From Pseudomonadota bacterium (GTDB lineage Bacteria > Pseudomonadota > Gammaproteobacteria > Steroidobacterales > Steroidobacteraceae), in NCBI GenBank assembly GCA_018241445.1, contig JAFEDT010000017.1:62001-126000 (forward strand): 64,000 bases of DNA, in the 5' to 3' direction. Both the position numbers and the translations under genes were made by a program. Below, piece after piece: positions 1 through 64,000 of this stretch; positions within the stretch are counted from its first letter, which is position 1; each line of letters starts with the position of its first letter. Below the pieces are notes generated by a model. It did not search any database and was not told where the DNA came from. It was given only the letters and a program-made list of their open reading frames with translations.

Positions 1-3000
1 CCCGGGAGCGGGTCAGCAGTCCGCCGAGCAGCTGCGAGCGATCCAGCAGCCGGTGTGCGATCAGGTGTGTCACGCCGTCCTGCTGCTGCATTTCACCGTG
101 TACTTCCATCAGGCGCGCTTCCAGCAGCGCGCGCCGCTGGGCGTCACCGACCCGCTGCCACACGATGACGTTGACCTGGCCGCTCTCGTCCTCCAGGGTG
201 AGGAAGGTGACGCCACTGGCGGTCTGCGGGCGCTGGCGCATGAGCACCAGCCCGGCGGTGCGTACCTGTGCACCGTGACCCGCCTGCAGCAGCTGCGCGG
301 CACTCATGAGCCGGCTGGCCCCCAAGCGCCCGCGCAGCAGCGCCAGCGGGTGACGCCCGAGGGTGAGCCCGATCGAGGCATAATCAGCCACGACGCCCTC
401 ACCCTCCCGCGGTGCGGGGATAAGCGGCCGTCCCTCGATCACCTCGTTCCCCGCTTGAGCTGGTAGCAGCGGCAACGCAGTTTCGGTGCCGGCCACCTCC
501 CAGAAAGCCAGGTGCCGGTTGCCGCACAGTGTGGCGAAGGCGCCCGCCGCCGCGAGCGCTTCCAGGTCGGTGCGGGTGAGGCCCGCGCGGGCCGCCAGGT
601 CAGCGACGCTGGCGAAGGGCCGCGCGGCACGTGCGGCCACGAGACGGGTCACCGACGCCTGCGGCAGGGACTTCACCAGGCACAGCCCCAGGCGCAGCAC
701 CGGCTCACCGTCGGCGCCATGTTCGAGCGCGCAATCCCAGTCGCTGACACAGGCGTCGACGGGGCGCACCTCCACGCCGTGGGCGCGCGCATCGCGCACC
801 AGCTGTGCCGGCGCATAGAAACCCATCGGCTGGCTGTTGAGCAGCGCGCAGGCAAAGGCCGCCGGCTCGTGGTGCTTCAGCCAGGCGGAGTCGTACACCA
901 GCAGCGCGAAGCTCATGGCGTGGGACTGGGGAAAGCCGTATTCCCCGAAGCCCGTCATCTGCTGGTAGATACGCTCGGCGAACTCCTGCGGATAGTTGCG
1001 CGCGCGCATGCCTGACAGCAGGCGCTCGCGAAAACCTTCCAGCCCGCCGGTGCGCTTCCAGGCCCCCATCGCCCGCCGCAACGCGTCCGCCTCCCCGGGG
1101 GTGAAACCGGCGGCGACGACAGCGATCTGCATCACCTGCTCCTGGAAGATCGGCACGCCCAGGGTCGGCTGCAGCACAGCGCGTATCTCCTCGCGGGGAT
1201 AGTCCACCTGCTCTGCACCGCTGCGGCGGCGCAGATAGGGATGCACCATGCCGCCCTGGATCGGACCGGGGCGCACGATCGCCACCTCGATCACCAGGTC
1301 AAAATAACACCGCGGCTGCAGGCGCGGCAGCATCGCCATCTGTGCCCGGGATTCGATCTGGAACACCCCGACGGTATCGGCGCGCGAGATCATCCGGTAG
1401 ACCTCGGCATCCTCGGCCGGCAGCATGCCGAGCGTGTGGTGTATGCCGCGGTAGGCGTGCACCAGGTCGAAGGCGCGCCGCAGTGCCGTCAGCATGCCCA
1501 GCGCCAGCAGGTCCACCTTCAGCAGGCCGAGTTCGTTGAGGTCGTCCTTGTCCCACTGCACCACGGTGCGCTCGGGCATCGCGGCGTTCTCGATGGGCAC
1601 CAGTTCCGCGAGCAGCCCGGCCGCGATGACAAAACCGCCGACATGCTGCGACAGGTGCCGCGGAAAGCCCGGAGGAGCCACCAGCACGGCGACCAGGGGC
1701 AGCAGGTGCTGCAGGGCCGGCGAGCGCAGGTCGAAGCCCGCCTGTGCCAGGCGCTCCCCCAGCATGGCGCTGCCGTCCCACCACTGCATCGCCTTCGCCA
1801 GCCGCAGACCCTCCCGGGCCTCCAGGCCGAATGCCCTGGCCAGGTCGCGCAGCGCGCTGCGCGGGCGGTAAGCGATCACCGTTGCGGCCAGCGCGGCACG
1901 CTCGCGGCCATACTTGCCATAGACGTACTGCAGCACCTCCTCGCGCCGCTCGTGCTCGAAGTCGACGTCGATGTCGGGGGGCTCACGGCGCTCGCGCGAA
2001 ATGAAGCGCTCGAACAGCATGGTGGCGCCGCGCTGCGGGTCCACGGCCGTGATCCCCAAGTAATAGCAGACACGCGAGTTGGCGGCCGAGCCACGGCCCT
2101 GGCACAGGATGCCGCGGCCGCGGGCGAAGGCGACGATGTCGTGCACGGTGAGAAAGTACGGCTCGTAGCCGAGCTCGGCGATCAGCGCCAGCTCGTGCTC
2201 GATGCCGTCGTGCTCCGCCTGCGGCAGTCCGTGGGGCCAGCGCCGTTGCGCTCCTTCCAGGGTAAGCCGGCGCAGGTGGCTGGCGGGGGTCTGCCCCGGC
2301 GGCACCAGTTCCCGCGGGTACTCGTAGCGCAGCTCATCGAGTGAGAACCGGCATTGCCGTGCCAGCCCGACCGTCGCCGCCAGCAGCGGCGGCGGGTACA
2401 GCCGCGCCAGCCGCTCCCGCTCGCGCAGATAGCGCTCGCCGTTGGCATGCAGCCGCCGGCCCGCCTGTGCGATCGGCACACCCAGCCGGATGGCGGTCAG
2501 GGCATCCTGCAACTGCCGCCGTGCCCGTACGTGCATGAGGGCACCGCCGCTGGCCACCAGCGGCACCGTGAACCGCTCGCCCAGCCGCTGCAGTGCCGCA
2601 AGACGGGCGCGATCGCCGCCATCGCGCAGCAGCTCCACCGCCACATGCAGCCGGCCGCCGAAATTCTCCGCCAGCCATTGCAGTTCCTGGGCCTGCGGCT
2701 GCGGGCCGGGAAGCCACAGCAGCAGGCAGCGATCGAACTGCGCAGCCGCGAGATCAGTACGCGTGAGCCGGTAGTGACCCTTGCCGGCAGCGCGCCGGCC
2801 GAGCGTGATGAAGCGGCACAGGCCGCCGTAACCACTGCGGTCGCGCGCCAGCGCGGTGAACTTCAGCCCGCACTCGAGCGTGAACTCCGCACCCACTATC
2901 AGTCGCACCCGCCGCCCGCGCGCGGCCGCGTGCGCGCGCACCACGCCCGCCACGGAGCACTCGTCGGTGATGGCGAGCGCCTCGTAGCCGAGTGCCTCCG

Positions 3001-3112
3001 CCTGCTCCACCAGCTCCTGGGGATGCGAGGCGCCGCGCAGGAAGGTGAAGTTGGAAACACAGTGCAGCTCCGCGTAGGCCGGCGGCGCGCCACCGCAGGT
3101 GGCGGCATTCAT
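1..3112 (-). CDS. dnaE2: Error-prone DNA polymerase ImuC/DnaE2 (3' end beyond window)
   Basis: Catalytic subunit of the SOS mutasome, a C-family polymerase alpha paralogue that extends across damaged template with ImuA and ImuB. The protein opens with a PHP domain (AELHCVSNFTFLRGASHPQE near residues 13-32). It carries the polymerase metal-binding motif PDIDVDF near residue 380. Near the window edge it reaches the C-terminal OB-fold (VRTAGLVLMRQRPQTASGV). The frame is open to base 1, so only the last few dozen residues are missing. The ATG at 3112 overlaps the imuB stop by 4 bp (ATGA), which indicates translational coupling; the nearby ATG at 3108 is out of frame. The gene is last in lexA-imuA-imuB-dnaE2 and is presumably controlled by the LexA box upstream of lexA. 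Confidence 0.96.
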   Translation of the reverse strand, partial: MNAATCGGAPPAYAELHCVSNFTFLRGASHPQELVEQAEALGYEALAITDECSVAGVVRAHAAARGRRVRLIVGAEFTLECGLKFTALARDRSGYGGLCRFITLGRRAAGKGHYRLTRTDLAAAQFDRCLLLWLPGPQPQAQELQWLAENFGGRLHVAVELLRDGGDRARLAALQRLGERFTVPLVASGGALMHVRARRQLQDALTAIRLGVPIAQAGRRLHANGERYLRERERLARLYPPPLLAATVGLARQCRFSLDELRYEYPRELVPPGQTPASHLRRLTLEGAQRRWPHGLPQAEHDGIEHELALIAELGYEPYFLTVHDIVAFARGRGILCQGRGSAANSRVCYYLGITAVDPQRGATMLFERFISRERREPPDIDVDFEHERREEVLQYVYGKYGRERAALAATVIAYRPRSALRDLARAFGLEAREGLRLAKAMQWWDGSAMLGERLAQAGFDLRSPALQHLLPLVAVLVAPPGFPRHLSQHVGGFVIAAGLLAELVPIENAAMPERTVVQWDKDDLNELGLLKVDLLALGMLTALRRAFDLVHAYRGIHHTLGMLPAEDAEVYRMISRADTVGVFQIESRAQMAMLPRLQPRCYFDLVIEVAIVRPGPIQGGMVHPYLRRRSGAEQVDYPREEIRAVLQPTLGVPIFQEQVMQIAVVAAGFTPGEADALRRAMGAWKRTGGLEGFRERLLSGMRARNYPQEFAERIYQQMTGFGEYGFPQSHAMSFALLVYDSAWLKHHEPAAFACALLNSQPMGFYAPAQLVRDARAHGVEVRPVDACVSDWDCALEHGADGEPVLRLGLCLVKSLPQASVTRLVAARAARPFASVADLAARAGLTRTDLEALAAAGAFATLCGNRHLAFWEVAGTETALPLLPAQAGNEVIEGRPLIPAPREGEGVVADYASIGLTLGRHPLALLRGRLGASRLMSAAQLLQAGHGAQVRTAGLVLMRQRPQTASGVTFLTLEDESGQVNVIVWQRVGDAQRRALLEARLMEVHGEMQQQDGVTHLIAHRLLDRSQLLGGLLTRSR

Positions 3113-4566
3113 CCGAAGACCCCGTGCAGGAACCAGCCGTGCGGCGCGGCGCGTTCGCGGAATACCCACAGCCGCACCCCGCGCGCATCCATGGCGCTGT
3201 AATAGTCGCGTGCAATCCCCCGGCCGTCCCACCAGCCGGTCTCGATGCGCTCAGGCTCGCCCGCCAGGTGCAGGGGTCTTCCCCGCCGGCACGGCAGGCC
3301 GGCCCGCTCCGCCAGGGGCCGCGGCTCACGCAGCAGCCACAGCGGGCGTGCCGCCGCCACCGGCACGCGCGTGATCCGCTCGGGCTGCGGCGGCAGTCCA
3401 TGCGGCGCCCGCGCAATGCCCGCACCCTGTGGCAATAACGGCTCACTCACCTGCCAGGCCGCCTCGGGACGGTGATCGTCCCTCAGGACCAGTCCGTATA
3501 CCGCGCCGGCACCGAAGCGGGCGCGCAGGTGTTCCACCAGGTCAGCGCACGGCGCAGTGCCACCGCCACCCTGCTCTCCCGGCTGCCACAGCGGATGCGA
3601 ATCGCGCTGATGCGGCACCGTCGCCGTACGCAGCTCGCAGGCGCGCACCGGCTCCACCAGGGGCTGTTGCTGCAGGCGCTCGCGCAGCAGCGCGCTCAGG
3701 CGTTGCACGTCGGCCATGGGAGCCGCGAAGCGCATCGCGCAGCAGGTCGCGGCGCCGTGCCGGTGCAGCAGCCGGCATTCCAGCCGCATCACCCCGCACT
3801 GGTGTGCCTCGAGGAAGGCGGCGAGTTGCTCCCATAGCGGCGTCAGGGCACGAAGCAGGCGCTCGTGATCGGTGATCTCATGCTCCAGCTCGCAGCGGCG
3901 CCGGAACCGCTCACGCAATCGCACTGCCTGACGCGGATCAGGCGTGCGGCCCGTGAGCCGATCGAGCAGGGCCAGTTGCGCAGCCCCAAAGCGGCGCGCA
4001 AAGCCGGCACGCGGCAGGCGCAATGCCGCACCCACGGTGCGCACCCCCATGCGCGCCAGGCGTGCCTGGGTCTCCTCGGGCCAGCGCAGAACGGCAAGCG
4101 GCAGCGGCGCGAGCTGGCCGATGAGCCGCGCCGGATCCACGATCTGCAGTGGCCGCCCTGCCCGGGCGACCGCCAGCGCCGCCAGCGCGGTCGGTGCAAA
4201 GGCCAGCAGCGGCCGTGGATGCAGGGGCAGGCAGGCCTGGGTCAGCAGGCGGCGCAATCCCGCAAGCCCATCGAACAGGTGCAGGCTGCCGCGCACCTCC
4301 AGCACCAGGCCATCCGGGGGCACCAGGCTCACCTGGGGCGAGAAGCGCTGCGCCAGCACCCCCAGGGACTGCAGCACCTGCGGTGATATCCCCGCCAGAT
4401 GCACGCCAGCCCACAGCTGCCGTGCGACGGCCACGGACTGCGTAGCAGCCGGGCCTGCCGATGCCGGCGAAGGTGCGGCGGGCACCGGCACAGCAGCGCC
4501 GCGTGCCGGCACCGCGCCAGACTTCACGCCAGGCTCCGCGATGACAGTCAGCTCGAGCTGGCGCAT
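3109..4566 (-). CDS. imuB: Y-family polymerase-like mutasome protein ImuB, short palm
   Basis: Catalytically inactive Y-family relative that bridges ImuA, DnaE2 and the beta clamp in the mutasome (family knowledge). The product is 485 aa. The family-typical stretch SPQVSLVPPDGLVLEVRGSLHLFDG is at residues 76-100 and the diagnostic C-terminus RDYYSAMDARGVRLWVFRER is near the end. The ATG at 4566 overlaps the imuA end by 19 bp. Residues 1-50 are low-complexity Ala/Pro/Val. The first palm strand LWAGVHLAGI (51-60) is followed almost at once by LQSLGVLAQRFSPQVSL (65-81), whereas relatives have roughly 50-60 residues between these elements. An internal deletion therefore seems likely, though a lineage-specific form is possible. 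Confidence 0.9.
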   Translation of the reverse strand: MRQLELTVIAEPGVKSGAVPARGAAVPVPAAPSPASAGPAATQSVAVARQLWAGVHLAGISPQVLQSLGVLAQRFSPQVSLVPPDGLVLEVRGSLHLFDGLAGLRRLLTQACLPLHPRPLLAFAPTALAALAVARAGRPLQIVDPARLIGQLAPLPLAVLRWPEETQARLARMGVRTVGAALRLPRAGFARRFGAAQLALLDRLTGRTPDPRQAVRLRERFRRRCELEHEITDHERLLRALTPLWEQLAAFLEAHQCGVMRLECRLLHRHGAATCCAMRFAAPMADVQRLSALLRERLQQQPLVEPVRACELRTATVPHQRDSHPLWQPGEQGGGGTAPCADLVEHLRARFGAGAVYGLVLRDDHRPEAAWQVSEPLLPQGAGIARAPHGLPPQPERITRVPVAAARPLWLLREPRPLAERAGLPCRRGRPLHLAGEPERIETGWWDGRGIARDYYSAMDARGVRLWVFRERAAPHGWFLHGVFG

Positions 4567-5174
4567 GTATCCAGCCCGATCTCGATCGAGCCGCGGTGGG
4601 CAGTGCGGCCTTTGAGGAGGGTAATCCTGGCTCCCGCCCTGCAGGGCGTGAGGCTGAGCCGCAGGATCGCGGCACTGGCTTCCTGCGCTGCATGCAGCGG
4701 ACGGAACAGGATACCCAGGGTCCTGCCGCGCTCTGCGGCAAGCTGCAGCCGCCGGATCTCGCGTGATCGCGGCTGACGCACCCAGGCCAGCACGGCATCG
4801 CAGGCCCCCGAGCGCAGCGCCTGCTCGAAAGCCCACCGTGCCGGGTCGGCATCCACGACCGCGATCCGTGCAAGTTGCACACCGCCGGCCGCGAGCGCCG
4901 GCGCGAAAGGCACCAGGGGCGGCGTCACCCAGACACACCAGCGTGCCGCCGCCGCACGGCTGAGCCGTGCCAGCACCGGCAGCATCAGGCGCAGTTCACC
5001 GCTGCCGAAACGCGGAACGAGGATCTCTACCAGACCGCTTCGTGGCCAGCCCCTGCCGGGAAGCTGCTCGTCCAGGGCCGCAAAACCACTCGGCCATGTG
5101 CTGCGCGCTGCCGCGCTGCGGCCGCGCCAGATCGCCGGATGCTCGAGCAGCCGCGCCAGTCTCGTATCCCGCAT
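4548..5174 (-). CDS. imuA: Translesion synthesis accessory protein ImuA
   Basis: RecA/SulA-like accessory protein of the mutasome, 208 aa, thought to contact ImuB and RecA. The N-terminus (LLEHPAIWRG, then PSGFAALDEQLPGRGWPRSG around residues 28-47) is characteristic of ImuA. A conventional Walker A motif is not evident in the corresponding loop, as in much of this family. The central segment (WVRQPRSREIRRLQLAAERG, about residues 131-150) is also family-typical. The start at ATG 5174 leaves 55 bp to the lexA stop. The gene overlaps imuB by 19 bp, consistent with one SOS-induced transcript from the lexA promoter. Confidence 0.9.
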   Translation of the reverse strand: MRDTRLARLLEHPAIWRGRSAAARSTWPSGFAALDEQLPGRGWPRSGLVEILVPRFGSGELRLMLPVLARLSRAAAARWCVWVTPPLVPFAPALAAGGVQLARIAVVDADPARWAFEQALRSGACDAVLAWVRQPRSREIRRLQLAAERGRTLGILFRPLHAAQEASAAILRLSLTPCRAGARITLLKGRTAHRGSIEIGLDTCASSS

Positions 5175-5229
5175 TCGCTGGCCTCACGCACCGCAGATGT
5201 CCACCGCCACCGGTGCTTGCGTAACCAGG

Positions 5230-5847
5230 TCAGGCCGGCCGCACGGCCTGGCGCACGACACCCACCACGATCCCCTCGATCAGCAGGGGCTCCTGCCTCA
5301 GGTCCACCTTGATTGGATCGAAATCGGTGTTCTCGGGCAGCAACCACACGACCGACCCCTCCTGGCGGTAACGCTTCACGGTGACTTCGTTTTCCAGGCG
5401 AGCCACCACGATCTGGCGGCTGCGCACCTCGGAGGTGCGGTGTACGGCGACCAGGTCCCCGTCGAGGATCCCGGCATCCCGCATGCTCATGCCGATGACC
5501 TTCAGCAGGTAATGCGGCCGCGGCTGGAACAGGCCGGGATCGATCTGCAGGCGGCCCTCGAAATTCTCCTCGGCGAAAATGGGTTTGCCGGCGGCAACCC
5601 GCCCGATGAGCGGCAGCCCGATCTGCTCGCGGATGGTGTCCCGGAGCTGGATGCCGCGGGAGGTTCCCGGCATCAGGGAGATGACGCCCTTGCGGGCCAG
5701 GGCACGCAGGTGCTCCTCAGCTGCATTGGCGGAACGAAACCCCAGTTCCTGGGCAATCTCCGCCCGGGTGGGCGGCATGCCCGTATCGGATATGAACCGC
5801 TGGATGAGGCGCAGGATCTGGGTCTGACGGGGAGTAAGGTCTGACAT
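5230..5847 (-). CDS. lexA: SOS repressor LexA
   Basis: Transcriptional repressor of the SOS regulon and RecA-stimulated autoprotease, 205 aa. An N-terminal winged helix-turn-helix ([39 protein letters not shown]) is followed by the cleavage site A86-G87 in GRVAAGKP. The catalytic dyad is Ser121 (GMSM) and Lys158 (EVTVKRY). Length and motif spacing match canonical LexA. The ATG at 5847 lies 11 bp from a consensus LexA box, so the gene should be autoregulated and should control the downstream imuA-imuB-dnaE2 genes as well. Confidence 0.98.
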
Positions 5848-5858
5848 CGTGCACCAGC

Positions 5859-5874
5859 CTGTTTATACGTACAG
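5859..5874 (-). promoter_or_regulatory. LexA (SOS) box
   Basis: The sequence CTGTTTATACGTACAG matches the gammaproteobacterial consensus CTG-N10-CAG with an A/T-rich, near-palindromic core. It lies just upstream of the lexA start codon. It would cover the predicted transcription start of the lexA-imuA-imuB-dnaE2 operon. Confidence 0.93.
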
Positions 5875-5882
5875 TAACTGTG

Positions 5883-5910
5883 ATTATATCCAGATCGGGC
5901 TGCCCGGCAA
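5883..5910 (-). promoter_or_regulatory. Sigma-70 promoter of the lexA-imuABC operon
   Basis: On the minus strand a TTGCCG -35 (5905-5910) is followed after 16 bp by a perfect TATAAT -10 (5883-5888). The predicted start, near 5876, falls at the edge of the LexA box, so bound LexA should block initiation. Confidence 0.75.
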
Positions 5911-6378
5911 GCCCGCCGGAACCACCCCACCGAAGACCCCGGACGACCGCCCTGGCCCTCCTGCCCGTCAGCCCCAGATCCTCCGGCTGCCAGTCCCAGG
6001 GAACCCCGGCCGGCCCACCCTGCCGGCCGGCCCTGCCGGCGGGCCCGCCCTGCCGGCCAGCCCTCTTCAGCCAGCCACTCCAATGACAAAATCTTAACGA
6101 CCGACTCAACCTCCATCTGTGCCATTGCCATGATGTCAGTTGCATCAAGCACTGGAATTTCCCGGATGAAACACCCGTGCATTACTCCGTCACGCCTGAC
6201 CGGACCGAGTCCGTCACCAGCGCAACTGTCGCGTCCAAAAGACAACTTACATGTTTGGAGTTGCATTCCAAGCGTAAATTTGGTGCAGTTGCGCGCGGCG
6301 GACGCCGGCGGTGCTTGCCCCCGGAGTCACATCGTTTAAGGACATCCCGGAATCAATAACCCAGAAGGGGACGGATAT
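5911..6378. other. Intergenic region between lexA and the Lpp-like gene
   Basis: This 468-bp divergent intergenic stretch has no convincing gene. The lexA-proximal half is extremely GC-rich and holds short direct repeats at 6018-6066. The half nearer the lipoprotein is less GC-rich and presumably carries its promoter. No well-spaced -35/-10 pair could be chosen. A ribosome binding site (AAGGGG) sits about 9 bp before the ATG at 6379. Confidence 0.5.
6018..6066. repeat. GC-rich tandem repeats of CCCTGCCGGC type
   Basis: The 9-mer CCCTGCCGG occurs three times (6018, 6031 and 6048), with related CCGGCC/GGGCCC spacers and a further CCCTC remnant. The spacing of 13 and 17 bp is irregular. The block could form strong secondary structure upstream of the lexA promoter; no function can be assigned. 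Confidence 0.6.
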
Positions 6379-6696
6379 ATGAAGTGCGCGAGTGTTGTTA
6401 AGGCGGCGGCTGCCGTTGTTGCGATTATCGGACTTGCCGGTTGCCAGGACCTGAAGCCCCTGCAGGCTGACGTTGCCAGCCTCAAGGACCAGGTGGCCAA
6501 GCTGACGAGCGACACCGCGAGTGCCAAGAGCGCTGCGGATGCTGCCAACAGCGCCGCCTCCTCAGCCAGCCAGACTGCCAGCGGTGCGCAGAGCACGGCC
6601 AACCAGGCCCTTGCTGCTGCTCACGCCAGCCAGTCGTGCTGCGATGCGACCAACGAGAAGATCGACCGCATGTTCAAGCGCTCGGTCTCCAAGTAA
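6379..6696 (+). CDS. Lpp-like alanine-zipper outer-membrane lipoprotein
   Basis: Small lipoprotein of 105 aa. The signal peptide ends in the lipobox LAGC with acylated Cys at about residue 23. A heptad-like helix follows (LQADVASLKDQVAKLTSD, then an Ala/Ser-rich stretch to about residue 85), matching the alanine-zipper trimeric coiled coil of Lpp/OprI proteins. The C-terminus is KRSVSK; a terminal lysine is where Lpp is joined to peptidoglycan, so a structural envelope role is plausible. An unusual Cys-Cys pair (SQSCCDA) sits near residues 87-88. The gene is monocistronic and is followed by a strong terminator. Confidence 0.85.
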   Translation: MKCASVVKAAAAVVAIIGLAGCQDLKPLQADVASLKDQVAKLTSDTASAKSAADAANSAASSASQTASGAQSTANQALAAAHASQSCCDATNEKIDRMFKRSVSK

Positions 6697-6720
6697 GACT
6701 TACCAGTCTCGCTTGCAAAC

Positions 6721-6750
6721 AAAACGCCGCGCAGCAATGCGCGGCGTTTT
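6721..6750. terminator. Bidirectional hairpin terminator
   Basis: A perfect 12-bp inverted repeat, AAAACGCCGCGC and its complement, surrounds a 6-nt loop and has T-rich flanks on both strands. It lies between the convergent lipoprotein and methyltransferase genes and can serve both. Confidence 0.9.
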
Positions 6751-6762
6751 CTTTTGCGCGGA

Positions 6763-7788
6763 TCAGCTGCGGTAGCCGATCACCATGGTATCCGGGCCCG
6801 GCAGGGCGATTGCCTGGGTGCGGCGGAATCCCACCGTCTTCAGCCACTGCCGACAGTCGCGGATGGTGAAGTCGAAACCGCCCGGCGTCTCGATGAGCAT
6901 GTTGAGGCTCATCAGCAGTCCGGGCAGATTCCTGCTGCGGTCGTTGTCGATCATCGCCTCGTACACGATGAGCGCCCCGTTCTTTGGCAGCGCGCTGTAG
7001 GCCTTCTGCAGCAACAGGTGCTTCTGCTGCAGATCCCAGTCGTGCAGGACGTGGCCCATGATCAGCACGTCGGCCGACGGCAGCGGGTCGCGGAAGAAAT
7101 CCCCGCCGGTGAAAGTCAGGCGCCCCTGCAGCCCGAAGCGGCGTACGTACTCCTCGTAGATCGGCTGCACCGCCGGCAGGTCGAACTCGCTGCCCGCCAG
7201 GTGCGCATGGGCCAGGGCGAGCTGCACGCCGACCGCACCCTGCGCCCCGCCCACGTCGCAGAAGCTGCGGTAGCGCTTCCAGGGAAACTTGCGGGCTATG
7301 GCGCGCGCGGCGCCCAGGCTGATGCCCGTCATTGCCGACAGGAAGCCGCGCAGGCGCTGCGGATCGGCATACAGCGCGCCAAACAGGTCCTCGCCGCGCC
7401 GGATCTCGTTCTGTGGCTCACCGGTGCGCAGGCCCTGCGTGAGCGCGCCCCAGAACCCGTACAGCCGTGACGCCATCATCTCCAGGATCCCGCCGATATA
7501 GGTGGGCTTGTTGCGATCCAGGAACAGGTCCGTCTCGGGTGTATTGGCGTACAGGCCGCGGCGGCGGCGCAGGACGCCCATGGCCACCAGCGCGTCGAAG
7601 AAATCGCGTGCGCTGCGTGCGTGCAGGCCGAGGGCCGCGCGCAGCGCCTCCTCCTTCTGTGCGCCCTTCGCCAGGTGAGTGAACAGGCCGAGCTCGACCG
7701 CACTCAGGAATGTACGCGAGGCCCAGAATCCCGTGCCGAGCTGCATGAGACGGTCCGGCTTCAGCGCGGATTTGCGTATCGCAGCCAT
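6763..7788 (-). CDS. SAM-dependent O-methyltransferase (acetylserotonin/CrtF type)
   Basis: Class I methyltransferase of the plant-type O-methyltransferase family, 341 aa. An N-terminal winged-helix dimerisation domain (residues 1-110) is followed by a Rossmann domain with the SAM loop DVGGAQG (178-184) and the conserved catalytic-type His249 in GHVLHDWD. Such enzymes methylate hydroxyls of polyketides, carotenoids or quinones; the substrate here is unknown. The start at 7788 follows a GGGGGGAG ribosome site; an ATG at 7791 is equally in frame. It lies 22-25 bp after fabH, in the position often taken by fabD, and looks like the last gene of the plsX-fabH operon. Confidence 0.85.
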   Translation of the reverse strand: MAAIRKSALKPDRLMQLGTGFWASRTFLSAVELGLFTHLAKGAQKEEALRAALGLHARSARDFFDALVAMGVLRRRRGLYANTPETDLFLDRNKPTYIGGILEMMASRLYGFWGALTQGLRTGEPQNEIRRGEDLFGALYADPQRLRGFLSAMTGISLGAARAIARKFPWKRYRSFCDVGGAQGAVGVQLALAHAHLAGSEFDLPAVQPIYEEYVRRFGLQGRLTFTGGDFFRDPLPSADVLIMGHVLHDWDLQQKHLLLQKAYSALPKNGALIVYEAMIDNDRSRNLPGLLMSLNMLIETPGGFDFTIRDCRQWLKTVGFRRTQAIALPGPDTMVIGYRS

Positions 7789-7813
7789 CATGCTCCCCCC
7801 TCGCCCACGATGT

Positions 7814-8773
7814 TCAATAGCGTACCAGCGCCGAACCCCAGGTAAATCCGCCGCCGAAGGCCTCCAGCAACAGCAGTTCACCGCGGCGGATGCGCCCGTC
7901 GCGCACCGCGGCGTCCAGGGCCAGGGGCACGGAGGCCGCTGAAGTGTTGCCGTGGTCCTGGATGGTCAGGATCACCTTCTCCATCGGCAGCTCGAGCCGC
8001 CGCGCGATCGCCTGGATGATGCGGATATTGGCCTGGTGCGGCACCAGCCAGTCGAGCGCACTGCGATCCAGTCCGTTGGCGGCCAATGCCTCGTCCACCG
8101 ACTGGCCAAGCCTGGTCACCGCAACCTTGAACACCTCCGACCCGGACATGACGATCCGTGGCTGCCGATTGACACCGCTGCCCTCGCCAGGCCTGGAGCA
8201 GTAGAGCAGATCCTTGTACTGGCCGTCGGCGTGCAGATGGGTTGAGAGAATTCCTGCGGTTGGCGACGGCTCGAGCACTACGGCGCCGGCGCCGTCGGCA
8301 AACAATATCGCCGTGGTGCGGTCGGTCCAGTCGGTGATGCTCGACAGCCGTTCCGCGCCCACCACCAGGGCGCGCCGCGCTTCCCCGCTGCGCACATACT
8401 TGTCGGCGATCGAAAGTGCATACAGGAAGCCGGCACAGGCGGTCTCGAGGCTGAAGGCCGGGCCGCCCAGGCACCCCAACCGCTGCTGCAGCAGCACGCC
8501 GCAGTTGGGAAACACCAGGTCCGGCGTGGTGGTGCCGAAGGCAATGAAGTCTATGTCGGAGGGTTTCAGCCCGGCGGCCTCGATCGCGCGCCGCGCCGCG
8601 TGCTCGGCCATGTCGACGGTGCCCTCGCCGTCTGCGGCGATGTGGCGCCGCTCGATGCCGGTACGGGTGCGTATCCACTCATCGCTGGTATCGACCAGCT
8701 TTTCCAGGTCGGAGTTACTGACGACTTTTGCCGGCAGGTAGGAGCCGGTTGCGGCGATTCGCGAGTGGATCAC
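7814..8773 (-). CDS. fabH: Beta-ketoacyl-ACP synthase III FabH
   Basis: Condenses acetyl-CoA with malonyl-ACP to start type II fatty acid synthesis. The product is 319 aa with the complete triad Cys113 (ETACAGF), His246 (VPHQANI) and Asn276 (DHGNTSAAS), and the C-terminal GGGFTWGSALVRY. It starts at a GTG overlapping the plsX stop by 4 bp (GTGA). The gene belongs to yceD-rpmF-plsX-fabH. Confidence 0.97.
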   Translation of the reverse strand: MIHSRIAATGSYLPAKVVSNSDLEKLVDTSDEWIRTRTGIERRHIAADGEGTVDMAEHAARRAIEAAGLKPSDIDFIAFGTTTPDLVFPNCGVLLQQRLGCLGGPAFSLETACAGFLYALSIADKYVRSGEARRALVVGAERLSSITDWTDRTTAILFADGAGAVVLEPSPTAGILSTHLHADGQYKDLLYCSRPGEGSGVNRQPRIVMSGSEVFKVAVTRLGQSVDEALAANGLDRSALDWLVPHQANIRIIQAIARRLELPMEKVILTIQDHGNTSAASVPLALDAAVRDGRIRRGELLLLEAFGGGFTWGSALVRY

Positions 8774-9780
8774 GCAGCGCTTCCCTCGATGTGCAGCGCC
8801 TGGGCAATGTGCGCCGTGAGCCCGCGGCGCGCGGCCAGCGCGGCCGTGCCGATGGCGCGCGCAAAGGCGACGGGGTCCGCGTGACCGTGACTTTTTACCA
8901 CGATCCCGGCCAGGCCGACCATGCAGGCGCCGTTGTAGCGCCGCGGATCCAGGCTCGCGGCGGCGCGCCGCAACACCGGGCGGGCGATCAGGCCGGCGAG
9001 TTTCGAAGTGAACGAGGCCTGGAATTCCTGGCGCAGCCGCCCGCCGATCAGGGCGGCGACGCCTTCCATGGTTTTCAGCGCGACGTTGCCGGTGAATCCA
9101 TCGGTAACCACAACATCGACGTCGCCGGAGAAGATGTCGTCGCCTTCGACAAAGCCAACGTAGTTGAGGCCGCTGCTCGCCAGCAGCGCGTGCGCCGCCT
9201 GCACCACCTCGTGTCCCTTCATGTCCTCCTCGCCGATGTTGAGCAGCCCGACGCGCGGCGTGGCGACACTGTAGACATCGCGGGCGATGATCGTGCCCAT
9301 GGCGGCGAACTGCCGCAGCTGCTCGGGCGTCGCCTTGGTGTTGGCGCCCAGATCCAGCATCTGCGTCAGGCCATGTGCGGCGGGAATCGCCGAGATGATC
9401 GCGGCGCGCTCCACCCCGGGCAGGGTCTTGAGGACAAAGTGGCTGATGGCGGTCAGCGCGCCGGTGTTGCCGGCGCTGACCGCAGCGCAGGCGCGGCCCT
9501 CGTGCACCAGGTCGACCGCGACGCGCATGGACGACTGCTTCTTGCGGCGGATGGCATCGCGCGGCTTGTCGTCCATCGCGACCACCTCCGTTGCGGCGAC
9601 GACCCCGGTGCGCTCACGCACCGCGGCGGGCTGCTGCGCCAGGGCCGCCTCGATCACGGCCGGCGCGCCGACCAGCAGCAGGTGCATCTGTGGATCGTCC
9701 ACGAGCGCACGCACGACGCCCGCGAGGTACTCGTGCGGCGGGTGGTCGCCGCTCATCACGTCGATTGCCAGAGGCAGCAC
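8770..9780 (-). CDS. plsX: Phosphate acyltransferase PlsX
   Basis: Makes acyl-phosphate from acyl-ACP for phospholipid synthesis (with PlsY). The product is 336 aa, the usual length. Family landmarks are the N-terminal LAIDVMSGDHPP, the SAGNTGAL motif near residue 100 and VVVTDGFTGNVALK near residue 220. It starts with GTG at 9780, about 50 bp after rpmF, and overlaps fabH by 4 bp. Confidence 0.97.
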   Translation of the reverse strand: MLPLAIDVMSGDHPPHEYLAGVVRALVDDPQMHLLLVGAPAVIEAALAQQPAAVRERTGVVAATEVVAMDDKPRDAIRRKKQSSMRVAVDLVHEGRACAAVSAGNTGALTAISHFVLKTLPGVERAAIISAIPAAHGLTQMLDLGANTKATPEQLRQFAAMGTIIARDVYSVATPRVGLLNIGEEDMKGHEVVQAAHALLASSGLNYVGFVEGDDIFSGDVDVVVTDGFTGNVALKTMEGVAALIGGRLRQEFQASFTSKLAGLIARPVLRRAAASLDPRRYNGACMVGLAGIVVKSHGHADPVAFARAIGTAALAARRGLTAHIAQALHIEGSAA

Positions 9781-9830
9781 TGGCTGATCCAGGCGCCGGG
9801 AAATCCCCGCGGCGGTCCGGCTGCGGCGCC

Positions 9831-10025
9831 TCAGCCCTTCTCGTCCGGTTCCGTCGGCTTCTCGATCACACGCCGCCCGCGGTAGAAACCATCCGGGGTG
9901 ATGCGATGGCGCAGGTGGGTCTCGCCCGACTGCGGATCTGTGGACAGCGCCGGTCCGGCGAGCCCGTCGTGCGAACGGTGCATGCCGCGGCGCGATGGGG
10001 TCTTGCGGCTCTTTTGAACGGGCAT
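9831..10025 (-). CDS. rpmF: 50S ribosomal protein L32
   Basis: Ribosomal protein L32, 64 aa. It begins with the diagnostic [20 protein letters not shown] and contains [20 protein letters not shown]. It belongs to the proteobacterial L32 type without zinc-binding cysteines. It starts directly after the yceD stop, linking ribosome and lipid synthesis genes as in other gammaproteobacteria. Confidence 0.97.
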
Positions 10026-10535
10026 TTACGTCTCCTGGCGTTTCATCAGTTCCGCCAGCCGCGCGAACGGCTGGTGGGTTTCGTGTCGGTCTTCGTCAGC
10101 GGCCGCGGGCTGCGCGGCACAGTCGCTCCGCTCATGCAGCGGCACGATCGGCAGCGCCAGCAGCACTTCTTCGCGGATCAGGTCCCCGATGCTGGTGCGC
10201 CCCCCGGGCGCGAGCACCGTCTCCAGTTCCGGCGGTACGCGTTCGGCCGCCCCGGACGTCTCGACCAGCGCCACGCGTCCCTGGCTGTCCAGGGGAAGCT
10301 GCAACGGTTGCAGACAGCGCTGACACGTCAGCTCCGCGTGGCCTGACAGACTCAGGTCCGCAACCGCTACGCCTCCCTGACGCGTGAAATGCACCCGTCC
10401 CTGCACGCTGCCGGCAACCCCCGCCTGGGGGGCCTGCGAGCCAAACAGTTCGGCGAGCGGGACAGCAAAGTCGATATCGGCTCCGCCGTCGGCCAGCCGG
10501 TCCACTTCGAGTGGCCTCGACCAGGGCGGCGACAT
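10026..10535 (-). CDS. yceD: YceD/DUF177 family protein
   Basis: Homologue of YceD, linked in the literature to 23S rRNA accumulation; its molecular role is unclear. It carries the CQRC pair (residues about 88-91) and the C-terminal PIVPLHERSDC segment. The frame extends to an ATG at 10568, but a TTGACT-N17-TATTAT promoter lies in that extension. The N-terminus MSPPWSRPLEVDRL aligns better with E. coli YceD, so ATG 10535 is preferred (169 aa). The mRNA would then begin about 3 nt before the start codon, that is nearly leaderless. Confidence 0.88.
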   Translation of the reverse strand: MSPPWSRPLEVDRLADGGADIDFAVPLAELFGSQAPQAGVAGSVQGRVHFTRQGGVAVADLSLSGHAELTCQRCLQPLQLPLDSQGRVALVETSGAAERVPPELETVLAPGGRTSIGDLIREEVLLALPIVPLHERSDCAAQPAAADEDRHETHQPFARLAELMKRQET

Positions 10536-10544
10536 GGGGCGCGT

Positions 10545-10573
10545 ATAATAGGTACCGGGTTCGTCCAAGTCAA
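10545..10573 (-). promoter_or_regulatory. Sigma-70 promoter of yceD-rpmF-plsX-fabH
   Basis: On the minus strand TTGACT (10568-10573) and TATTAT (10545-10550) are separated by 17 bp. The predicted start near 10538 is only a few bases from the ATG at 10535. The same bases read TATAAT on the plus strand, but no -35 for maf is visible there. Confidence 0.65.
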
Positions 10574-10612
10574 AAGCCCGTACCCTTCTAAGCCTTTGTT
10601 TATCCAGCCCCC

Positions 10613-11191
10613 GTGCGCCAACTGCTGTTAGCCTCCACCTCCGCCTACCGCCGCGCGCTCCTGACCCGTCTCGGATGCCCCTTCGAAGTGTCTGCCCCCG
10701 GGGTTGATGAAACTCACCTTCCCGCGGAACTGCCGGTGGACCGGGCTGCCCGACTGGCGCTCGCCAAGGCGCTGGCGGTGGCGCAGAAGCACCCTGATGC
10801 CATCGTGATCGGCAGCGACCAGGTGGCCACCGACGGCGCGCAGGTTCTGGACAAGCCGGGCAATGCGGCGCGCGCCCGCGAACAACTGGCGCTGCTGTCG
10901 GGCCGCCACGCAGGCTTTCATACTGCCTGCGCAGTGGTGCAGCTCTCCGGCGGCATGCGCCTCGTCCACATCGATACGACGACCGTGGTGTTCCGCGCCC
11001 TGGATGCTGCTGAAATCGCGCGCTACGTGCAGCGGGAGCAACCTCTCGACTGCGCCGGCGGCTTCAGGGTGGAAGCCCTGGGAATCTCACTGTTCGAGCG
11101 GATCGACAGCCATGATCCCACGGCCCTGATCGGACTGCCGCTGATCTGGCTGGCCGGTGCTCTGCGCCAGGCCGGCCTGCCGATACCTTAG
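10613..11191 (+). CDS. maf: Maf/YceF family nucleotide pyrophosphatase
   Basis: House-cleaning nucleoside triphosphate pyrophosphatase, 192 aa. YceF-type members hydrolyse 7-methyl-GTP. It has the signature LLLASTSAYRRALL at the N-terminus, the catalytic IGSDQVA near residue 68, and the FRVEALG and DPTALIGLPL motifs typical of the family. The start is GTG at 10613. It is divergent from yceD, as in many gammaproteobacteria. Confidence 0.95.
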   Translation: MRQLLLASTSAYRRALLTRLGCPFEVSAPGVDETHLPAELPVDRAARLALAKALAVAQKHPDAIVIGSDQVATDGAQVLDKPGNAARAREQLALLSGRHAGFHTACAVVQLSGGMRLVHIDTTTVVFRALDAAEIARYVQREQPLDCAGGFRVEALGISLFERIDSHDPTALIGLPLIWLAGALRQAGLPIP

Positions 11192-11216
11192 GAATCTTCA
11201 GCGCGGCCCCGGACCC

Positions 11217-12245
11217 TCAGGGGCCGGCGCTGCGGCGCCGCGCACGCTGTGCGGCCGATGTCAGGGCATCCAGCACCGCGGCCAGCTCCGGCGGCAGGGG
11301 TGCATTGACGCTGAACTGCCCGCCCTGCGGCCACTCGAAACTCAGGCTGTGCGCATGCAGGAACATGCGTGTCAGTCCCAGCGCGCGCATCTGGCCGTTG
11401 AAGGCTTCGTCGCCATAGCGGTCGTCTCCCGCCACCGGGTGGCCGGCATGGCGGGCGTGCACGCGGATCTGGTGCGTACGCCCGGTTTCCAGTGTTACCT
11501 CCATGAGGGTCGCGATCTTGCCGAAGAACTGCACCGGCCGGAACAGGCTCACCGAGGGCTTGCCGGAGTCGGATACGCGCACCGTGCGCTCGCCGCCCAC
11601 GCGGGTGTCGGTGCGCAGCGGCACATCGATACGCTTGGCGCCCAGGTCCCACTTGCCGCGCAGCAGCGCCAGGTAACGCTTCTCGAAACCCCGGTCCTCG
11701 CGCAGCAGCGCATGCAGCGTGCGCAGCGCATCGCGCTTGCGCGCGACGAGCAGGCAGCCACTGGTGTCACGGTCCAGGCGGTGCACCAGTTCCAGCGTCT
11801 CCTGCGGACGCAGGGCGCGCAGCGCCTCGATGACGCCGAAGCTCACCCCACTGCCCCCGTGCACCGCAACGCCCGCGGGCTTGTTCACTACGAGCACGCG
11901 CTGGTCCTCGTAGATGATCGCCGCGGCAATGCGCCGAATCAGGTCTGGGCCCGGCTTGCCGGGCTCGGCGGCCGGCTCCGGCCGCACCGGCGGCACCCGC
12001 ACCACGTCGCCCTCGGCCAGCCGCGCCTCGGGGCTGGCCCGCCGGCCATTCACCCGGGCCTCACCCTTGCGGATGATGCGGTAGATCCGGCTGCGCGGCA
12101 GGCCTGCCAGGCAGCGCAACAGGTAGTTGTCCAGGCGCGATCCCGCCTCGTCCCCGGTGACGGTCAGGTTCTGCACGGGGGTGCGGATCTGGGGGGTCTG
12201 CGACCCGGGATTCGTCTCGGACAAGGGGCTCTCGGCGTAAGGCAT
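11217..12245 (-). CDS. rluC: 23S rRNA pseudouridine synthase RluC
   Basis: RluA-family pseudouridine synthase modifying 23S rRNA, 342 aa from ATG 12245. An N-terminal S4 RNA-binding domain (SRLDNYLLRCLAGLPRSRIY; KGEARVNGRRA) precedes the catalytic domain with the active-site Asp in HRLDRDTSGC and the ETGRTHQIRVH motif. It is divergent from rne, as in E. coli, and convergent with maf. An upstream in-frame extension overlaps the rne promoter region and is not supported. Confidence 0.94.
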   Translation of the reverse strand: MPYAESPLSETNPGSQTPQIRTPVQNLTVTGDEAGSRLDNYLLRCLAGLPRSRIYRIIRKGEARVNGRRASPEARLAEGDVVRVPPVRPEPAAEPGKPGPDLIRRIAAAIIYEDQRVLVVNKPAGVAVHGGSGVSFGVIEALRALRPQETLELVHRLDRDTSGCLLVARKRDALRTLHALLREDRGFEKRYLALLRGKWDLGAKRIDVPLRTDTRVGGERTVRVSDSGKPSVSLFRPVQFFGKIATLMEVTLETGRTHQIRVHARHAGHPVAGDDRYGDEAFNGQMRALGLTRMFLHAHSLSFEWPQGGQFSVNAPLPPELAAVLDALTSAAQRARRRSAGP

Positions 12246-12274
12246 TGTTTCTAATATGGTCAGTCGAGTATACT
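12245..12274 (+). promoter_or_regulatory. Candidate rne promoter
   Basis: TTGTTT (12245-12250) and TATACT (12269-12274) are separated by 18 bp on the plus strand. Transcription from here gives an rne leader of about 325 nt. The -35 overlaps the rluC start codon region. Confidence 0.5.
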
Positions 12275-12607
12275 CCGCCGGTCGTCCGCATAACGGACGC
12301 ACCAGTGGCGCGCGGCGTGGAGCCGGCGCCCTTTTAGTTGGACCTCTGTAAAGAGGCCATCGCATTGGGCCGACAAGATTGCGCTGCCTGCGTAGAAGCG
12401 CGTGGATACCACGCATATTCCGCGGTCAGCCGTCGGTTGAGTTCACCGAAGGTTTTCTGTCCGTACCGCCTGATCTGGCGGTCAGCAACGTGAATATCGA
12501 GAATCGTTCACCAAGGCCAGGTGCAGTAAACCCTCGCTGCCGCGCGACCCGTTTCCCGCGGCCTCCCGTCGTATGCCTGTCGGCCCCTCACCGCACAGTA
12601 GGGGCAC
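12275..12607 (+). promoter_or_regulatory. Long 5' leader of rne
   Basis: About 330 bp precede the rne start without any credible gene. A small hairpin (GTCCG-loop-CGGAC near 12283-12297) is visible, and the ribosome site AGGGGC sits just before ATG 12608. In E. coli a 361-nt rne leader mediates feedback by RNase E cleavage. Length and position suggest the same here, but this is inference. Confidence 0.45.
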
Positions 12608-15127
12608 ATGAAGAGAATGCTAGTGAATGCAACTCAGGAAGAGGAGTTGCGCGTAGCTCTGGTTGATGGACAGAAGCTGATTGACCTGAGTATCGAATTA
12701 CCTTCCCGCGAACAGAAGAAAGCCAATATCTACAAGGCCCGGATCGCCCGGGTCGAACCCTCGCTCGAGGCCTGCTTCGTCGACTACGGCGCCCAGCGCC
12801 ACGGATTCCTGCCGCTCAAGGAAGTCTCGCGCGACTACTTCCGCCAGCAGCCGCAGGGCGGGCGCATGAACATCCGCGAGCTGCTGCAGGAGGGCCAGGA
12901 GGTCATTGTCCAGGTCGAGAAGGAGGAGCGCGGCAACAAGGGCGCTGCCCTGACCACCTTCATCAGCATGGCCGGCCGCTTCCTGGTGCTGATGCCCAAC
13001 AACCCGCGCGCCGGCGGGGTCTCGCGCCGGATCGAGGGCGAGGACCGCGACCAGATGCGCGAGGTCATGAACCAGCTGCAGATCCCTGAGGGCATGGGCG
13101 CCATCGTGCGCACCGCCGGCGTCGGCCGCACGGTCGAGGAGCTGCAGTGGGACCTGGACAATCTCAAGACTCAATGGGAGCAGATCGACGCCGCCACCCG
13201 GGAGCGGCCCGCACCCTTCCTGGTGTTCCGCGAGAGCGACGCGGTGACGCGCGCCATGCGCGACTACCTGTCGGACGATGTCGGGGAAGTGCTGGTGGAC
13301 AGCCCCGCGGCCTTTCAGAAGGCACAGGAGTACATGCAGCGCTTCATGCCGGCCGACGCGCAGCGGCGCCTGAAGCTCTACACCGACGACATCGCGCTGT
13401 TCACCCGCTTCCAGATCGAGAGCCAGATCGAGTCGGCCTATGCCCACAAGGTGCAGCTGCCCTCCGGCGGCAGCATCGTCATCGATTACACCGAGGCGCT
13501 GGTATCGATCGACATCAACTCCGCCCGGGCCACGCGCGGCAGCGACATCGAGACCACGGCCACCAACACCAACCTGGAGGCGGCCGATGAGATCGCCCGC
13601 CAGCTGCGCATCCGCGACATCGGTGGCCTGATCGTCATCGACTTCATTGACATGGAGTCGGCCAAGAACCAGCGTGAGGTCGAGGACCGCCTGCGTGACG
13701 CCATGAAGATGGATCGCGCCCGCATCCAGATCGGGCGCCTGTCGCGCTTTGGCCTGCTGGAGATGTCACGGCAGCGCCTGCGGCCGTCGCTGGACGAGTC
13801 CAGCCACCTGGTCTGCCCGCGCTGCGTCGGCATCGGCAGCATTCGCAGCGTCGAGTCCATGACCCTGGCGGTGCTGCGGCTGATCGGCGAGGAACTGCGC
13901 AAGGATCGAACCGCGCGAGTCATCGCGCAGGTGCCGGTATCGGTGGCGACCTACCTGATCAACGAGAAGCGCGAATGGCTGCGCACGCTCGAGGACAAGA
14001 GCGAGGCGGAGCTGATCATCGTCCCCAACGAGAACATGCAGACGCCCGACTACGCCATCCGGCGCCTGCGTGACGATGAGGTCGACCAGCCGGAGAACCG
14101 TCAGGCGACCTACCTGATGCCGACTGCGCCCGAGACCACCGAGCCGGGCTCCCAGGACCGCAAGCCGGCTCCGGTGGCGGCGGCCGTTGCGACGCTGTTG
14201 CCCGCTACACCGGCTCCGATGGCCACTGCAACCGCGCCCGCCGCGGCTGCAACTGCCGAACCGGCCGCGGCCACACCGGCGGGGACCGGGGGCTTCTGGT
14301 CGAAGGTCAAACGCATCCTGGCTGGCGAGCCCGCCGCCACCGCGGCGGCCGGGTCTGCGCAGACCGAAGCGGCGCCCCCCGCGGCACGCGGCGACGGCCA
14401 GCGCCGTGAGCCACGCCGTGAACATGGACGCCACTCGCGCAGCGCCGAGGGTGGCGCGCGCCGCGATCGCGGCGACGGACGCCGGGGCGAAGGCCGCGGC
14501 GACCGGGACCGTGGCCGGGACGGCCGTGACCGCAACCGTGATTCCGGCCGGCGTCATGAACGCCAGGGCCAGCGCAGCGGCGGCGAACGCGGACCGGAAC
14601 GCGAGGCCGCGCGCGAGGGCGCAGCGCGCGGCGGCTCGTCCGAGCGTGCCGAGCGAGCGCCGGAACTGCAGCGCAGCGAAGCGGGCGGGCCGCCCTCTGC
14701 CGCCACGGGCGGTGAGGAACAGCGTGGTGAACGCAGTGGACGCGGGCGCCGTGGCCGGCGCCGCGGGCGGCGCGGCGGGGGCGGGAGTGCGGGCCGTGAG
14801 GCAGCAGCCGCGGGCGCCGCGGCGCCGCTGCAGGACGCGGCTGCAGGCGTCGAACGCCACGCCGGCAGTGCGCCGGGCGACCGTGAAAATGGGGGTCCAG
14901 ACGTCACGGACCACGGCATTGCCACGACCCAGCCGCTGCCGCAGCTGCAGGTGCCGGCGGAAAGCCAATCCCACTTCGAGCCGCCGCGCAACAGCGAGGC
15001 GTCGCAGGGTGCGCTGCACTTCGAGCCGCCTGCGCGTACGGATGCGCCAGCGGCGGCGCCGGGCAAGCCGTTCGTGGTGTGGTCCTCCGCTGCGCAGGAT
15101 TCGGGCACTCGCGGGCGCGAAGAGTAG
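12608..15127 (+). CDS. rne: Ribonuclease E
   Basis: Endoribonuclease E, core of the RNA degradosome, 839 aa. The catalytic half has an S1 domain (residues about 35-120), DNase I-like residues in [10 protein letters not shown] (near 303) and VIDFIDMES (near 346), and the Zn-link CPRC at about 404-407. Residues after about 500 are low-complexity. They include an Ala/Thr/Pro stretch, a short helix [12 protein letters not shown] near 565 (possible membrane or partner anchor), and a very Arg/Gly-rich RNA-binding region (about 595-740). The C-terminus contains a repeated SHFEPP/LHFEPP pair, possibly a docking motif. Confidence 0.97.
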
Positions 15128-15140
15128 AAGCCAGGCCCGA

Positions 15141-15172
15141 CGGGCAGCGCCGGTCATTGCCGGCGCAGCCCG
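15141..15172. terminator. Hairpin between rne and the phosphatase gene
   Basis: CGGGC-A-GCGCCGG pairs with CCGGCGC-A-GCCCG around a 6-nt loop. The stem is 12 bp with one A-A mismatch. There is no long T-run, but the position between convergent genes fits a terminator. Confidence 0.65.
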
Positions 15173-15189
15173 CTTAGGTCAGGGTGCCT

Positions 15190-15666
15190 TCAGACCGTAT
15201 GTCCCTGCTGTCGCAGGTGCATGAGCAGGCCACGCGCGGCCGTTTCCACCAGGTCGAGAACCTCCTCGAAGCCGTTGGGTCCGCCGTAATAAGGGTCGGG
15301 CACCTCATGCTCCTGCGCTTCGGGCGCGAACTCCATGAACAGCCGCAGGCGCCGGTGCCTGGACTGGGGTGCCCGCTCGCGCAGCGCCTGCAGGTTGCCG
15401 CGGTCCATTGCCAGGATCAGGTCGAACTGCTCGAAGTCGCTGGCCGTCACCGTGCGGGCTCGCAGGTCCGCAAGGTCGTAGCCCCGGCGCGCCGCTGCCG
15501 CCTGGGTGCGCGGATCGGGCGCGCTGCCGGTGTGCCAGTCGCCGGTGCCGGCAGAGTCGACCTCGATGGCCAGGTCCGGCGCTTCGCGCGCCGCGAGGGT
15601 ACGCACGACGCCCTCGGCGGTCGGGGAGCGGCAGATGTTGCCCAGGCATACAAACAGAACGCGCAT
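15190..15666 (-). CDS. Low-molecular-weight protein-tyrosine phosphatase
   Basis: LMW-PTP of 158 aa. The P-loop CLGNICRS has the nucleophile Cys7 and Arg13 (C-X5-R-S). The general acid Asp lies in VPDPYYGG near residue 127. In gammaproteobacteria related enzymes sit beside kdsB-murB or in exopolysaccharide loci; here the gene is alone between rne and an EamA gene, so the substrate cannot be inferred. Confidence 0.93.
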   Translation of the reverse strand: MRVLFVCLGNICRSPTAEGVVRTLAAREAPDLAIEVDSAGTGDWHTGSAPDPRTQAAAARRGYDLADLRARTVTASDFEQFDLILAMDRGNLQALRERAPQSRHRRLRLFMEFAPEAQEHEVPDPYYGGPNGFEEVLDLVETAARGLLMHLRQQGHTV

Positions 15667-15791
15667 AACCCTTGCTCAAGCTGTTGGCTGCGGATCGCAG
15701 CTTGCTCCAGCGCATTATAGGACACTAAGGCAATCCAGCCCCGAGGTCGCCCCTTGCCGATCTGCAAACCGGACGCGACCGAAGTGGTTCC

Positions 15792-16616
15792 GTGAATTCC
15801 ACCGCCGCTTCACTGGCGTTGTTTGCCGCCGTGCTCCATGCGGGCTGGAATGCCCTGCTGCGCAGCGGCGCCGACCGGCTGTGGTTCATGACCATCATGG
15901 GTCTCACGTCTGCGGCGGTGGCGCTGCCGGCCGCGGCGCTGCTGCCCCTGCCCCCCGATGGCGCATGGCGCTACCTGCTCGTTTCGGCGGCGCTGCAGAC
16001 GGCCTACGCCCTGCTGCTCGTGGAGACTTACCGTCACGGGGAACTCAGCCAGGTCTACCCCATCGTCCGCGGCGCCGCGCCGCTGCTGGTGGCACTGGGC
16101 GGTTACCTGCTGGGTGGACAGCAACTCGGCACCCGGTCGCTGACAGGCGTTGCCCTGGTGGGCGGCGGCATTCTCTGCCTGTCCACCGGCCGTGCGCGCG
16201 CGCCGCGCGCAGGGGTGCTGCTGGCGCTGGCGACCAGCGCCTTCATCGCCGGCTACACCACCACAGATGCGCTGGGAGTCAGGCGCGCCGGCGGCGCGGC
16301 TGCCTACGCGACATGGATGTTCGTGGCGCAGGGACTGATGATGCTGACAGCTTACCTGGCAGCGCGCGGCCGGCTGACGCTCGATCCGCGTGCACCTGAC
16401 ACGCGGCGCGCCTTGGGCGGCGGCCTGCTGTCCGCGCTGGCCTACGGGGCGGTGCTGTTCGCCTTTACCCTGGCGCCAGCGGCCCCTGTGGCTGCGCTGC
16501 GCGAGACCAGCGTGGTGTTCGCGGTGCTCATCGGCTGGCTGTTCCTGCGTGAGCGCCTCACCTGGCGCCGCGTGCTCGCCTGCACGATCGTGGCCGTCGG
16601 CGCGATGCTGTTATAG
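15792..16616 (+). CDS. EamA/DMT family transporter
   Basis: Inner-membrane protein of 274 aa with about ten hydrophobic segments and two EamA repeats. These are residues about 5-130, with the typical YPIVRGAAPLLVALGGYLLGG, and about 140-274, ending in a LRETSVVFAVLIGWLFLRERL motif. Members export or import small metabolites; the substrate is unknown. It starts at a GTG. The neighbouring lipoprotein gene is convergent. Confidence 0.88.
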   Translation: MNSTAASLALFAAVLHAGWNALLRSGADRLWFMTIMGLTSAAVALPAAALLPLPPDGAWRYLLVSAALQTAYALLLVETYRHGELSQVYPIVRGAAPLLVALGGYLLGGQQLGTRSLTGVALVGGGILCLSTGRARAPRAGVLLALATSAFIAGYTTTDALGVRRAGGAAAYATWMFVAQGLMMLTAYLAARGRLTLDPRAPDTRRALGGGLLSALAYGAVLFAFTLAPAAPVAALRETSVVFAVLIGWLFLRERLTWRRVLACTIVAVGAMLL

Positions 16617-16689
16617 GGGCGGCGCCCGTGCCACAAGCGCGACCATAAACCCGTCGAAAGAGGTCGTTTCGATGGGGCTGGCGCGCCGC

Positions 16690-16789
16690 GGGGAGCTTGC
16701 CCTCATCTGCTGGAAGTGTGTATGTCTTTACACACCACCGGCCAGGGAACACATGGCCCCCGGGTCGCCACAGTCCCCTGGGTCGCCGC
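16690..16789 (+). repeat. Dispersed hairpin repeat, copy A
   Basis: An approximately 100-bp element is shared with 57226-57330 in inverse orientation. Its centre is GTGTGTA-TGTCTT-TACACAC (16716-16735), a 7-bp perfect stem. It is preceded by a GGGGA...CCCT...GGAAG segment and followed by GGCCAGGGAACA and C-rich CCCCCGGGTCGCC repeats. The element lies between convergent genes. Confidence 0.6.
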
Positions 16790-16824
16790 AGCCATGCCTC
16801 GGCCCATACGGCCACTGCTCGGAA

Positions 16825-17400
16825 CTAGCGCACGCTGTAGCCGCGCCCGTCCAGGCAGGCGCTGAGCGCGCGGCGGTAGTTGCCCGCCTGCTGCGCGTAC
16901 TGCGCGGCGGCACGGCGGTCGGTCACCGCCACGGTGCGGGTCTGCTGGGTGTTGGCCGCATCCGTCGCGCTGCCGATCGCGCCACCCACCACGGCGCCTG
17001 CCAGCGCGCCCGTGGCCGCCTGCCAGGGCCTGGAAATCGCGGCGCCCAGGATCGCCCCAGTGACCGCGCCCACCGCCGTACCGGCCCCCGACGGGGGCCC
17101 TGCCCGGACTACACGCACCTGCTGCTGCGCTGGCACGCCGGGCGCCGCCGGATCGAAGCCGGTCTGTGCGGTCGCCCAGCGGCTGCACTCGTAGTGGTCG
17201 CGATCCTGTACCTCCGCAGGCTGGTCATGCAGCGGGTAGGCATAAACGTCCGGCGCCGGCTGTGGCGGCGGCGTGTAGGCGCGCGGCGGTGGCGGTGGCG
17301 GTGATGCCGGCACCGTGACGCAGCCCGCCAGCGCGATACCCAGCACCGCCGTGGCGGTGGTACCGGCAAGGCGCAGCTTCCGGGTGGGAGTGTCGGTCAT
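16825..17400 (-). CDS. Glycine-zipper lipoprotein
   Basis: Exported lipoprotein of 191 aa. The signal peptide ends at LAGC (Cys about residue 27). A proline-rich linker (residues 32-50) follows, then a short domain with YECSRWA. A glycine-zipper membrane-interacting segment runs from about 105 to 150 (GTAVGAVTGAILGAAI; GALAGAVVGGAIGSA). The C-terminal ALSACLDGRGYSVR is typical of YMGG/glycine-zipper lipoproteins. The precise function is unknown; an envelope role is likely. Confidence 0.8.
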   Translation of the reverse strand: MTDTPTRKLRLAGTTATAVLGIALAGCVTVPASPPPPPPRAYTPPPQPAPDVYAYPLHDQPAEVQDRDHYECSRWATAQTGFDPAAPGVPAQQQVRVVRAGPPSGAGTAVGAVTGAILGAAISRPWQAATGALAGAVVGGAIGSATDAANTQQTRTVAVTDRRAAAQYAQQAGNYRRALSACLDGRGYSVR

Positions 17401-17573
17401 GGGCTATCCGTTCGGTGGTTCGCCTGGATTCTGTACCGCGGTAAACGCGCGGGCCCTCAGCTCAGTTGACCCTCGCCTGGGCTGCGCGGTTCCCCGTAAA
17501 CCTGATGTTGGAGCAGCAATCCTGAACGGCGGCAGAACGCCGCGGAAATACGTCACGAATCGTAAGCCCGCTG

Positions 17574-18350
17574 TTATGTCAGGTGCCTGCGCCCCTGCAG
17601 CAGCCGGGCGACGGCCGCCAGGTCGTCGGCCGTATTCACGTCCGGACCGGGCGGCTCGAGCGCATCCGCCACCTGGATCCACAGGCCGTGCTCCAGCGCC
17701 CGCAACTGCTCCAGGCGCTCGCGCCGCTCGAGCTGCCCCTCGGGCAGCGCCGCCAGCTGCATCAGCGCGCCGACCCGGTAGGCGTAGATGCCCAGGTGCC
17801 TGCGTGCGCCGCCGCAATCCGTCTGGCTGGCGAGGCCGGCGGCGGCACTGTCCCGATTCCAGGGAATCGGCGCGCGGCTGAAGTACAGAGCGCGGCCACC
17901 ACGGTCGGTGACGACCTTCACCACGTTGGGATCCAGCAGCTTCGCCACCGTGTCCAGCGGCGCGGCCAGCGTGGCGATGGCCGCTGCGGGGTATTGCGCC
18001 AGCAATCCCGCCACCTGCGCGATCAGCCTCGGCGGTATCAGGGGCTCATCGCCCTGGACGTTCACGACGATGTCGTGCGCCGCCCAGCCGTGATCGCGGG
18101 CCACCTGGGCAATACGGTCGGTGCCACTGACATGGGTGTCGGCCGTCATCACCGCAGTGGCGCCAAAGTCGCGTGCCGCCTGCGCGATGCGCGCGTCATC
18201 GGTGGCGATCAGCACCTCGGCGGCGCCAGCCTCGGCCGCCCGCCCGTGGACCCACTGCAGCATCGGCCGGCCGGCCAGCGGCCGCAACACCTTGCCGGGC
18301 AGCCGCGTAGAAGCGAAACGGGCCGGGATGACGACGCGGAACACGCTCAA
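17574..18350 (-). CDS. kdsB: CMP-KDO synthetase KdsB
   Basis: 3-deoxy-manno-octulosonate cytidylyltransferase, which activates KDO for LPS inner core. The product is 258 aa, with the nucleotide-binding N-terminus VVIPARFASTRLPGK and motifs VNVQGDEPLIPP and HLGIYAYR. The start is a rare TTG at 18350, 3 bp after AGGAGAG; a GTG two codons in is an alternative. It is last in the exbB-exbD-msbA-lpxK-Trm112-kdsB cluster. Confidence 0.96.
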   Translation of the reverse strand: MSVFRVVIPARFASTRLPGKVLRPLAGRPMLQWVHGRAAEAGAAEVLIATDDARIAQAARDFGATAVMTADTHVSGTDRIAQVARDHGWAAHDIVVNVQGDEPLIPPRLIAQVAGLLAQYPAAAIATLAAPLDTVAKLLDPNVVKVVTDRGGRALYFSRAPIPWNRDSAAAGLASQTDCGGARRHLGIYAYRVGALMQLAALPEGQLERRERLEQLRALEHGLWIQVADALEPPGPDVNTADDLAAVARLLQGRRHLT

Positions 18351-18360
18351 CCGCTCTCCT

Positions 18361-18555
18361 TCAGGTACGGCGATCGAGCAGCGGATCGTCGGCGCCGAGC
18401 TGGCGTGCCTCTTCTTCGAGCATCACCGGGATGTCATCGCGTATGGGATAGGCGAGCCGGTCAATGCGGCACACCAGCACCTCGGAGGCGCGCTGATACA
18501 GCAGCGGGCCCTTGCACACCGGACAGGCCAGGATCTCCAGAAGCCTCGAATCCAT
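18361..18555 (-). CDS. Trm112 family protein (YcaR-like)
   Basis: Small Trm112-family protein, 64 aa: [17 protein letters not shown] at the N-terminus, then [20 protein letters not shown]. Only the first CxxC zinc pair is kept, as in E. coli YcaR. Homologues sit almost invariably between lpxK and kdsB; the exact role is unknown. Confidence 0.92.
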
Positions 18556-18559
18556 TATT

Positions 18560-19603
18560 TCACCTCGTCAGCGGCGGTTGCCCGCCCTGCCTCTGCTGGC
18601 CGCTGGATACGTGCCGCAGGACCCGTGCCAGCAGGTCCTGACCCTGCGCGGCCTGCAGCTGCGCGCTGACCGGCACGTACCACCAGTTCGCCCGCGCGAA
18701 CCCTGAGCATTTTACGGCATCCTTCTCGGTCATGAGCAGCGGCAGGCCGTCATCGAATGCCAGGTCCGCGGCAGTGAAAGGATGGTGATCGGCGAAGGCA
18801 TGCCCGGTCACCCCGATACCCATGCCGCGCAACTGCTCGAAAAAGCGTTGCGGGTTGCCGATCCCGGCCAGCGCTTGCGCCGGGCGCCCGGCAAACTCGC
18901 GCAGTGCGCGGCGTGTGCCGTCGGCCAGGTTAATGGCCTCGCCCGCCGCCAGGTCCATGCGCAGAGCGTCCGCCGGCAGGCTGCGCGCCAGCGACGGGTG
19001 CCGCGCCTCGCCGTTGATCACCACCGCGTCGGCCGCGGCAAGCTGCGACAGCGGCTCGCGCAGCGGCCCCGCCGGCAGCAGCCGCCCGTTGCCGAAGCCC
19101 CGCGCACCGTCGACCACCACTACCTGGCAATCGCGGCGCAGCGCCAGGTGCTGCAGCCCGTCGTCGGTGAGAATCACGTCCGCCCCGTCGCGCACCAGCG
19201 CCCGTGCCGCCTGCACGCGCGCGCGCGCCACGCAGACGCGGGCGCCGCTGTGCCGCGCCAGCAGCAGTGGCTCATCGCCGACCTCGCGCCAGTCGCTGTT
19301 GGCGTGCACCGCGCGCGGCTCGCGGGTCTTCCCGCCATGGCCGCGCGAGGCGATGCCCACATGCAGGCCGCGCGCATGGAGCTGTTGCGCCAGCCAGATG
19401 ACCAGCGGCGTCTTGCCCGTGCCACCGACGGTCAGATTGCCCACCACCACCACCGGCCGGCCAGCCGCCTCGCTGCGCAGCCAGCCGCCCGCATAGGCGC
19501 CACGGCGCACGTGCATCGCCGCCGCGTACAGCGCCGCGGCGGGCTGCCAGGGCGAATGCCTTGCCGGCAGCTCGTACCAGCGCGCTGCCGGGTGCCAGTT
19601 CAC
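18560..19603 (-). CDS. lpxK: Tetraacyldisaccharide 4'-kinase LpxK
   Basis: Phosphorylates the lipid A disaccharide at the inner membrane. The product is 347 aa, with Walker A VGGTGKTP near residue 62, the family motif GHGGK, and [13 protein letters not shown] near 145. A GTG at 19603 overlaps the msbA stop by 4 bp (GTGA); a longer in-frame extension into msbA is not supported. It is translated with the flippase gene msbA. Confidence 0.95.
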
Positions 19604-21444
19604 ACGCCGTCCGAGAACTGCAACCGGTGCAGCTGGGCGTACAGGCCTGCGTGCGCCAGCAGCTGGGCGTGAGTGCCGCTCTCGCATACCGCACCGGCAT
19701 CCAGCACTACGATGCGGTCGGCCTGCTCCACGGTCGAGAGCCGATGGGCGATGACGAAGGTGGTGCGATTGCGCATGAGGTGCGCCAGCGCCGCCTGGAT
19801 GTGGCGCTCGGACTCGGTGTCCAGCGCAGACGTCGCCTCGTCCAGGATCAGGATCGGCGCGTCCTTCAGCAGTGCGCGGGCAATGGCGAGGCGCTGGCGC
19901 TGCCCACCTGACAGCAGCATCCCGCGGTCGCCCACCATGGTGTCAAGTCCCGCCGGCAGGGCGCGGATGAACTCCAGCGCATGTGCCGCCTCGGCGGCAC
20001 GCTCGATCGCCTCGTCGCTCACGTCGCGCCCGAAAGCGATGTTATTGCGGATGGTGTCGTTGAACAGCACTACGTCCTGGCTCACCACGGCGATCTGTTC
20101 GCGCAGGTCGTGCAGCTCGTAGTCGCGCACGTCGTGGCCGTCGATCGCGACGCTGCCCGCCGTCACGTCGTAGAACCGCGGCAACAGGTTGACCAGCGTG
20201 GACTTGCCGCTGCCGGAGCGGCCGACGATAGCCAGGCTCTGGCCGGCCGGGACAGTGAGCGTGATGTCGCGCAGCGCCGCACCGCGGTGCTCCAGGCCCC
20301 GCTGTGCCGCGACCCCTTGCTCCGCCGCGACCGCTGGCGCCAGTTCACGCTGCCCGTAACTGAACTGGACCGCATTGAAACTCACCTCGCCGCGCGCGCG
20401 CGCCAGCGCCAGGCTTCCGCCCGCGGGCTCTGGGGCCTCGTCCAGCACCTCGAAGATGCTCTGGCCCGCGGCAATGCCCTGCTGCAGCGGACCCGCCACA
20501 CCCACCAGCTCGCGCAACGGCTGGGCAATGCTGACCAGCGCGGTGAAAAAACCCAGCAGGTCCCCCATGCTCATGCGCGCGTGCACCGCGTCCGCGATGG
20601 CGATCGACAGCACGAAGGACAGGCCCACGGCGGTGAGCAGCTGCACCACCGGGTTGGAAAGTCCGCGCGTGAGCACCAGGCGCATGTTGGAGCGCAGGTT
20701 GTGATTGTTGACGGCGTCGAACTGCTGCAGCAGATGATCCTGGGCGTTGTAAACCTTGATCAGCCGCGGCGCCTCGAAGCTCTCCTTGGCAACCCGGGTC
20801 ACATCGCCCATCGAATCCTGGATGCGGCGACTGTAGCGGCGGAAGCGGCGATTGATCACCGACACCAGCCAGCCCACCAAGGGGCCCATGGTGAGCGCAA
20901 TCAGCGTCAATCGCGGATTGAGCCACAGCAGGAAAGCGATCGAGGCGACGATGGTCAGCGCGGTACGTACCACGGTGATCACCGCGTCGGTGGTCGCCTG
21001 GCCGATCTGCTCGGTGTTGTAGGTCAGCTTCGACAGCAGCGCTGCCGAGGAATTGCGATCGAAGTAGCCGATGGGCAGGTTAAGGATGCGCTGGAACACC
21101 TCGCGCCGCAGCGCATTGACAATGTGCCTGCCGACGTAGCCCATGAAATAGGTCTGGGTAAAGTCGCCAATGCCGCGCAGGATGAACAGCCCCACCAGCG
21201 CCAGCGGCACCCATACGATGGTGCGCGGATCGCGGTGAGTGAAGGTGCCGTCGCCGAAGGCGCGCGCAAACAGCGCGAAGCTGGCCATGGTGGCGGAGAA
21301 CAGCACCCCGCCGAGCAGCCCCAGGATGAAGTGCCCACGGTAGGGCCTGAGATAGCCCAGCAGGCGACGGTAGGCGGCCAGCCCTCCCGCCGCGCGCCCG
21401 CCGCGCGACCCGGCTGCAGCGGCCTCGCGCGCCGCGACCGCCAT
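19600..21444 (-). CDS. msbA: Lipid A flippase MsbA (ABC transporter)
   Basis: Homodimeric ABC exporter flipping lipid A-core across the inner membrane, 614 aa. The N-terminal membrane domain (residues about 30-330) has six helices. The ATPase domain has Walker A GRSGSGKST, signature LSGGQRQRLAIARALL, Walker B ILILDEATSALD and the H-loop in VIAHRLS. An extra Ala/Gln/Gly-rich stretch of about 25 residues (around 370-392) lies between SYGQRE and LRDITLTVP. The ATG overlaps the exbD stop by 1 bp (TGATG). Confidence 0.95.
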   Translation of the reverse strand: MAVAAREAAAAGSRGGRAAGGLAAYRRLLGYLRPYRGHFILGLLGGVLFSATMASFALFARAFGDGTFTHRDPRTIVWVPLALVGLFILRGIGDFTQTYFMGYVGRHIVNALRREVFQRILNLPIGYFDRNSSAALLSKLTYNTEQIGQATTDAVITVVRTALTIVASIAFLLWLNPRLTLIALTMGPLVGWLVSVINRRFRRYSRRIQDSMGDVTRVAKESFEAPRLIKVYNAQDHLLQQFDAVNNHNLRSNMRLVLTRGLSNPVVQLLTAVGLSFVLSIAIADAVHARMSMGDLLGFFTALVSIAQPLRELVGVAGPLQQGIAAGQSIFEVLDEAPEPAGGSLALARARGEVSFNAVQFSYGQRELAPAVAAEQGVAAQRGLEHRGAALRDITLTVPAGQSLAIVGRSGSGKSTLVNLLPRFYDVTAGSVAIDGHDVRDYELHDLREQIAVVSQDVVLFNDTIRNNIAFGRDVSDEAIERAAEAAHALEFIRALPAGLDTMVGDRGMLLSGGQRQRLAIARALLKDAPILILDEATSALDTESERHIQAALAHLMRNRTTFVIAHRLSTVEQADRIVVLDAGAVCESGTHAQLLAHAGLYAQLHRLQFSDGV

Positions 21445-21866
21445 CAGTTGCGCCCGTCCTGGACCGTGGCGATGTTGACTTCAGCGAAACCGAGACGCCC
21501 CAGCACATCCAGTGCCGTGACCACCGCCTGGTGCGTGCTGTGCGCGTCGGCGCGCAGCGTCACCCGCATGCCGCGATTGGCGCCCGCCTCCTTCAGCAGC
21601 GCCGCGCGCAGCGTGTCGGGACTGGCGTTGATCAGCTCCCGGCCGTTGACCAGGTAACTGCCCTGCTGGGTCACGCTGACCACCAGCGGCTCGGCAGCGG
21701 ACTTCTGCGCCGGCACCGCGCTCGCCTGCGGCAGATGCACATGCATCCGGCCCTCGTTGGTGAACTTGCTGGAGAGGATGAAGAACACCACCAGCAGCAG
21801 CACCACATCGATCAGGGAGACCACGTTGATCTCCGGCTCCTCGTGACGCCGCGGCTTCAGATTCAC
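21444..21866 (-). CDS. exbD: ExbD/TolR family proton-channel protein
   Basis: Energy-transducing partner of ExbB, 140 aa. A single N-terminal membrane helix contains the proton-carrying Asp in INVVSLIDVVLLLVVFFI (near residue 20). A periplasmic domain follows, with RADAHSTHQAVVTALD. The start is GTG, 16 bp after exbB. In this lipid A cluster its receptor partner is unknown. Confidence 0.92.
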   Translation of the reverse strand: MNLKPRRHEEPEINVVSLIDVVLLLVVFFILSSKFTNEGRMHVHLPQASAVPAQKSAAEPLVVSVTQQGSYLVNGRELINASPDTLRAALLKEAGANRGMRVTLRADAHSTHQAVVTALDVLGRLGFAEVNIATVQDGRN

Positions 21867-21882
21867 GCAGTAGCTCCCGCTG

Positions 21883-22548
21883 TCAGGCGGCCACGGCGGA
21901 ACCGGCGCCGGTCAGTGCACTGCCGGGAACGCCGCGCTCGCGCAGTTGCGCCGCCTCGAGCACGTCGGCCATGCGGATGGCGTTCTTCTCCATCTCCACC
22001 ACGATGCCCTCCACGCGGCCGCGCAGGTAGCGATAAGCGATCAGCGCGGGAATGGCGACGCACAGGCCGGCCGCGGTGGCAATCAGCGCCTCGGCAATGC
22101 CGCCCGACAGGGCACGCGGATCGCCCATGCCGCCCGCCTCGATGGCATTGAAAGCGCGGATGATGCCAGTCACCGTGCCCAGCAGGCCCAGCAGCGGCGA
22201 CACGCCGGCGATCGTGCCCAGGGTGTTGAGGAAGCGTTCCAGCTCATGCACCACGTGGCGGCCCGTGTCCTCGAGACGCTCGAGGATGATCTCGCGCGGC
22301 CGGTGACGGTTGGCAAGGCCGGTGGCCAGCAGCCGACCGAGCGGGGAGTTCTGCTCCAGGGCCGCGATGACCTTGTCGTTGACCTGGCCGGCCTCGATCA
22401 TCTGCCACACCTTCTGCGACAGCTCCTTGGGCAGCACCCGCTTGTCCTGCAGGGTCCAAAGCCGCTCGAGGATGATGGCCGCCGCGGTGATCGAGCACAG
22501 AATGATCGGCCACATCAGCGGGCCGCCGGCCCGAACTATTTCCCACAT
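21883..22548 (-). CDS. exbB: ExbB/TolQ/MotA family proton-channel protein
   Basis: Proton-channel subunit of 221 aa with three membrane helices (residues about 12-32, 115-145 and 155-185). The family motif TLGTIAGVSPLLGLLGTVTG lies near 110-130, and GIAEALIATAAGLCVAIPAL near 150-170. It heads the exbB-exbD-msbA-lpxK-Trm112-kdsB operon, divergent from the DUF2062 gene. Confidence 0.92.
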   Translation of the reverse strand: MWEIVRAGGPLMWPIILCSITAAAIILERLWTLQDKRVLPKELSQKVWQMIEAGQVNDKVIAALEQNSPLGRLLATGLANRHRPREIILERLEDTGRHVVHELERFLNTLGTIAGVSPLLGLLGTVTGIIRAFNAIEAGGMGDPRALSGGIAEALIATAAGLCVAIPALIAYRYLRGRVEGIVVEMEKNAIRMADVLEAAQLRERGVPGSALTGAGSAVAA

Positions 22549-22709
22549 CCGTGCGCGTCCCCGTTTGTCGCCCCCGCAGGCGCGAAGGCGGCATCATACC
22601 GGAGGGCTGCGGGGGCTCAAGGAGGCCGCACCGCGAAACTGTGCGCCGTCCGCCTGTTTTGGACGGTGCGCGGTCCGCTGCCGGGGCATCTGGTACAGTC
22701 GCAGGCGCA

Positions 22710-23219
22710 ATGCCCCGGCGCTTTCTCAAACGCCTCGTGCCTGCGCCGCACGCACTGCGCGAGCGCTGGTTCCTGCGGCCCTTCGGCGAGCGCCTGAGCG
22801 ACCCGCAGTTGTGGACGCTGCACCGCCGCGGCGTGACCCATGCTTTTGGGGTGGGCCTGGCCGTGTGCTTCATCCCGCTGCCGGTGCACGCGCTGACGGC
22901 GGCAAGCATCGCCATCATCTGGCGCCTGAACATACCGGTGGCCGTGGCCAGCACCCTGCTGGTGAATCCCTTCACCATCGTGCCGGCCTACTACCTGGCG
23001 TACCGCACTGGCGCGCTGCTGCTGCGCACGCCGCCGCACCATTTCAAATTCTCAGCCAGCTGGCACTGGTTCAGCCACAGCCTGGCGGCGGTGTGGCAGC
23101 CATTTCTCCTGGGCTGCCTGGTATGCGCGCTCGGCTTCGGGGTCGCTGCATGGCTGGCGTTCGAAGCGGTCTGGCGCTGGCATGTCAGGCACCGCTACCG
23201 CACGCGACATACCGTGTAG
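22710..23219 (+). CDS. DUF2062 membrane protein
   Basis: Protein of 169 aa with the DUF2062 hallmark HAFGVGLAVCFIPLPVHAL near residues 45-63 and NPFTIVPAYYLAYRTG near 85-100. It has two or three membrane helices. The function is unknown; homologues commonly neighbour exbB/lol genes in gammaproteobacteria. The ATG at 22710 is chosen because upstream in-frame codons show no homology and lie in the exbB promoter region. Confidence 0.85.
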   Translation: MPRRFLKRLVPAPHALRERWFLRPFGERLSDPQLWTLHRRGVTHAFGVGLAVCFIPLPVHALTAASIAIIWRLNIPVAVASTLLVNPFTIVPAYYLAYRTGALLLRTPPHHFKFSASWHWFSHSLAAVWQPFLLGCLVCALGFGVAAWLAFEAVWRWHVRHRYRTRHTV

Positions 23220-23264
23220 TTCTGTTTCGCTCCGCCGACCATCCTGCGCTGGTAACGTGGCCAG

Positions 23265-23948
23265 TCAGGCGCGCACCTGCAGGGTGCCGCCGTTGAGCTC
23301 ATAGACGCGCTCCATGCGCCCCGCCAGCCGCAGATCGTGCGTCACCACGATCAGGCTGGTGCCCTGTTCGCGATTCAACTCCAGCATCAACTCGAACACC
23401 TGTGCCGCATTGCCGCCGTCCAGGTTGCCGGTCGGCTCGTCCGCCAGCACCACCTGCGGCCGCGTCACCAGCGCACGCGCCACCGCGGCCCGCTGGCGTT
23501 CACCGCCCGAGAGCTGGTGCGGGCGGTGTGACAGGCGCTGCGCCAGCCCGACACGCGACAGCACCTCGCGCGCCTGCTCGCGCGCCGCCGTCACCGGCAT
23601 GCGCCGCACCAGCAGGGGCATGGCAACGTTCTCCAGCGCCGAGAATTCCGGCAGCAGGTGATGGAACTGGTAGATGAAACCCAGCGCGCGGTTGCGCAGC
23701 ACGCCGCGCTGCGCCTCGCCCAGCGCATGGATATCCTGCCCGGCAATGCGCACCGTGCCGCCGTCGGGACGGTCCAGGCCGCCAAGTATCTGCAGCAGCG
23801 TGGTCTTGCCCGAGCCGGAGGCCCCGATAATGGCGATGCGCTCACCGGCAGCGACCTGCAGCGCCACGCCCTGCAACACCTGCAGTTCCACCGGCCCCTG
23901 GCGGAAGCTGCGCCGCACCCCGCTGGCCACCAGCACCATCTCACTCAT
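23265..23948 (-). CDS. lolD: Lipoprotein-releasing ATPase LolD
   Basis: ATP-binding subunit of the LolCDE lipoprotein extractor, 227 aa. It has Walker A GASGSGKTT near residue 43, the LolD-type FIYQFHHLLPEFSALENVAMP, signature LSGGERQR, Walker B VVLADEPTGNLD and VTHD. The ATG at 23948 overlaps the lolE end by 8 bp. Confidence 0.96.
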   Translation of the reverse strand: MSEMVLVASGVRRSFRQGPVELQVLQGVALQVAAGERIAIIGASGSGKTTLLQILGGLDRPDGGTVRIAGQDIHALGEAQRGVLRNRALGFIYQFHHLLPEFSALENVAMPLLVRRMPVTAAREQAREVLSRVGLAQRLSHRPHQLSGGERQRAAVARALVTRPQVVLADEPTGNLDGGNAAQVFELMLELNREQGTSLIVVTHDLRLAGRMERVYELNGGTLQVRA

Positions 23949-25182
23949 GCCGCAAAGCCTCCGCCGGCGCGGTGCGCGAGGCGCGCCACGCCGGATACAG
24001 TGTCGCCAGCGCGCACAGCAGGAAAGCCACCGTGCAAACCCGTACGACGTCGCCGGCCTGGACCCAGGCGGGCAGGTCACTCATGTAATAGACACGCGCG
24101 TCCAGGAACTGCGTGCCCAGCAGATGCTCGAGGCCCGCCACCAGCGCCTCCAGGTTGTGCGCCAGCAGCCAGCCGAGCAGCGCACCGGCGAGCGTGCCCG
24201 CCAGCCCGATCAGTACTCCCTGCACGGCGAAGGCCAGCAGGATGTTGCGTGGCGCGGCGCCGATGGTACGCAGGATGGCGATGTCGGTCTGCTTCTCCTT
24301 CACGATCATCACCAGCGTGGCGACGATGTTGAAGGCCGCTACCGCCACCAGCAGCAGCAGGATCATGAACAGCATCGACTTGGTGATCTCGATGGAACGA
24401 AAGAAGTTGGCATGGTCCTGCGACCAGTCACGCACCGCGTAACCGGGGCCGCCGAGCGAGCGCGCCAGCCGTGCCGCAAAAAACGGCGCGCGCAGCGGAT
24501 CGCTGAAGGTCACACGCAGCCCGCTGACGCCGCTGTGCAGCAGCCGCTGCGCGTCGCTCATGTGCAGCAGCGCCAGTCCCCGGTCATACTCATACATGCC
24601 GGAGTGGAACAGCCCCACCACTTTGAAGCGCCGCATGCGCGGCACCACGCCGCTGGGCGTGGCCGTACCCGCCGGCGCGATCAGGATCACGCTGCCACCG
24701 GGGCGCACACCCAGCTCCCGCGCCAGCGCATCGCCCAGGATGACCCGATAACTGCCGGCCGTCAGCTCGTCGAGACTGCCCGCGGTCAGGTGTTGTGCCA
24801 GCCCGACTCCCGCGTGCTCCTGTTCCGGGAGGATACCGCGCACCGCGGCGCCGACCATGTTGCGGCCGTTGGCAAACATGGCCTCGCTCTCCACGTAGGG
24901 CACGGCGGCCACCACGTCAGGCATTGCCCGCAGGCGCTGCTGCAGTCCCTGCCAATCACTGATCCCGCCGTCCAGGCCGCTCACCGTGGCGTGCGCGGTA
25001 ACCGCCAGGATGCGGCTGCGCAGCTCGCGCTCGAAGCCGCTCATCACCGACAGCACGACGATCAGCGTCGCCACGCTCAGCGTCAGGCCGCATACCGACA
25101 TCAGGGCGACGAAGGAGACGAAACCGCGCCGGTGACCGGAGCGCAGGTAGCGTGTGCCCAGGAGCCACTCGTAGCTGCTCAT
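23941..25182 (-). CDS. lolE: Lipoprotein-releasing permease LolC/LolE (second copy)
   Basis: Inner-membrane subunit of LolCDE, 413 aa. There is one N-terminal helix (residues about 22-48) with MSGFERELRSRIL just after it, then a periplasmic domain. Three C-terminal helices contain MILLLLVAVAAFNIVATLVM and TDIAILRTIGAAPRNI. It is the downstream copy of two tandem LolC/E genes and is followed by lolD; the C-versus-E assignment is by position only. Confidence 0.9.
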   Translation of the reverse strand: MSSYEWLLGTRYLRSGHRRGFVSFVALMSVCGLTLSVATLIVVLSVMSGFERELRSRILAVTAHATVSGLDGGISDWQGLQQRLRAMPDVVAAVPYVESEAMFANGRNMVGAAVRGILPEQEHAGVGLAQHLTAGSLDELTAGSYRVILGDALARELGVRPGGSVILIAPAGTATPSGVVPRMRRFKVVGLFHSGMYEYDRGLALLHMSDAQRLLHSGVSGLRVTFSDPLRAPFFAARLARSLGGPGYAVRDWSQDHANFFRSIEITKSMLFMILLLLVAVAAFNIVATLVMIVKEKQTDIAILRTIGAAPRNILLAFAVQGVLIGLAGTLAGALLGWLLAHNLEALVAGLEHLLGTQFLDARVYYMSDLPAWVQAGDVVRVCTVAFLLCALATLYPAWRASRTAPAEALRHE

Positions 25183-25185
25183 TTC

Positions 25186-26445
25186 CTACTCGTAGCGCAG
25201 GGCTTCGGCGGGTGCGACCCGCGCGGCGCGCAGCGACGGATAGAGCGTAGCTGCCGCGGTCAGCAGCAGCGCCGCGACCGCGATGAGGGCCACCTGGCCC
25301 CAGTGGATCTCCGAGGGGATCGCCACCACGTAGTACACGTCCGGGTCCATGATATGGAATCCCAGCGTGCGCTCCAGGAAAGGCACGATGCTGCGCACGT
25401 TGAAGGCCAGTGTCAGCCCCAGCAGCAGCCCCAGCCCCACGCCCAGCCAGCCGATGATCAGCCCCTGGGTCATGAATACGCCCGCCACCTGGCGCGGCGC
25501 GGCGCCGAAGGTGCGCACGATGGCGATGTCGGTGCGCTTGTCAGTCACCACCATGACCAGCATCGCCACGATGTTGAAGGCCGCCACCGCCACGATCAGC
25601 AGCAGGATCAGCGACATCATGGTTTTCTCGATGCGGATGGCGCGGAAGTAGCTGGCGTTGTCCGCGGTCCAGTCACTGACCGTCAGGCCCGCCGGCAGCC
25701 GCGAGCGCAGCGTGGCGGCGATCTCCGGCGCCGCCATCACATCCTGCAGGCGCAGTTGCAGCCCCTCGCCGGCGCTGGAGGTGGCACTCAGCGCGCGCAC
25801 GTCGCTCAGGTCCGCGAACACCAGCGTAGCGTCGTGATCCTGCAGCCCGGCCTCGAACACGCCCGCCACGACGAACTCGCGCAACTTCGGTGCCGGCGTG
25901 CCGGAGGGGTCCACGGTCGGGATCAGCAGTGTCAGGGGATCGCCGGGAGCGAGTCCCAGTTGCTGGGCGATGACCTCGCCGACGATCACGCGGTCCGAGC
26001 CCGGCTGCAGATCCGCCAGGCGCCCCTGGATCAGGGCCCGCCCCAACTCGGCGCGACTGGCGGCCTCGTCCGGGTCGATGCCGCGCAGCAGTACCGGCAG
26101 CATTTCCGGCTGGCGCACGGCCAATGCCTGCACCTGCGCGTAGCGGGCCACCTGCACGACCCCGGGTACGGCGGCGGCGCGCGCGGCGAGTGCGCTCCAG
26201 TCCGGTTCCGCCACCTCCCCCTGCGCCTGGGCGGGCAGGCTCACGCGCACCTGCGCGTTCAGCGACAGCAGCCGGTCGCGCAGTTCGGACGCAAAGCCGT
26301 TCATCACCGAGAGGATGACAATCAGCGCCGCGACACCCAGGCACACCCCGACCAGCGAGGTCCAGGTGATGAAAGAGACAAAGAACCTGTGTGAGCGGGC
26401 GCGCACGTAGCGCAGCCCCACGTACAACGGCAGGGGGTAGAACAT
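25186..26445 (-). CDS. lolC: Lipoprotein-releasing permease LolC/LolE (first copy)
   Basis: Paralogue of the preceding permease, 419 aa, with the same architecture. It has FFVSFITWTSLVGVCLGVAAL as first helix, MNGFASELRDRLL, then the C-terminal NIVAMLVMVVTDKRTDIAIVRTFGAAPRQV. A gap of 3 bp separates it from lolE. The order C-E-D differs from the E. coli lolC-lolD-lolE. Confidence 0.9.
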   Translation of the reverse strand: MFYPLPLYVGLRYVRARSHRFFVSFITWTSLVGVCLGVAALIVILSVMNGFASELRDRLLSLNAQVRVSLPAQAQGEVAEPDWSALAARAAAVPGVVQVARYAQVQALAVRQPEMLPVLLRGIDPDEAASRAELGRALIQGRLADLQPGSDRVIVGEVIAQQLGLAPGDPLTLLIPTVDPSGTPAPKLREFVVAGVFEAGLQDHDATLVFADLSDVRALSATSSAGEGLQLRLQDVMAAPEIAATLRSRLPAGLTVSDWTADNASYFRAIRIEKTMMSLILLLIVAVAAFNIVAMLVMVVTDKRTDIAIVRTFGAAPRQVAGVFMTQGLIIGWLGVGLGLLLGLTLAFNVRSIVPFLERTLGFHIMDPDVYYVVAIPSEIHWGQVALIAVAALLLTAAATLYPSLRAARVAPAEALRYE

Positions 26446-26521
26446 CGTGGCGATTTAACCACATCAGCGCCGTTGCTGACGCACGTCACAGAACCGCACG
26501 GAACCAGGTCCGCGGTGGGCT

Positions 26522-26547
26522 TTGACAGATTGTCCCGGTGCTATAGT
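26522..26547 (+). promoter_or_regulatory. Promoter of the small exported protein gene
   Basis: TTGACA (26522-26527) and an extended -10 TGCTATAGT (hexamer 26542-26547) lie 14 bp apart. The short spacer is offset by the TG extension. The first gene downstream starts at 26574 behind a GAGGAG ribosome site. Confidence 0.55.
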
Positions 26548-26573
26548 CCCCGGCGCTGTGTGAGGAGATGCCT

Positions 26574-26873
26574 ATGAAAACCGGGATTCTGGCCGCGCTC
26601 GCGTGCGGCTGTGCCGTCAGTGGCGCCGCGCTCGCCGACACCGTGGTCGTGGACCACCAGGTTGCGGTGCGCGAGTCCTCGCTCGACCGCCCGCACCGTG
26701 GAGCCACCATGGGACAGGTGGAGAAGCACTTCGGCGCACCTGTCAACCGCCACCCGACCGTGGGTGTCCCCCCGATCACCCGCTGGGACTACAGCGGCTT
26801 CGCAGTATTCTTCGAGAAGGACCGCGTGATCCACACCGTGGTGACCGACGGATCGGCCGCTCCGGCGAGCTGA
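26574..26873 (+). CDS. Small exported protein, BamE/SmpA-like size
   Basis: Product of 99 aa with a Sec signal peptide (KTGILAALACGCAVSGAALA, cleaved near residue 21). The mature part is only about 78 residues: VRESSLDRPHRGATMGQVEK, then HFGAPVNRHPTVGVPPITRWDYSG and a final beta-hairpin. The MGQVEKHFGAP...ITRWDY pattern resembles the short two-helix, three-strand SmpA/BamE-type fold, but it is not clear homology and the function is unknown. ATG 26574 is preferred over 26568 because of ribosome site spacing. Confidence 0.75.
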   Translation: MKTGILAALACGCAVSGAALADTVVVDHQVAVRESSLDRPHRGATMGQVEKHFGAPVNRHPTVGVPPITRWDYSGFAVFFEKDRVIHTVVTDGSAAPAS

Positions 26874-26979
26874 GGGGACGAGACCGGGAAATCCCCAGCT
26901 CCCCAAGCCTTAAGCGCTGAAACGTCATGTGGATGTGGTAGTCTCGCGCTTAACAGAATAATTCCCTTGGGGATAACGG

Positions 26980-27789
26980 GTGGATGAGTCTTTGCGGGCC
27001 CGGATCGAGGCCCTGGTACGTGCTGGATCGGTGCGGCGCAAGTCCGCGGTTGCGCAACTCGAGGCGGAGATCCGCCGCCGCGAGGAAGCCTTACGGCAGA
27101 CCTTCCGCCGCTATGTGTCCCCGCGGGTGGCTGACAAGATCCTGGCCGACGTACAGCTGCGCGACACCTTGCTCCAGGCCGCCGATACCCGCGCCCACGT
27201 TGTAGTGCTGTTTGCGGACCTGCGTGGCTTCACCAGCATTTCCGAGCAGCTCGAGCCCGCGGACGTGGTGCCGCTTCTCAATGAGTATTTTTCGCTGCTG
27301 ACTGAGATCACCTTCCGCCATGAAGGCACGGTCTTCCACATGGCAGGCGACTGCCTGATGCTCGGCTTCGGGGTGCCGCTGGAGCAGGCCGACTGCGCGC
27401 GCCGCGCCGTAGACGCCGCCACCGAGATGCTGGCGGGCTTCAGCGAGCTGGCGCGCTCCTGGAAGGAGCGCTACGGCATCGACGCCGGCCTCGGGATCGG
27501 CATCAACGAGGGCGATGTCGTGGCCGGCAACGTCGGCTCGCCCTCCTACATGAACTACACCATCATCGGTGACGCCGTGAATGTCGCCTCGCGCCTGTGT
27601 CAGCGCGCGCGTGCCGGCGAGATGCTGTTCTCCAGCACCCTGAAGCAGAGCCTCGACGCCCACGGGCTGGATGTCGGCGCGACCGCTCTGCCGCCGTTGC
27701 AGCTGCGCGGCCGTTCTCATCCCATCGACATCTACTGCGTTCCCCTGACGCAGCGCCAGCAGGTCGCCCCGGTCCAGGCCGTCGCCTGA
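26980..27789 (+). CDS. Class III adenylate/guanylate cyclase with atypical base-binding residue
   Basis: Soluble nucleotide cyclase of 269 aa. A short coiled coil (residues 22-42) is followed by the FRRYVSP linker and the catalytic domain. The metal aspartates are Asp80 (FADLRGFT) and Asp124 (AGDCLM). The substrate-specifying position is Thr194 (YTIIGDAVN), and the transition-state residues are Asn201 and Arg205. The position normally holding the adenine-binding Lys is His120 (FHMAGD). It starts with GTG. No sensor domain is present, so its activity and regulation are uncertain. It lies immediately upstream of mfd. Confidence 0.85.
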   Translation: MDESLRARIEALVRAGSVRRKSAVAQLEAEIRRREEALRQTFRRYVSPRVADKILADVQLRDTLLQAADTRAHVVVLFADLRGFTSISEQLEPADVVPLLNEYFSLLTEITFRHEGTVFHMAGDCLMLGFGVPLEQADCARRAVDAATEMLAGFSELARSWKERYGIDAGLGIGINEGDVVAGNVGSPSYMNYTIIGDAVNVASRLCQRARAGEMLFSSTLKQSLDAHGLDVGATALPPLQLRGRSHPIDIYCVPLTQRQQVAPVQAVA

Positions 27790-27883
27790 ACGCCGCCCGC
27801 GGGCCGCTACGCGATAAGCGCCGGCACTCGTGGCGCGCCTTCGGTAAGCTGCCGGCCCCCTAAGGGCCGCACCCTTCAAGGCG

Positions 27884-30800
27884 ATGTCGAGACTGCTCAA
27901 TCCCCCGGTTCCCGTCCCTGCGCACAGCCACCTGCGCTGGCACCAGCTCTACGGCAGTGCGCGCGCCCTCGCGCTCGCCGAGGCCGCGCTCGCCGACCAC
28001 AGGCTGTACGTCGTGGTGGTGGACGCCGCGCGCGAACTGGAGCAGCTCAGCGCCGAGCTGCGGTTCTTCGCCGGCCCGCACCTGCCGCTGCTGCGCCTGC
28101 CGGACTGGGAGGTGCTGCCCTACGACCTCTTCTCCCCGCACCCGGACATCATCTCCGAACGGCTGCAGGCCCTGTACGACCTGCCGCACGCGCAACACGG
28201 CTGTCTGATCGTCACGGCCGATACCCTGCTGCAGCGCCTGCCGCCGCGTGGCTACGTGGCTGGCCGCGCCTTCGACCTGCGCAAGGGACAGTCGCTGGCG
28301 CTCGCGCCCTTCCGCAACCGGCTCATCGAGGCAGGCTACGCCAGCGTCTCGCAGGTGGCCGGTCCGGGCGAGTTCGCGGTGCGTGGCTCATTGCTGGACG
28401 TGTACCCGATGGGGGCGGCCGGGCCACTGCGCATCGACCTGTTCGACGAGGAGATCGAGGCCATCCGGCGCTTCGACCCCGAGACCCAGCGCTCGCTCGA
28501 CACGCTCGAGCACCTGCGGCTGCTGCCGGCGCGCGAGGTGCCGCTGGACGCGCAGGCGGTGCGGGACTTCCGCGGCCGCTACCGCACGCGTTTCGAGGGC
28601 GACCCGACGCGCAGCGCCATCTACCGCGGTGTGAGTGAGGGCACGGCGCCGGCGGGCGTGGAGTTCTACCAGCCGCTGTTCTTCGACAGCACCGCGACCC
28701 TGGTCGACTACCTGCCGCCACACGCCGTGCTGGTGCAGGATGCGGGCCTGCCGCGCGCGCTGCAGCGCGCCTGGAGCGACGTGCAGTCGCGCTACGAGGA
28801 GCGGCGCCACGACATCGAGCGGCCGATCCTCGCCCCGGTGGAACTGTTCCTCGATCCGCCGGCGCTGCAGCTGCTGCTCACGCCTTTCAGCTCCATCACC
28901 CTGGACGCCTTCAAGGCCGACACCGAGCTCACGCCGGCGGCCCGCGTCGTGCACAACTTCCCGACTGCCGCGCCGCGCGAGCTGCGCGTCGACGTGCGTG
29001 CCGCCGAACCCTTCGCGCCGCTAAACACTTTCCTCGGCGAGTTCGCCGGGCGGGTACTGCTGGCGGCAGACTCGCCCGGGCGGCGCGAGATGCTGCAGGA
29101 GATGCTGCGCACGCACGGCCACGAGCTGGCGGTGGTTGCCGACTGGGAGGCCTTCGCGGGCGGCACCTCTCGCCTCGCCGTTACGGTGGCGCCGGACCTG
29201 CAGGGGCTGACGCTGACGCAGCCACATATCGCGGTGATCGCCGAGGCGCAGCTGTTCGGCGCGCGCGCGCGCCAGGAACGCCGCCGCAAGCGCAGCGCTG
29301 ACCCCCAGGCGATCCTGCGCGACCTGCAGGACCTCAACCCCGGGGCCCCCGTGGTGCACGAGCTCTATGGCGTGGGGCGCTACCAGGGACTGCAGCCGAT
29401 GGAGATCGGCGGCACGCCCGGGGAGTTCCTGGTACTGGAGTACCGGGACGGCGACCGCATCTACGTGCCGGTGCACGCCCTGCACCTGGTCAGCCGCTAC
29501 ACCGGCGCCGACGGCGAGAATGCGCCGCTGCACAAGCTGGGGACGGATCAGTGGGCACGCGCACGCCGCCGCGCCGCCGAGCAGATCCGCGACGTGGCGG
29601 CGGAGCTGCTGGACCTGTATGCACGCCGCAAGGCGCAGCCGGGGCTGGCGCTGACCTGCCGGGAGGCGGATTACCAGGCCTTCGCCAGCGGGTTTCCTTT
29701 CGAGGAGACGGCGGACCAGGCGCAGGCCATCACCCAGGTGCTCACCGACATGGGCAGCGAGCGCCCCATGGACCGCATCGTCTGCGGCGACGTCGGCTTC
29801 GGCAAGACCGAAGTGGCGATGCGTGCCGCCTTTGTCGCCGCACAGGCGGGCAAGCAGGTCGCGGTGCTGGCCCCAACCACGCTGCTGGTGCAGCAGCACC
29901 TCGCCAACTTCCGCGATCGCTTCGCCGACTGGCCGCTGCGCGTTGAAGGCCTGTCGCGCTTCGGCAACGCCAGGGAAACCCGCGCGGTGCTGGAGGGCCT
30001 TGAGTCCGGCAAGGTCGACATCGTCATCGCCACCCACCGCCTGCTGCACGCCCACGCGCGCTTCAAGGACCTGGGACTTTTGATCGTCGACGAGGAACAC
30101 CGTTTCGGCGTGCGCGACAAGCAGCGTCTGCAGGCGCTGCGCGCCAACGTGCACGTACTGACACTGACTGCCACGCCGATCCCGCGCACCCTCAACATGG
30201 CACTGGGAGGCGTGCGCGACCTGTCGCTGATCACCACCGCGCCGGCGGCGCGCCTGGCCATCAAGACTTTCCTGATGGAGTGGCACGCACCGACGCTGCG
30301 CGAGGCCGCGCTGCGTGAACTGCGCCGCGGCGGCCAAGTCTACTTCGTCCACAACGAAGTGCGCACCATCGACAAGGTCGCCGCCGACCTGCAGGCAATC
30401 GTGCCGGAGGCCAATGTGCGTATCGGACACGGCCAGATGCGCGAGCGGGAGCTGGAACAGCTGATGGTGGATTTCTACCATCGCCGCTTCAACGTGCTGG
30501 TTTGCACCACGATCATCGAGAGCGGCATCGACGTGCCGACCGCCAACACCATCATGATCAACCGCGCCGACCACATGGGGCTGGCGCAGCTGCACCAGCT
30601 GCGTGGGCGCGTCGGCCGCTCGCACCACCGCGCCTATGCCTACCTGATCGCCCCGCCGCGCCAGGCGCTGTCGCAGGACGCCGCCAAGCGCCTGGAAGCC
30701 ATCGAATCCATGGAGGAGCTGGGCGCCGGGTTCGTGCTCGCCACCCACGACCTGGAGATCCGCGGCGCCGGCGAGCTGCTGGGCGAACAGCAAAGCGGCC

Positions 30801-31369
30801 AGATGACCGAGATCGGGCTGGCGCTGTACCTGGACATGCTGGAGCAGGCGGTGAAGGCGTTGCGCGAAGGCCGCGAGCCCGCACTGGACCAGCCGCTGTC
30901 CGCCGCCACCGAGGTGGAGCTGCGCCTGCCGGCCTTCCTTCCGGACAGCTACGTGGCCGACGTACACGTACGACTGTCGCTCTACAAGCGCATCGCCGCC
31001 GCCGCGACCGGCGCGCTGGATGAGCTGATGGCGGAGCTGCACGACCGCTTCGGTCCACTGCCGCCGGTAGCCCAGAACCTGTTGCGCATCGCACGGCTGA
31101 AGCAGACGGCGCGCGCTATGGGTGTCCGGCGCCTGGACCTGGGGCCGCAGGGCGGCACCGTGACCTTCGAGGAGCGGTCGCGCATCGAGCCGGCCACCGT
31201 GGTGCGCCTGATCCGGCAGGCGCCGCGTGAATACCGGCTGGAGGGGCCGCTCAAGCTGCGGGTGTCGCGGGCGCTGCCCGCGGAGAATGAGCGCTTCGAG
31301 TTCGCGGCGCGCTTGCTGCAGCGCCTGGATACGCCAGGCACGGTGCCCGCGGCACCGGGCGGGAATTAG
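27884..31369 (+). CDS. mfd: Transcription-repair coupling factor Mfd
   Basis: Removes stalled RNA polymerase and recruits UvrA, 1161 aa. It has a UvrB-like N-terminal module, an RNA polymerase-interaction domain near residues 510-540, and a RecG-like translocase with Walker A CGDVGFGKTE (about residue 634), VDEEHRFG (about 735) and VCTTIIESGIDVPTAN. The C-terminal TRCF domain starts near 1015. The length matches E. coli Mfd (1148). Confidence 0.97.
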   Translation: MSRLLNPPVPVPAHSHLRWHQLYGSARALALAEAALADHRLYVVVVDAARELEQLSAELRFFAGPHLPLLRLPDWEVLPYDLFSPHPDIISERLQALYDLPHAQHGCLIVTADTLLQRLPPRGYVAGRAFDLRKGQSLALAPFRNRLIEAGYASVSQVAGPGEFAVRGSLLDVYPMGAAGPLRIDLFDEEIEAIRRFDPETQRSLDTLEHLRLLPAREVPLDAQAVRDFRGRYRTRFEGDPTRSAIYRGVSEGTAPAGVEFYQPLFFDSTATLVDYLPPHAVLVQDAGLPRALQRAWSDVQSRYEERRHDIERPILAPVELFLDPPALQLLLTPFSSITLDAFKADTELTPAARVVHNFPTAAPRELRVDVRAAEPFAPLNTFLGEFAGRVLLAADSPGRREMLQEMLRTHGHELAVVADWEAFAGGTSRLAVTVAPDLQGLTLTQPHIAVIAEAQLFGARARQERRRKRSADPQAILRDLQDLNPGAPVVHELYGVGRYQGLQPMEIGGTPGEFLVLEYRDGDRIYVPVHALHLVSRYTGADGENAPLHKLGTDQWARARRRAAEQIRDVAAELLDLYARRKAQPGLALTCREADYQAFASGFPFEETADQAQAITQVLTDMGSERPMDRIVCGDVGFGKTEVAMRAAFVAAQAGKQVAVLAPTTLLVQQHLANFRDRFADWPLRVEGLSRFGNARETRAVLEGLESGKVDIVIATHRLLHAHARFKDLGLLIVDEEHRFGVRDKQRLQALRANVHVLTLTATPIPRTLNMALGGVRDLSLITTAPAARLAIKTFLMEWHAPTLREAALRELRRGGQVYFVHNEVRTIDKVAADLQAIVPEANVRIGHGQMRERELEQLMVDFYHRRFNVLVCTTIIESGIDVPTANTIMINRADHMGLAQLHQLRGRVGRSHHRAYAYLIAPPRQALSQDAAKRLEAIESMEELGAGFVLATHDLEIRGAGELLGEQQSGQMTEIGLALYLDMLEQAVKALREGREPALDQPLSAATEVELRLPAFLPDSYVADVHVRLSLYKRIAAAATGALDELMAELHDRFGPLPPVAQNLLRIARLKQTARAMGVRRLDLGPQGGTVTFEERSRIEPATVVRLIRQAPREYRLEGPLKLRVSRALPAENERFEFAARLLQRLDTPGTVPAAPGGN

Positions 31370-31382
31370 CTAGAATGAGCCC

Positions 31383-32090
31383 ATGAACCAGCCGCTGCCA
31401 CAATGGCCGCACCGCGTCGGCGTGATGCAAGCGATCACCCTGCCCGCGCTGCTGGCGACATTCGTCCTGGGTCTGTCGAGCCTGGTCGGCAGTGCCTCGG
31501 CGCAGGAGGCCGCTGCGGCAGCGGCGGCCCCGCCAGCCACACCGGCACCCTCCGCCAGCATCTACAACATCGAGATCGTGATTTTCCGCAACAACGGCGC
31601 GCAGGGAGGCGGCGAGAACTGGAGCGTCCAGGCGGGCCGCAGTATCGCCGGCGACGAATCCGCGAGCGGCGGTTCGCAGGTCGGGCGCTTCGTCGCCTCG
31701 TTGCCGCAATCGGCGTGGCAGCTCACCGAACTCGAGGGCCGCCTGCGCGCCAGCGGCGCCTACACGCCGGTGGCGCACGCGGCCTGGTCGCAGACCGCCA
31801 GCGCCTGGGGCACCCGCGCCGGCTTCCCCATCGACCGCCTCGGCATCGACGTGCCCGGCCTCAGAGGTACCGTGCTGCTGGAACGCGGCCAGTTCCTGCA
31901 CCTGGGTATGACCCTCAACTACACCATGGATTCCCCGCCTGCGGGCCTGGGGGCCGCCCCGGGCACCACCTTCACTCTCAACCAGAGCCGGCGTGTGCGC
32001 TTCTACGAGCGTAACTACTTCGACCACCCCGCTTTCGGCGTGATTGCCCTGGTCACCCCCGTGCAGGCGGCGCGCGCTGCGGGTCGCTGA
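31383..32090 (+). CDS. csiV: CsiV family peptidoglycan-binding protein
   Basis: Exported protein of 235 aa with an N-terminal signal segment (LPALLATFVLGLSSLVGSASAQ). The family core starts at SIYNIEIVIFRNN (about residue 59) and ends with LNQSRRVRFYERNYFDHPAFGVIALVTP. CsiV proteins in other gammaproteobacteria bind peptidoglycan and help cells respond to D-amino acids; position directly after mfd is typical. Its 3' end overlaps the convergent MFS gene by 38 bp. Confidence 0.85.
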   Translation: MNQPLPQWPHRVGVMQAITLPALLATFVLGLSSLVGSASAQEAAAAAAAPPATPAPSASIYNIEIVIFRNNGAQGGGENWSVQAGRSIAGDESASGGSQVGRFVASLPQSAWQLTELEGRLRASGAYTPVAHAAWSQTASAWGTRAGFPIDRLGIDVPGLRGTVLLERGQFLHLGMTLNYTMDSPPAGLGAAPGTTFTLNQSRRVRFYERNYFDHPAFGVIALVTPVQAARAAGR

Positions 32091-33324
32091 GGGGTCCGCC
32101 GCCGCTGCGCGGCAGCCCACGGGCCGCCAGCAGCGCGATCAGCGCAGCCGGCAACAACACCACCGGTGTCAGCTGCCAGCCGCCTGCCCGCTCGGCCACC
32201 GCCGCGGCCAGCGGCGGTCCCAGCAGCTGCCCGATGTTTGATCCCTGCACGACCAGTCCCATCACCGTGCCGGCGGCGCCGGCACCGCGTGCGGCGGCCG
32301 GCACGCTCGCGAACACCGACGCCGGCAACAGCCCGCCGCACAACGAAAACGCCAGCAGCAACAGGTAACGGGCGAACGGTCCCACGGCCGGCAGGTAGAT
32401 GCCCAGCGCCGCCACCGCCATCACCAGCGACCCCGCGCCGATCAGCCCGGCCGGACGGAAGTGACGCGTCATCAGTACGCCGGCGAGCAGATTGCCTGCC
32501 GCGTTGGCCAACGCCACCCCGGCGGTCAGGTTGCCGGCCTGCTGAATGCTGATGCCCTGCTGATGCAGCAGCGTAGGCAGGAAGCCGAGTACCGCCAGGT
32601 ACTGCAGCGTGTACATGCAGAAGATCAACGCCAGGCGCAGCGCGGCGGCGCGGTCCCAGCGGACGTCCTGACGCTGCGCCACCGCCTGCCGTGCCGGCGC
32701 GGCCGCGGCGCGCGTGGCCACCAGGCACGCCGCCAGCAGTGCGGCGAGCAGGGCGCAGACGCGCCACAGATAACGCCAGCCCCCGGCGTGCAGCAACAGC
32801 GGTGCTCCCACGAGGGCGACGCCTAAGCCGGTGGGCATGTAGATGCCCCACAGCGCGCTGACGAAACGACGATCGGACGGCGCCGCCGCACGCCCGAGCA
32901 CCGTGGGGATCGCGACGACGGCGAGCAGGAAGCCCAGGCCCTCCACCGCGCGGCTCGCCAGCAGCAGCGCAGCGCCCTGCGCCATCGCACCCACATAACT
33001 GGCGGCCGCCATGCAGATGAGGCCCACGACCGCCACCCGGCGTGCGCCGAGGCGGTCGGTGACACGCCCGGCAAAGAATCCGGCGAGGGCGCCCACGGCG
33101 CTCAGGAGCGACAGGACCCAGGCTGCCTGTACGATACTGAGATGCAGCTCATCCAGCAGTGACGGCAGCGCCGGCGGCACCTTGCCCGCGTGCAGGGCCG
33201 CACCCACACCGCAGCCGAGCAGCAGCGCGATCTCCTGCCAGCGAGTGGGTGGATCGGCCCGCACCAGCGGCGCAGCCTCGCCGGCTGGTGCAGGGTCAGC
33301 CCCGCTTGCGTGTTTCAGGTTCAT
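32053..33324 (-). CDS. MFS transporter
   Basis: Major facilitator superfamily protein of 423 aa with 12 predicted helices. The MFS motif GRVTDRLGARRV is between helices 2 and 3 (residues about 86-97), and the second half begins after ARQAVAQRQDVRWDRA. It resembles CynX/NimT-like small-molecule transporters, but no substrate can be given. The ATG overlaps the RES toxin stop by 4 bp (ATGA), which makes it the third gene of an Xre-RES-MFS unit. Confidence 0.85.
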   Translation of the reverse strand: MNLKHASGADPAPAGEAAPLVRADPPTRWQEIALLLGCGVGAALHAGKVPPALPSLLDELHLSIVQAAWVLSLLSAVGALAGFFAGRVTDRLGARRVAVVGLICMAAASYVGAMAQGAALLLASRAVEGLGFLLAVVAIPTVLGRAAAPSDRRFVSALWGIYMPTGLGVALVGAPLLLHAGGWRYLWRVCALLAALLAACLVATRAAAAPARQAVAQRQDVRWDRAAALRLALIFCMYTLQYLAVLGFLPTLLHQQGISIQQAGNLTAGVALANAAGNLLAGVLMTRHFRPAGLIGAGSLVMAVAALGIYLPAVGPFARYLLLLAFSLCGGLLPASVFASVPAAARGAGAAGTVMGLVVQGSNIGQLLGPPLAAAVAERAGGWQLTPVVLLPAALIALLAARGLPRSGGGPLSDPQRAPPARG

Positions 33325-34049
33325 CCGGCCGCGGCCCCGAGCTGGCCGGCCGTGAACTCCCAGGTCTGCCCTCCCCGTGCACTGCTGACGCAGCGCACCC
33401 GCGCGCGCGCTGCCGCCAGGAACCAGGTCTGCAGTGCCGCCGGGCGATTGCGGCCGAAGACGCGCGCCACCAGCGCGGCGGCGCAGGCGGCGCGCAGCGG
33501 ATCACGCACCGATTCGTAGCGGATCAGCTCTATCGAGGCACCCCGTGCAGCAGCGGCCAGCGCCTGCGTCGCGGTGTAGTCGGTGCGCGAAGTCCAGCGC
33601 TCCCGATCACGCACCAGGGGCGGCGCCGTCAGGTCCAGGGCCACGTCCGTCTGCACCAGCACCCGGAACGCGGTGTGCGGCACCGGCTTCAGGTCCGGCG
33701 TTGCCGGGGAATCGAGCAGAAAGCGCAGCCGCCAATAGCTCTTTTCCGCCAACGCCGTGCGCAGCGCTTCAGCGCCGTACCAGACACCGGACTCGAAAGG
33801 CTCGCGAAACCGCGAGCCGCCGGGCGGGCGATACCGAAACGGAGTTGCCAGCAGGTAATGCAGGCCGGCGACCGAGGCTGGCAGTGGCGGCTTGCTGTCC
33901 TCCAGGATCTGTTCCAGGGCCAGTTGCTGCTCCAGCGTGTCGGTGAGACGCAGGGTGGAGGCCGTGTGCTGCGTCTCCACGACCCGCCACAGCGCGCCGC
34001 CGTAGCGCTGCGCCTCAGATGCGAGCGCGCGCGGCGTCCAGGTAGTCAA
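33321..34049 (-). CDS. RES-domain toxin
   Basis: RES-family protein of about 242 aa. The domain runs from GALWRVVET (residue about 18) onward, with the conserved Arg/Tyr/Glu pattern in SRFREPFESGVWYGAEALRTALAEKSYWR (about 78-106). RES toxins of Xre-RES modules degrade or ADP-ribosylate using NAD+ (family knowledge). The start is a TTG at 34049, overlapping the antitoxin gene by 35 bp. It pairs with the Xre/MbcA-type antitoxin just upstream. Confidence 0.85.
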   Translation of the reverse strand: MTTWTPRALASEAQRYGGALWRVVETQHTASTLRLTDTLEQQLALEQILEDSKPPLPASVAGLHYLLATPFRYRPPGGSRFREPFESGVWYGAEALRTALAEKSYWRLRFLLDSPATPDLKPVPHTAFRVLVQTDVALDLTAPPLVRDRERWTSRTDYTATQALAAAARGASIELIRYESVRDPLRAACAAALVARVFGRNRPAALQTWFLAAARARVRCVSSARGGQTWEFTAGQLGAAAG

Positions 34050-34398
34050 CCGTGCGCACCAGCCCGGCCGGCTCGCGAATCAGGGCCAGGGGCACTCCCC
34101 CGAGGGCGGTATTCTCGCTTCGCAGCCAGGCGCGTGCCGCCGCATCGTCGGAGCCGACGATCGCATCCAGCGAGCGGAACAAGCGTACGAACAGTGCCGC
34201 GAGCTGCCAGGGCTTGGAACCCGGGTCCAATGCCTTGTGCGCATGGGCAAGCCGCGAGAGCGTGGCGCCGCTTACGCCGATGATGTCGGCCAGGTCCCCC
34301 TGCGCCACTTCCAGAAGGCGCGCCGCGCGCACCGTGGCGCGCGCGAGAATGGCCCCGGAATCGGGCCTGGGCAGCCTGGCGGTGGTCTTGACGTTCAT
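34015..34398 (-). CDS. MbcA/ParS/Xre-type antitoxin
   Basis: Antitoxin of the RES toxin, about 127 aa. The N-terminal Xre-like helix-turn-helix (LLEVAQGDLADIIGVSGATLSRL) is followed by the MbcA/ParS toxin-binding domain (FVRLFRSLDAIVGSDDAAARAWL; LGGVPLALIREPAGLVRTVDYLDAAR). ATG 34398 is preferred; an in-frame TTG lies at 34410 inside the -10 region. Such antitoxins usually repress their own operon; direct repeats in the promoter agree. Confidence 0.9.
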   Translation of the reverse strand: MNVKTTARLPRPDSGAILARATVRAARLLEVAQGDLADIIGVSGATLSRLAHAHKALDPGSKPWQLAALFVRLFRSLDAIVGSDDAAARAWLRSENTALGGVPLALIREPAGLVRTVDYLDAARARI

Positions 34399-34409
34399 TT
34401 TCCACTGCA

Positions 34410-34438
34410 AGAATACTCGTATTTATTTTCTATTGCAA
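34410..34438 (-). promoter_or_regulatory. Promoter of the Xre-RES-MFS operon with direct-repeat operator
   Basis: On the minus strand TTGCAA (34433-34438) and TATTCT (34410-34415) are 17 bp apart. Two partially conserved 20-bp direct repeats of the type TTGCAnTnGAAAATnAA start at 34438 and 34410, with 14 of 20 positions identical. They are candidate autoregulation sites. Confidence 0.65.
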
Positions 34439-34930
34439 TTCCACGCCAGATTGCGCCTCGAGCTCCGCCAGGCCCTGCCCTGCTGAGAGAGCCACAGCCT
34501 GGGACGAAGGTTGTCGCGGCCAGGGAGTGCTCCCCGCGGAGGGGGTCGAACCCGGAAACCAACACTCACGTCACGGTTTTGCCGGCGTCTTCAAAACAAC
34601 ATCGGGCATAAACCAGGTCCGACCGCGCCGTTCGCGTGCAGCAGCCACCGCCATTGCGTGCCAGTGCGCGCCGCGAATGGCGCGCTGAACTGCGCGCTGC
34701 GCACTGCAGGCATGGCGCTCGAACCGTCGGCATCCTGCGACGTTTGCTGCTGTTTCTATGGGCGAGCCGTCGGTGTTCGGCGACGCGGCCGCGCTGCTTC
34801 GTCTGTGTTCACCGACATTTGCGAAAAAAAGTTCGCGCGCGAGTTTCGCGACCGCCATTTTGTGATCGCTTCCCCATTACCATGCGCGGCGAAAGGTATC
34901 TTGGCGCTGTCGTCGCAAGTGGGGTCGCAC
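34439..34930. other. Intergenic region with no credible gene
   Basis: About 490 bp separate the antitoxin and the WGGGH lipoprotein gene. Open frames here have no recognisable features. A GTCGAACCC T-loop-like string at 34545-34553 has no tRNA context. The A-rich GCGAAAAAAAGTTCGC hairpin near 34818-34833 may belong to the promoter or leader of the gene at 34931. The composition is less GC-rich than the neighbouring housekeeping DNA. Confidence 0.4.
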
Positions 34931-36667
34931 ATGGTGGAGCATACGAAGCGGATCACCCGCAGTCTGGGTGGGCTTGTGGCCGCGATGATTTTTCTCGCGG
35001 GCTGTCATGATCAGAGTGTTCGCTCGTCGACGCCTTCTTCACCAACATCAAATTCGCCACCACCATCCACTTCACCGCCGCCGTCCACATCGCCGCCCCC
35101 GACTTCGCAGGGATCGCTGACCATCGGAACGGCCGCCCTGCCCAACGCACAGGCGGGCTACCGTTACGGCACCGTGCTGCTGGCCCGTGGTGGCAGCACG
35201 CCCTACCGCTGGTCGATCGGCAGCGGAGCACTGCCGGCGGGCCTGGTGCTTGATGCCGCGACGGGCAAGCTCGCGGGCACGCCGAGTTCCTCCGGCACGT
35301 TCAAGTTTTCGGTCAGGGTGACCGACGCAAAGTCCACCAGCGCGACGCTGTCACTGGGCCTGAACGTGGCGCCGCCTCCATTGGGCCCGCAAACGCTCAG
35401 CTCTGCGCCGGGCTGGCACAGGATCCCCGCGACTGCCATGTGCGGCGGCGGACCGGAGCACAATCCGCCCTTCAGTGATCCGGACAACTTTCCCCAGAAC
35501 CTGAATCCGGCATACGCCAGCTACGGCTTCGGATTCACCAGGGAATGCTACAGCCTGCTGGAAGACTCCAACGGCGGCGCTTATGACACCCAGCGGCACC
35601 GGCTGCTCATGTGGGGTGGCGGCCACCAGCATTACTGGGGCAACGATGTGTACTCGCTGGAGATGTCCACGCTCAGCATGGTGCACCTGGATCATTCCGC
35701 CAACCCCGTCACCTGTCCGGCGATGGGAACCCCGGGTACCGAGCCGGGAACTACCCTCACCACGCCCGCCGGTGCGATTTGCAAATACAATGCCGTCAGC
35801 GGTTCCCTGACCGTACTTGGCCACCCCGGCTGTACTTATGCTCCGGGCTGCACGCCCACGCAGCATACGACGCCCGGTTCCGTGCACACCTACAATGGCC
35901 TGGTCTATATCCCCGGCCAGGATGAAATGGTCGAGTTTGGCGGCGTGACCGGGCCATACGGCAATGGCACGCAGAACGTGTGGATGCTGGCGCTGTCCTC
36001 GGTGCTGGCCAGCTGCGCTCCGGGTTGCGACCCGAACTGGACTTCACTGGGCGATCCAGCGGCGAATTCGGCCTTCACCAACCCCGGCAACGTAGGTGTC
36101 GTTGCGGCCTACGATCCGAACACGCAGGGGGTGTGGATCCACAGCCAGTCCAACCTGCAGTTCTTCAACCCGACGACCAATTCCCTGACTGTGAAGGCAA
36201 ACCAGGTCATCGGCTATCACTCGAGCGGCGTCGTCGACCCGCTGCACAAATACTTCATCCTGATCGGCCCGCAGTCCACGACGAGTGCCAGGGAAGGCAT
36301 CCTCTACATCGACATTTCCGGCAGCAACCTCGCTTTGCAGACACCTGCGACGAATGGCTGCGGCAACATGAACGGCGGCACAAATGCCAATCCACAGTAC
36401 ATGGGGATGCAGTGGGACCCGATCGGAAAACGGGTAGTGATCTACCCGAACGCCGGCAACGTCGTGTGGTACCTGGATCCCGCGACCTGGACCTGTACGT
36501 CGGAAGTTTATGGTGCCACGCAGGGCACGGACTACCCCCAGGACGTGCCGATATACGGCGGGCAGAACGGCACCTTCGGGCACTTCGGCTATGACCCGAC
36601 GCTGGACGTGTTCGTGTTGTGCAACGACCCGTTCAACGACTGCTGGTACCTGGTCCCCAGCCGCTGA
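34931..36667 (+). CDS. WGGGH-type lipoprotein with Ig-like domain and predicted propeller
   Basis: Surface or periplasmic lipoprotein, 578 aa. The signal peptide ends in LAGC (Cys25), followed by a Pro/Ser linker (residues 30-60). An Ig-like He_PIG domain (about 63-148) contains LPAGLVLDAATGKLAGTPSSSG. A long C-terminal domain (150-578) is rich in Gly/Asn/Trp, with Kelch-like repeats such as RLLMWGGGHQHYWGNDVYSL and GTFGHFGYDPTLDVFVLCND and many Cys pairs. The fold is probably a beta-propeller; the function is unknown. It is convergent with a paralogue at 36743-38335 that shares both motifs. Confidence 0.75.
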   Translation: MVEHTKRITRSLGGLVAAMIFLAGCHDQSVRSSTPSSPTSNSPPPSTSPPPSTSPPPTSQGSLTIGTAALPNAQAGYRYGTVLLARGGSTPYRWSIGSGALPAGLVLDAATGKLAGTPSSSGTFKFSVRVTDAKSTSATLSLGLNVAPPPLGPQTLSSAPGWHRIPATAMCGGGPEHNPPFSDPDNFPQNLNPAYASYGFGFTRECYSLLEDSNGGAYDTQRHRLLMWGGGHQHYWGNDVYSLEMSTLSMVHLDHSANPVTCPAMGTPGTEPGTTLTTPAGAICKYNAVSGSLTVLGHPGCTYAPGCTPTQHTTPGSVHTYNGLVYIPGQDEMVEFGGVTGPYGNGTQNVWMLALSSVLASCAPGCDPNWTSLGDPAANSAFTNPGNVGVVAAYDPNTQGVWIHSQSNLQFFNPTTNSLTVKANQVIGYHSSGVVDPLHKYFILIGPQSTTSAREGILYIDISGSNLALQTPATNGCGNMNGGTNANPQYMGMQWDPIGKRVVIYPNAGNVVWYLDPATWTCTSEVYGATQGTDYPQDVPIYGGQNGTFGHFGYDPTLDVFVLCNDPFNDCWYLVPSR

Positions 36668-36696
36668 TCCGCGCCAGCTATCGGGGTCAACCCGCC

Positions 36697-36730
36697 GATC
36701 CCGGGGAGGCGCTCAAGCCCTCCCGGGATC
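36697..36730. terminator. Bidirectional terminator hairpin
   Basis: GATCCCGGG and its perfect complement CCCGGGATC flank a further GAGG/CCCTC pairing with one bulge and an 8-nt loop. The hairpin sits between two convergent genes. Confidence 0.75.
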
Positions 36731-36742
36731 CGCTTAAGGCAA

Positions 36743-38335
36743 TCAGGGGCAACCCAGGACCATGGTCGCCGTGCTGGTCTGCGTGAGCGAGCCGCTGGTG
36801 CCCGTGATGGTCACATTCGAAGTCGTTCGCGGGGTGCCACTCGGAACGGTTACGGTCAGCGTGGAGCTGCCCGAATCAAAGACCGAGGCCGGATAGAACT
36901 GCCAGGTTGCCCCGGCCGGCAGTCCGCTCGCCGACAGACTCACACTGCCGACGTTGCCCGTCGCCGCTATGTTGACGACCGCGCTGGCGGTATTGCCGGG
37001 GCAGGTCGCGAGCGTGAAGCTGGGCGGGGGAGCGGCGTTGCCACGCAGCCTCAGGACGTAAGCGGGAATGTTCCAGTCGTTGACCAGGACGAAGGCATCG
37101 TACGCCGGAAAGTACTGGAAGCGCCCGAAGGTTCCGAAGCTCGAGCTGGTCGAGCCATAGGCATGCGCGGAGTTCGGCGGCCCTCCGGGGAACGTCACCA
37201 CCTGGCAGCTCAGCTTTTTGTTCACCGTGTCGGGTGTGATGATGTAAACGCTGTTGCCCTCGTTCGGCCACCCCACGAAGTTGCCCGCGACCGGGTCGTA
37301 GACGAAGCCCGGGTTCGCCGAACCGATGTTGTTTGCGCCGCCCGAGAGGAACTGCGCGCAGTTCGGGTCCGTCAGGGTCGCCGCCGTCCAGTTCTGGCCG
37401 GTCGTGCTGGCAGGGTTGCTGATATCGGCCACGTATACGCCGTGACCCGCCTGGCAGCTTCCGGCGCTGCAGCCCCCCACCGCGACGAACAGCCTGCGGG
37501 CGGGATCTATGGCGCCGCTCATGTAGTAGCTGGTGAGGAAGCCCCAGGACCCGGTAATGCGGTTATAGGTGTTGGTCTTGTAGTTGTACGTAGCGAGGTC
37601 GTAGGTATCGCTGACGAACACCAGCCCGGTGACCGGATCGTACACGGCGATATTACCCTGGGGATACCCGTTGTAATTCTGGCCTGGCTGCGTCCCGATC
37701 ATCGTCGGGTTCTCGTAAGTCCACGCCGTGGAATTGGAAATATTATTCAGCGGAATGGTCCAGGTGCCGCTGCCGCCATTGGCCTGCCCGCAGGCCAGGG
37801 CGCCGTTGAGCATGTACAGCACCCCGGCGTTGGCGATATAGGCCATGCCCTCGTAGACCTCGCGGGAATTCGGCGCGAATCCCGTGCTGCCCGGTGGCAG
37901 GCTCTCGACGCAATTGGCGGAATTCGCGTAGTTGGTCGGGATGGTCGGATCCTTCAGGCGCGTCAGCGTGATCGGATTCGCCCCGAGATTGAGCGCATAA
38001 ATTTCGTTGCCGTAATAATTGTTGTGGCCACCGCCCCAGATGATCAGCCGGTTCCCCTGGGTGTCGGCCACGGCGCCATTCCAGGCACGGATCACGTTCT
38101 GACAGTTGGACGCGAACGCGAATGGATCGCCGCCGAAGTAGTTGGGAGGGCAGGCGCCACTGCCCTGCAACGAGGTGGACGCGGGCAGCGCAGTCCAGCC
38201 AAGCGTTGTCGGCATCTGCGCCTGGGCCGGCCGCCAGGCGCCGACCGCCAGGAGCGCACATGCGAGCGTCAGAAGGAAGGTGCGGCGTGCTGCGCGTACT
38301 GCCGGAGAAAACTGCGCCGGTGCTATATCTGGCAT
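36743..38335 (-). CDS. Exported WGGGH-type predicted propeller protein
   Basis: Secreted paralogue of the neighbouring lipoprotein, 530 aa. A Sec signal peptide (residues about 20-40, ending AQA) is followed by a predicted propeller with NRLIIWGGGHNNYYGNEIYAL (about 93-113), several DPVTG/YDP blade turns and GTFGRFQYFPAYDAFVLVND near 415-434. The last about 95 residues are an Ig-like Ser/Thr-rich domain ending LGCP. ATG 38335 is chosen because a GAAGGGA ribosome site precedes it by 7 bp. No enzymatic residues were recognised. A secretion or adhesion role is possible but not shown. Confidence 0.75.
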   Translation of the reverse strand: MPDIAPAQFSPAVRAARRTFLLTLACALLAVGAWRPAQAQMPTTLGWTALPASTSLQGSGACPPNYFGGDPFAFASNCQNVIRAWNGAVADTQGNRLIIWGGGHNNYYGNEIYALNLGANPITLTRLKDPTIPTNYANSANCVESLPPGSTGFAPNSREVYEGMAYIANAGVLYMLNGALACGQANGGSGTWTIPLNNISNSTAWTYENPTMIGTQPGQNYNGYPQGNIAVYDPVTGLVFVSDTYDLATYNYKTNTYNRITGSWGFLTSYYMSGAIDPARRLFVAVGGCSAGSCQAGHGVYVADISNPASTTGQNWTAATLTDPNCAQFLSGGANNIGSANPGFVYDPVAGNFVGWPNEGNSVYIITPDTVNKKLSCQVVTFPGGPPNSAHAYGSTSSSFGTFGRFQYFPAYDAFVLVNDWNIPAYVLRLRGNAAPPPSFTLATCPGNTASAVVNIAATGNVGSVSLSASGLPAGATWQFYPASVFDSGSSTLTVTVPSGTPRTTSNVTITGTSGSLTQTSTATMVLGCP

Positions 38336-38587
38336 TTTGGATCCCTTCACCGATGTCCTTGTTGTTCTGCGAATGTGATCAGTATCTCACAGCGTGATGT
38401 CAATGCACGCGTGAATGCGCGGTGCGGGCCGCGATCACAGATTATGTCGAAGTGTAAGGAGATCGCTCAGGCGCGCACTGAAACAGCGCTTCTTGGCAAC
38501 ACGAGTCGCCAGCGGCGTCAGCATGGCGGCGCCCGTCGCAATATTGCGACGGCCCGCACAAAGCTGCGGGCATCCCTGCTGTCGGCG

Positions 38588-39523
38588 CTACTGGAAGTCC
38601 GCCGCCACGGCGCTCGCGACTGCCCCGCGCCCCTGGCCCTTGGCGCGCCGCACGGCCGCCTGGCAGGCCTTCAGCAGCCCTGAAAGCTCCAGGTTGCGTG
38701 GCGGCACCAGGCTCGCCACCCCGACGCTCACCGTCACGTAGCGCTCGGGCCCTCCGGCCGGATGGTGCATCAGCAGGTCACGCACTCGCTGGGCAACCGT
38801 CTGCGCGTACTGTGCGCCCCGCTCCGCCGCCTCGCCCTGGGTCAGCACCGCGAAGGTGCCGCCATCCCAGCGGCCCACCAGGTCCCCGCCGCGCCGGTAG
38901 GAGGCGCCGATGACCCGCGCCACGCGGCGGATGCAGGCATCGCCCGCGGCGCGATCGAACTTGTCGTTGTACGCGTTGAGGTAGTCGATGTCGAACATCG
39001 CCAGGCTGACCTCGTGCGAATCGCGCTGCGCAAACGACCAGTCCCGCTGCAGCAACTCCTCGAACCAGGCGCGCGAGTACAGGCCCGTCAGCCGGTCATC
39101 GCGCAGCCACGACGGCAGTCCCGCTGCCACCGCGCGTTCCCCGCCCTTCAGGCGCTCGCCGGCATCACGGTGATAACCCACAAAGTGCGTCAGGCGCCCG
39201 TGTCCGTCACGCACCGGCTGCATCACCGTCTCATTCCAGAACAGCGAGCCGTCGGGGCGGTAGTTACGCAGCAAAACACGTGCGGACTCGCCGTTGCGCA
39301 CGGCCTCGGCCAGGCGCGAGCGCGCCTCCTGGTCCCGGTCGTTGCCCTGCAGGATGCGCAGGTTGGTTCCCAGCAGTGCCGCGGCCGGGTAGCCGCACAT
39401 CTGCGCGAAGGAGGTATTGACGAACACCGCCGGTACGTCCGGGGCGGTGGCGTCACAGATGACGATGCCCTCGGGTGCGTTCTCCGTCACGCGGCGCCAG
39501 GCTTCGGCCGTCCAGTTTTTCAT
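38588..39523 (-). CDS. LOV/PAS-GGDEF protein with degenerate active motifs
   Basis: Predicted soluble signalling protein, 311 aa. Residues 10-125 form a LOV-type PAS domain (FVNTSFAQMCGYPAAALLGTN; NYRPDGSLFWNETVMQPVRD). The flavin-adduct Cys of the usual GxNCRFLQG is Leu55 (GTNLRILQG). The GGDEF domain (about 143-300) keeps metal and fold residues FDIDYLNAYND and an RxxD I-site (Arg211-Asp214). Its signature, however, is DGGTF (220-224) instead of GG(D/E)EF. It is likely a c-di-GMP or redox sensor rather than a light-activated cyclase. It follows nagZ by 9 bp. Confidence 0.87.
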   Translation of the reverse strand: MKNWTAEAWRRVTENAPEGIVICDATAPDVPAVFVNTSFAQMCGYPAAALLGTNLRILQGNDRDQEARSRLAEAVRNGESARVLLRNYRPDGSLFWNETVMQPVRDGHGRLTHFVGYHRDAGERLKGGERAVAAGLPSWLRDDRLTGLYSRAWFEELLQRDWSFAQRDSHEVSLAMFDIDYLNAYNDKFDRAAGDACIRRVARVIGASYRRGGDLVGRWDGGTFAVLTQGEAAERGAQYAQTVAQRVRDLLMHHPAGGPERYVTVSVGVASLVPPRNLELSGLLKACQAAVRRAKGQGRGAVASAVAADFQ

Positions 39524-39532
39524 GATGGGGTC

Positions 39533-40579
39533 CTAGGCATCCAGCGTCAGCGCGCCGCGCTCCCCGGCGCGCGCCAGCAGCTCACTCGCCTGCCGCCACT
39601 GTGGCAGCGTCCGCAACTCCTCGAGCGCCGGCGACCCGGCACGACCGTGCAGCCGTACCAGTCGCACTCCAGAGGCGGGCCGCTCCTGTGCCGGCAGCCC
39701 CTCCAGGAGTCCGATGACGCTCGCTCGATTGTTGCAGACCGGCAGCATGTCGCAACCCGCAGACAGGGCCAGCTGCGCCCGCGACACGATATCGCCCCAG
39801 GCCGCCGCCCCTCCCATGGACAAGTCGTCCGCAAACACTACACCGTGAAACCTCAGCTCTCCGCGCAGCACGTCGCGAATCCAGCGGCCCGACAGGCTGG
39901 CCGGCGCCGGATCGACCCTGGGGAACTGCACATGCGCCACCATTACGGCCGCCAGTGAGTTGGCGATCAGCAGCCGGTAGGGGGCGAGGTCAGCCCCCAT
40001 GTCGGCCAGTTCGCGACGATCCACCGGCAGTGCATGGTGCGAATCAGCCACCACGGCGCCGTGCCCGGGAAAGTGCTTGGCCGTTGCCGCCATGCCCGCC
40101 TCGCGCATACCGGTCATCCAGGCAACGGCCAGCTTGCCCACCGTCGCAGCGTCGGCATGGAAGGCGCGGTCGCCGATGACTTCGCTGACGCCCAGGTCCA
40201 GGTCGACGCACGGTGCGAAGGAGACATCAACCCCGCAGGCGCGCAGCTCGGCGGCCATGAGCCAGCCCAGCGAGCGCGCCAGCTGGATACCGGCGCGCGC
40301 GTCCAGGTCATATTCATGGCCTATGCGGCGCATGGCGGGCAGGCGCGAAAACCCATCACGGAAGCGCTGCACCCGCCCGCCCTCCTGGTCGACGCCGACG
40401 ATCAGTCTTGGCGAACGCACGGCGTGGATGGCGGCAACCAGCTCCTGCAGCTGCTGCGGATCGCGGTAGTTACGGCTGAACAGAATGACCCCGCCCACCA
40501 GCGGATGCCGCAGTACCTCATGGTCCTCCGCGGTCACCTGGGTGCCGGCGATGTCGACCATCAGTGGACCCAGGCTCAC
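39533..40579 (-). CDS. nagZ: Beta-N-acetylhexosaminidase NagZ
   Basis: GH3 enzyme removing GlcNAc from anhydromuropeptides during cell-wall recycling, 348 aa. It contains GVDQEGGRVQRF, KHFPGHGAVVADSHHALP and the nucleophile Asp in GVVFADDLSMGG. The GTG start at 40579 overlaps the rlmD stop by 4 bp (GTGA). A longer in-frame extension into rlmD is unlikely. Confidence 0.94.
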   Translation of the reverse strand: MSLGPLMVDIAGTQVTAEDHEVLRHPLVGGVILFSRNYRDPQQLQELVAAIHAVRSPRLIVGVDQEGGRVQRFRDGFSRLPAMRRIGHEYDLDARAGIQLARSLGWLMAAELRACGVDVSFAPCVDLDLGVSEVIGDRAFHADAATVGKLAVAWMTGMREAGMAATAKHFPGHGAVVADSHHALPVDRRELADMGADLAPYRLLIANSLAAVMVAHVQFPRVDPAPASLSGRWIRDVLRGELRFHGVVFADDLSMGGAAAWGDIVSRAQLALSAGCDMLPVCNNRASVIGLLEGLPAQERPASGVRLVRLHGRAGSPALEELRTLPQWRQASELLARAGERGALTLDA

Positions 40580-41934
40580 GCGCGCCGCACCTCTGCCGGG
40601 GTGTGCAGCAACGCGACCGATTCCACGTGCGCGGTGTGGGGAAACATGTCCACTACCCCGGCCGCGGCCAGAGTAAAGCCGTATTCGTGCACCAGCACCT
40701 TCAGATCCCGCGCCAGACTCCCCGGATGGCAGGAAATATACAACACCCGCCGCGGCGCAACCCGCGCCAGCGACCCCAGCATCTCGCGCGCGCCGGTGCG
40801 CGGCGGGTCCAGAAGCACGTGCGAGAAGCCCTCTGCCGGCCACTGCGCCGCCGCGGCCGGCGCGGCAAGGTCGGCGCAGTGGAACTGCGCGTTGCCGATG
40901 CCGTTGGCGTCGGCGTTGGCGCGGGCGCGTTCTATCAGCCCCGGTTCACCCTCGACGCCCACCACCATCGCGGCACGGCGCGCCAGCGCCAGGGTGAAAT
41001 TGCCCAGCCCACAGTACAGGTCGAGCACCCGTGCCGCCGGCGTCAGGTCCAGCAGTTCCACCGCGCACTCCACCAGCAGCGCGTTGACCGCGCCGTTCAC
41101 CTGGATGAAATCCGTGGGCTCGAACTGCAATGTCAGATCGAATGCCCGCAGGCGGTAATGTAAAGGGGCCCCGCCGGCGTGCAGCGGCCGTACCGAGTCC
41201 AGCCCGCCTGGCTGCAGGTACAGGCGTAGCGCGTGCTCGCGCTCGAACTGCGCCAGGCGCTGCAGGTCCGCCTCCTGCGGCTCGCACAGCACACGCAGCA
41301 CCAGCGCGGTGGCGTTGTCGGCCACCGCCACTTCGATCTGCGGCAGTTGCTCGCGCACCTGCAGCGAGTTGATCAACCGCACCAGCGGCTCGATCAGCGC
41401 GCCCGCCGGGGCGGCGAGCACCTCGCAGCCCGCCAGCTGCGCCACGTAGGGTGCGGCGCGTTCGCGAAAGCCCACCACCGCGGTGTGCTTCTTGTGTACA
41501 TAGCGCACGCTCAGACGGGCGCGCCGGCGGTAACCCCACACCGGCCCGGTGAGCGGCTCCAGCCAGCGTTGCGGCTGCACCTCGCCGACGCGGGCGAGAC
41601 TGTCGCGCAGCTGCGCCTCCTTGGACGCGAGCTGCGCCTGCGGGTCCATGTGCTGCAGAACGCAGCCGCCACACACGCCGAAATGCGGGCAGCGTGCCGC
41701 AACGCGACTGGGCGCGGGCTGCAACACCTCGATGAGCTGGCCCTCGTCATACTGGCGGTGACTGCGGGTGCGGCGGAAGCGGATCTCCTCCCCCGGCAGC
41801 GTGCCTGGCACGAACGCGGTCTTGCCGCCGCGCACCACGCCCGCGCCGTCGTGGGTCAGGTCGGCGACCGTTGCGGTCTCGGCTGCGGCAGGCGGCAGGC
41901 GCTCAGCGCCCGACCTCAAGCCGGGCTCTCCCAC
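40576..41934 (-). CDS. rlmD: 23S rRNA (uracil-1939) methyltransferase RlmD
   Basis: SAM-dependent 5-methyluridine methyltransferase, 452 aa. An N-terminal TRAM domain (residues about 20-75) precedes the Fe-S cysteines in CPHFGVCGGCVLQH. The catalytic domain has LDLYCGLGNFTL, LLDPPRTG and the nucleophile Cys in YISCHPGSLARD. Overlaps of 19 bp with the upstream exonuclease and 4 bp with nagZ place it in an operon. Confidence 0.94.
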   Translation of the reverse strand: MGEPGLRSGAERLPPAAAETATVADLTHDGAGVVRGGKTAFVPGTLPGEEIRFRRTRSHRQYDEGQLIEVLQPAPSRVAARCPHFGVCGGCVLQHMDPQAQLASKEAQLRDSLARVGEVQPQRWLEPLTGPVWGYRRRARLSVRYVHKKHTAVVGFRERAAPYVAQLAGCEVLAAPAGALIEPLVRLINSLQVREQLPQIEVAVADNATALVLRVLCEPQEADLQRLAQFEREHALRLYLQPGGLDSVRPLHAGGAPLHYRLRAFDLTLQFEPTDFIQVNGAVNALLVECAVELLDLTPAARVLDLYCGLGNFTLALARRAAMVVGVEGEPGLIERARANADANGIGNAQFHCADLAAPAAAAQWPAEGFSHVLLDPPRTGAREMLGSLARVAPRRVLYISCHPGSLARDLKVLVHEYGFTLAAAGVVDMFPHTAHVESVALLHTPAEVRRA

Positions 41935-42692
41935 GCCTCGAGGAACTGTGCGAAGTGCGGCTCGCCGGAGTCCCGCAGCAGCGCCCGCACACGCTCGAGC
42001 TCCGCGGCGTGCTCCTCGCGCGACAGCTCCCCGCGCAGCAGCGCGAAGCGCAGGTAGATCAGCCAGGTGTTAAGGACGTCGGTCTCGCAATAGCGGCGGA
42101 TGCCGGCAATGTTCCCGCCGAGCCAGGCATCCCACACCTGGCTGCCGTCGAAGCCCAGCTTGCCGGGCAGGCCCAGCAGGCTTGCCATGTCGCTGAGCGA
42201 CACCCGGCCGCGTCCCTGGAAAGCCGACAGCACATCCATCAGGTCGGTGTGCCGCCAGTGGTAGCGGCTGAGGTAGTTGTTGTAGCGGAAGCTGCTGTCC
42301 TCGTCGCCGGTCTCCCAGAAGCGCGGCGCCTGCACGCCGGCGGCCAGCGCCCGGTAGGTGAGCACGGGCACGTCGAAGCCCGAACCGTTCCACGACACCA
42401 GTATCGGCGAGAACCTCTCCACGCCGTCGAAGAATCGTTGTATCAGCTCCGCTTCCGGGCTGGACAGATCACCCAGGCTCCACACCCGCAGGTCATCGCG
42501 GCTGCGCAGCACACAGGAAATCGCGACCACGCGCTGCTGCGGCAGCGGCAGGAGCTCCCCGCCACTGCCCTGGCGCCTCAGGGTGAACATCGCCTTGGCG
42601 ACTTCATCGTCACTGAGGCCCTCGAGGCCATACAGGCGCCTGCCGAAGGCCACGTCCGGCACCGTCTCTATGTCGAATACCAGGGTGTTCAT
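41916..42692 (-). CDS. Predicted 3'-5' exonuclease (PolB-like, DEDD)
   Basis: Protein of 258 aa with the DEDD exonuclease signature: FDIETVPD at the N-terminus, then SWNGSGFDVPVL and HTDLMDVLSAF, and the final acidic YCETDVLNTWLIY motif. It belongs to the small DnaQ-like/PolB exonuclease family of unknown cellular role. It overlaps acpS by 4 bp. Confidence 0.9.
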   Translation of the reverse strand: MNTLVFDIETVPDVAFGRRLYGLEGLSDDEVAKAMFTLRRQGSGGELLPLPQQRVVAISCVLRSRDDLRVWSLGDLSSPEAELIQRFFDGVERFSPILVSWNGSGFDVPVLTYRALAAGVQAPRFWETGDEDSSFRYNNYLSRYHWRHTDLMDVLSAFQGRGRVSLSDMASLLGLPGKLGFDGSQVWDAWLGGNIAGIRRYCETDVLNTWLIYLRFALLRGELSREEHAAELERVRALLRDSGEPHFAQFLEAWESPA

Positions 42693-43072
42693 GCTGCCTT
42701 CAGCAGGACCGCCACGGCAACAACCAGGCCCGCCTCGTCCGTCAGGGTCACGTGGCCGTCGCCGATCCCCAGGCCGCGGCGCACCTGCTCACCGCGCTCG
42801 GAGTACACCACTTCGGGCCTGCCCCAGCTGTTCTGCACCACGCCCACATCGCGGATCCAGATCCCGTGGGCAAAGCCGGTGCCCATGGCCTTGACGATGG
42901 CCTCCTTGGCCGCAAAGCGCATGGCGAGGAAGCGCTCCGGGCGGCGCGTGCGCGCGAGCTGCTCCTGTTCCCGCGGCATCAGCAGGTGCTCGATGAAACG
43001 CTGCCCGTGCCGCTCCAGGGTGCGCGCGATGCGCTGCGCCTCCAGCACGTCCACGCCTATGCCATGGATCAT
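42689..43072 (-). CDS. acpS: Holo-ACP synthase AcpS
   Basis: Transfers 4'-phosphopantetheine to acyl carrier protein, 127 aa. [15 protein letters not shown] at the N-terminus holds the metal Asp, and [15 protein letters not shown] the catalytic Glu/Lys. The ATG overlaps pdxJ by 4 bp, the conserved pdxJ-acpS order. Confidence 0.96.
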
Positions 43073-43800
43073 GGCCGCGCCGCGCGCATCAGCGCCTTCA
43101 TCTCGCGCACGGCCGCCGGCAGACCGACGAACAGGGCGTGGCCGATGAGCGCATGCCCGATGTTCAGCTCCACGATCTGCGGCAGCGCCGCGACCGGCTG
43201 GACGTTGTGATAGTTGAGGCCGTGGCCGGCGTGCACCGTCAGCCCCAGGCGCGCACCCAGCTGTGCCGCGACTGCGAGGCGCTGCAGTTGTGTGGCGCGC
43301 GCCGCACCGGTGGCCCCGGAGTAGGCGCCGGTATGCAATTCCACCACCGGCGCGCCGGCCTCGGCGGCCGCCTCGATCTGCGCCGCATCCGGATCGATGA
43401 ACAACGCCACCCGGATGCCGGCTGTGGACAGCTGCGCCACCGCCTCGCGCACCCGGGCAAGCTGCGAGCGCACCTCCAGCCCGCCCTCGGTCGTCAGTTC
43501 CGCACGCCGCTCCGGCACCAGGCAGCAGTCCGCAGGCCGCAGCCGGGTGGCGATCCCGAGCATCTGCGGGGTAAGCGCCATCTCCAGATTCATGCGCGTC
43601 TGCAGCAGTGGCAGCAGCGCCTGCACGTCGCGGTCCTGGATGTGACGGCGATCCTCGCGCAGGTGCAGGGTGATGCTGTCTGCCCCGGCGGCTTCGGCGG
43701 CGAGGGCCGCGTGCACCGGATCCGGATGGCGCCCGCCGCGCGCCTGACGCAGCGTGGCGACGTGATCGATGTTGACTCCCAGGTCTGCCGTACGGCTCAT
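43069..43800 (-). CDS. pdxJ: Pyridoxine 5'-phosphate synthase PdxJ
   Basis: Forms pyridoxine 5'-phosphate in the DXP-dependent vitamin B6 pathway, 243 aa. It has [16 protein letters not shown] at the N-terminus, [17 protein letters not shown] and the C-terminal [19 protein letters not shown] 43800 matches homologues; 43806 is an in-frame alternative. Confidence 0.96.
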
Positions 43801-43867
43801 GTCCATTCAGGCAAGTTAATGGACCGCTGCACGTGAGTCAAAACGCCGCAGGCCCGGGACGCGCACT

Positions 43868-43883
43868 GCCGGCGCGCGCCGGC
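43868..43883. repeat. Palindrome between recO and pdxJ
   Basis: GCCGGCGCGCGCCGGC is a perfect 16-bp palindrome in the 98-bp gap between recO and pdxJ. It may act as a weak terminator or an RNA-stability hairpin, but high GC makes such palindromes easy to find. Confidence 0.35.
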
Positions 43884-43898
43884 CGCCCGTGCGGGACT

Positions 43899-44627
43899 TC
43901 AGGGCGATCGCGCCGCGCGCATGGCGCGCGCCACGCTGCGGCTCTTGAGGGGGCGCCCCTCCAGACAGGCATCCAGCGCTGCGCGCAGCAGGCGCTGCGC
44001 GTCCGTAAGCTCCCGCGGCCCGGTCAGTGACTCGCGCTCCAGCGCCAGCAGCGAGGCGCCCGACAGGCAATCCGGATCCGCGTCCTGGGTGCGCACCAGG
44101 CCCTCGCTGCCGTGGAAGCGGTACCAGCCCTGCGGGTCCACGGCGGCGCCCGTACGCGCCTCGCAGGTCAGCTCCACGGCGTATCCCAGCAGCTCCAGCA
44201 GGCGCTTCTCGAACAGCCGCAGCGCCGGCGCCAGCGGCGCACCGCCGCGCAACAACTGCAGTGCCTGCGCGTACTGGTCGAACAGCGCCGGCTGTGGATC
44301 ATGCCGTATTGTCAGCTTCAGCAGCAGCTCGTTGATATAGAACGCGCCCAGCAGCGTGTGGGGGGGCAGCCGCCCCCCTTCGCCGCCGCGCTCCGCGCGG
44401 CTCAGCCAGGGGTTCTCCCCGCGGCCCTGCCACGACAGCAGCAGCGGCTGGAAGGGCTGCAGCACCCCGGTCAGCTTCGCTCCGGGACTGCGCACCCCGC
44501 GCGCAAACAGTGTCAGCCGCCCGTGGTCGCGCGACAGCACCTCCAGTATGCGGCTGGTGTCGCGCCACGGGCGCTGGTGCAGCACGAAGGCCGCGGCCAG
44601 CTCCACGCGCTGCGCCGCGCGGCTCAC
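43899..44627 (-). CDS. recO: Recombination mediator RecO
   Basis: Helps RecA load on SSB-coated DNA, 242 aa. An N-terminal OB-fold (ELAAAFVLHQRPWRDTSRIL; GRLTLFARGVRSPGAKL) is followed by the helical domain and the family GAFYINELLLKL. A GTG start at 44627 overlaps the era stop by 4 bp (GTGA). Confidence 0.93.
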   Translation of the reverse strand: MSRAAQRVELAAAFVLHQRPWRDTSRILEVLSRDHGRLTLFARGVRSPGAKLTGVLQPFQPLLLSWQGRGENPWLSRAERGGEGGRLPPHTLLGAFYINELLLKLTIRHDPQPALFDQYAQALQLLRGGAPLAPALRLFEKRLLELLGYAVELTCEARTGAAVDPQGWYRFHGSEGLVRTQDADPDCLSGASLLALERESLTGPRELTDAQRLLRAALDACLEGRPLKSRSVARAMRAARSP

Positions 44628-45532
44628 TCCAACCCCAGTTCCTTGAGCGCCCGGGCGTTGTCGGCCCAGTTCTCCCGCACCTTCACCCACAGGTTCAGGT
44701 GCAGGCGCCGCCCGAGGATGCCGTTCAACGCCAGCCGCGCGCTGCGTCCGACGCGCTTCAGGCGCGCACCGCCGGCGCCGATCACTATAGCCTTCTGTCC
44801 CTCGCGATCGACCCAGATGGCCGCGTCCACCTGCAGCTGCCCGTCCTGCTCCTGTAGCCGTTCCACTTCCACGGCTATGCCGTACGGTACCTCCTGGTTC
44901 AGTTCCAGCGTGAGCTTCTCGCGGATCAGCTCCGCGATGCGGAAGGCGGGTCCGCGGTCGGTCAGTTCCCCGTCCGGGAACAGCGGCGGCGACAATGGCA
45001 GATGGGTGGCGATGGTGTCGCGCAGGTCCCCGATGTTGGTTTCCTTGAGGGCCGAGACCGGCACCAGGGCCAGGAAGGCATGGCGCGCCGCCAGTTCCTG
45101 CAGGTAAGGCAGCAGCCGCTCGCGCGGGCGCACCTGGTCGACCTTGTTGACGGCGACCACAGCCGCCCGCCCCCCCTCGCGGATACGCTCGAGCGCCAGC
45201 TCATCCTCGTTGTTCCAGCGCCCCGCCTCCACCACCAGCACCGCCAGGTCCGCATCGGCCAGGGCAGTTGCCGCCGTACGGTTCATGGCCTTGTTGAGCG
45301 CGCGGCCCGCCTGCGCGTGCAGCCCGGGGGTGTCGACAAAGCAGATTTGGGCCTGCGGCAGCGTCAGCACGCCCAGGATACGGTGGCGCGTGGTCTGCGG
45401 CCGCGGCGTGACGATGCTGAGCTTCTGCCCGATGAGTGCATTGAGCAACGTGGACTTGCCGACGTTGGGACGGCCGACGAGCGCGGCGAAGCCACTGCGA
45501 TACCCGGCCGCCGGCGCCCCGGGGCTGCTCAC
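44624..45532 (-). CDS. era: GTPase Era
   Basis: Essential GTPase of 30S maturation, 302 aa. It has G1 GRPNVGKST near residue 21, G3 DTPG, G4 NKVD and a C-terminal KH domain (EVERLQEQDGQLQVDAAIWV; GGARLKRVGRSAR). It overlaps rnc and recO by 4 bp each. Confidence 0.97.
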   Translation of the reverse strand: MSSPGAPAAGYRSGFAALVGRPNVGKSTLLNALIGQKLSIVTPRPQTTRHRILGVLTLPQAQICFVDTPGLHAQAGRALNKAMNRTAATALADADLAVLVVEAGRWNNEDELALERIREGGRAAVVAVNKVDQVRPRERLLPYLQELAARHAFLALVPVSALKETNIGDLRDTIATHLPLSPPLFPDGELTDRGPAFRIAELIREKLTLELNQEVPYGIAVEVERLQEQDGQLQVDAAIWVDREGQKAIVIGAGGARLKRVGRSARLALNGILGRRLHLNLWVKVRENWADNARALKELGLE

Positions 45533-46251
45533 GACCCGGCCTGTGCGTGCCGCGCCTCGATCTGCGCCAGGGCCGCGGCCGCGGCCTCCTGCTCGGCGCG
45601 CCGGCGGCTGGCGCCGTGACCGCGGGTCTGCACCTGCAACGCCTCTATGCGACAGCTCACGTGGAACACCTGGGCATGATCCTCCCCTTCGACCGCGCGC
45701 ACCACGTACAGCGGACGGGCCAGGTCGCGGCCCTGCAGGTACTCCTGCAGCCGGGTCTTGGCATCCTTGAGCTCCGCGGCGGCGGGCAGCGCCGCGAGCC
45801 GGGGCGCGAGCAGGCGCTCGATGAGGGGTTTTGCGGCCGCCAGCCCCCCGTCCAGGTAAACGGCTCCAAACAGGGCTTCCAGGGCGTCCGACAGGATCGA
45901 CTGGCGGCGGAAGCCGCCGCTGCGCAGTTCGCCGGCTCCCAGTTGCAGCGCCGCACCGACATCCAGCTCGGCCGCGATCTGCGCCAGGGGCTCGCGGCTG
46001 ACCAGCCGGGCCCGCAAGCGGCTGAGGTCTCCCTCCGCGGCGCGCGGAAAGGCCGCGAACAGCTGATGGGCGGCCACCATGTTGACCACAGCATCGCCCA
46101 GGAACTCCAGCCGCTCGTTGTTGGCACTGCCGGCGCTGCGATGGGTCAGCGCCGCGCGAAACAGCCCCAGGTCGTGCGGTGTATACCCGAGCCGCTCACG
46201 CACCCAGGCCTGCGGCCAGTCCGCTGTCACGGGCTTGAGGCTACTCCACAC
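45529..46251 (-). CDS. rnc: Ribonuclease III
   Basis: Double-strand RNA endonuclease, 240 aa. The signature NERLEFLGDAVV (about residues 44-55) is followed by the second catalytic cluster around LSDALEALFGAVYLD, and a C-terminal dsRNA-binding domain (about 160-230). The start is GTG at 46251; a GTG at 46230 is an alternative. It overlaps the DUF4845 gene by 11 bp. Confidence 0.96.
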   Translation of the reverse strand: MWSSLKPVTADWPQAWVRERLGYTPHDLGLFRAALTHRSAGSANNERLEFLGDAVVNMVAAHQLFAAFPRAAEGDLSRLRARLVSREPLAQIAAELDVGAALQLGAGELRSGGFRRQSILSDALEALFGAVYLDGGLAAAKPLIERLLAPRLAALPAAAELKDAKTRLQEYLQGRDLARPLYVVRAVEGEDHAQVFHVSCRIEALQVQTRGHGASRRRAEQEAAAAALAQIEARHAQAGS

Positions 46252-46618
46252 CGGAAGCCGGGATACGCACCACCTTGTCGAATATCACGTGCAGCGACAG
46301 ATTGGCGAACAGCGGGGTCGAGTCCTCGTACTGCGACTCCACCACCCAGTCGTTGCCGTCGCGCTGGATCTTCATGTCCTTGGTGCTGGGGAACTCCACC
46401 ATGTCGATCTCGAAGTGCTTGTCGATGGTGGAGCGGATCGACTGCGGGTTTACGCCCGAGGCCTTGACCTCGTTGCGCGTCTCGTCCAGCGCCCGCGCCA
46501 CCTTCATGTAGTTGAGGTACAGCGGCGCCAGGCGGATACCGGCGTACAGGACGATGGCGATCGGCACCATCAGGAACAGCCAGCCGATCGCGGTCACACC
46601 TCTTTGTCTGCTGCGCAT
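46241..46618 (-). CDS. DUF4845 membrane protein
   Basis: Small protein, 125 aa from ATG 46618. One N-terminal membrane helix (GWLFLMVPIAIVLYAGIRL, about residues 12-30) is followed by a periplasmic domain with LAPLYLNYMKVARALDETR. DUF4845 proteins occur between lepB and rnc in Pseudomonas and Xanthomonas relatives; the function is unknown but the location suggests a role with signal peptidase. Confidence 0.85.
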   Translation of the reverse strand: MRSRQRGVTAIGWLFLMVPIAIVLYAGIRLAPLYLNYMKVARALDETRNEVKASGVNPQSIRSTIDKHFEIDMVEFPSTKDMKIQRDGNDWVVESQYEDSTPLFANLSLHVIFDKVVRIPASGVE

Positions 46619-46648
46619 GCTGCACTCCCCCGACACGTATGACGGATT

Positions 46649-47743
46649 CTATGGAATCTTTGCACCGATGCGGCTCCAGATCGGCCCGCCGGCCCGCGGC
46701 CAGCGCCAGTTGAACCAGATCCGTGTCGCCTTGCCCACCAGGTTGCCCTCCGGCACGAAGCCCCAGGAGCGGCCGTCGTCGCTGTTGTCGCGATTGTCGC
46801 CGATCATCAGGTACTGTCCCGGTGGCACCACGCCATCATACGCCGGGGTGCGGCCGTAGCCCGGCGCGTCCTCGTCGCCGCACACATAACCACGCACCCC
46901 GTCACGCTTGCAGTCGGGCAGCAGCGGCTGGCGGTCGATGGAAACCGGACAGAATATGGCCTCGTGCCGGTGCGCGCCGAGGGTCTCGTGCGCCAGCGTC
47001 ATGTTCACGTAGCAGCCGTCGTTGTAGCGGTGCGCATCGGTGCTGGACTTGAGCGGCTGGCCGTTGATGGTGATGCGGTTGTCGCGGATCTCCACATGAT
47101 CGCCCGGCAGGCCCACCAGGCGCTTGATGAAGTTGGTGGCGGGGTCCACCGGCCAGCGGAACACCACCACGTCGCCGCGCTGCGGCTCCCCGATCTGCAG
47201 GAACTTGCGGTCCAGCACCGGCCAGCGCAGGCCGTAGGCGTACTTGTTGACCACGATGAAGTCCCCGTCCAGCAGGGTTGGCATCATGGAGTCGGAAGGG
47301 ATGCGGAACGGCTCGAACACGAAGGCGCGCAGCAGCAGCACCGCCAGCGCCACCGGGAAGAAGCTGCGGGCATAGTCAACCGTGCCCGGTTCGCGCAGCG
47401 ACTGCGGCGCACGCCCGGCGGCGAGTGCCGCGGCCTCGCGCCGCGGCCTGGCCAGCAGCGTATCGGCCGCCCATATGATCCCGGTGATCACGGTGATCGC
47501 CAGCAGCACGGCGCTGAAGTCCAGCCGCTCCGCCATCAGCAGGCGCAGCACCGCGCACAGGATCAGCAGCGGCAGTATCCAATACAGCGCCGCCAGCAGC
47601 GGCGGATCGCGCGGCGGCTGCTCCGCGGCAGCGGACAGCGCGCGCCGTGGCCGCAGGAACCAGTCGTCGACGATACAGATGACGGCGACCGGCAGGGCCA
47701 GCCACGACAGCGCCACGATAATCGGCATCAGCGGTTGCAGCAT
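46649..47743 (-). CDS. lepB: Signal peptidase I LepB
   Basis: Cleaves Sec signal peptides at the inner membrane, 364 aa. The Ser/Lys dyad is Ser152 (IPSDSMMPTLLDGD) and Lys207 (TNFIKRLVGLPGD), followed by YLMIGDNRDNSDDGR. The N-terminus has four hydrophobic segments (about 5-25, 50-70, 75-95 and 127-145) instead of two as in E. coli. The insertion near residues 275-310 has four Cys. The ATG is 8 bp after lepA. Confidence 0.94.
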   Translation of the reverse strand: MLQPLMPIIVALSWLALPVAVICIVDDWFLRPRRALSAAAEQPPRDPPLLAALYWILPLLILCAVLRLLMAERLDFSAVLLAITVITGIIWAADTLLARPRREAAALAAGRAPQSLREPGTVDYARSFFPVALAVLLLRAFVFEPFRIPSDSMMPTLLDGDFIVVNKYAYGLRWPVLDRKFLQIGEPQRGDVVVFRWPVDPATNFIKRLVGLPGDHVEIRDNRITINGQPLKSSTDAHRYNDGCYVNMTLAHETLGAHRHEAIFCPVSIDRQPLLPDCKRDGVRGYVCGDEDAPGYGRTPAYDGVVPPGQYLMIGDNRDNSDDGRSWGFVPEGNLVGKATRIWFNWRWPRAGGPIWSRIGAKIP

Positions 47744-47751
47744 GCGAATCC

Positions 47752-49548
47752 CTATTGTTTGCGTCCGACCTGCAGGACGGCCAGGAAGGCCTCCTGCGGA
47801 ATTTCCACGTGCCCGAGCTGCTTCATGCGCTTCTTGCCTTCCTTCTGCTTCTCCAGCAGCTTGCGCTTGCGGCTGACGTCGCCGCCGTAGCACTTGGCCA
47901 GCACGTTCTTGCGCAGCGCCTTGACGGTGGCGCGCGCGATTACCGCGCTGCCGATGGCCGCCTGCACCGCCACCTCGAACATCTGCCGCGGAATCAGCTC
48001 CTGCATCTTGTCCACCAGCTCCCGGCCGCGCTGGTAGGCGCTGTCGCGGTGCACGATGATCGACAGCGCGTCCACCTTGTCGCCGTTGATCAGGACGTCG
48101 ACCTTGACCAGCGGCCCGGCCTGGAAGTGACTGAAGTCGTAGTCGAACGAGGCGTAGCCGCGGCTCACCGACTTCAACCGGTCGAAGAAGTCCAGCACCA
48201 CCTCGGCCAGCGGCAGCTCGTACTGCAACGACACCTGCGTCCCCAGGTACAGCATCTTCTTCTGCGCGCCGCGCTTGTCGTTGCAGAGCTTCAGTACCGC
48301 ACCGACGTGATCCGGTGGCACCAGGATGTTGGCGATGATGATCGGCTCGCGGATCTCGTCCACCTCGTTGGACGGGGGCAGCTTGGCCGGGTTGTCGACG
48401 TACTCCACGCCGCCGTTGGTGCGCGCGACCTCGTATACCACGGTCGGCGCGCTGGTCACCAGCGTCAGCTGGTACTCGCGCTCCAGCCGCTCCTGCACGA
48501 TGTCCATGTGCAGAAGGCCGAGGAAGCCGCAGCGGAAACCGAAGCCGAGCGCGCCGGAGACTTCCGGCTCGAAGTGCAGCGCCGAGTCGTTCAGCCGCAG
48601 CTTCGACAGCGCATCACGAAACTTCTCGTAGTCGTCGGAGTCGACCGGAAACAACCCGGCAAACACCCGCGGCTTGATCTGCTTGAAGCCCGGCAGCGGT
48701 GCGGCGGCGGGCCGGTTCTCCAGGGTGATGGTGTCGCCGACCGGGGCGCCGTCGATCTCCTTGATGCCCGCAACCACAAAGCCCACGTCGCCGGCGGCCA
48801 GCTCGCGCTGCACCAGCGACTTCGGCGTGAAGCGACCCAGGCGATCCACGACGTGGCTGCGTCCGGTGGACACCATCCGGATCTTGTCGCCGCTCTTCAG
48901 GCTGCCGTTGACGACGCGCACCAACGACACCACGCCGACGTAATTGTCGAACCATGAATCGATGATCAGGGCCTGCAGCGGCGCCTGCGGGTCGCCACGC
49001 GGCGCCGGGATGCGCCGGATCAGGGTCTCCAGCAGCTGCGGCACGCCCTCGCCCGTCTTGGCGCTGACCTGGGACGCATTCGCCGCCTCGATGCCGATGA
49101 TCTCCTCGATCTCGCGCTCGACCCGCTGCGCATCGGCCGACGGCAGGTCAATCTTGTTGATGACCGGCACCACTTCCAGCCCCTGCTCGATGGCCGTGTA
49201 ACAGTTGGCGACGCTCTGCGCCTCCACCCCCTGGGAGGCATCCACGACCAGCAGCGCGCCGTCGCAGGCGGCCAGCGAACGCGACACCTCGTAGGAGAAG
49301 TCCACGTGGCCGGGGGTGTCGATCATGTTGAGCTGGTAACGCTCCCCGTCGCGGGCGGTGTAATAGAGCGTGACGCTCTGCGCCTTGATGGTGATCCCGC
49401 GCTCGCGCTCCAGGTCCATGGAATCCAGCACCTGCGACTGCATTTCGCGGTCGGCAAGTCCGCCACAGATCTGGATGAACCGGTCAGCGAGGGTCGACTT
49501 GCCGTGATCGACGTGCGCAATGATGGAGAAATTGCGTATGTGACGCAT
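47752..49548 (-). CDS. lepA: Elongation factor 4 LepA
   Basis: Translational GTPase, 598 aa. It has G1 AHVDHGKST, switch [19 protein letters not shown], and the LepA-specific C-terminus with [20 protein letters not shown] and [15 protein letters not shown]. Start ATG 49548 corresponds to the conserved [19 protein letters not shown]; an extension to 49716 is not supported. Confidence 0.97.
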
Positions 49549-49605
49549 GCAACCGCTTGATGTGCCCGCGAAAGGCCGCAGGAGGGAGTCCAAAGCGGCG
49601 GGCGC

Positions 49606-49643
49606 ATTATATATTGGCGAAAATCGCAGGAAGCGATTTTCGC
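49606..49643 (-). promoter_or_regulatory. lepA promoter overlapped by a perfect palindrome
   Basis: The minus strand has -10 TATAAT (49606-49611) and a -35-like TTCCTG (49627-49632) 15 bp apart. A perfect 11-bp inverted repeat, GCGAAAATCGC...GCGATTTTCGC, with a 5-nt spacer covers 49617-49643 and includes the -35. It is an operator candidate. Confidence 0.55.
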
Positions 49644-49712
49644 AGACGTCAGCTCCGCTGCCGCGGGCAAGGCGTGGGTTTTGCCCGCTGCGCCGGCCGG
49701 CTGCCCGCCGGG

Positions 49713-49946
49713 TCACTTCAGCAGGCGCAGCAGTTCCGGCACATCCAGGCGGTGGCGGCAGACCACCGAGCCGTCCAACAGCAGCACCGGGACGTGCAGG
49801 CCGTGACGCCGGGTCAGCACGGGGTCCGAATCCACGTCCAGCACCTCGACAGGTGGCAGCGGATACCGGGCGCCGAGCTCGCGCAGCTGCGCGAGCATCT
49901 CATCACACAGGTCGCATTCCTGGCGATGGACGACCGTCAGCCGCAT
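49713..49946 (-). CDS. Glutaredoxin-like protein (DUF836 type)
   Basis: Thioredoxin-fold protein, 77 aa. It has the active-site-type motif Cys11-Asp-Leu-Cys14 ([10 protein letters not shown]) and the cis-Pro region [12 protein letters not shown], ending [10 protein letters not shown]. Such small glutaredoxin-like proteins frequently lie beside rseB/lepA. It follows rseB by 15 bp. Confidence 0.88.
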
Positions 49947-49961
49947 GCCACCGGCCGCACG

Positions 49962-51044
49962 CTACCGGCCACGCGGCCCGGTGGGCGCCGCCGGATCCAG
50001 GACCCTGACCTGCGTGGCGATAAAACGCACCGTCTCGGGTGGCACCTCGCCGACGGCGGTCACCTTGTGCCCATCCACCACCGTGGAGAAGGCCGAGGAA
50101 GAGCCCACCGTGGCCGTCTCCGGGCGGGCCGGCTGCTGTGTGCCGTGCGATTCGACGAAGACCGACACCGTGGCAAAGCCGTCAGTGAACACCACGTGAT
50201 CAACCGGGTGGTCGGAGCCCGGCAATGTCTGGGCCGAACGTACGGTCATGCGGAAGCCCGGCGGAAGCTGCTGAACGCTCCACGGCAGCGACGCGACAGC
50301 GCCTGCCGGCGCCGGCGGGGCGTCCGCGCCAGCCGACGTCGGCCGGGCCGGCGCATTATTGTTGCGCAGCCACTGGAAGCCCTCGGTGGAAACCTCCGGG
50401 CGGAAGGCGGAATCGGGAATACGGGAGCTCAAGGTCAGGCTGGCGAACACGATCTGCTCCATCACCTGCTCGTGCGCGTCCAGCAATTCGGTCTTGATCG
50501 GCATGCCGGTTGCATCGTCGATCCACAGGCGATAGCCGTAACGGTACTGGTCGCGCGGCGCAACGTGGATCACATGCGTGTCACGAAGGTTGACACGCGT
50601 GTGGCCGATCTCGCGGATGTCGTAGAGATTTCCGCCCGCGGCCTGGTCGAAAGTGGGGAAGGAGACCAGCGACTCCTGCCCGGGCCGCTGCTCGACCAGC
50701 ACCAGGCGCCGGTCCGGCAGATAACAGGTGAGCGTGGCGCCGCTGCGGATGAACTCGCGGCCCGAGCCATCCAGGGACGCGAGCCGCTCGGAGACCACGC
50801 CGTCCTGGACGCGGTGGATGATGCGCAGCATTTCCACGCGTCCGCCCTGCCAGTGCGAGAACACCCCCTCGTAGTTGCGTGTCGCGAGGGCCTGGTTCAT
50901 GCGCTCCAGCAGGTGCGCCGGAGTGTCGGGCACGGTGTGGTTCGCCGTCCGGGCCGAAGCGGCGGCGCAGCCGCCGACGGCCACGGCAAGGGCCAGCAGG
51001 CGTACCTGTGTGCGCCACACCAGCCTCACGTCCGCGCTCCTCAC
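49962..51044 (-). CDS. rseB: Sigma-E regulatory periplasmic protein RseB/MucB
   Basis: Periplasmic protein that binds RseA and senses mislocalised lipoproteins or LPS, 360 aa. An N-terminal signal segment (LLALAVAVGGCAAASA) is followed by a LolA-like domain (about 40-215, with YEGVFSHWQGGRVEML) and a C-terminal MucB domain (about 255-350). The 51044 GTG overlaps rseA by 4 bp. GTG 51029 lies 9 bp after GAGGAG and is a good alternative. Confidence 0.93.
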   Translation of the reverse strand: MRSADVRLVWRTQVRLLALAVAVGGCAAASARTANHTVPDTPAHLLERMNQALATRNYEGVFSHWQGGRVEMLRIIHRVQDGVVSERLASLDGSGREFIRSGATLTCYLPDRRLVLVEQRPGQESLVSFPTFDQAAGGNLYDIREIGHTRVNLRDTHVIHVAPRDQYRYGYRLWIDDATGMPIKTELLDAHEQVMEQIVFASLTLSSRIPDSAFRPEVSTEGFQWLRNNNAPARPTSAGADAPPAPAGAVASLPWSVQQLPPGFRMTVRSAQTLPGSDHPVDHVVFTDGFATVSVFVESHGTQQPARPETATVGSSSAFSTVVDGHKVTAVGEVPPETVRFIATQVRVLDPAAPTGPRGR

Positions 51045-51712
51045 CGCTCCCGGGCCTGCGGCAGCGGCGCACCGGCATCCTGTGGCGGGGCCATGTCCGC
51101 TCCGGGCACGGCGATCCCACCCTCGCCTGTCATGAAGGCCGACAGGAGGTTGCGCCGTGTGACCGGCGGAGAGTAGATGCTGTGAGCCACGACGTAGTTG
51201 GCAAGTTCAGTACTCGGCACCGCCAGCGGCGCCTGCTGTTTCTGCACCGGAGGCACCACGTAGCTGAATCCGGCAGCGCTTGCGGGTGTGGCGGCTGTCG
51301 CCGGACCCGTCGCGGAACGGCGCACCGCCGGTGGCGCCGCACGCGCGACCAGCGTGGGAGCCGCGGGACCCTGGGTGCGTATCCAGCTCACGCACACCGC
51401 GGCCACGCCCGCGGCTACCGCGGCGCCGGCAACCGGGCGCCACCAGGTGCGTCCCGGACGCTGTGGTGTCCGCATCGCCGCAGCGGCAAGTTCCGGCTCG
51501 GCAACCACCACCGAACTCACCCGCTGCGCCAGCGACACGTTCAGGCGCACGCCCTGCTCTGCACGGATGGCTGCCCCCACCACCGCGTAACGCCCCCAGC
51601 GAGCCTGCAACTGCGGATCCCGGGACAGGCGACGGGCCAGCAGTTCGCATTCCTCGGCGGGCAGCTCGTCGTCGAACATCGCCGAGAGCTGGCTATCCAG
51701 TTCCTCGTTCAT
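51041..51712 (-). CDS. rseA: Anti-sigma factor RseA/MucA
   Basis: Inner-membrane anti-sigma factor, 223 aa. The cytoplasmic N-terminus (LDSQLSAMFDDELPAEECELL) is the sigma-binding region. One membrane helix lies at about 85-105. The periplasmic part is Ala/Pro-rich. It overlaps rpoE by 4 bp (ATGA). Confidence 0.93.
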   Translation of the reverse strand: MNEELDSQLSAMFDDELPAEECELLARRLSRDPQLQARWGRYAVVGAAIRAEQGVRLNVSLAQRVSSVVVAEPELAAAAMRTPQRPGRTWWRPVAGAAVAAGVAAVCVSWIRTQGPAAPTLVARAAPPAVRRSATGPATAATPASAAGFSYVVPPVQKQQAPLAVPSTELANYVVAHSIYSPPVTRRNLLSAFMTGEGGIAVPGADMAPPQDAGAPLPQARER

Positions 51713-52314
51713 CCCAACTCCTCGGTGCGGCCCAGGCCGCCCTCGAAAACTTCACGCAGACGCTGGTCGATCGCCTCGCGCGCCCGGAAAATGCGCGAGC
51801 GCACGGTACCTACCGGACAATCCATGGTGGCCGCGATTTCCTCGTAGGACAGGCCTTCCAGCTCCCGCAGCACGATGGCCGTGCGCAGGTCCTCCGGCAG
51901 GGACTCGATCGCCGCGTTGACGGTCTGGCGGATCTCATCGGTGAGCACCAGCCCTTCGGGGGTCTCGGAGTCCTTCATACGCCCCTGCAACTCATGGGAA
52001 TCCTCGCCGTTGCGGTCGAGGTCATAGTCGATCGGACTGCGGTCGCGTGATACCACGGCATTCTTGGCGGTATTGATGGCGATGCGGTAAAGCCAGGTAT
52101 AAAAGGCACTGTCACCCCGGAACTGCGGCAACGCGCGATAGGCCTTGATGAACGCCTCCTGGGCGATATCCTCGGCCTCCGCCGGGTTACGCACGTAGCG
52201 CATGACCAGCTTGACGAGCTTGTGCTGGTACTTGAGGACCAACACGTCAAAAGCCCCCTTGTCGCCGCGCTGCACGCGGCGCACCAGGCTCAGGTCACTC
52301 GCATCGGCGCTCAC
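51709..52314 (-). CDS. rpoE: Envelope-stress sigma factor RpoE
   Basis: Group IV (ECF) sigma factor, 201 aa. Region 2 is LVLKYQHKLVKLVMRYVRNPAEAEDIAQEAF, and region 4 is LREL-EGLSYEEIAATMDCPVGTVRSRIFRARE. A GTG start at 52314 overlaps the sdhE stop by 4 bp (GTGA), and ATG at 51712 begins rseA. A sigma-E promoter at 52333-52359 lies inside sdhE. Confidence 0.95.
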   Translation of the reverse strand: MSADASDLSLVRRVQRGDKGAFDVLVLKYQHKLVKLVMRYVRNPAEAEDIAQEAFIKAYRALPQFRGDSAFYTWLYRIAINTAKNAVVSRDRSPIDYDLDRNGEDSHELQGRMKDSETPEGLVLTDEIRQTVNAAIESLPEDLRTAIVLRELEGLSYEEIAATMDCPVGTVRSRIFRAREAIDQRLREVFEGGLGRTEELG

Positions 52315-52589
52315 CGTGCGCTTCCGCTCCGGGTAGACTGTAAGGGAGGGTAAAAGTTCATCCCCTGGCGGACCTGGATCACAACCGCGGCGGTCCGCGC
52401 CTCCCGTGGGGTGTCGCCGGCAAGCAGGTAGCCCGCCAGGACGGGGTCCGGCAGGGCCAGCAGGGATTCGAAGCTGTCCCAATCCTCCGGCGGCGCCTGC
52501 GGCAGGGCCTGCCGCGCAAAGCGCTCCAGCAACACATCCAGCTCCTTCATACCCCGGCGGCAGCGCCACAGGAGGCGGCCGAGCCTCAC
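52311..52589 (-). CDS. sdhE: Succinate dehydrogenase assembly factor SdhE
   Basis: FAD assembly factor for SdhA, 92 aa. It contains the diagnostic RRGMKELDVLLERF and the ALPDPVLAGYLLAGDTP segment. The start GTG at 52589 is inferred from homology. The product follows sdhB by 53 bp and ends inside the start codon of rpoE (GTGA). In E. coli sdhE instead neighbours ygfZ and cptA. Confidence 0.88.
   Translation of the reverse strand: MRLGRLLWRCRRGMKELDVLLERFARQALPQAPPEDWDSFESLLALPDPVLAGYLLAGDTPREARTAAVVIQVRQGMNFYPPLQSTRSGSAR
52333..52359 (-). promoter_or_regulatory. Sigma-E autoregulated rpoE promoter
   Basis: GAACTT (52354-52359) and TCTAC (52333-52337) are 16 bp apart on the minus strand. This matches the RpoE/AlgU consensus GAACTT-N16-TCTnA. 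It lies within the last 50 bp of sdhE, directly upstream of rpoE. Confidence 0.85.
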
Positions 52590-52642
52590 GACACCAACCT
52601 CGCCGGCGCCGCGGAAATCGGGACCCACGGGCTGCCAACGCC

Positions 52643-53425
52643 TCAGCTGCGGCGCTCCACGAGCATCTTCTTGATCTCCGCAATGACGCGCGCGGGGTTC
52701 AGATCCTTCGGGCACGCCTCCGTGCAGTTCATGATTGTGTGGCAGCGATAGAGCTTGAACGGGTCTTCCAGGTCGTCCAGCCGCTCGCCGGTCGCCTCAT
52801 CACGGCTGTCGATGATCCAGCGATAGGCCGCCAGCAGCGCCGCCGGCCCCAGGTAGCGTTCGCCATTCCACCAGTAGCTGGGACAGGAGGTCGAACAGCA
52901 GGCGCACAGGATGCAGGCCGCCGGCCGGTCGATCCTCTCCTGTTCCTGCTTGCTCTGCAGCCGCTCGCGATCCGGTGGCGCGGGCGTGCGCGTCTGCAGC
53001 CACGGCTTCACGGATGCGTACTGGGCGTAGAACGTCGTCAGGTCGGGCACCAGGTCCTTCACCACCGGCAGGTGCGGCAGCGGGTAGATGCGGATGTCGC
53101 CCCGCAGTTCGCTGAGCGCAGTGGTGCAGGCAAGCCGGTTGACGCCGTTGATGTTCATGGCGCACGACCCGCAGATCCCCTCGCGGCAGGAACGGCGGAA
53201 GGTGAGCGTGGAATCCACCGTGCTCTTGATCTGGATCAGGGCATCCAGGACCATCGGGCCACAGGCGGCCGCGTCCAGACCGAAGGTGTCCAGGCGCGGG
53301 TTTTCGCCGCTGTCAGGGTTGAACCGGTAGATGCGCAGGGAGCGCGGCTCACGTGCCGCCGCCGGCGCGGCGTGCGTTACCCCCGGGCGCGGGCGCGAGT
53401 TGGGAGGCAACAGGAATTCGGCCAT
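52643..53425 (-). CDS. sdhB: Succinate dehydrogenase iron-sulfur subunit
   Basis: SdhB, 260 aa. A ferredoxin domain with the [2Fe-2S] motif [21 protein letters not shown] is followed by the [4Fe-4S]/[3Fe-4S] motifs [16 protein letters not shown] and [17 protein letters not shown]. It passes electrons from SdhA to the membrane subunits. It starts 12 bp after sdhA. Confidence 0.97.
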
Positions 53426-53437
53426 CTCTACCAGCCT

Positions 53438-55222
53438 TCAGTACGTGCGCGCCTTGGGCGCGATGGTCTCGGCGTCCTGGGTCAGGGTGTTCAGGTGCAC
53501 GGGCCGATAATCGAAACGCACCTTGCCCGGCCCCTCGACCCACACCAGCGTGTGCTTGAGCCAGTTGACGTCGTCGCGCTGCGGGAAGTCCTCGCGCGCG
53601 TGCGCGCCGCGGCTCTCGGTGCGGTTGGCCGCGGAGTGGATGGTGGCGGTGGCCTGCAGCAGCAGGTTCTCCAGCTCCAGCGTCTCCACCAGGTCGGAGT
53701 TCCACACCAGCGAGCGGTCGCTGACATGCACGTCCGGCAGGCTGGCAAATGTTGCCGCAACGCGCGCCACCCCCTGTGCCAGGCTCTCGCCGCTGCGGAA
53801 CACGGCGGCATCCAGTTGCATGGCCTTCTGCATCTCGGTGCGGATCTGCGCCGTCGGACGCGAACCATTGGCGTTGCGCAACCGCTCGATGCGGGCCAGC
53901 GCGCTCTCACCGGCGTCCGCCGCCAGCGGCGCGTGGCGTTCCCCGGGCTTGATGATCTCGGCGCAGCGGCGCGCGGCCTGGCGGCCGAACACCACCAGGT
54001 CCAGCAGCGAGTTGGATCCCAGCCGGTTGGCGCCGTGTACCGATACGCAGGCCCCCTCGCCCACTGCCATCAGGCCGGGCACCACGGTATCGGGGTTACC
54101 GTTCTTCGGGACCACCACCTCGCCGTGATAGTTGCAGGGAATTCCACCCATGTTGTAGTGGACCGTCGGGCAGACCGGGATCGGCTCGCGCGTGACATCG
54201 ACGCCGGCAAAAATGCGCGAAGTCTCGGCGATGCCCGGCAGGCGCTCGTGAATCACGGCCGCCCCCAGGTGCTCCAGGTGCAGGTGAATATAATCGCGTT
54301 CGGGGCCGACACCGCGGCCCTCGCGGATCTCAATGGTCATGGCACGGCTGACGACGTCGCGCGAAGCCAGGTCCTTGGCGTTGGGAGCGTAGCGCTCCAT
54401 GAAACGCTCGCCCGCCGAGTTGGTCAGGTAGCCGCCTTCGCCGCGCGCGCCTTCCGTTATCAGGCAGCCGGCGCCGTAGATCCCGGTCGGATGGAACTGC
54501 ACGAACTCCATGTCCTGCAGAGGCAGTCCGGCGCGCAGCACCATGGCGTTGCCGTCGCCGGTGCACGAATGCGCTGAAGTGCAGGTGTAGTAGGCGCGCC
54601 CGTAGCCGCCGGTGGCCAGGATGGTGGTGTGGGCGCGGAAGCGGTGCAGGGTGCCCTCGGCCAGGTCCAGGGCGACGACGCCGCGGCACACTCCGTCCTG
54701 CATGATCAGGTCGATCGCGAAATATTCGACGAAGAACGTGGCGGAATGCCGGATCGACTGCTGGTACAGCGTATGCAGCATCGCGTGCCCGGTGCGGTCG
54801 GCGGCGGCGCAGGTGCGCTGCGCGGTGCCCTTGCCGAAGTCAGTGGTCATGCCGCCGAAAGGACGCTGGTAGATGAGGCCGGCCTCGGTGCGCGAGAACG
54901 GCACGCCGTAATGCTCCAGTTCCACCACCGCCGCCGGGGCTTCCTTGCACATCAGCTCGATCGCATCCTGGTCGCCCAGCCAGTCCGATCCCTTGACGGT
55001 GTCGTACATGTGCCAGCGCCAGTCATCCGGACCCATGTTGCCCAGTGCTGCGCTGATGCCGCCCTGCGCCGCCACCGTGTGGCTGCGGGTCGGAAAGAGC
55101 TTGGTGATGCAGGCAGTCGACAGTCCCGCCTCGGCCAGGCCCAGCGTGGCGCGCAGTCCGGCGCCGCCGGCGCCGATCACGATGACGTCGAAGCTGTGGT
55201 CGATGAACTTCGGCTCACTCAT
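53438..55222 (-). CDS. sdhA: Succinate dehydrogenase flavoprotein subunit
   Basis: Oxidises succinate, 594 aa. The FAD-binding GAGGAGLRA near residue 20 is followed by the covalent-FAD His region [13 protein letters not shown], the active-site [10 protein letters not shown] and [12 protein letters not shown] 55222 overlaps the sdhD stop by 4 bp (ATGA). Confidence 0.97.
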
Positions 55223-55611
55223 GCCGGGGCCCCGATAGCCACCTTGAGAATCGCGAACAGTCCGGCCGCCGCCAGCAGGACATGCGCGAAAGTCAGCGCC
55301 ACCAGCGTCACGGTCCTGGTGCCCTTGCCGTGCACGTAGTCCTCGACTATCACTCGCAGGCCCAGCTGCGAGTGCCACACGGCGCACAGCAGGAACAACG
55401 CCAGCAGCAGCGCACTGGATCCCTGGCGCATCCAGGCCACGGCAGTGGCATGGTCCAGCACCGGCAGTGACAGCAGCGAGACCACGAACCAGACCGACAG
55501 CGGTATCAGGGCCAGAGCCGACAGGCGCTGCAGCCACCAGTGCCCGACTCCGTCATGGGCGGCGCCCAGTCCCAGTACCCGGCCCAGCGGGCTGCGCAGG
55601 TTGGCGTTCAT
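55219..55611 (-). CDS. sdhD: Succinate dehydrogenase membrane anchor SdhD
   Basis: Membrane anchor, 130 aa, with three hydrophobic helices (about 30-55, 62-82 and 105-127). The conserved [16 protein letters not shown] lies around residue 82-97. ATG 55611 overlaps the sdhC stop by 4 bp. Confidence 0.93.
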
Positions 55612-55991
55612 GACCACTTCCCCCACAACAGCGCACCCAGCAGGAGCATCAGCGCCACGCTGACGATGCCCATGATCCAGGCACTGCGGCGCGCCTGCGG
55701 CCGCTCCATGCCGCGTCCGGTATCCCACACCAGGTGGCGCACACCGGCGACCAGGTGATAACAGAAGGCCACCACGAGTGCCGCATACAGCAGCCGGGCC
55801 GGCAGGCTGGACAGGCAGCGGCTCGCGCGCGCGTAGTGGATCGGGCCCGCGGCAACCGCGGTCAGCCAGTACACCAGCAATACCAGGCCGACCGACAGGC
55901 CGACGCCGGTGAATCGGTTGAGGATGGAGGTGGTCATGGTGTACCCGAAGGCGTACACAGACAGGTGGGGCGACAGGGGTCGGTTGGACAT
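55608..55991 (-). CDS. sdhC: Succinate dehydrogenase cytochrome b556 subunit
   Basis: SdhC, 127 aa. It has RPLSPHLSVYAF at the N-terminus, SILNRFTGVGLSVGLVLLVYW as the first helix, and the haem-ligand His in YHLVAGVRHLVWD near residues 78-90. It starts directly after the DUF1674 gene. Confidence 0.95.
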   Translation of the reverse strand: MSNRPLSPHLSVYAFGYTMTTSILNRFTGVGLSVGLVLLVYWLTAVAAGPIHYARASRCLSSLPARLLYAALVVAFCYHLVAGVRHLVWDTGRGMERPQARRSAWIMGIVSVALMLLLGALLWGKWS

Positions 55992-55993
55992 GG

Positions 55994-56188
55994 TCAGAAG
56001 TCGATGCAGCGGCCGTTGTGCTCCCAGTCACCGAAGCGCGTCGGCTCCGGTCCCTCCGGACCGCCGATCTCGCGCGGCGCGCTCGCCGGCCTGCCAGGGT
56101 TCGAGGGCCGGACTGTCTGGGGGGCCGCAGCAGGAGACAGGCCCGGGCCGTGGCGCGGGTCCTTGTGTTCGGACGTCGGCATATCCAT
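55994..56188 (-). CDS. DUF1674 (SDHAF4-like) small protein
   Basis: Small protein of about 64 aa beginning MDMPTSEHKDPRH. The C-terminal REIGGPEGPEPTRFGDWEHN is diagnostic of DUF1674/SDHAF4 family proteins. SDHAF4 assists SdhA maturation in eukaryotes; the bacterial role is inferred from family and position. It ends 2 bp before sdhC and may be the first gene of the sdh operon. Confidence 0.85.
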   Translation of the reverse strand: MDMPTSEHKDPRHGPGLSPAAAPQTVRPSNPGRPASAPREIGGPEGPEPTRFGDWEHNGRCIDF

Positions 56189-56238
56189 ATAGTCTGCCAG
56201 ATTCTCCCCGGGGCAGCCACGCGCCGTGCCGCCAACTC

Positions 56239-56286
56239 CTTGATAAACAATGCTCTTGATAAACAATGCTCTTGATAAACACTGAA
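56239..56286. repeat. 16-bp tandem repeat in the ygfZ/sdh promoter region
   Basis: CTTGATAAACAATGCT occurs twice exactly (56239-56254 and 56255-56270), and a third unit keeps the first 10 bases (56271-56280). The repeat gives TTGTTTATCAAG-type elements on the minus strand. It spans the region from the DUF1674 leader to the ygfZ start codon. Confidence 0.9.
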
Positions 56287-57210
56287 CAGAGCCACGCACC
56301 GAGTGTTCCGCTCGTCCACCTCGGCGTCCTGCGGGTGAGCGGTGTGGACGCGAAGGCTTTCCTCCAGGGCCAGCTCTCCAATGACCTCGAGCGCCTGACA
56401 CCCGCTCGCTCTCTTCTGGCCGGTTATCACAATCCCCAGGGCCGCGTTGTCGCCCTGCTGCGCCTCGTACAGCAGGAGGACGACGACCTGTTGGCGGTGG
56501 CGCCACGCGATCTTCTGGCGCCGCTGATGGAGCGGCTGCGCCGCTACATCCTGCGGGCCAGGGTGCGGCTCGATGATGCCTCGGAGCAGTGGCAGGTCAC
56601 CGGAGTCCTCTCTGACGACGCGATGACGCGCGCCGGCGGCGCGCTGCCACTGCAGCTCGGCGCGTACAGCACGCGCGCGCTGTTGCTGACACCCCGGCAA
56701 AGCGACGGCGCCACGAGCAGCACCGATGCCGCGCTGCAACTACTCTGGCGCCAGCGCGCCATCGCCGAGGGCGAGCCCCAGGTGTGGGCGCCGAACAGCG
56801 AAGCATTCGTCGCGCAGATGCTGAACCTGGACGTGCTCGGCGCGATTGCATTCGACAAGGGCTGCTACACCGGCCAGGAGGTGATCGCGCGCGCGCACTA
56901 CCGCGGCCGGGTGAAGCGGCGCATGCAGCGCTTCGTCACAGGGGACGCGGCGGTGAGCCTGCGTTGCGGCGACAGCGGGACCTTCAGCGACGGGCGCCCC
57001 TTCAGGGTAGTGGACGCGGTGCCTGTCGCGGGCGGCGGGTACGAGTTCCTCGCTGTCACCTCCCTGCCCGGCAGCGCGAGCGATGCCGCGATGCGTGGCG
57101 ATGCCACCGAGGCTGAGCGGCACGCGGGCACCGGGGGCGGCGCGGCCATGGATGCGCCAGCGCGCGTGCACGCGCAGTCGCTTCCGCTGCCCTACGAATT
57201 GCCCGTGTGA
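56266..57210 (+). CDS. ygfZ: Folate-binding Fe-S/tRNA modification protein YgfZ
   Basis: Homologue of YgfZ/IBA57, needed for some Fe-S enzymes and tRNA 2-methylthiolation, 314 aa. The family motif KGCYTGQEVIARAHYRGRVK lies near residues 196-215 with the conserved Cys. ATG 56266 falls within the 16-bp tandem repeat and no ribosome site is visible, so the start is tentative. Divergent to sdh. Confidence 0.9.
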   Translation: MLLINTEQSHAPSVPLVHLGVLRVSGVDAKAFLQGQLSNDLERLTPARSLLAGYHNPQGRVVALLRLVQQEDDDLLAVAPRDLLAPLMERLRRYILRARVRLDDASEQWQVTGVLSDDAMTRAGGALPLQLGAYSTRALLLTPRQSDGATSSTDAALQLLWRQRAIAEGEPQVWAPNSEAFVAQMLNLDVLGAIAFDKGCYTGQEVIARAHYRGRVKRRMQRFVTGDAAVSLRCGDSGTFSDGRPFRVVDAVPVAGGGYEFLAVTSLPGSASDAAMRGDATEAERHAGTGGGAAMDAPARVHAQSLPLPYELPV

Positions 57211-57225
57211 CCGTGCGCCCACGTG

Positions 57226-57316
57226 ACTGGATCGGGGACCCTGAGGGGTGGACCCCGAGGGGTGAATGTACCTTGCCGCGGTGTGTGTAAAGAAATACAC
57301 ACTTCCCGTGAATGCA
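57226..57316 (-). repeat. Dispersed hairpin repeat, copy B
   Basis: Inverted copy of the element at 16690-16789. Its centre is GTGTGTA-AAGAAA-TACACAC (57283-57302). Outside lie CCTTGCC, then ACCCCGAGGGG-type repeats and GGAAG on the other side. It also lies at a convergent gene end (ygfZ/murI). Confidence 0.6.
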
Positions 57317-57348
57317 GGGGAATTCCCTGGGGCCAGGGGAAATTCCCC
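57317..57348. terminator. Hairpin between ygfZ and murI
   Basis: GGGGAATTCCCTGG pairs with CCAGGGGAAATTCCCC, with one or two bulged bases. A further GGGGG-CAAA-CCCCC hairpin follows. The position between convergent genes suggests a terminator. Confidence 0.55.
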
Positions 57349-57388
57349 GGGGTCGGGGGCAAACCCCCCGGGCCTGCAGCCTGTGGTG

Positions 57389-58240
57389 CTACAAGTCCAC
57401 CAGCTCCACCTCGGCTCCCGAGATCGGCCGCTCGAGGAAGCGGCTGCCCACGCGCGCGAAGCGTTCGGCGTCGTCGGTCGCCAGCAGCCTGAGGGCTGCG
57501 TGACCCGGCTCCAGCGGCGGCGCCCCCAGCTGCGCGGGCTGTGCGCCAAGGGCGGCTTCCCGCAGCACAGTGCGCACCTGGGCGGCCGTCGTCGTCGCCG
57601 AATCCACCACCGCGACTCCCGCGGGCAGGGTGGCGCGGATCACCGCCGCCAGCATCGGGAAATGGGTGCAGCCCAGCACCAGCGTGTCCGGTGGCCCGCC
57701 CGGCAGATCGCGGCGGAACATCGGACCCAGGTAGTGCCGCGCAGCGCTGTCGGCCACCTCGCCGCTGCACAGGCCTTCCTCCGCCAGCGCGACGAACAGC
57801 GGCGCCGCCTGTGCGCTCACCCGCGCATGCGGACGCAGCCGCAGGATCGCGGACTGGTAGGCGCCGCGGCGTACCGTGCCCTCGGTGGCGATGACCGCGA
57901 TGCGCCCGGAGGGCGACACCTCGCAGGCCGCCTGTGCACCCGGCTCCACCACGCCAATGACCGGTACACCCGCCAGCCGCTCGCGCACCGCCGGCAGCGC
58001 CGCCGCCGACACCGTGTTGCACGCCACCACCAGGCACTTCACGCCATAGTCTGCGAGGGTGTCGGCGGCCCTGACGGAGTAACGCGTGACGGTTGCCGCG
58101 CTCTTGGTGCCGTAGGGCAGGCGCGCGGTATCACCCAGGTAGACGAAGGATTCCGCCGGCAGCGCTGCGCACAGTTCCTTGAGCACTGTAAGCCCACCGA
58201 CACCGGAATCGAACACGCCGATGGGTGCGCCGCTGGCCAA
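57389..58240 (-). CDS. murI: Glutamate racemase
   Basis: Makes D-glutamate for peptidoglycan, 283 aa. It has PIGVFDSGVGGLTV at the N-terminus, and the two catalytic Cys at about 74 (VACNTVSA) and 191 (LGCTHFPML). The start is a TTG at 58240, about 12 bp after GGAGG. It follows lysS with a 5-bp gap. Confidence 0.94.
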   Translation of the reverse strand: MASGAPIGVFDSGVGGLTVLKELCAALPAESFVYLGDTARLPYGTKSAATVTRYSVRAADTLADYGVKCLVVACNTVSAAALPAVRERLAGVPVIGVVEPGAQAACEVSPSGRIAVIATEGTVRRGAYQSAILRLRPHARVSAQAAPLFVALAEEGLCSGEVADSAARHYLGPMFRRDLPGGPPDTLVLGCTHFPMLAAVIRATLPAGVAVVDSATTTAAQVRTVLREAALGAQPAQLGAPPLEPGHAALRLLATDDAERFARVGSRFLERPISGAEVELVDL

Positions 58241-58245
58241 GGGAC

Positions 58246-59766
<1,521 letters not shown>

Positions 59767-59769
59767 CGT

Positions 59770-60865
59770 CTACACACCCGCCTTCAGTGACGCCTCCAGA
59801 AACTGGTCCAGTGCCCCATCCAGCACCGCCGCGGTATTGCCAACCTCGACCCCGGTGCGCAAGTCCTTGATGCGCGACTGGTCGAGCACGTAGGAGCGGA
59901 TCTGGTTGCCCCAGCTCACGTCCGACTTGGAGTCCTCCAGCACGCGCGCCGCGGCGTTGCGCTTGTTGACCTCCAGCTCGTACAGCTTGGCCTTCAGCAT
60001 CTTCATCGCGGTCGAGCGGTTCTTGTGCTGGCTGCGCTCGTTCTGGCAGGCCACCACGATGCCACTGGGTGCGTGGGTGATACGCACCGCCGACTCGGTC
60101 TTGTTGACGTGCTGGCCGCCAGCGCCGGAGGAGCGATAGACGTCGACCTTCAGGTCGGCCGGGTTGATGTCGATCTCGATGTCGTCATCCACCTCGGGCG
60201 AGACGAACACCGAGGCAAAGGAAGTGTGGCGGCGATTGCCGGAATCGAAGGGTGACTTGCGCACCAGGCGGTGCACGCCGGTCTCGGTGCGCAGCCAGCC
60301 GTAGGCGTATTCCCCCTGCACCTCGACGGTGGCGCTCTTGATGCCCGCGACCTCGCCCGGGTTGGAATCGATTACCTCGCAGCCGAAGCCGCGCGCCGCG
60401 CCCCAGCGCAGGTACATGCGCAGCAGCATCTGCGCCCAGTCCTGGGCCTCGGTACCGCCGGCGCCGGCCTGGATGTCCAGGAACGCACTGTGCGCATCCA
60501 TCTCGCCGCGAAACATGCGCTTCAACTCCAGGTGACGCACGTCCGCTTCCAGCCTCTGCGCCTCGGACTCCAGGTCGCGCGCGGCCGCCTCGTCGTTTTC
60601 CGCCTCCGCCAGCTGCAGCAGTTCGGCGGCTTCCGCTACGCCCGTGGAAGTGCGCTCGATCTCCCCCGTGTCGGCGCTCAGCCGCGCCCGCTCGCGCCCG
60701 AGTTCCTGCGCACGTGCCGGATCCGACCACACAGCCGGGTCCTCCAGCTCGCGTCCGACCTCTTCCAGGCGCTCGCGCTTGCGGTCGTACTCAAAGAAAC
60801 CCCCGTAGCGAGTCGATGCGCTCGCCGAGATCCCTGAGCTGTCGCTTGAGCTGATTGACTTCCAT
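59770..60865 (-). CDS. prfB: Peptide chain release factor 2 (with programmed +1 frameshift)
   Basis: Release factor 2 for UGA and UAA. The first 24 codons from ATG 60865 end at an in-frame TGA (60793-60791). A +1 shift at CTT-TGA then joins the main frame ([13 protein letters not shown]...). The tripeptide anticodon SPF is in KSPFDSGN, and the catalytic GGQ in [10 protein letters not shown]. The total is about 365 aa. RF2 level thus regulates its own synthesis. It lies 3 bp upstream of lysS, as often in gammaproteobacteria. Confidence 0.95.
60791..60805 (-). promoter_or_regulatory. prfB programmed frameshift site
   Basis: The minus strand reads CGGGGGTTTCTTTGAG: a Shine-Dalgarno-like CGGGGG three bases before the slippery CTT, followed by the in-frame TGA. 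This matches the RF2 recoding signal except that TGA is followed by G, not the usual C. Confidence 0.9.
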
Positions 60866-60911
60866 GGGAGCGGGGAGCCGGACGCGCGGATTGCGCGCCG
60901 ACGATGCTAAA

Positions 60912-60926
60912 GGGCGCATGGCGCCC
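60912..60926 (-). terminator. Possible terminator of the PEP-CTERM-like gene
   Basis: On the minus strand GGGCGC-CAT-GCGCCC is followed by TTTAGC. The stem is only 6 bp, but the position 70 bp after the stop codon and the T-run fit a weak terminator. Confidence 0.4.
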
Positions 60927-60996
60927 CAAGCAAGGGATATGGTGGCGATGGCGGGCGGGGCTCACCTTCGCGCCGGATTCGCCGGCAGAAGAGCCC

Positions 60997-61650
60997 TCAG
61001 GAGCGGATCTGGAACAGGCGCAGGCCCGGCCCTATGGCCAAAGCCGTGGCCAGCGCCAGCAGCAGCATCGGCAGGGTCTGCGCCGGTTCCGGCACGGAGG
61101 TGCTGCCAGCAGTCCAGTCGCCCTGGCCGATCTTCAGCGTCGGGGCGCCATTCGCGCCGGCTGAGAGCAGCAGGGTAAAGGCGTCCTGTGAGATTGCTCC
61201 CAGCGCCGAACAGGCGTTGGCGAGCGACCAAGAGCCAAGGTTCTGCACGCTGAAGCTCGCCGCGCCGGTCCCGCAGCGGGTCGTGTCGTAGTTGAAGTAG
61301 AAGGCCAGTGCACCGCTGGCCAGGGACCAGACCTCCACCTGCTCCGCCGGATTGAGATCGGAACCGGATGGCCAGTTCTCCCAGATCGGAGGTGTCTGAA
61401 ATCCGCTCAGGTCGGTCGGCACATGATTCTGATTGTTGGGCGGATTGACGCAGCTTGGCGCCCCGCCAATCTCGGGATTGAAGGTCACAGCCGCGCCCAG
61501 GAAGGTGATGCCGCAGCTCACAGGCGTCAGCGGAAAGTCGATCTGGATTCCGCGGGCGGCCGCCCCAGCAGACAGTGCCAGCGCGACGGCAGCGAAGCCC
61601 ATCATCGCGACCAGATTGCGAATGGATTGATACGCGGTGACGCAGCGCAT
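60997..61650 (-). CDS. Exported protein with PEP-CTERM-like sorting signal
   Basis: Exported protein, 217 aa from ATG 61650. The signal peptide (LVAMMGFAAVALALSAGAAA) is followed by a Gly/Asn/Ser-rich mature part with three Cys (SCGITFLG; PSCVNPP; TTRCGTG). The C-terminus VPEPAQTLPMLLLALATALA plus a short basic tail matches the PEP-CTERM pattern recognised by exosortase. No exosortase lies in the window. The ribosome site GGGGGAAG precedes ATG 61650. The function is unknown. Confidence 0.75.
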   Translation of the reverse strand: MRCVTAYQSIRNLVAMMGFAAVALALSAGAAARGIQIDFPLTPVSCGITFLGAAVTFNPEIGGAPSCVNPPNNQNHVPTDLSGFQTPPIWENWPSGSDLNPAEQVEVWSLASGALAFYFNYDTTRCGTGAASFSVQNLGSWSLANACSALGAISQDAFTLLLSAGANGAPTLKIGQGDWTAGSTSVPEPAQTLPMLLLALATALAIGPGLRLFQIRS

Positions 61651-61809
61651 GACTTCCCCCAACAAGCAGAAGATTCCTCTGAAGCACAACGATTGCAAGA
61701 ACCATACTGATGAAGTTATTTATTTATGAATACATGCGCTTGTAGTGATTACCTCTTCTTGTCAGTCACGCCGATTGTCCCGGGAATGTCAATTTCTTCG
61801 ACACCCGTC

Positions 61810-64000
61810 CTACCGAGGCAGCCCGCCCAGACGCTGCGCAATTCGCAGCGGGTAGTAGCCCGTCTCGCCGAATCGCTGCTGCAACACGCCGCGTGCCTTC
61901 AACAGCAGCGCCCGCGCGCCGGTCGCATCTCCGTGCGCAACCAGAGACTGGGCCTGCACATTCTCAAACACCGCGTAGCGCCAGGCCTCAGGGCGGTCCG
62001 GTGCGGGGTCCGCGGGCGGATAGCGCGCGATCAGCAATTCTCGCGCCTCACGCAGGTTGGCGTCCGCGGTCGTGACGTCTCCCACTGCCAGGCGCGCATC
62101 GGCAAGGTTCAGCAGCACCTGGTCGAGCATCCAGTGATGACGCGCCCGCGCCACCGCCTCCGCGCGCCGCAAGTTGGTGAGAGCTGATTTCGCATCCCCC
62201 AGGAAGATCTGCGCCATCGCGAGGCTGTTGAGCGGCGCGATGACGTCGTCGTGGTCGGCCGCCTTGGATCTGGCATCGATAGCAAACGCCTGTTCGAACA
62301 GCGGCACGGACTCGCGAACCTTGCCAGCCATCAACAGGGAGCGCCCCAGGTTGTTGGCGCCAAAAGATACCTGGGGATGATCGGGTCCGTAGATCTGGCG
62401 CAGCAACGGCAGCGCCCGCGCCAACAAAGCCGCCGATTCCTCGTAGCGCCCCTGGTCGTAGATGGCCGCGCCAAGGTTGTTCAGGGTCTCCACCGTCTGG
62501 GCATCGCGGCTGCCACGCGCCCGCTCGCTCAGTGTCAGCGACTCCCTGAAGGCCGTTTCCGCCTGCGGCAGTTGCCGCTTGAAGTAGTAGACGCTGCCCA
62601 GGATGCCCAGCGTCTGCGCCAGCATCCGCGAATCCGGCGGCACCCGGCGGCGATCCTGCGTCAGTGCTTCATTGCACAGTTTCTGCGCCTCATCCAGCTG
62701 GTCGTCCTGCACCAGCGCATCGGCGAGCCCGGTGATGGCGGCGGACCGTTGGACGCTCGTCGGGTCCAGGTGCTGCCGCGCCAGCGCGACAGCCTCGCGC
62801 AGTACCTTCTCCGCCTGCTTGTAGTCCCCGGCGCGGTTGTAGGTTTTTCCCGCCGCGATCAGGTTGCCAATGACCTCGGGGGGCGCCGCTTGGCCGCGCG
62901 CCAGATCCTCGCGAGCCTGCGCGAGCAGCGCGATGGCCTGCGGGTACAACCCCAGCCCCAAATACGCCTGGCCCATGGCGCTGCGCAGACTGCCCCGCAC
63001 CGCGGGCTCACCCTCCAGACCCGCCCCGACACTTTGCACACCGCGGTCCAGCACCTGACGCACCGTGACACGGTTGCCCTGGTTCTCCCCGGGGTCGGCG
63101 AGCTGGAACAGCGACACCATAAAACGGCTGACGTTGTCAGCGGTGCGCGCCTGCTGGCGGGCCAGATCGCGCTGCCGCTGCGCGCTGATGCCCGCCAGCA
63201 GCGAGATCACGGCGAGACCGCCTATGGCGCCAACCGCTGCCCGGCGCAAAACTCGGCGGCGGCGCGCGCGGGCGCGGCTGAGCGTGGCGAACCGCTGTGC
63301 GGCTTCGTCAGACAGCAACCGCTGCTGTTGCAACTGCCTCAGGGCGGCGAGCTTGCCGGGCGCGGCGGCGAGCCAGGCGTCGCCCCGGCCGTGGCTCTCC
63401 CAGGTATGGACGTCGCGCATCAACTCGTCGCGCTGATGCAGCAGGGCGGCCTCTTCCCGCAGATAGCGGGTGGCGCGTGGCCAGCACTGCAGCAGCGCCT
63501 CGTGGGCGAAGAACACCACCGGCTCGCTGCCGCGCATATCGGTGATGCACAGGCGTGCGGCGATCAGCCGATCCAGCAGCGAGCGCACACCCGTGCCGGC
63601 AGCGAAGCGCGACAGCGGTGCGTAGCGGCGTGTCGCGATCACCGACTCATCCACCGCTGTCAACTCGCGCAGGACCGCGGGCAGCTCGCTCGCTCCGCCT
63701 GCGGCCTCAACCACGCCCTCCGCGACCGCGACCAGCGAACCGCGCAGTCCGCCCTCCCCCTGCGCCGGCTGGTATACGTCCCATTTCAGCAGCGTGCCGT
63801 CGCGATGTTCGTACAGCTGCTCCAGCGCGTATTCCAGCAGCGGCAGGGATTCCGGGCTCGCCATGGCGTCGCGCAGGATCTCGCGATCGAGCGATACGCC
63901 ACCACGCATCTCGAAGGTCAGGCCGGCCGCCGCAGCCGGCTCGCGTATCATGTCGGCGAGCTCATCGGCACGCGGCGGCAGCAGCAGGTACGGCGACGTG
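61810..64000 (-). CDS. STAND-type NTPase/TPR protein, N-terminus beyond window
   Basis: C-terminal 730 residues of a larger protein; the frame is open to the window edge. The first visible part (LLLPPRADELADMIREPAAA; LPLLEYALEQLYEHRDG) matches the end of the nSTAND1-type ATPase module. It is followed by a winged-helix-like stretch (SRFAAGTGVRSLLDRLIAAR). One membrane helix lies near 63210 (AAVGAIGGLAVISLLAGIS), and the rest is about eight or more TPR units (e.g. LNNLGAAIYDQGRYEESAAL). Such proteins usually carry an N-terminal effector or DNA-binding domain, which is outside the window. Confidence 0.8.
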   Translation of the reverse strand, partial: TSPYLLLPPRADELADMIREPAAAAGLTFEMRGGVSLDREILRDAMASPESLPLLEYALEQLYEHRDGTLLKWDVYQPAQGEGGLRGSLVAVAEGVVEAAGGASELPAVLRELTAVDESVIATRRYAPLSRFAAGTGVRSLLDRLIAARLCITDMRGSEPVVFFAHEALLQCWPRATRYLREEAALLHQRDELMRDVHTWESHGRGDAWLAAAPGKLAALRQLQQQRLLSDEAAQRFATLSRARARRRRVLRRAAVGAIGGLAVISLLAGISAQRQRDLARQQARTADNVSRFMVSLFQLADPGENQGNRVTVRQVLDRGVQSVGAGLEGEPAVRGSLRSAMGQAYLGLGLYPQAIALLAQAREDLARGQAAPPEVIGNLIAAGKTYNRAGDYKQAEKVLREAVALARQHLDPTSVQRSAAITGLADALVQDDQLDEAQKLCNEALTQDRRRVPPDSRMLAQTLGILGSVYYFKRQLPQAETAFRESLTLSERARGSRDAQTVETLNNLGAAIYDQGRYEESAALLARALPLLRQIYGPDHPQVSFGANNLGRSLLMAGKVRESVPLFEQAFAIDARSKAADHDDVIAPLNSLAMAQIFLGDAKSALTNLRRAEAVARARHHWMLDQVLLNLADARLAVGDVTTADANLREARELLIARYPPADPAPDRPEAWRYAVFENVQAQSLVAHGDATGARALLLKARGVLQQRFGETGYYPLRIAQRLGGLPR

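Follow-up and report, generated by a model that had tools for sequence, protein, structure and literature searches.

In active Y-family DNA polymerases, the fingers domain contacts the templating base and the incoming dNTP. According to the available text of the respective reports, this domain comprises residues 11-73 of E. coli Pol IV, the palm of which is formed by residues 1-10 and 74-165 (PMC10359629), and residues 11-77 of Dpo4 (PMC7641590). ImuB is described in the available portions of three papers as a scaffold, which binds the clamp and holds ImuA through its RecA-NT motif and DnaE2 through its thumb and ImuB-C domain (PMC10421592, PMC11791113, PMC12926913). The accessible part of a 2026 survey also reports that many ImuBs carry deletions of structural elements (PMC12926913).

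We analyzed a 64,000-nucleotide stretch of DNA from a member of the Steroidobacteraceae (the window), which carries the cassette lexA-imuA-imuB-dnaE2 on its minus strand. The lexA gene (5230..5847; 205 aa, from the list of open reading frames) lies upstream of imuA (4548..5174; 208 aa), the product of which scored 194.7 bits against the NCBIfam model NF033429 (ImuA_translesion; cut-off 150) and the frame of which shares 19 nt with the start of imuB. The translation of imuB (3109..4566), a Y-family homologue without fingers flanked by imuA and dnaE2, is a protein of 485 aa (P0001). Its stop codon overlaps the start of dnaE2 (ATGA; 1..3112, identified through L117), which runs off the window, and the whole dnaE2 reading frame is unbroken over 1040 aa. 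Similar arrangements were found among 31 loci with short ImuBs, in all of which imuA was upstream; dnaE2 was downstream in 30, the remaining locus being cut by a contig end, and a lexA homologue preceded imuA in 30. Upstream of lexA, the site TTACTGTACGTATAAACAGG (5857..5876, minus strand) has the form CTG-N10-CAG and resembles, by eye, the E. coli SOS-box consensus. From this box-like site, we infer that LexA may control the imuA/imuB/dnaE2 cassette. The cassette is thus intact, as the preliminary description of this DNA had proposed. The region at 5900-6080, upstream of the lexA promoter region, is G+C-rich and repetitive in appearance, and a small, Ala/Ser-rich lipoprotein-like ORF (MKCASVVKAAAAVVAIIGLAGCQ...; 6379-6696, plus strand) has the lexA cassette on one side and a methyltransferase-like ORF on the other.

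Window ImuB begins with a Pro/Ala-rich N-terminal extension (residues 1-50; 4417..4566), predicted to be disordered (mean pLDDT 29-53 by block), which is followed by LWAGVHLAGIS and then directly by PQVLQSLGVLAQRFSPQVSL. The sequence over the junction reads ...VARQ-LWAGVHLAGIS-PQVLQSLGVLAQRFSPQVSLVPPDGLVLEV..., with the palm strand LWAGVHLAG joined directly to the palm helix PQVLQSLGVLAQRF. In alignment A1, palm strand beta-1 comprises residues 51-58 (LWAGVHLA; 4393..4416; strand 52-56 in the model, block pLDDT 96), and the alignment, the segment lengths and the domain table place GIS (residues 59-61; 4384..4392) where fingered ImuBs have approximately 60-66 fingers residues. P0001 has 36 residues between the LW strand and the LEV anchor, as compared to 94-133 in 49 fingered ImuBs. 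This spacing was bimodal over 96 ImuBs: 47 rows had 34-49 residues and the other 49 had 94-133, with no intermediates; two rows printed as 91 and 82 (L025 and L063), to which the alignment had added residues of the N-terminus, gave 44 and 40 when counted from LW. The net deficit of window ImuB relative to other ImuBs is about 60 residues.

The ImuB profile aligned with the structures of E. coli Pol IV and of Dpo4 across the segment that is absent from window ImuB. Window ImuB itself matched Pol IV only from approximately residue 91 on, and this match is weak alone (E 0.017). The lost residues correspond to about residues 12-76 of Pol IV. Because of this correspondence, and because both palm pieces remain, the lost segment is the fingers and not the palm. 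These results show that window ImuB lacks the entire Y-family fingers domain and retains both pieces of the palm. A gap of some 50-60 residues had previously been noted and assigned to the palm; its size agrees with our measurements, while its assignment does not.

The remaining domains are all encoded on the minus strand. The rest of the palm (residues 62-137; 4156..4383) was delimited by alignment, model and domain table, and the thumb (residues 138-207; 3946..4155) and little finger (residues 208-313; 3628..3945) by model, structure alignment and domain table. These are followed by HPLWQ (residues 324-328; 3583..3597), a putative clamp-binding motif recognized from the sequence, the LW of which is conserved in the genus; by a RecA-NT-like motif (residues 341-368; 3463..3546; domain table, with helix 338-351 in the model); and by the ImuB-C domain (residues 407-485; 3112..3348), which is conserved in alignment A1 and consists mostly of strands in the model. 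HPLWQ sits just before RecA-NT, at the place of the candidate's mycobacterial counterpart, the clamp-binding motif QLPLW, and the RecA-NT-like motif follows the clamp motif as in mycobacterial ImuB, in the available text of PMC11791113. Both the RecA-NT-like motif and ImuB-C aligned with those of homologues, and the C-terminal part of P0001 matched the ImuB profile with E 6.5e-165. The palm, thumb, little finger, RecA-NT and ImuB-C are of the same lengths as in fingered homologues, which bears out the earlier statement that the remainder of the protein, including its C-terminus, is intact. The catalytic acids have been lost: the window strand LWAGVHLA, placed by structure and by eye at the strand of Pol IV D8, contains no acid, and Pol IV SLDEA aligns with window PPDG, in which the first D is kept and E is replaced by G. 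A Pfam search of P0001 returned no domain match at all, and NCBIfam gave only weak Pol IV matches, far under cut-off.

An AlphaFold model of window ImuB was obtained from alignment A2 (66 rows; L085, L100, L101 and L102 left out); alignment A3 is a thinned list of 57 rows. In this model (mean pLDDT 81), strand 52-56 leads into helix 62-72, with block pLDDT values of 96 and 93. In the model of the fingered ImuB L055 (mean 82.4), the interval between the strand and the palm helix contains helix 65-68, strands 78-84 and 87-93, helices 95-99 and 108-114 and strand 119-122. VIA-align matched 263 residues of the window model to each of 6l97_A, 1n48_A and 4g3i_A, as compared to 321, 325 and 321 residues of the L055 model, a difference that, in these predicted structures, is one fingers domain. 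The palm/thumb/little-finger fold gave Z values of 12.6-14.9 against Pol IV, Dpo4, Rev1 and Pol iota chains, covering in the main residues 48-319 of the window model. The rmsd values of these alignments were large (7-13 A) because the little finger is freely placed. These models show that the predicted fold closes without the fingers. In the available text of a simulation study, residues 10 and 77 of Dpo4 were joined by five glycines (PMC7641590), which suggests that the fingers domain starts and ends at places close to each other.

The fingers segment was absent from all 20 same-genus homologues with a readable N-terminal half (L002-L016 and L018-L022). From the first set of sequences, the fragments L022, L053, L058, L077, L096 and L105 were removed, together with six further duplicates. 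Of 147 genomes drawn evenly from the source order, 114 had an ImuB-profile match, and 108 ImuBs were classified: 36 lacked the fingers and 72 had them (30 of 102 lacked them when the divergent f12 group was set aside). The other six were unclassified or off the tree, namely G031, G043 and G060 (contig ends), G114 (ImuB pieces on two contigs, the N-terminal piece being fingered), G026 (a gene in two frames, with fingers present) and G078 (a DinB-like match). Six proteins of family f12 (L184-L186 and L217-L219) are very divergent fingerless ImuB-like proteins that start with MRIACVWLHR; the f12 genomes G035, G050, G062 and G074 had no Pfam IMS match anywhere, and DinB is possibly absent from them.

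We built the order gene tree from the columns after the fingers only; this and the other trees are quick searches, in which many forks have supports below 95. The tree has 9 changes between the two states, a parsimony minimum that includes the very divergent f12 and becomes 8 without f12 in the thinned set, and at least 4 changes are forced by starred branches. A single clade of all short forms was rejected (p-AU 1.3e-10; 81 rows, up to 3 per genus and state, without f12, 8 changes). These results show that several separate lineages within the order lack this domain. The tree itself gives no direction; since the Y family ancestrally had fingers, the changes are most simply losses. The loss of the window lineage is shared by 14 rows of family f1 (support 88), or 13 rows with support 98; in the named set, a clade of 39 rows (support 100) shares it. 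It is an old loss. The supported clade and the gap shared throughout the readable genus agree with the suggestion, made previously, of a lineage-specific minimal ImuB. The gene tree departs from the family labels, with f1 scattered over several places, and this discordance makes transfer between lineages possible. Genus g31 of family f15 contains both states: two short (L179 and L180) and four full (L182, L194, L208 and L212). The short g31 proteins keep LPxGPLE after the strand, a breakpoint that differs slightly from that of the window and points to a separate deletion. With both forms in one genus, g31 offers natural pairs for swaps.

Conservation by domain was compared between ImuB and DinB. 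Among 30 DinB sequences of the source order, mean pairwise identity was 0.69 in the fingers vs 0.61 in the palm, and among 71 fingered ImuBs it was 0.36 in the fingers vs 0.48 in the palm, with values of 0.46, 0.52 and 0.54 for the thumb, RecA-NT and ImuB-C, respectively. Constraint on the fingers thus appears to be relaxed in ImuB, in a relative sense only. The little finger of ImuB (0.34) is as variable as the fingers, so that low conservation alone is no sign of dispensability or of coming loss. In short ImuBs, the other domains have the same lengths and similar identity, and the interfaces are kept and are about equally conserved.

We are confident that window ImuB is genuine and looks functional, that excision of its entire fingers domain has joined beta-1 to the first post-fingers palm helix, and that a scaffold able to dispense with its fingers accounts for this. 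ImuB would be the non-catalytic scaffold of the SOS mutasome, docking on the beta clamp through the putative motif HPLWQ and holding ImuA by RecA-NT and DnaE2 by the thumb and ImuB-C, and DNA synthesis would be done by DnaE2. Loss of ImuB catalysis would have relaxed the constraint on the fingers and led to their repeated loss, since in a catalytically dead scaffold they may be dispensable. One in-frame deletion could take out the fingers and leave the palm folded, because both fingers ends lie at one palm boundary. Evolution keeps strand beta-1, the palm, thumb, little finger, RecA-NT and ImuB-C and dispenses with the fingers, which suggests that the fingers are unneeded for the scaffolding job of ImuB; conservation and gene context point to a reduced mutasome that probably functions. 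A more far-reaching proposal is advanced tentatively and is rather unlikely in full: that fingers loss is a recurrent clean excision concentrated in one order, with at least 8-9 events, one of them inside one genus, and that it marks an altered mutasome architecture, in which ImuB serves purely to connect the clamp, ImuA and DnaE2, perhaps through an additional xLxLF clamp site at its N-terminus, and the former role of the fingers is no longer needed.

A survey of the class gave matches in 72 of 232 genomes. Of these 72, 69 fall outside the order, and two of the 69 (G256 and G257) lacked the fingers; both were read, and the other 67 were called fingered because their profile match began at position 25 or earlier. 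The contrast between 36 of 108 in the order and 2 of 69 elsewhere in the class might reflect an adaptive loss that changed mutasome regulation, for example by clearing space over the DNA for DnaE2. However, the clustering may stem from shared ancestry or sampling, and neutral loss of a relaxed domain suffices, and we regard an adaptive origin as quite unlikely.

The N-terminal extension of 27 of 75 ImuBs of the order contained the motif [LIVMAS]xLF, as compared to 2.4 expected by shuffling (TLDLFAP, SLPLFPNEL and RQLQLF are examples, e.g. in L016, L119, L149 and L168). This motif resembles the clamp-binding QxxLF and would be a second site; at this position window ImuB has the degenerate MRQLELTV, in which F is missing. 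The enrichment of xLxLF, and the presence of extensions of approximately 40-70 residues in the short ImuBs of the genus, could be taken to mean that the function of the fingers passed to the extension, or to another chain. This is very improbable, as the extension occurs in fingered ImuBs of the order too, that of the window is predicted to be disordered and has no likeness to fingers, and the genome has no separate fingers gene: a strand-plus-fingers query from L055, searched against the genome in any frame, had a best E of 0.145. A split gene was rejected, with no separate fingers piece in the genome and the imuA/dnaE2 context intact.

The fingers are a core part of active Y-family polymerases, and their absence could mark a decaying gene, with a fold-breaking deletion in a mutasome under loss, as the preliminary description had envisaged. 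We give this little credence: dN/dS of imuB was 0.21-0.45 (14 pairs), indicating purifying selection, none of the 20 same-genus matches contained an internal stop, the operon with its full-length DnaE2 is intact, the short forms make up the deep 39-row clade described above, and AlphaFold is confident over the junction. An error of sequencing, assembly or annotation, with the fingers in another frame, behind an upstream start or unassembled in this draft genome of 18 contigs, is practically negligible, given the overlap of imuA with the imuB start, the lack of a significant fingers match in the genome, and a gap common to the readable same-genus genomes, other families and many independent genomes, for which sequencing error cannot account; in an independent test, moreover, which we tallied over 59 genomes of the source order, Pfam IMS had a match at the position of ImuB in all 30 genomes whose fingered ImuB was readable and in none of the 12 genomes whose ImuB is short. 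Genome-wide searches with Pfam IMS (PF00817) thus leave fingerless ImuBs undetected, and surveys that use IMS undercount mutasomes.

E. coli Pol IV (DinB) has the same fold of palm, thumb and little finger as window ImuB but is active and has both fingers 11-73 and catalytic acids. A plasmid search for ImuBs returned 667 records, two of which were opened. In one, pTi of Agrobacterium fabrum C58, ImuB (P0003) is flanked, as in the window, by an ImuA-family gene and by a gene for an error-prone polymerase, but has the fingers segment; the other, from Cupriavidus campinensis, is unannotated and was viewed only as an open frame. Another close system is the ImuB1 group of Proteobacteria (e.g. Pseudomonas), in which we place window ImuB on the basis of its taxon and its resemblance rather than through the clustering used by the authors. 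In the available text (Timinskas and Venclovas, PMC6511836; PMC12926913), ImuB1 has the same Y-family core without catalytic residues, and both have RecA-NT, ImuB-C and an operon with imuA and dnaE2; window ImuB differs in its missing fingers and in having no Pfam match. Similar to the reduced ImuBs in the accessible part of PMC12926913, it has lost structural elements and retained the thumb, little finger and ImuB-C. It is a milder case than these, its palm being kept; here, the lost element is named and its recurrence mapped on trees. Our literature search, which covered papers without the supplement of PMC12926913, found none naming fingers loss in ImuB, and a fingerless ImuB may already be drawn in Suppl. 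Fig. S22 of that survey. Compared with these systems, the present analysis adds the exact domain lost, a map of where and how repeatedly this loss occurs in one order, and the failure of Pfam IMS to detect such proteins.

Follow-up and report, generated by a model that had tools for sequence, protein, structure and literature searches.

Kelch propellers are known chiefly as protein-binding domains, and beta-propeller polysaccharide lyases (PL24, PL25, PL42 and others) are secreted propellers that act on polysaccharide. Many environmental bacteria carry exosortase-A exopolysaccharide (EPS) clusters. On the viral side, the tailspike of phage K1F reportedly acts on capsule polysaccharide. A propeller in this tailspike is on record, grouped with Asp-box-type propellers (PMC3797127), and the jumbo phage vB_PcaM_CBB carries kelch-like proteins, one of them found in the virion (PMC5259590), so that phage propellers as a kind are already known.

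We analysed two genes, P0001 and P0002, in a 64-kb stretch of DNA (the window), which encode exported proteins with a common core named here for its WGGGH motif. This core resembles kelch-type beta-propellers (Pfam PF24681; KEAP1, muskelin, LZTR1) in fold class and weakly in its repeats, but the WGGGH family is set apart by its invariant GGGHxxYxGN, its export, and its phage and EPS-cluster setting. The kelch propellers of CBB offer a phage parallel, and a CBB protein ranked second in the viral fold search, but the likeness is by fold only (13% identity). The K1F tailspike also has a propeller in a phage protein, although of Asp-box rather than kelch type, and it was absent among the fold matches listed for P0001 and P0002. 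With PL24, PL25 and PL42 our proteins share the character of secreted propellers, yet the matches listed for either propeller, whether by PDB sequence or by fold, included no known PL family. Finally, many bacterial WGGGH genes lie inside exosortase-A (XrtA/PEP-CTERM) EPS clusters, including one in the genome that contains the window, whereas P0001 and P0002 lie outside, and WGGGH genes are accessory to such clusters and not cluster-defining.

The two window genes and their insertion

An earlier note, made from the DNA sequence, had described this locus as a convergent pair of paralogous exported proteins with shared motifs and swapped Ig-like domains. The individual proteins were as described (Table 1). 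P0001 is a lipoprotein whose N-terminal He_PIG domain scored 43.5 bits, above the PF05345 cut-off (24 bits). P0002 is secreted, with a signal peptide (ARRTFLL...AQA) read from its sequence; its C-terminal Ig-like domain was weakly recognized by profiles (Big_13, E 0.042) but was 61% identical to the C-terminus of P0004, a lipoprotein of the same genome, and both proteins end in GCP. Cysteines near either end of this domain, likewise in P0004, suggest a disulfide. A C-terminal anchor on P0002 was considered and rejected (NCBIfam NF058595 invert_tail, 18.7 bits against a cut-off of 37 bits). The cores of P0001 and P0002 aligned with 30% identity over ~390 residues (E 2e-31), which indicates that their common motifs reflect homology and not chance.

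P0004 itself is a 312-aa lipoprotein of Ig-like domains (L007:7704-8642, contig C2). Beside it are three related genes with a common VEAGKRYLVD...GDAAWSL motif, which are secreted-glycosidase-like in appearance.

Table 1. Coordinates of the two genes, their domains and motifs, and the surrounding features in the window.
Feature	Position	Strand	Description
P0001	34931..36667	+	578-aa lipoprotein: signal and lipobox (FLAGC), Pro/Ser linker, He_PIG Ig domain, WGGGH propeller
He_PIG Ig domain of P0001	35087..35368	+	residues 53-146, E 4.5e-11
WGGGH kelch-type propeller of P0001 (predicted)	35393..36664	+	about residues 155-578, C-terminal
WGGGH motif of P0001	35612..35626	+	
P0002	36743..38335	-	530-aa secreted protein: signal peptide, WGGGH propeller, C-terminal Ig-like domain
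WGGGH kelch-type propeller of P0002 (predicted)	37037..38215	-	about residues 41-433
WGGGH motif of P0002	38024..38038	-	
C-terminal Ig-like domain of P0002	36746..37033	-	about residues 435-530; low model confidence
Hairpin between convergent genes	36694..36733		possible bidirectional terminator, without T-run
Species-specific insertion with pair	34420..38636		approximate extent, ~4.2 kb

The GC content of the pair stretch was 63-65%, compared with ~68-70% in its surroundings, in agreement with the less GC-rich, accessory stretch that had been proposed. Its accessory status was also evident from comparative data. The RES/Xre toxin-antitoxin genes beside the pair are real, but in genus relatives they lie about 0.2 kb (165-220 bp) from a GGDEF gene, with the pair absent. 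This identifies the pair as part of a species-specific insertion that is unlinked to the toxin-antitoxin locus. A toxin-antitoxin-linked island was accordingly rejected, as was a tRNA-targeted insertion, given that no tRNA was found in the window. With regard to the terminator placed between the genes, the hairpin exists, but it was not reported by our terminator scan and lacks a T-run; its role as a terminator is thus only plausible. Close to the pair, we also observed a second species-specific gene, an MFS transporter (window 32053-33324, minus strand) that was present in 0/57 other genus genomes at E 1e-40 and whose flanking genes are conserved.

Predicted fold and ancestry of the cores

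AlphaFold2 models were built with alignments of window, genome-contig and viral relatives (P0002, pLDDT 78.1 and pTM 0.80; P0001, pLDDT 69.8 and pTM 0.70). Fold searches, with modest TM-scores, returned kelch propellers (muskelin, KEAP1 and LZTR1 among them) for P0001 and various propellers (sialidase, muskelin, Cj1041c) for P0002, and a profile of 27 cores matched kelch chains in the PDB by sequence. By model, fold search and profile, both cores are therefore predicted to be kelch-type beta-propellers, the outcome of the structure prediction that the earlier note had suggested. Both scored below the PF24681 cut-off of 50 bits (P0001, 14.5 bits; P0002, 18.1 bits), and a relative (L075) exceeded it with 61.4 bits. 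Across a 43-row core alignment, GGGH, Tyr67, Gly69 and Asn70 were invariant, and Glu71, Tyr73, His119 and Tyr121 were nearly so.

Our core tree, made by a quick method with SH-aLRT support only, comprised 86 rows, of which 59 were viral. P0001 grouped first with P0003 (support 97), which is encoded by a prophage in the same genome and is 68% identical to P0001 over 450 residues; a viral row joined next (100). P0002 instead grouped with two proteins of one Acidobacteriota metagenome-assembled genome (100; 65-67% identity). Both fell within one clade of 25 rows (98), in which 17 rows are viral, 5 bacterial and 3 from the genome itself. The two proteins are homologous and convergently encoded, but they are not sister paralogues.

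Searches of other genus genomes gave no match to either core. Core matches occurred in 15/296 genomes of the order (own genome counted) and in 2/398 other genomes of the phylum sample. We found the two genes adjacent in no other genome searched and no convergent pair elsewhere, the only near neighbours being a co-directional tandem (L080), so that conservation of the pair was rejected. P0001 and P0002 are separately acquired, independent members of a large, scattered and little-described family, the very outcome that the earlier note had named as refuting its proposal.

Exopolysaccharide clusters and phage structural regions

Neighbours of bacterial WGGGH genes included matches to TIGR03108, TIGR03098, TIGR03099, TIGR03100 and TIGR03101, as well as UDP-sugar dehydrogenases, glycosyltransferases and O-antigen ligase-type Wzy. 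One or more XrtA-EPS markers occurred at 13 of the 23 other bacterial loci, at none of the 75 viral loci and in none of the 13 control stretches; these counts are descriptive because the marker queries were drawn from some of the counted loci. No marker was detected in the control stretches taken from the window, which places P0001 and P0002 outside such a cluster. Contig C2 of the same genome does carry an XrtA EPS cluster (exosortase and a TIGR03108 gene), and inside it is a divergent WGGGH protein (L177:8515-9879; E 1.1e-17). Its gene directly follows those for hydrolase 1, hydrolase 2 and a glycosyltransferase, and L079 and L050 show the same gene order. This protein has a Tat-like signal (MKRREFL), and searches of relatives gave no match to it.

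The profile search for the family that the earlier note had recommended proved productive, as the core profile detected 75 viral loci, each on a viral contig, unlike a viral-contig search with P0001 alone, which gave no match. Among the matches listed for P0001 in phage and plasmid collections, mainly the Ig domain was covered, and searches of a phage collection with P0003 and P0002 gave no match. Neighbours of many viral WGGGH genes matched PHROGs for portal, terminase, major head, tail fibre and virion structural proteins; this structural-module context is present for WGGGH relatives and absent for the window genes. P0003 (L006:6847-8949, minus strand) has a signal peptide and is encoded between tail-tip/peptidase genes and an Rz-like spanin gene of a siphovirus-type prophage, whose region also contains terminase, head protease, major head, scaffold, tail terminator, major tail and tape-measure genes. 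Judged by a crude hydrophobicity rule, a signal-like N-terminus is present in at least 17 of 65 viral proteins, most of which belong to the clade that contains P0001 and P0002.

In several single ORFs (L109, L110, L096, L123, L146), the propeller-profile match was ~2x the usual length, which suggests tandem propellers in some phage proteins. Several consecutive genes of phage structural regions in two IMG/VR contigs (L084 and L091, about 800-13500) begin with Sec-like signal peptides, which is unusual for tail or fibre genes.

Phage propellers were fused to or partnered by LamG, Ig and beta-helix domains. A further partner domain (A8; 12 sequences) was fused to the propeller in bacteria (L053, L077, L081-L083) and phages (L085, L091, L093, L101), and was encoded next to it in L074-L076 and in phage L118. 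One A8 member resembles PF14099 Polysacc_lyase below the cut-off (E 0.001), and from this similarity we read A8 as a putative jelly roll. No PDB relatives of A8 were found, and P0001 and P0002 are without it.

Competing explanations and implications

The explanation that we favour, with slightly less than even confidence, is that P0001 and P0002 are exported EPS-binding, possibly EPS-processing, propellers that have been exchanged between hosts and phages. The occurrence of the family in both bacterial EPS clusters and phage structural clusters argues for an exported propeller with extracellular polysaccharide as its ligand, as do the divergent WGGGH protein in the EPS cluster of the same genome, the phage fusions with LamG and beta-helix, and the lyase-like A8, fused or adjacent in bacteria and phages alike. 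The sister relationship of P0001 to P0003, with its tail-tip/spanin position in a prophage, supports this further. The position of both genes outside the EPS cluster, their lack of A8, and the sub-threshold lyase similarity of A8 speak against it, as do the missing PL propellers among the fold matches listed and the protein-binding reputation of kelch domains. It is also possible, if rather unlikely, that the WGGGH propeller, often with A8, constitutes an undescribed EPS-degrading or -remodelling class of XrtA EPS clusters, exchanged with phages that act on the same matrix.

Under the favoured EPS-binding explanation, the same propeller would have been acquired twice independently, with P0001 lipid-tethered to the envelope and P0002 secreted. 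Family members would bind extracellular polysaccharide through a putative site of which the invariant GGGHxxYxGN and near-invariant SRHTY residues form part, and some may also cleave it. In the host, these proteins would shape or retain matrix, and in a phage they would help it to reach the cell through the matrix. Propellers may have passed between the two.

Three other explanations need to be weighed. The propellers could be protein-binding scaffolds or adhesins located on cell surfaces or phage tails, in line with the closest solved folds (protein-binding kelch domains), the frequency of Ig domains in adhesins and the virion kelch protein of CBB (PMC5259590). We consider this unlikely, since carbohydrate is the ligand suggested by the EPS-cluster setting and by partners of lectin, beta-helix and lyase-like type. 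That P0003-like propellers alter the lysogen surface or block phages, with P0001 as a host-retained copy, is a still less probable account. It would fit the signal peptide of P0003, the P0001-P0003 sister grouping and the viral members with signal-like starts, as well as the late-gene position of P0003, since conversion genes can occupy such positions. Most viral members, however, have no signal-like start by our crude rule and have structural neighbours, and we know of no exclusion phenotype. The surface complex or recognition pair envisaged by the earlier note is very improbable. The genes are adjacent, homologous, exported and carried on one common insertion, but the cores are not sisters, the genes are separate and convergent, no conserved pairing was seen, other genus genomes searched lack both, and the toxin-antitoxin locus is unlinked.

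The WGGGH family was not named by Pfam, NCBIfam or PHROGs in the searches made. Literature on kelch proteins with phages or EPS yielded the CBB report (PMC5259590) and no description of the family, which, together with its double EPS and phage setting, appears undescribed in the libraries and literature searched. A module common to EPS clusters and phage structural regions would imply that both act on a common polysaccharide. It would reveal the target recognised by these phages and bring new candidate matrix-active proteins to light, and it gives a lead to the function of this unnamed family.
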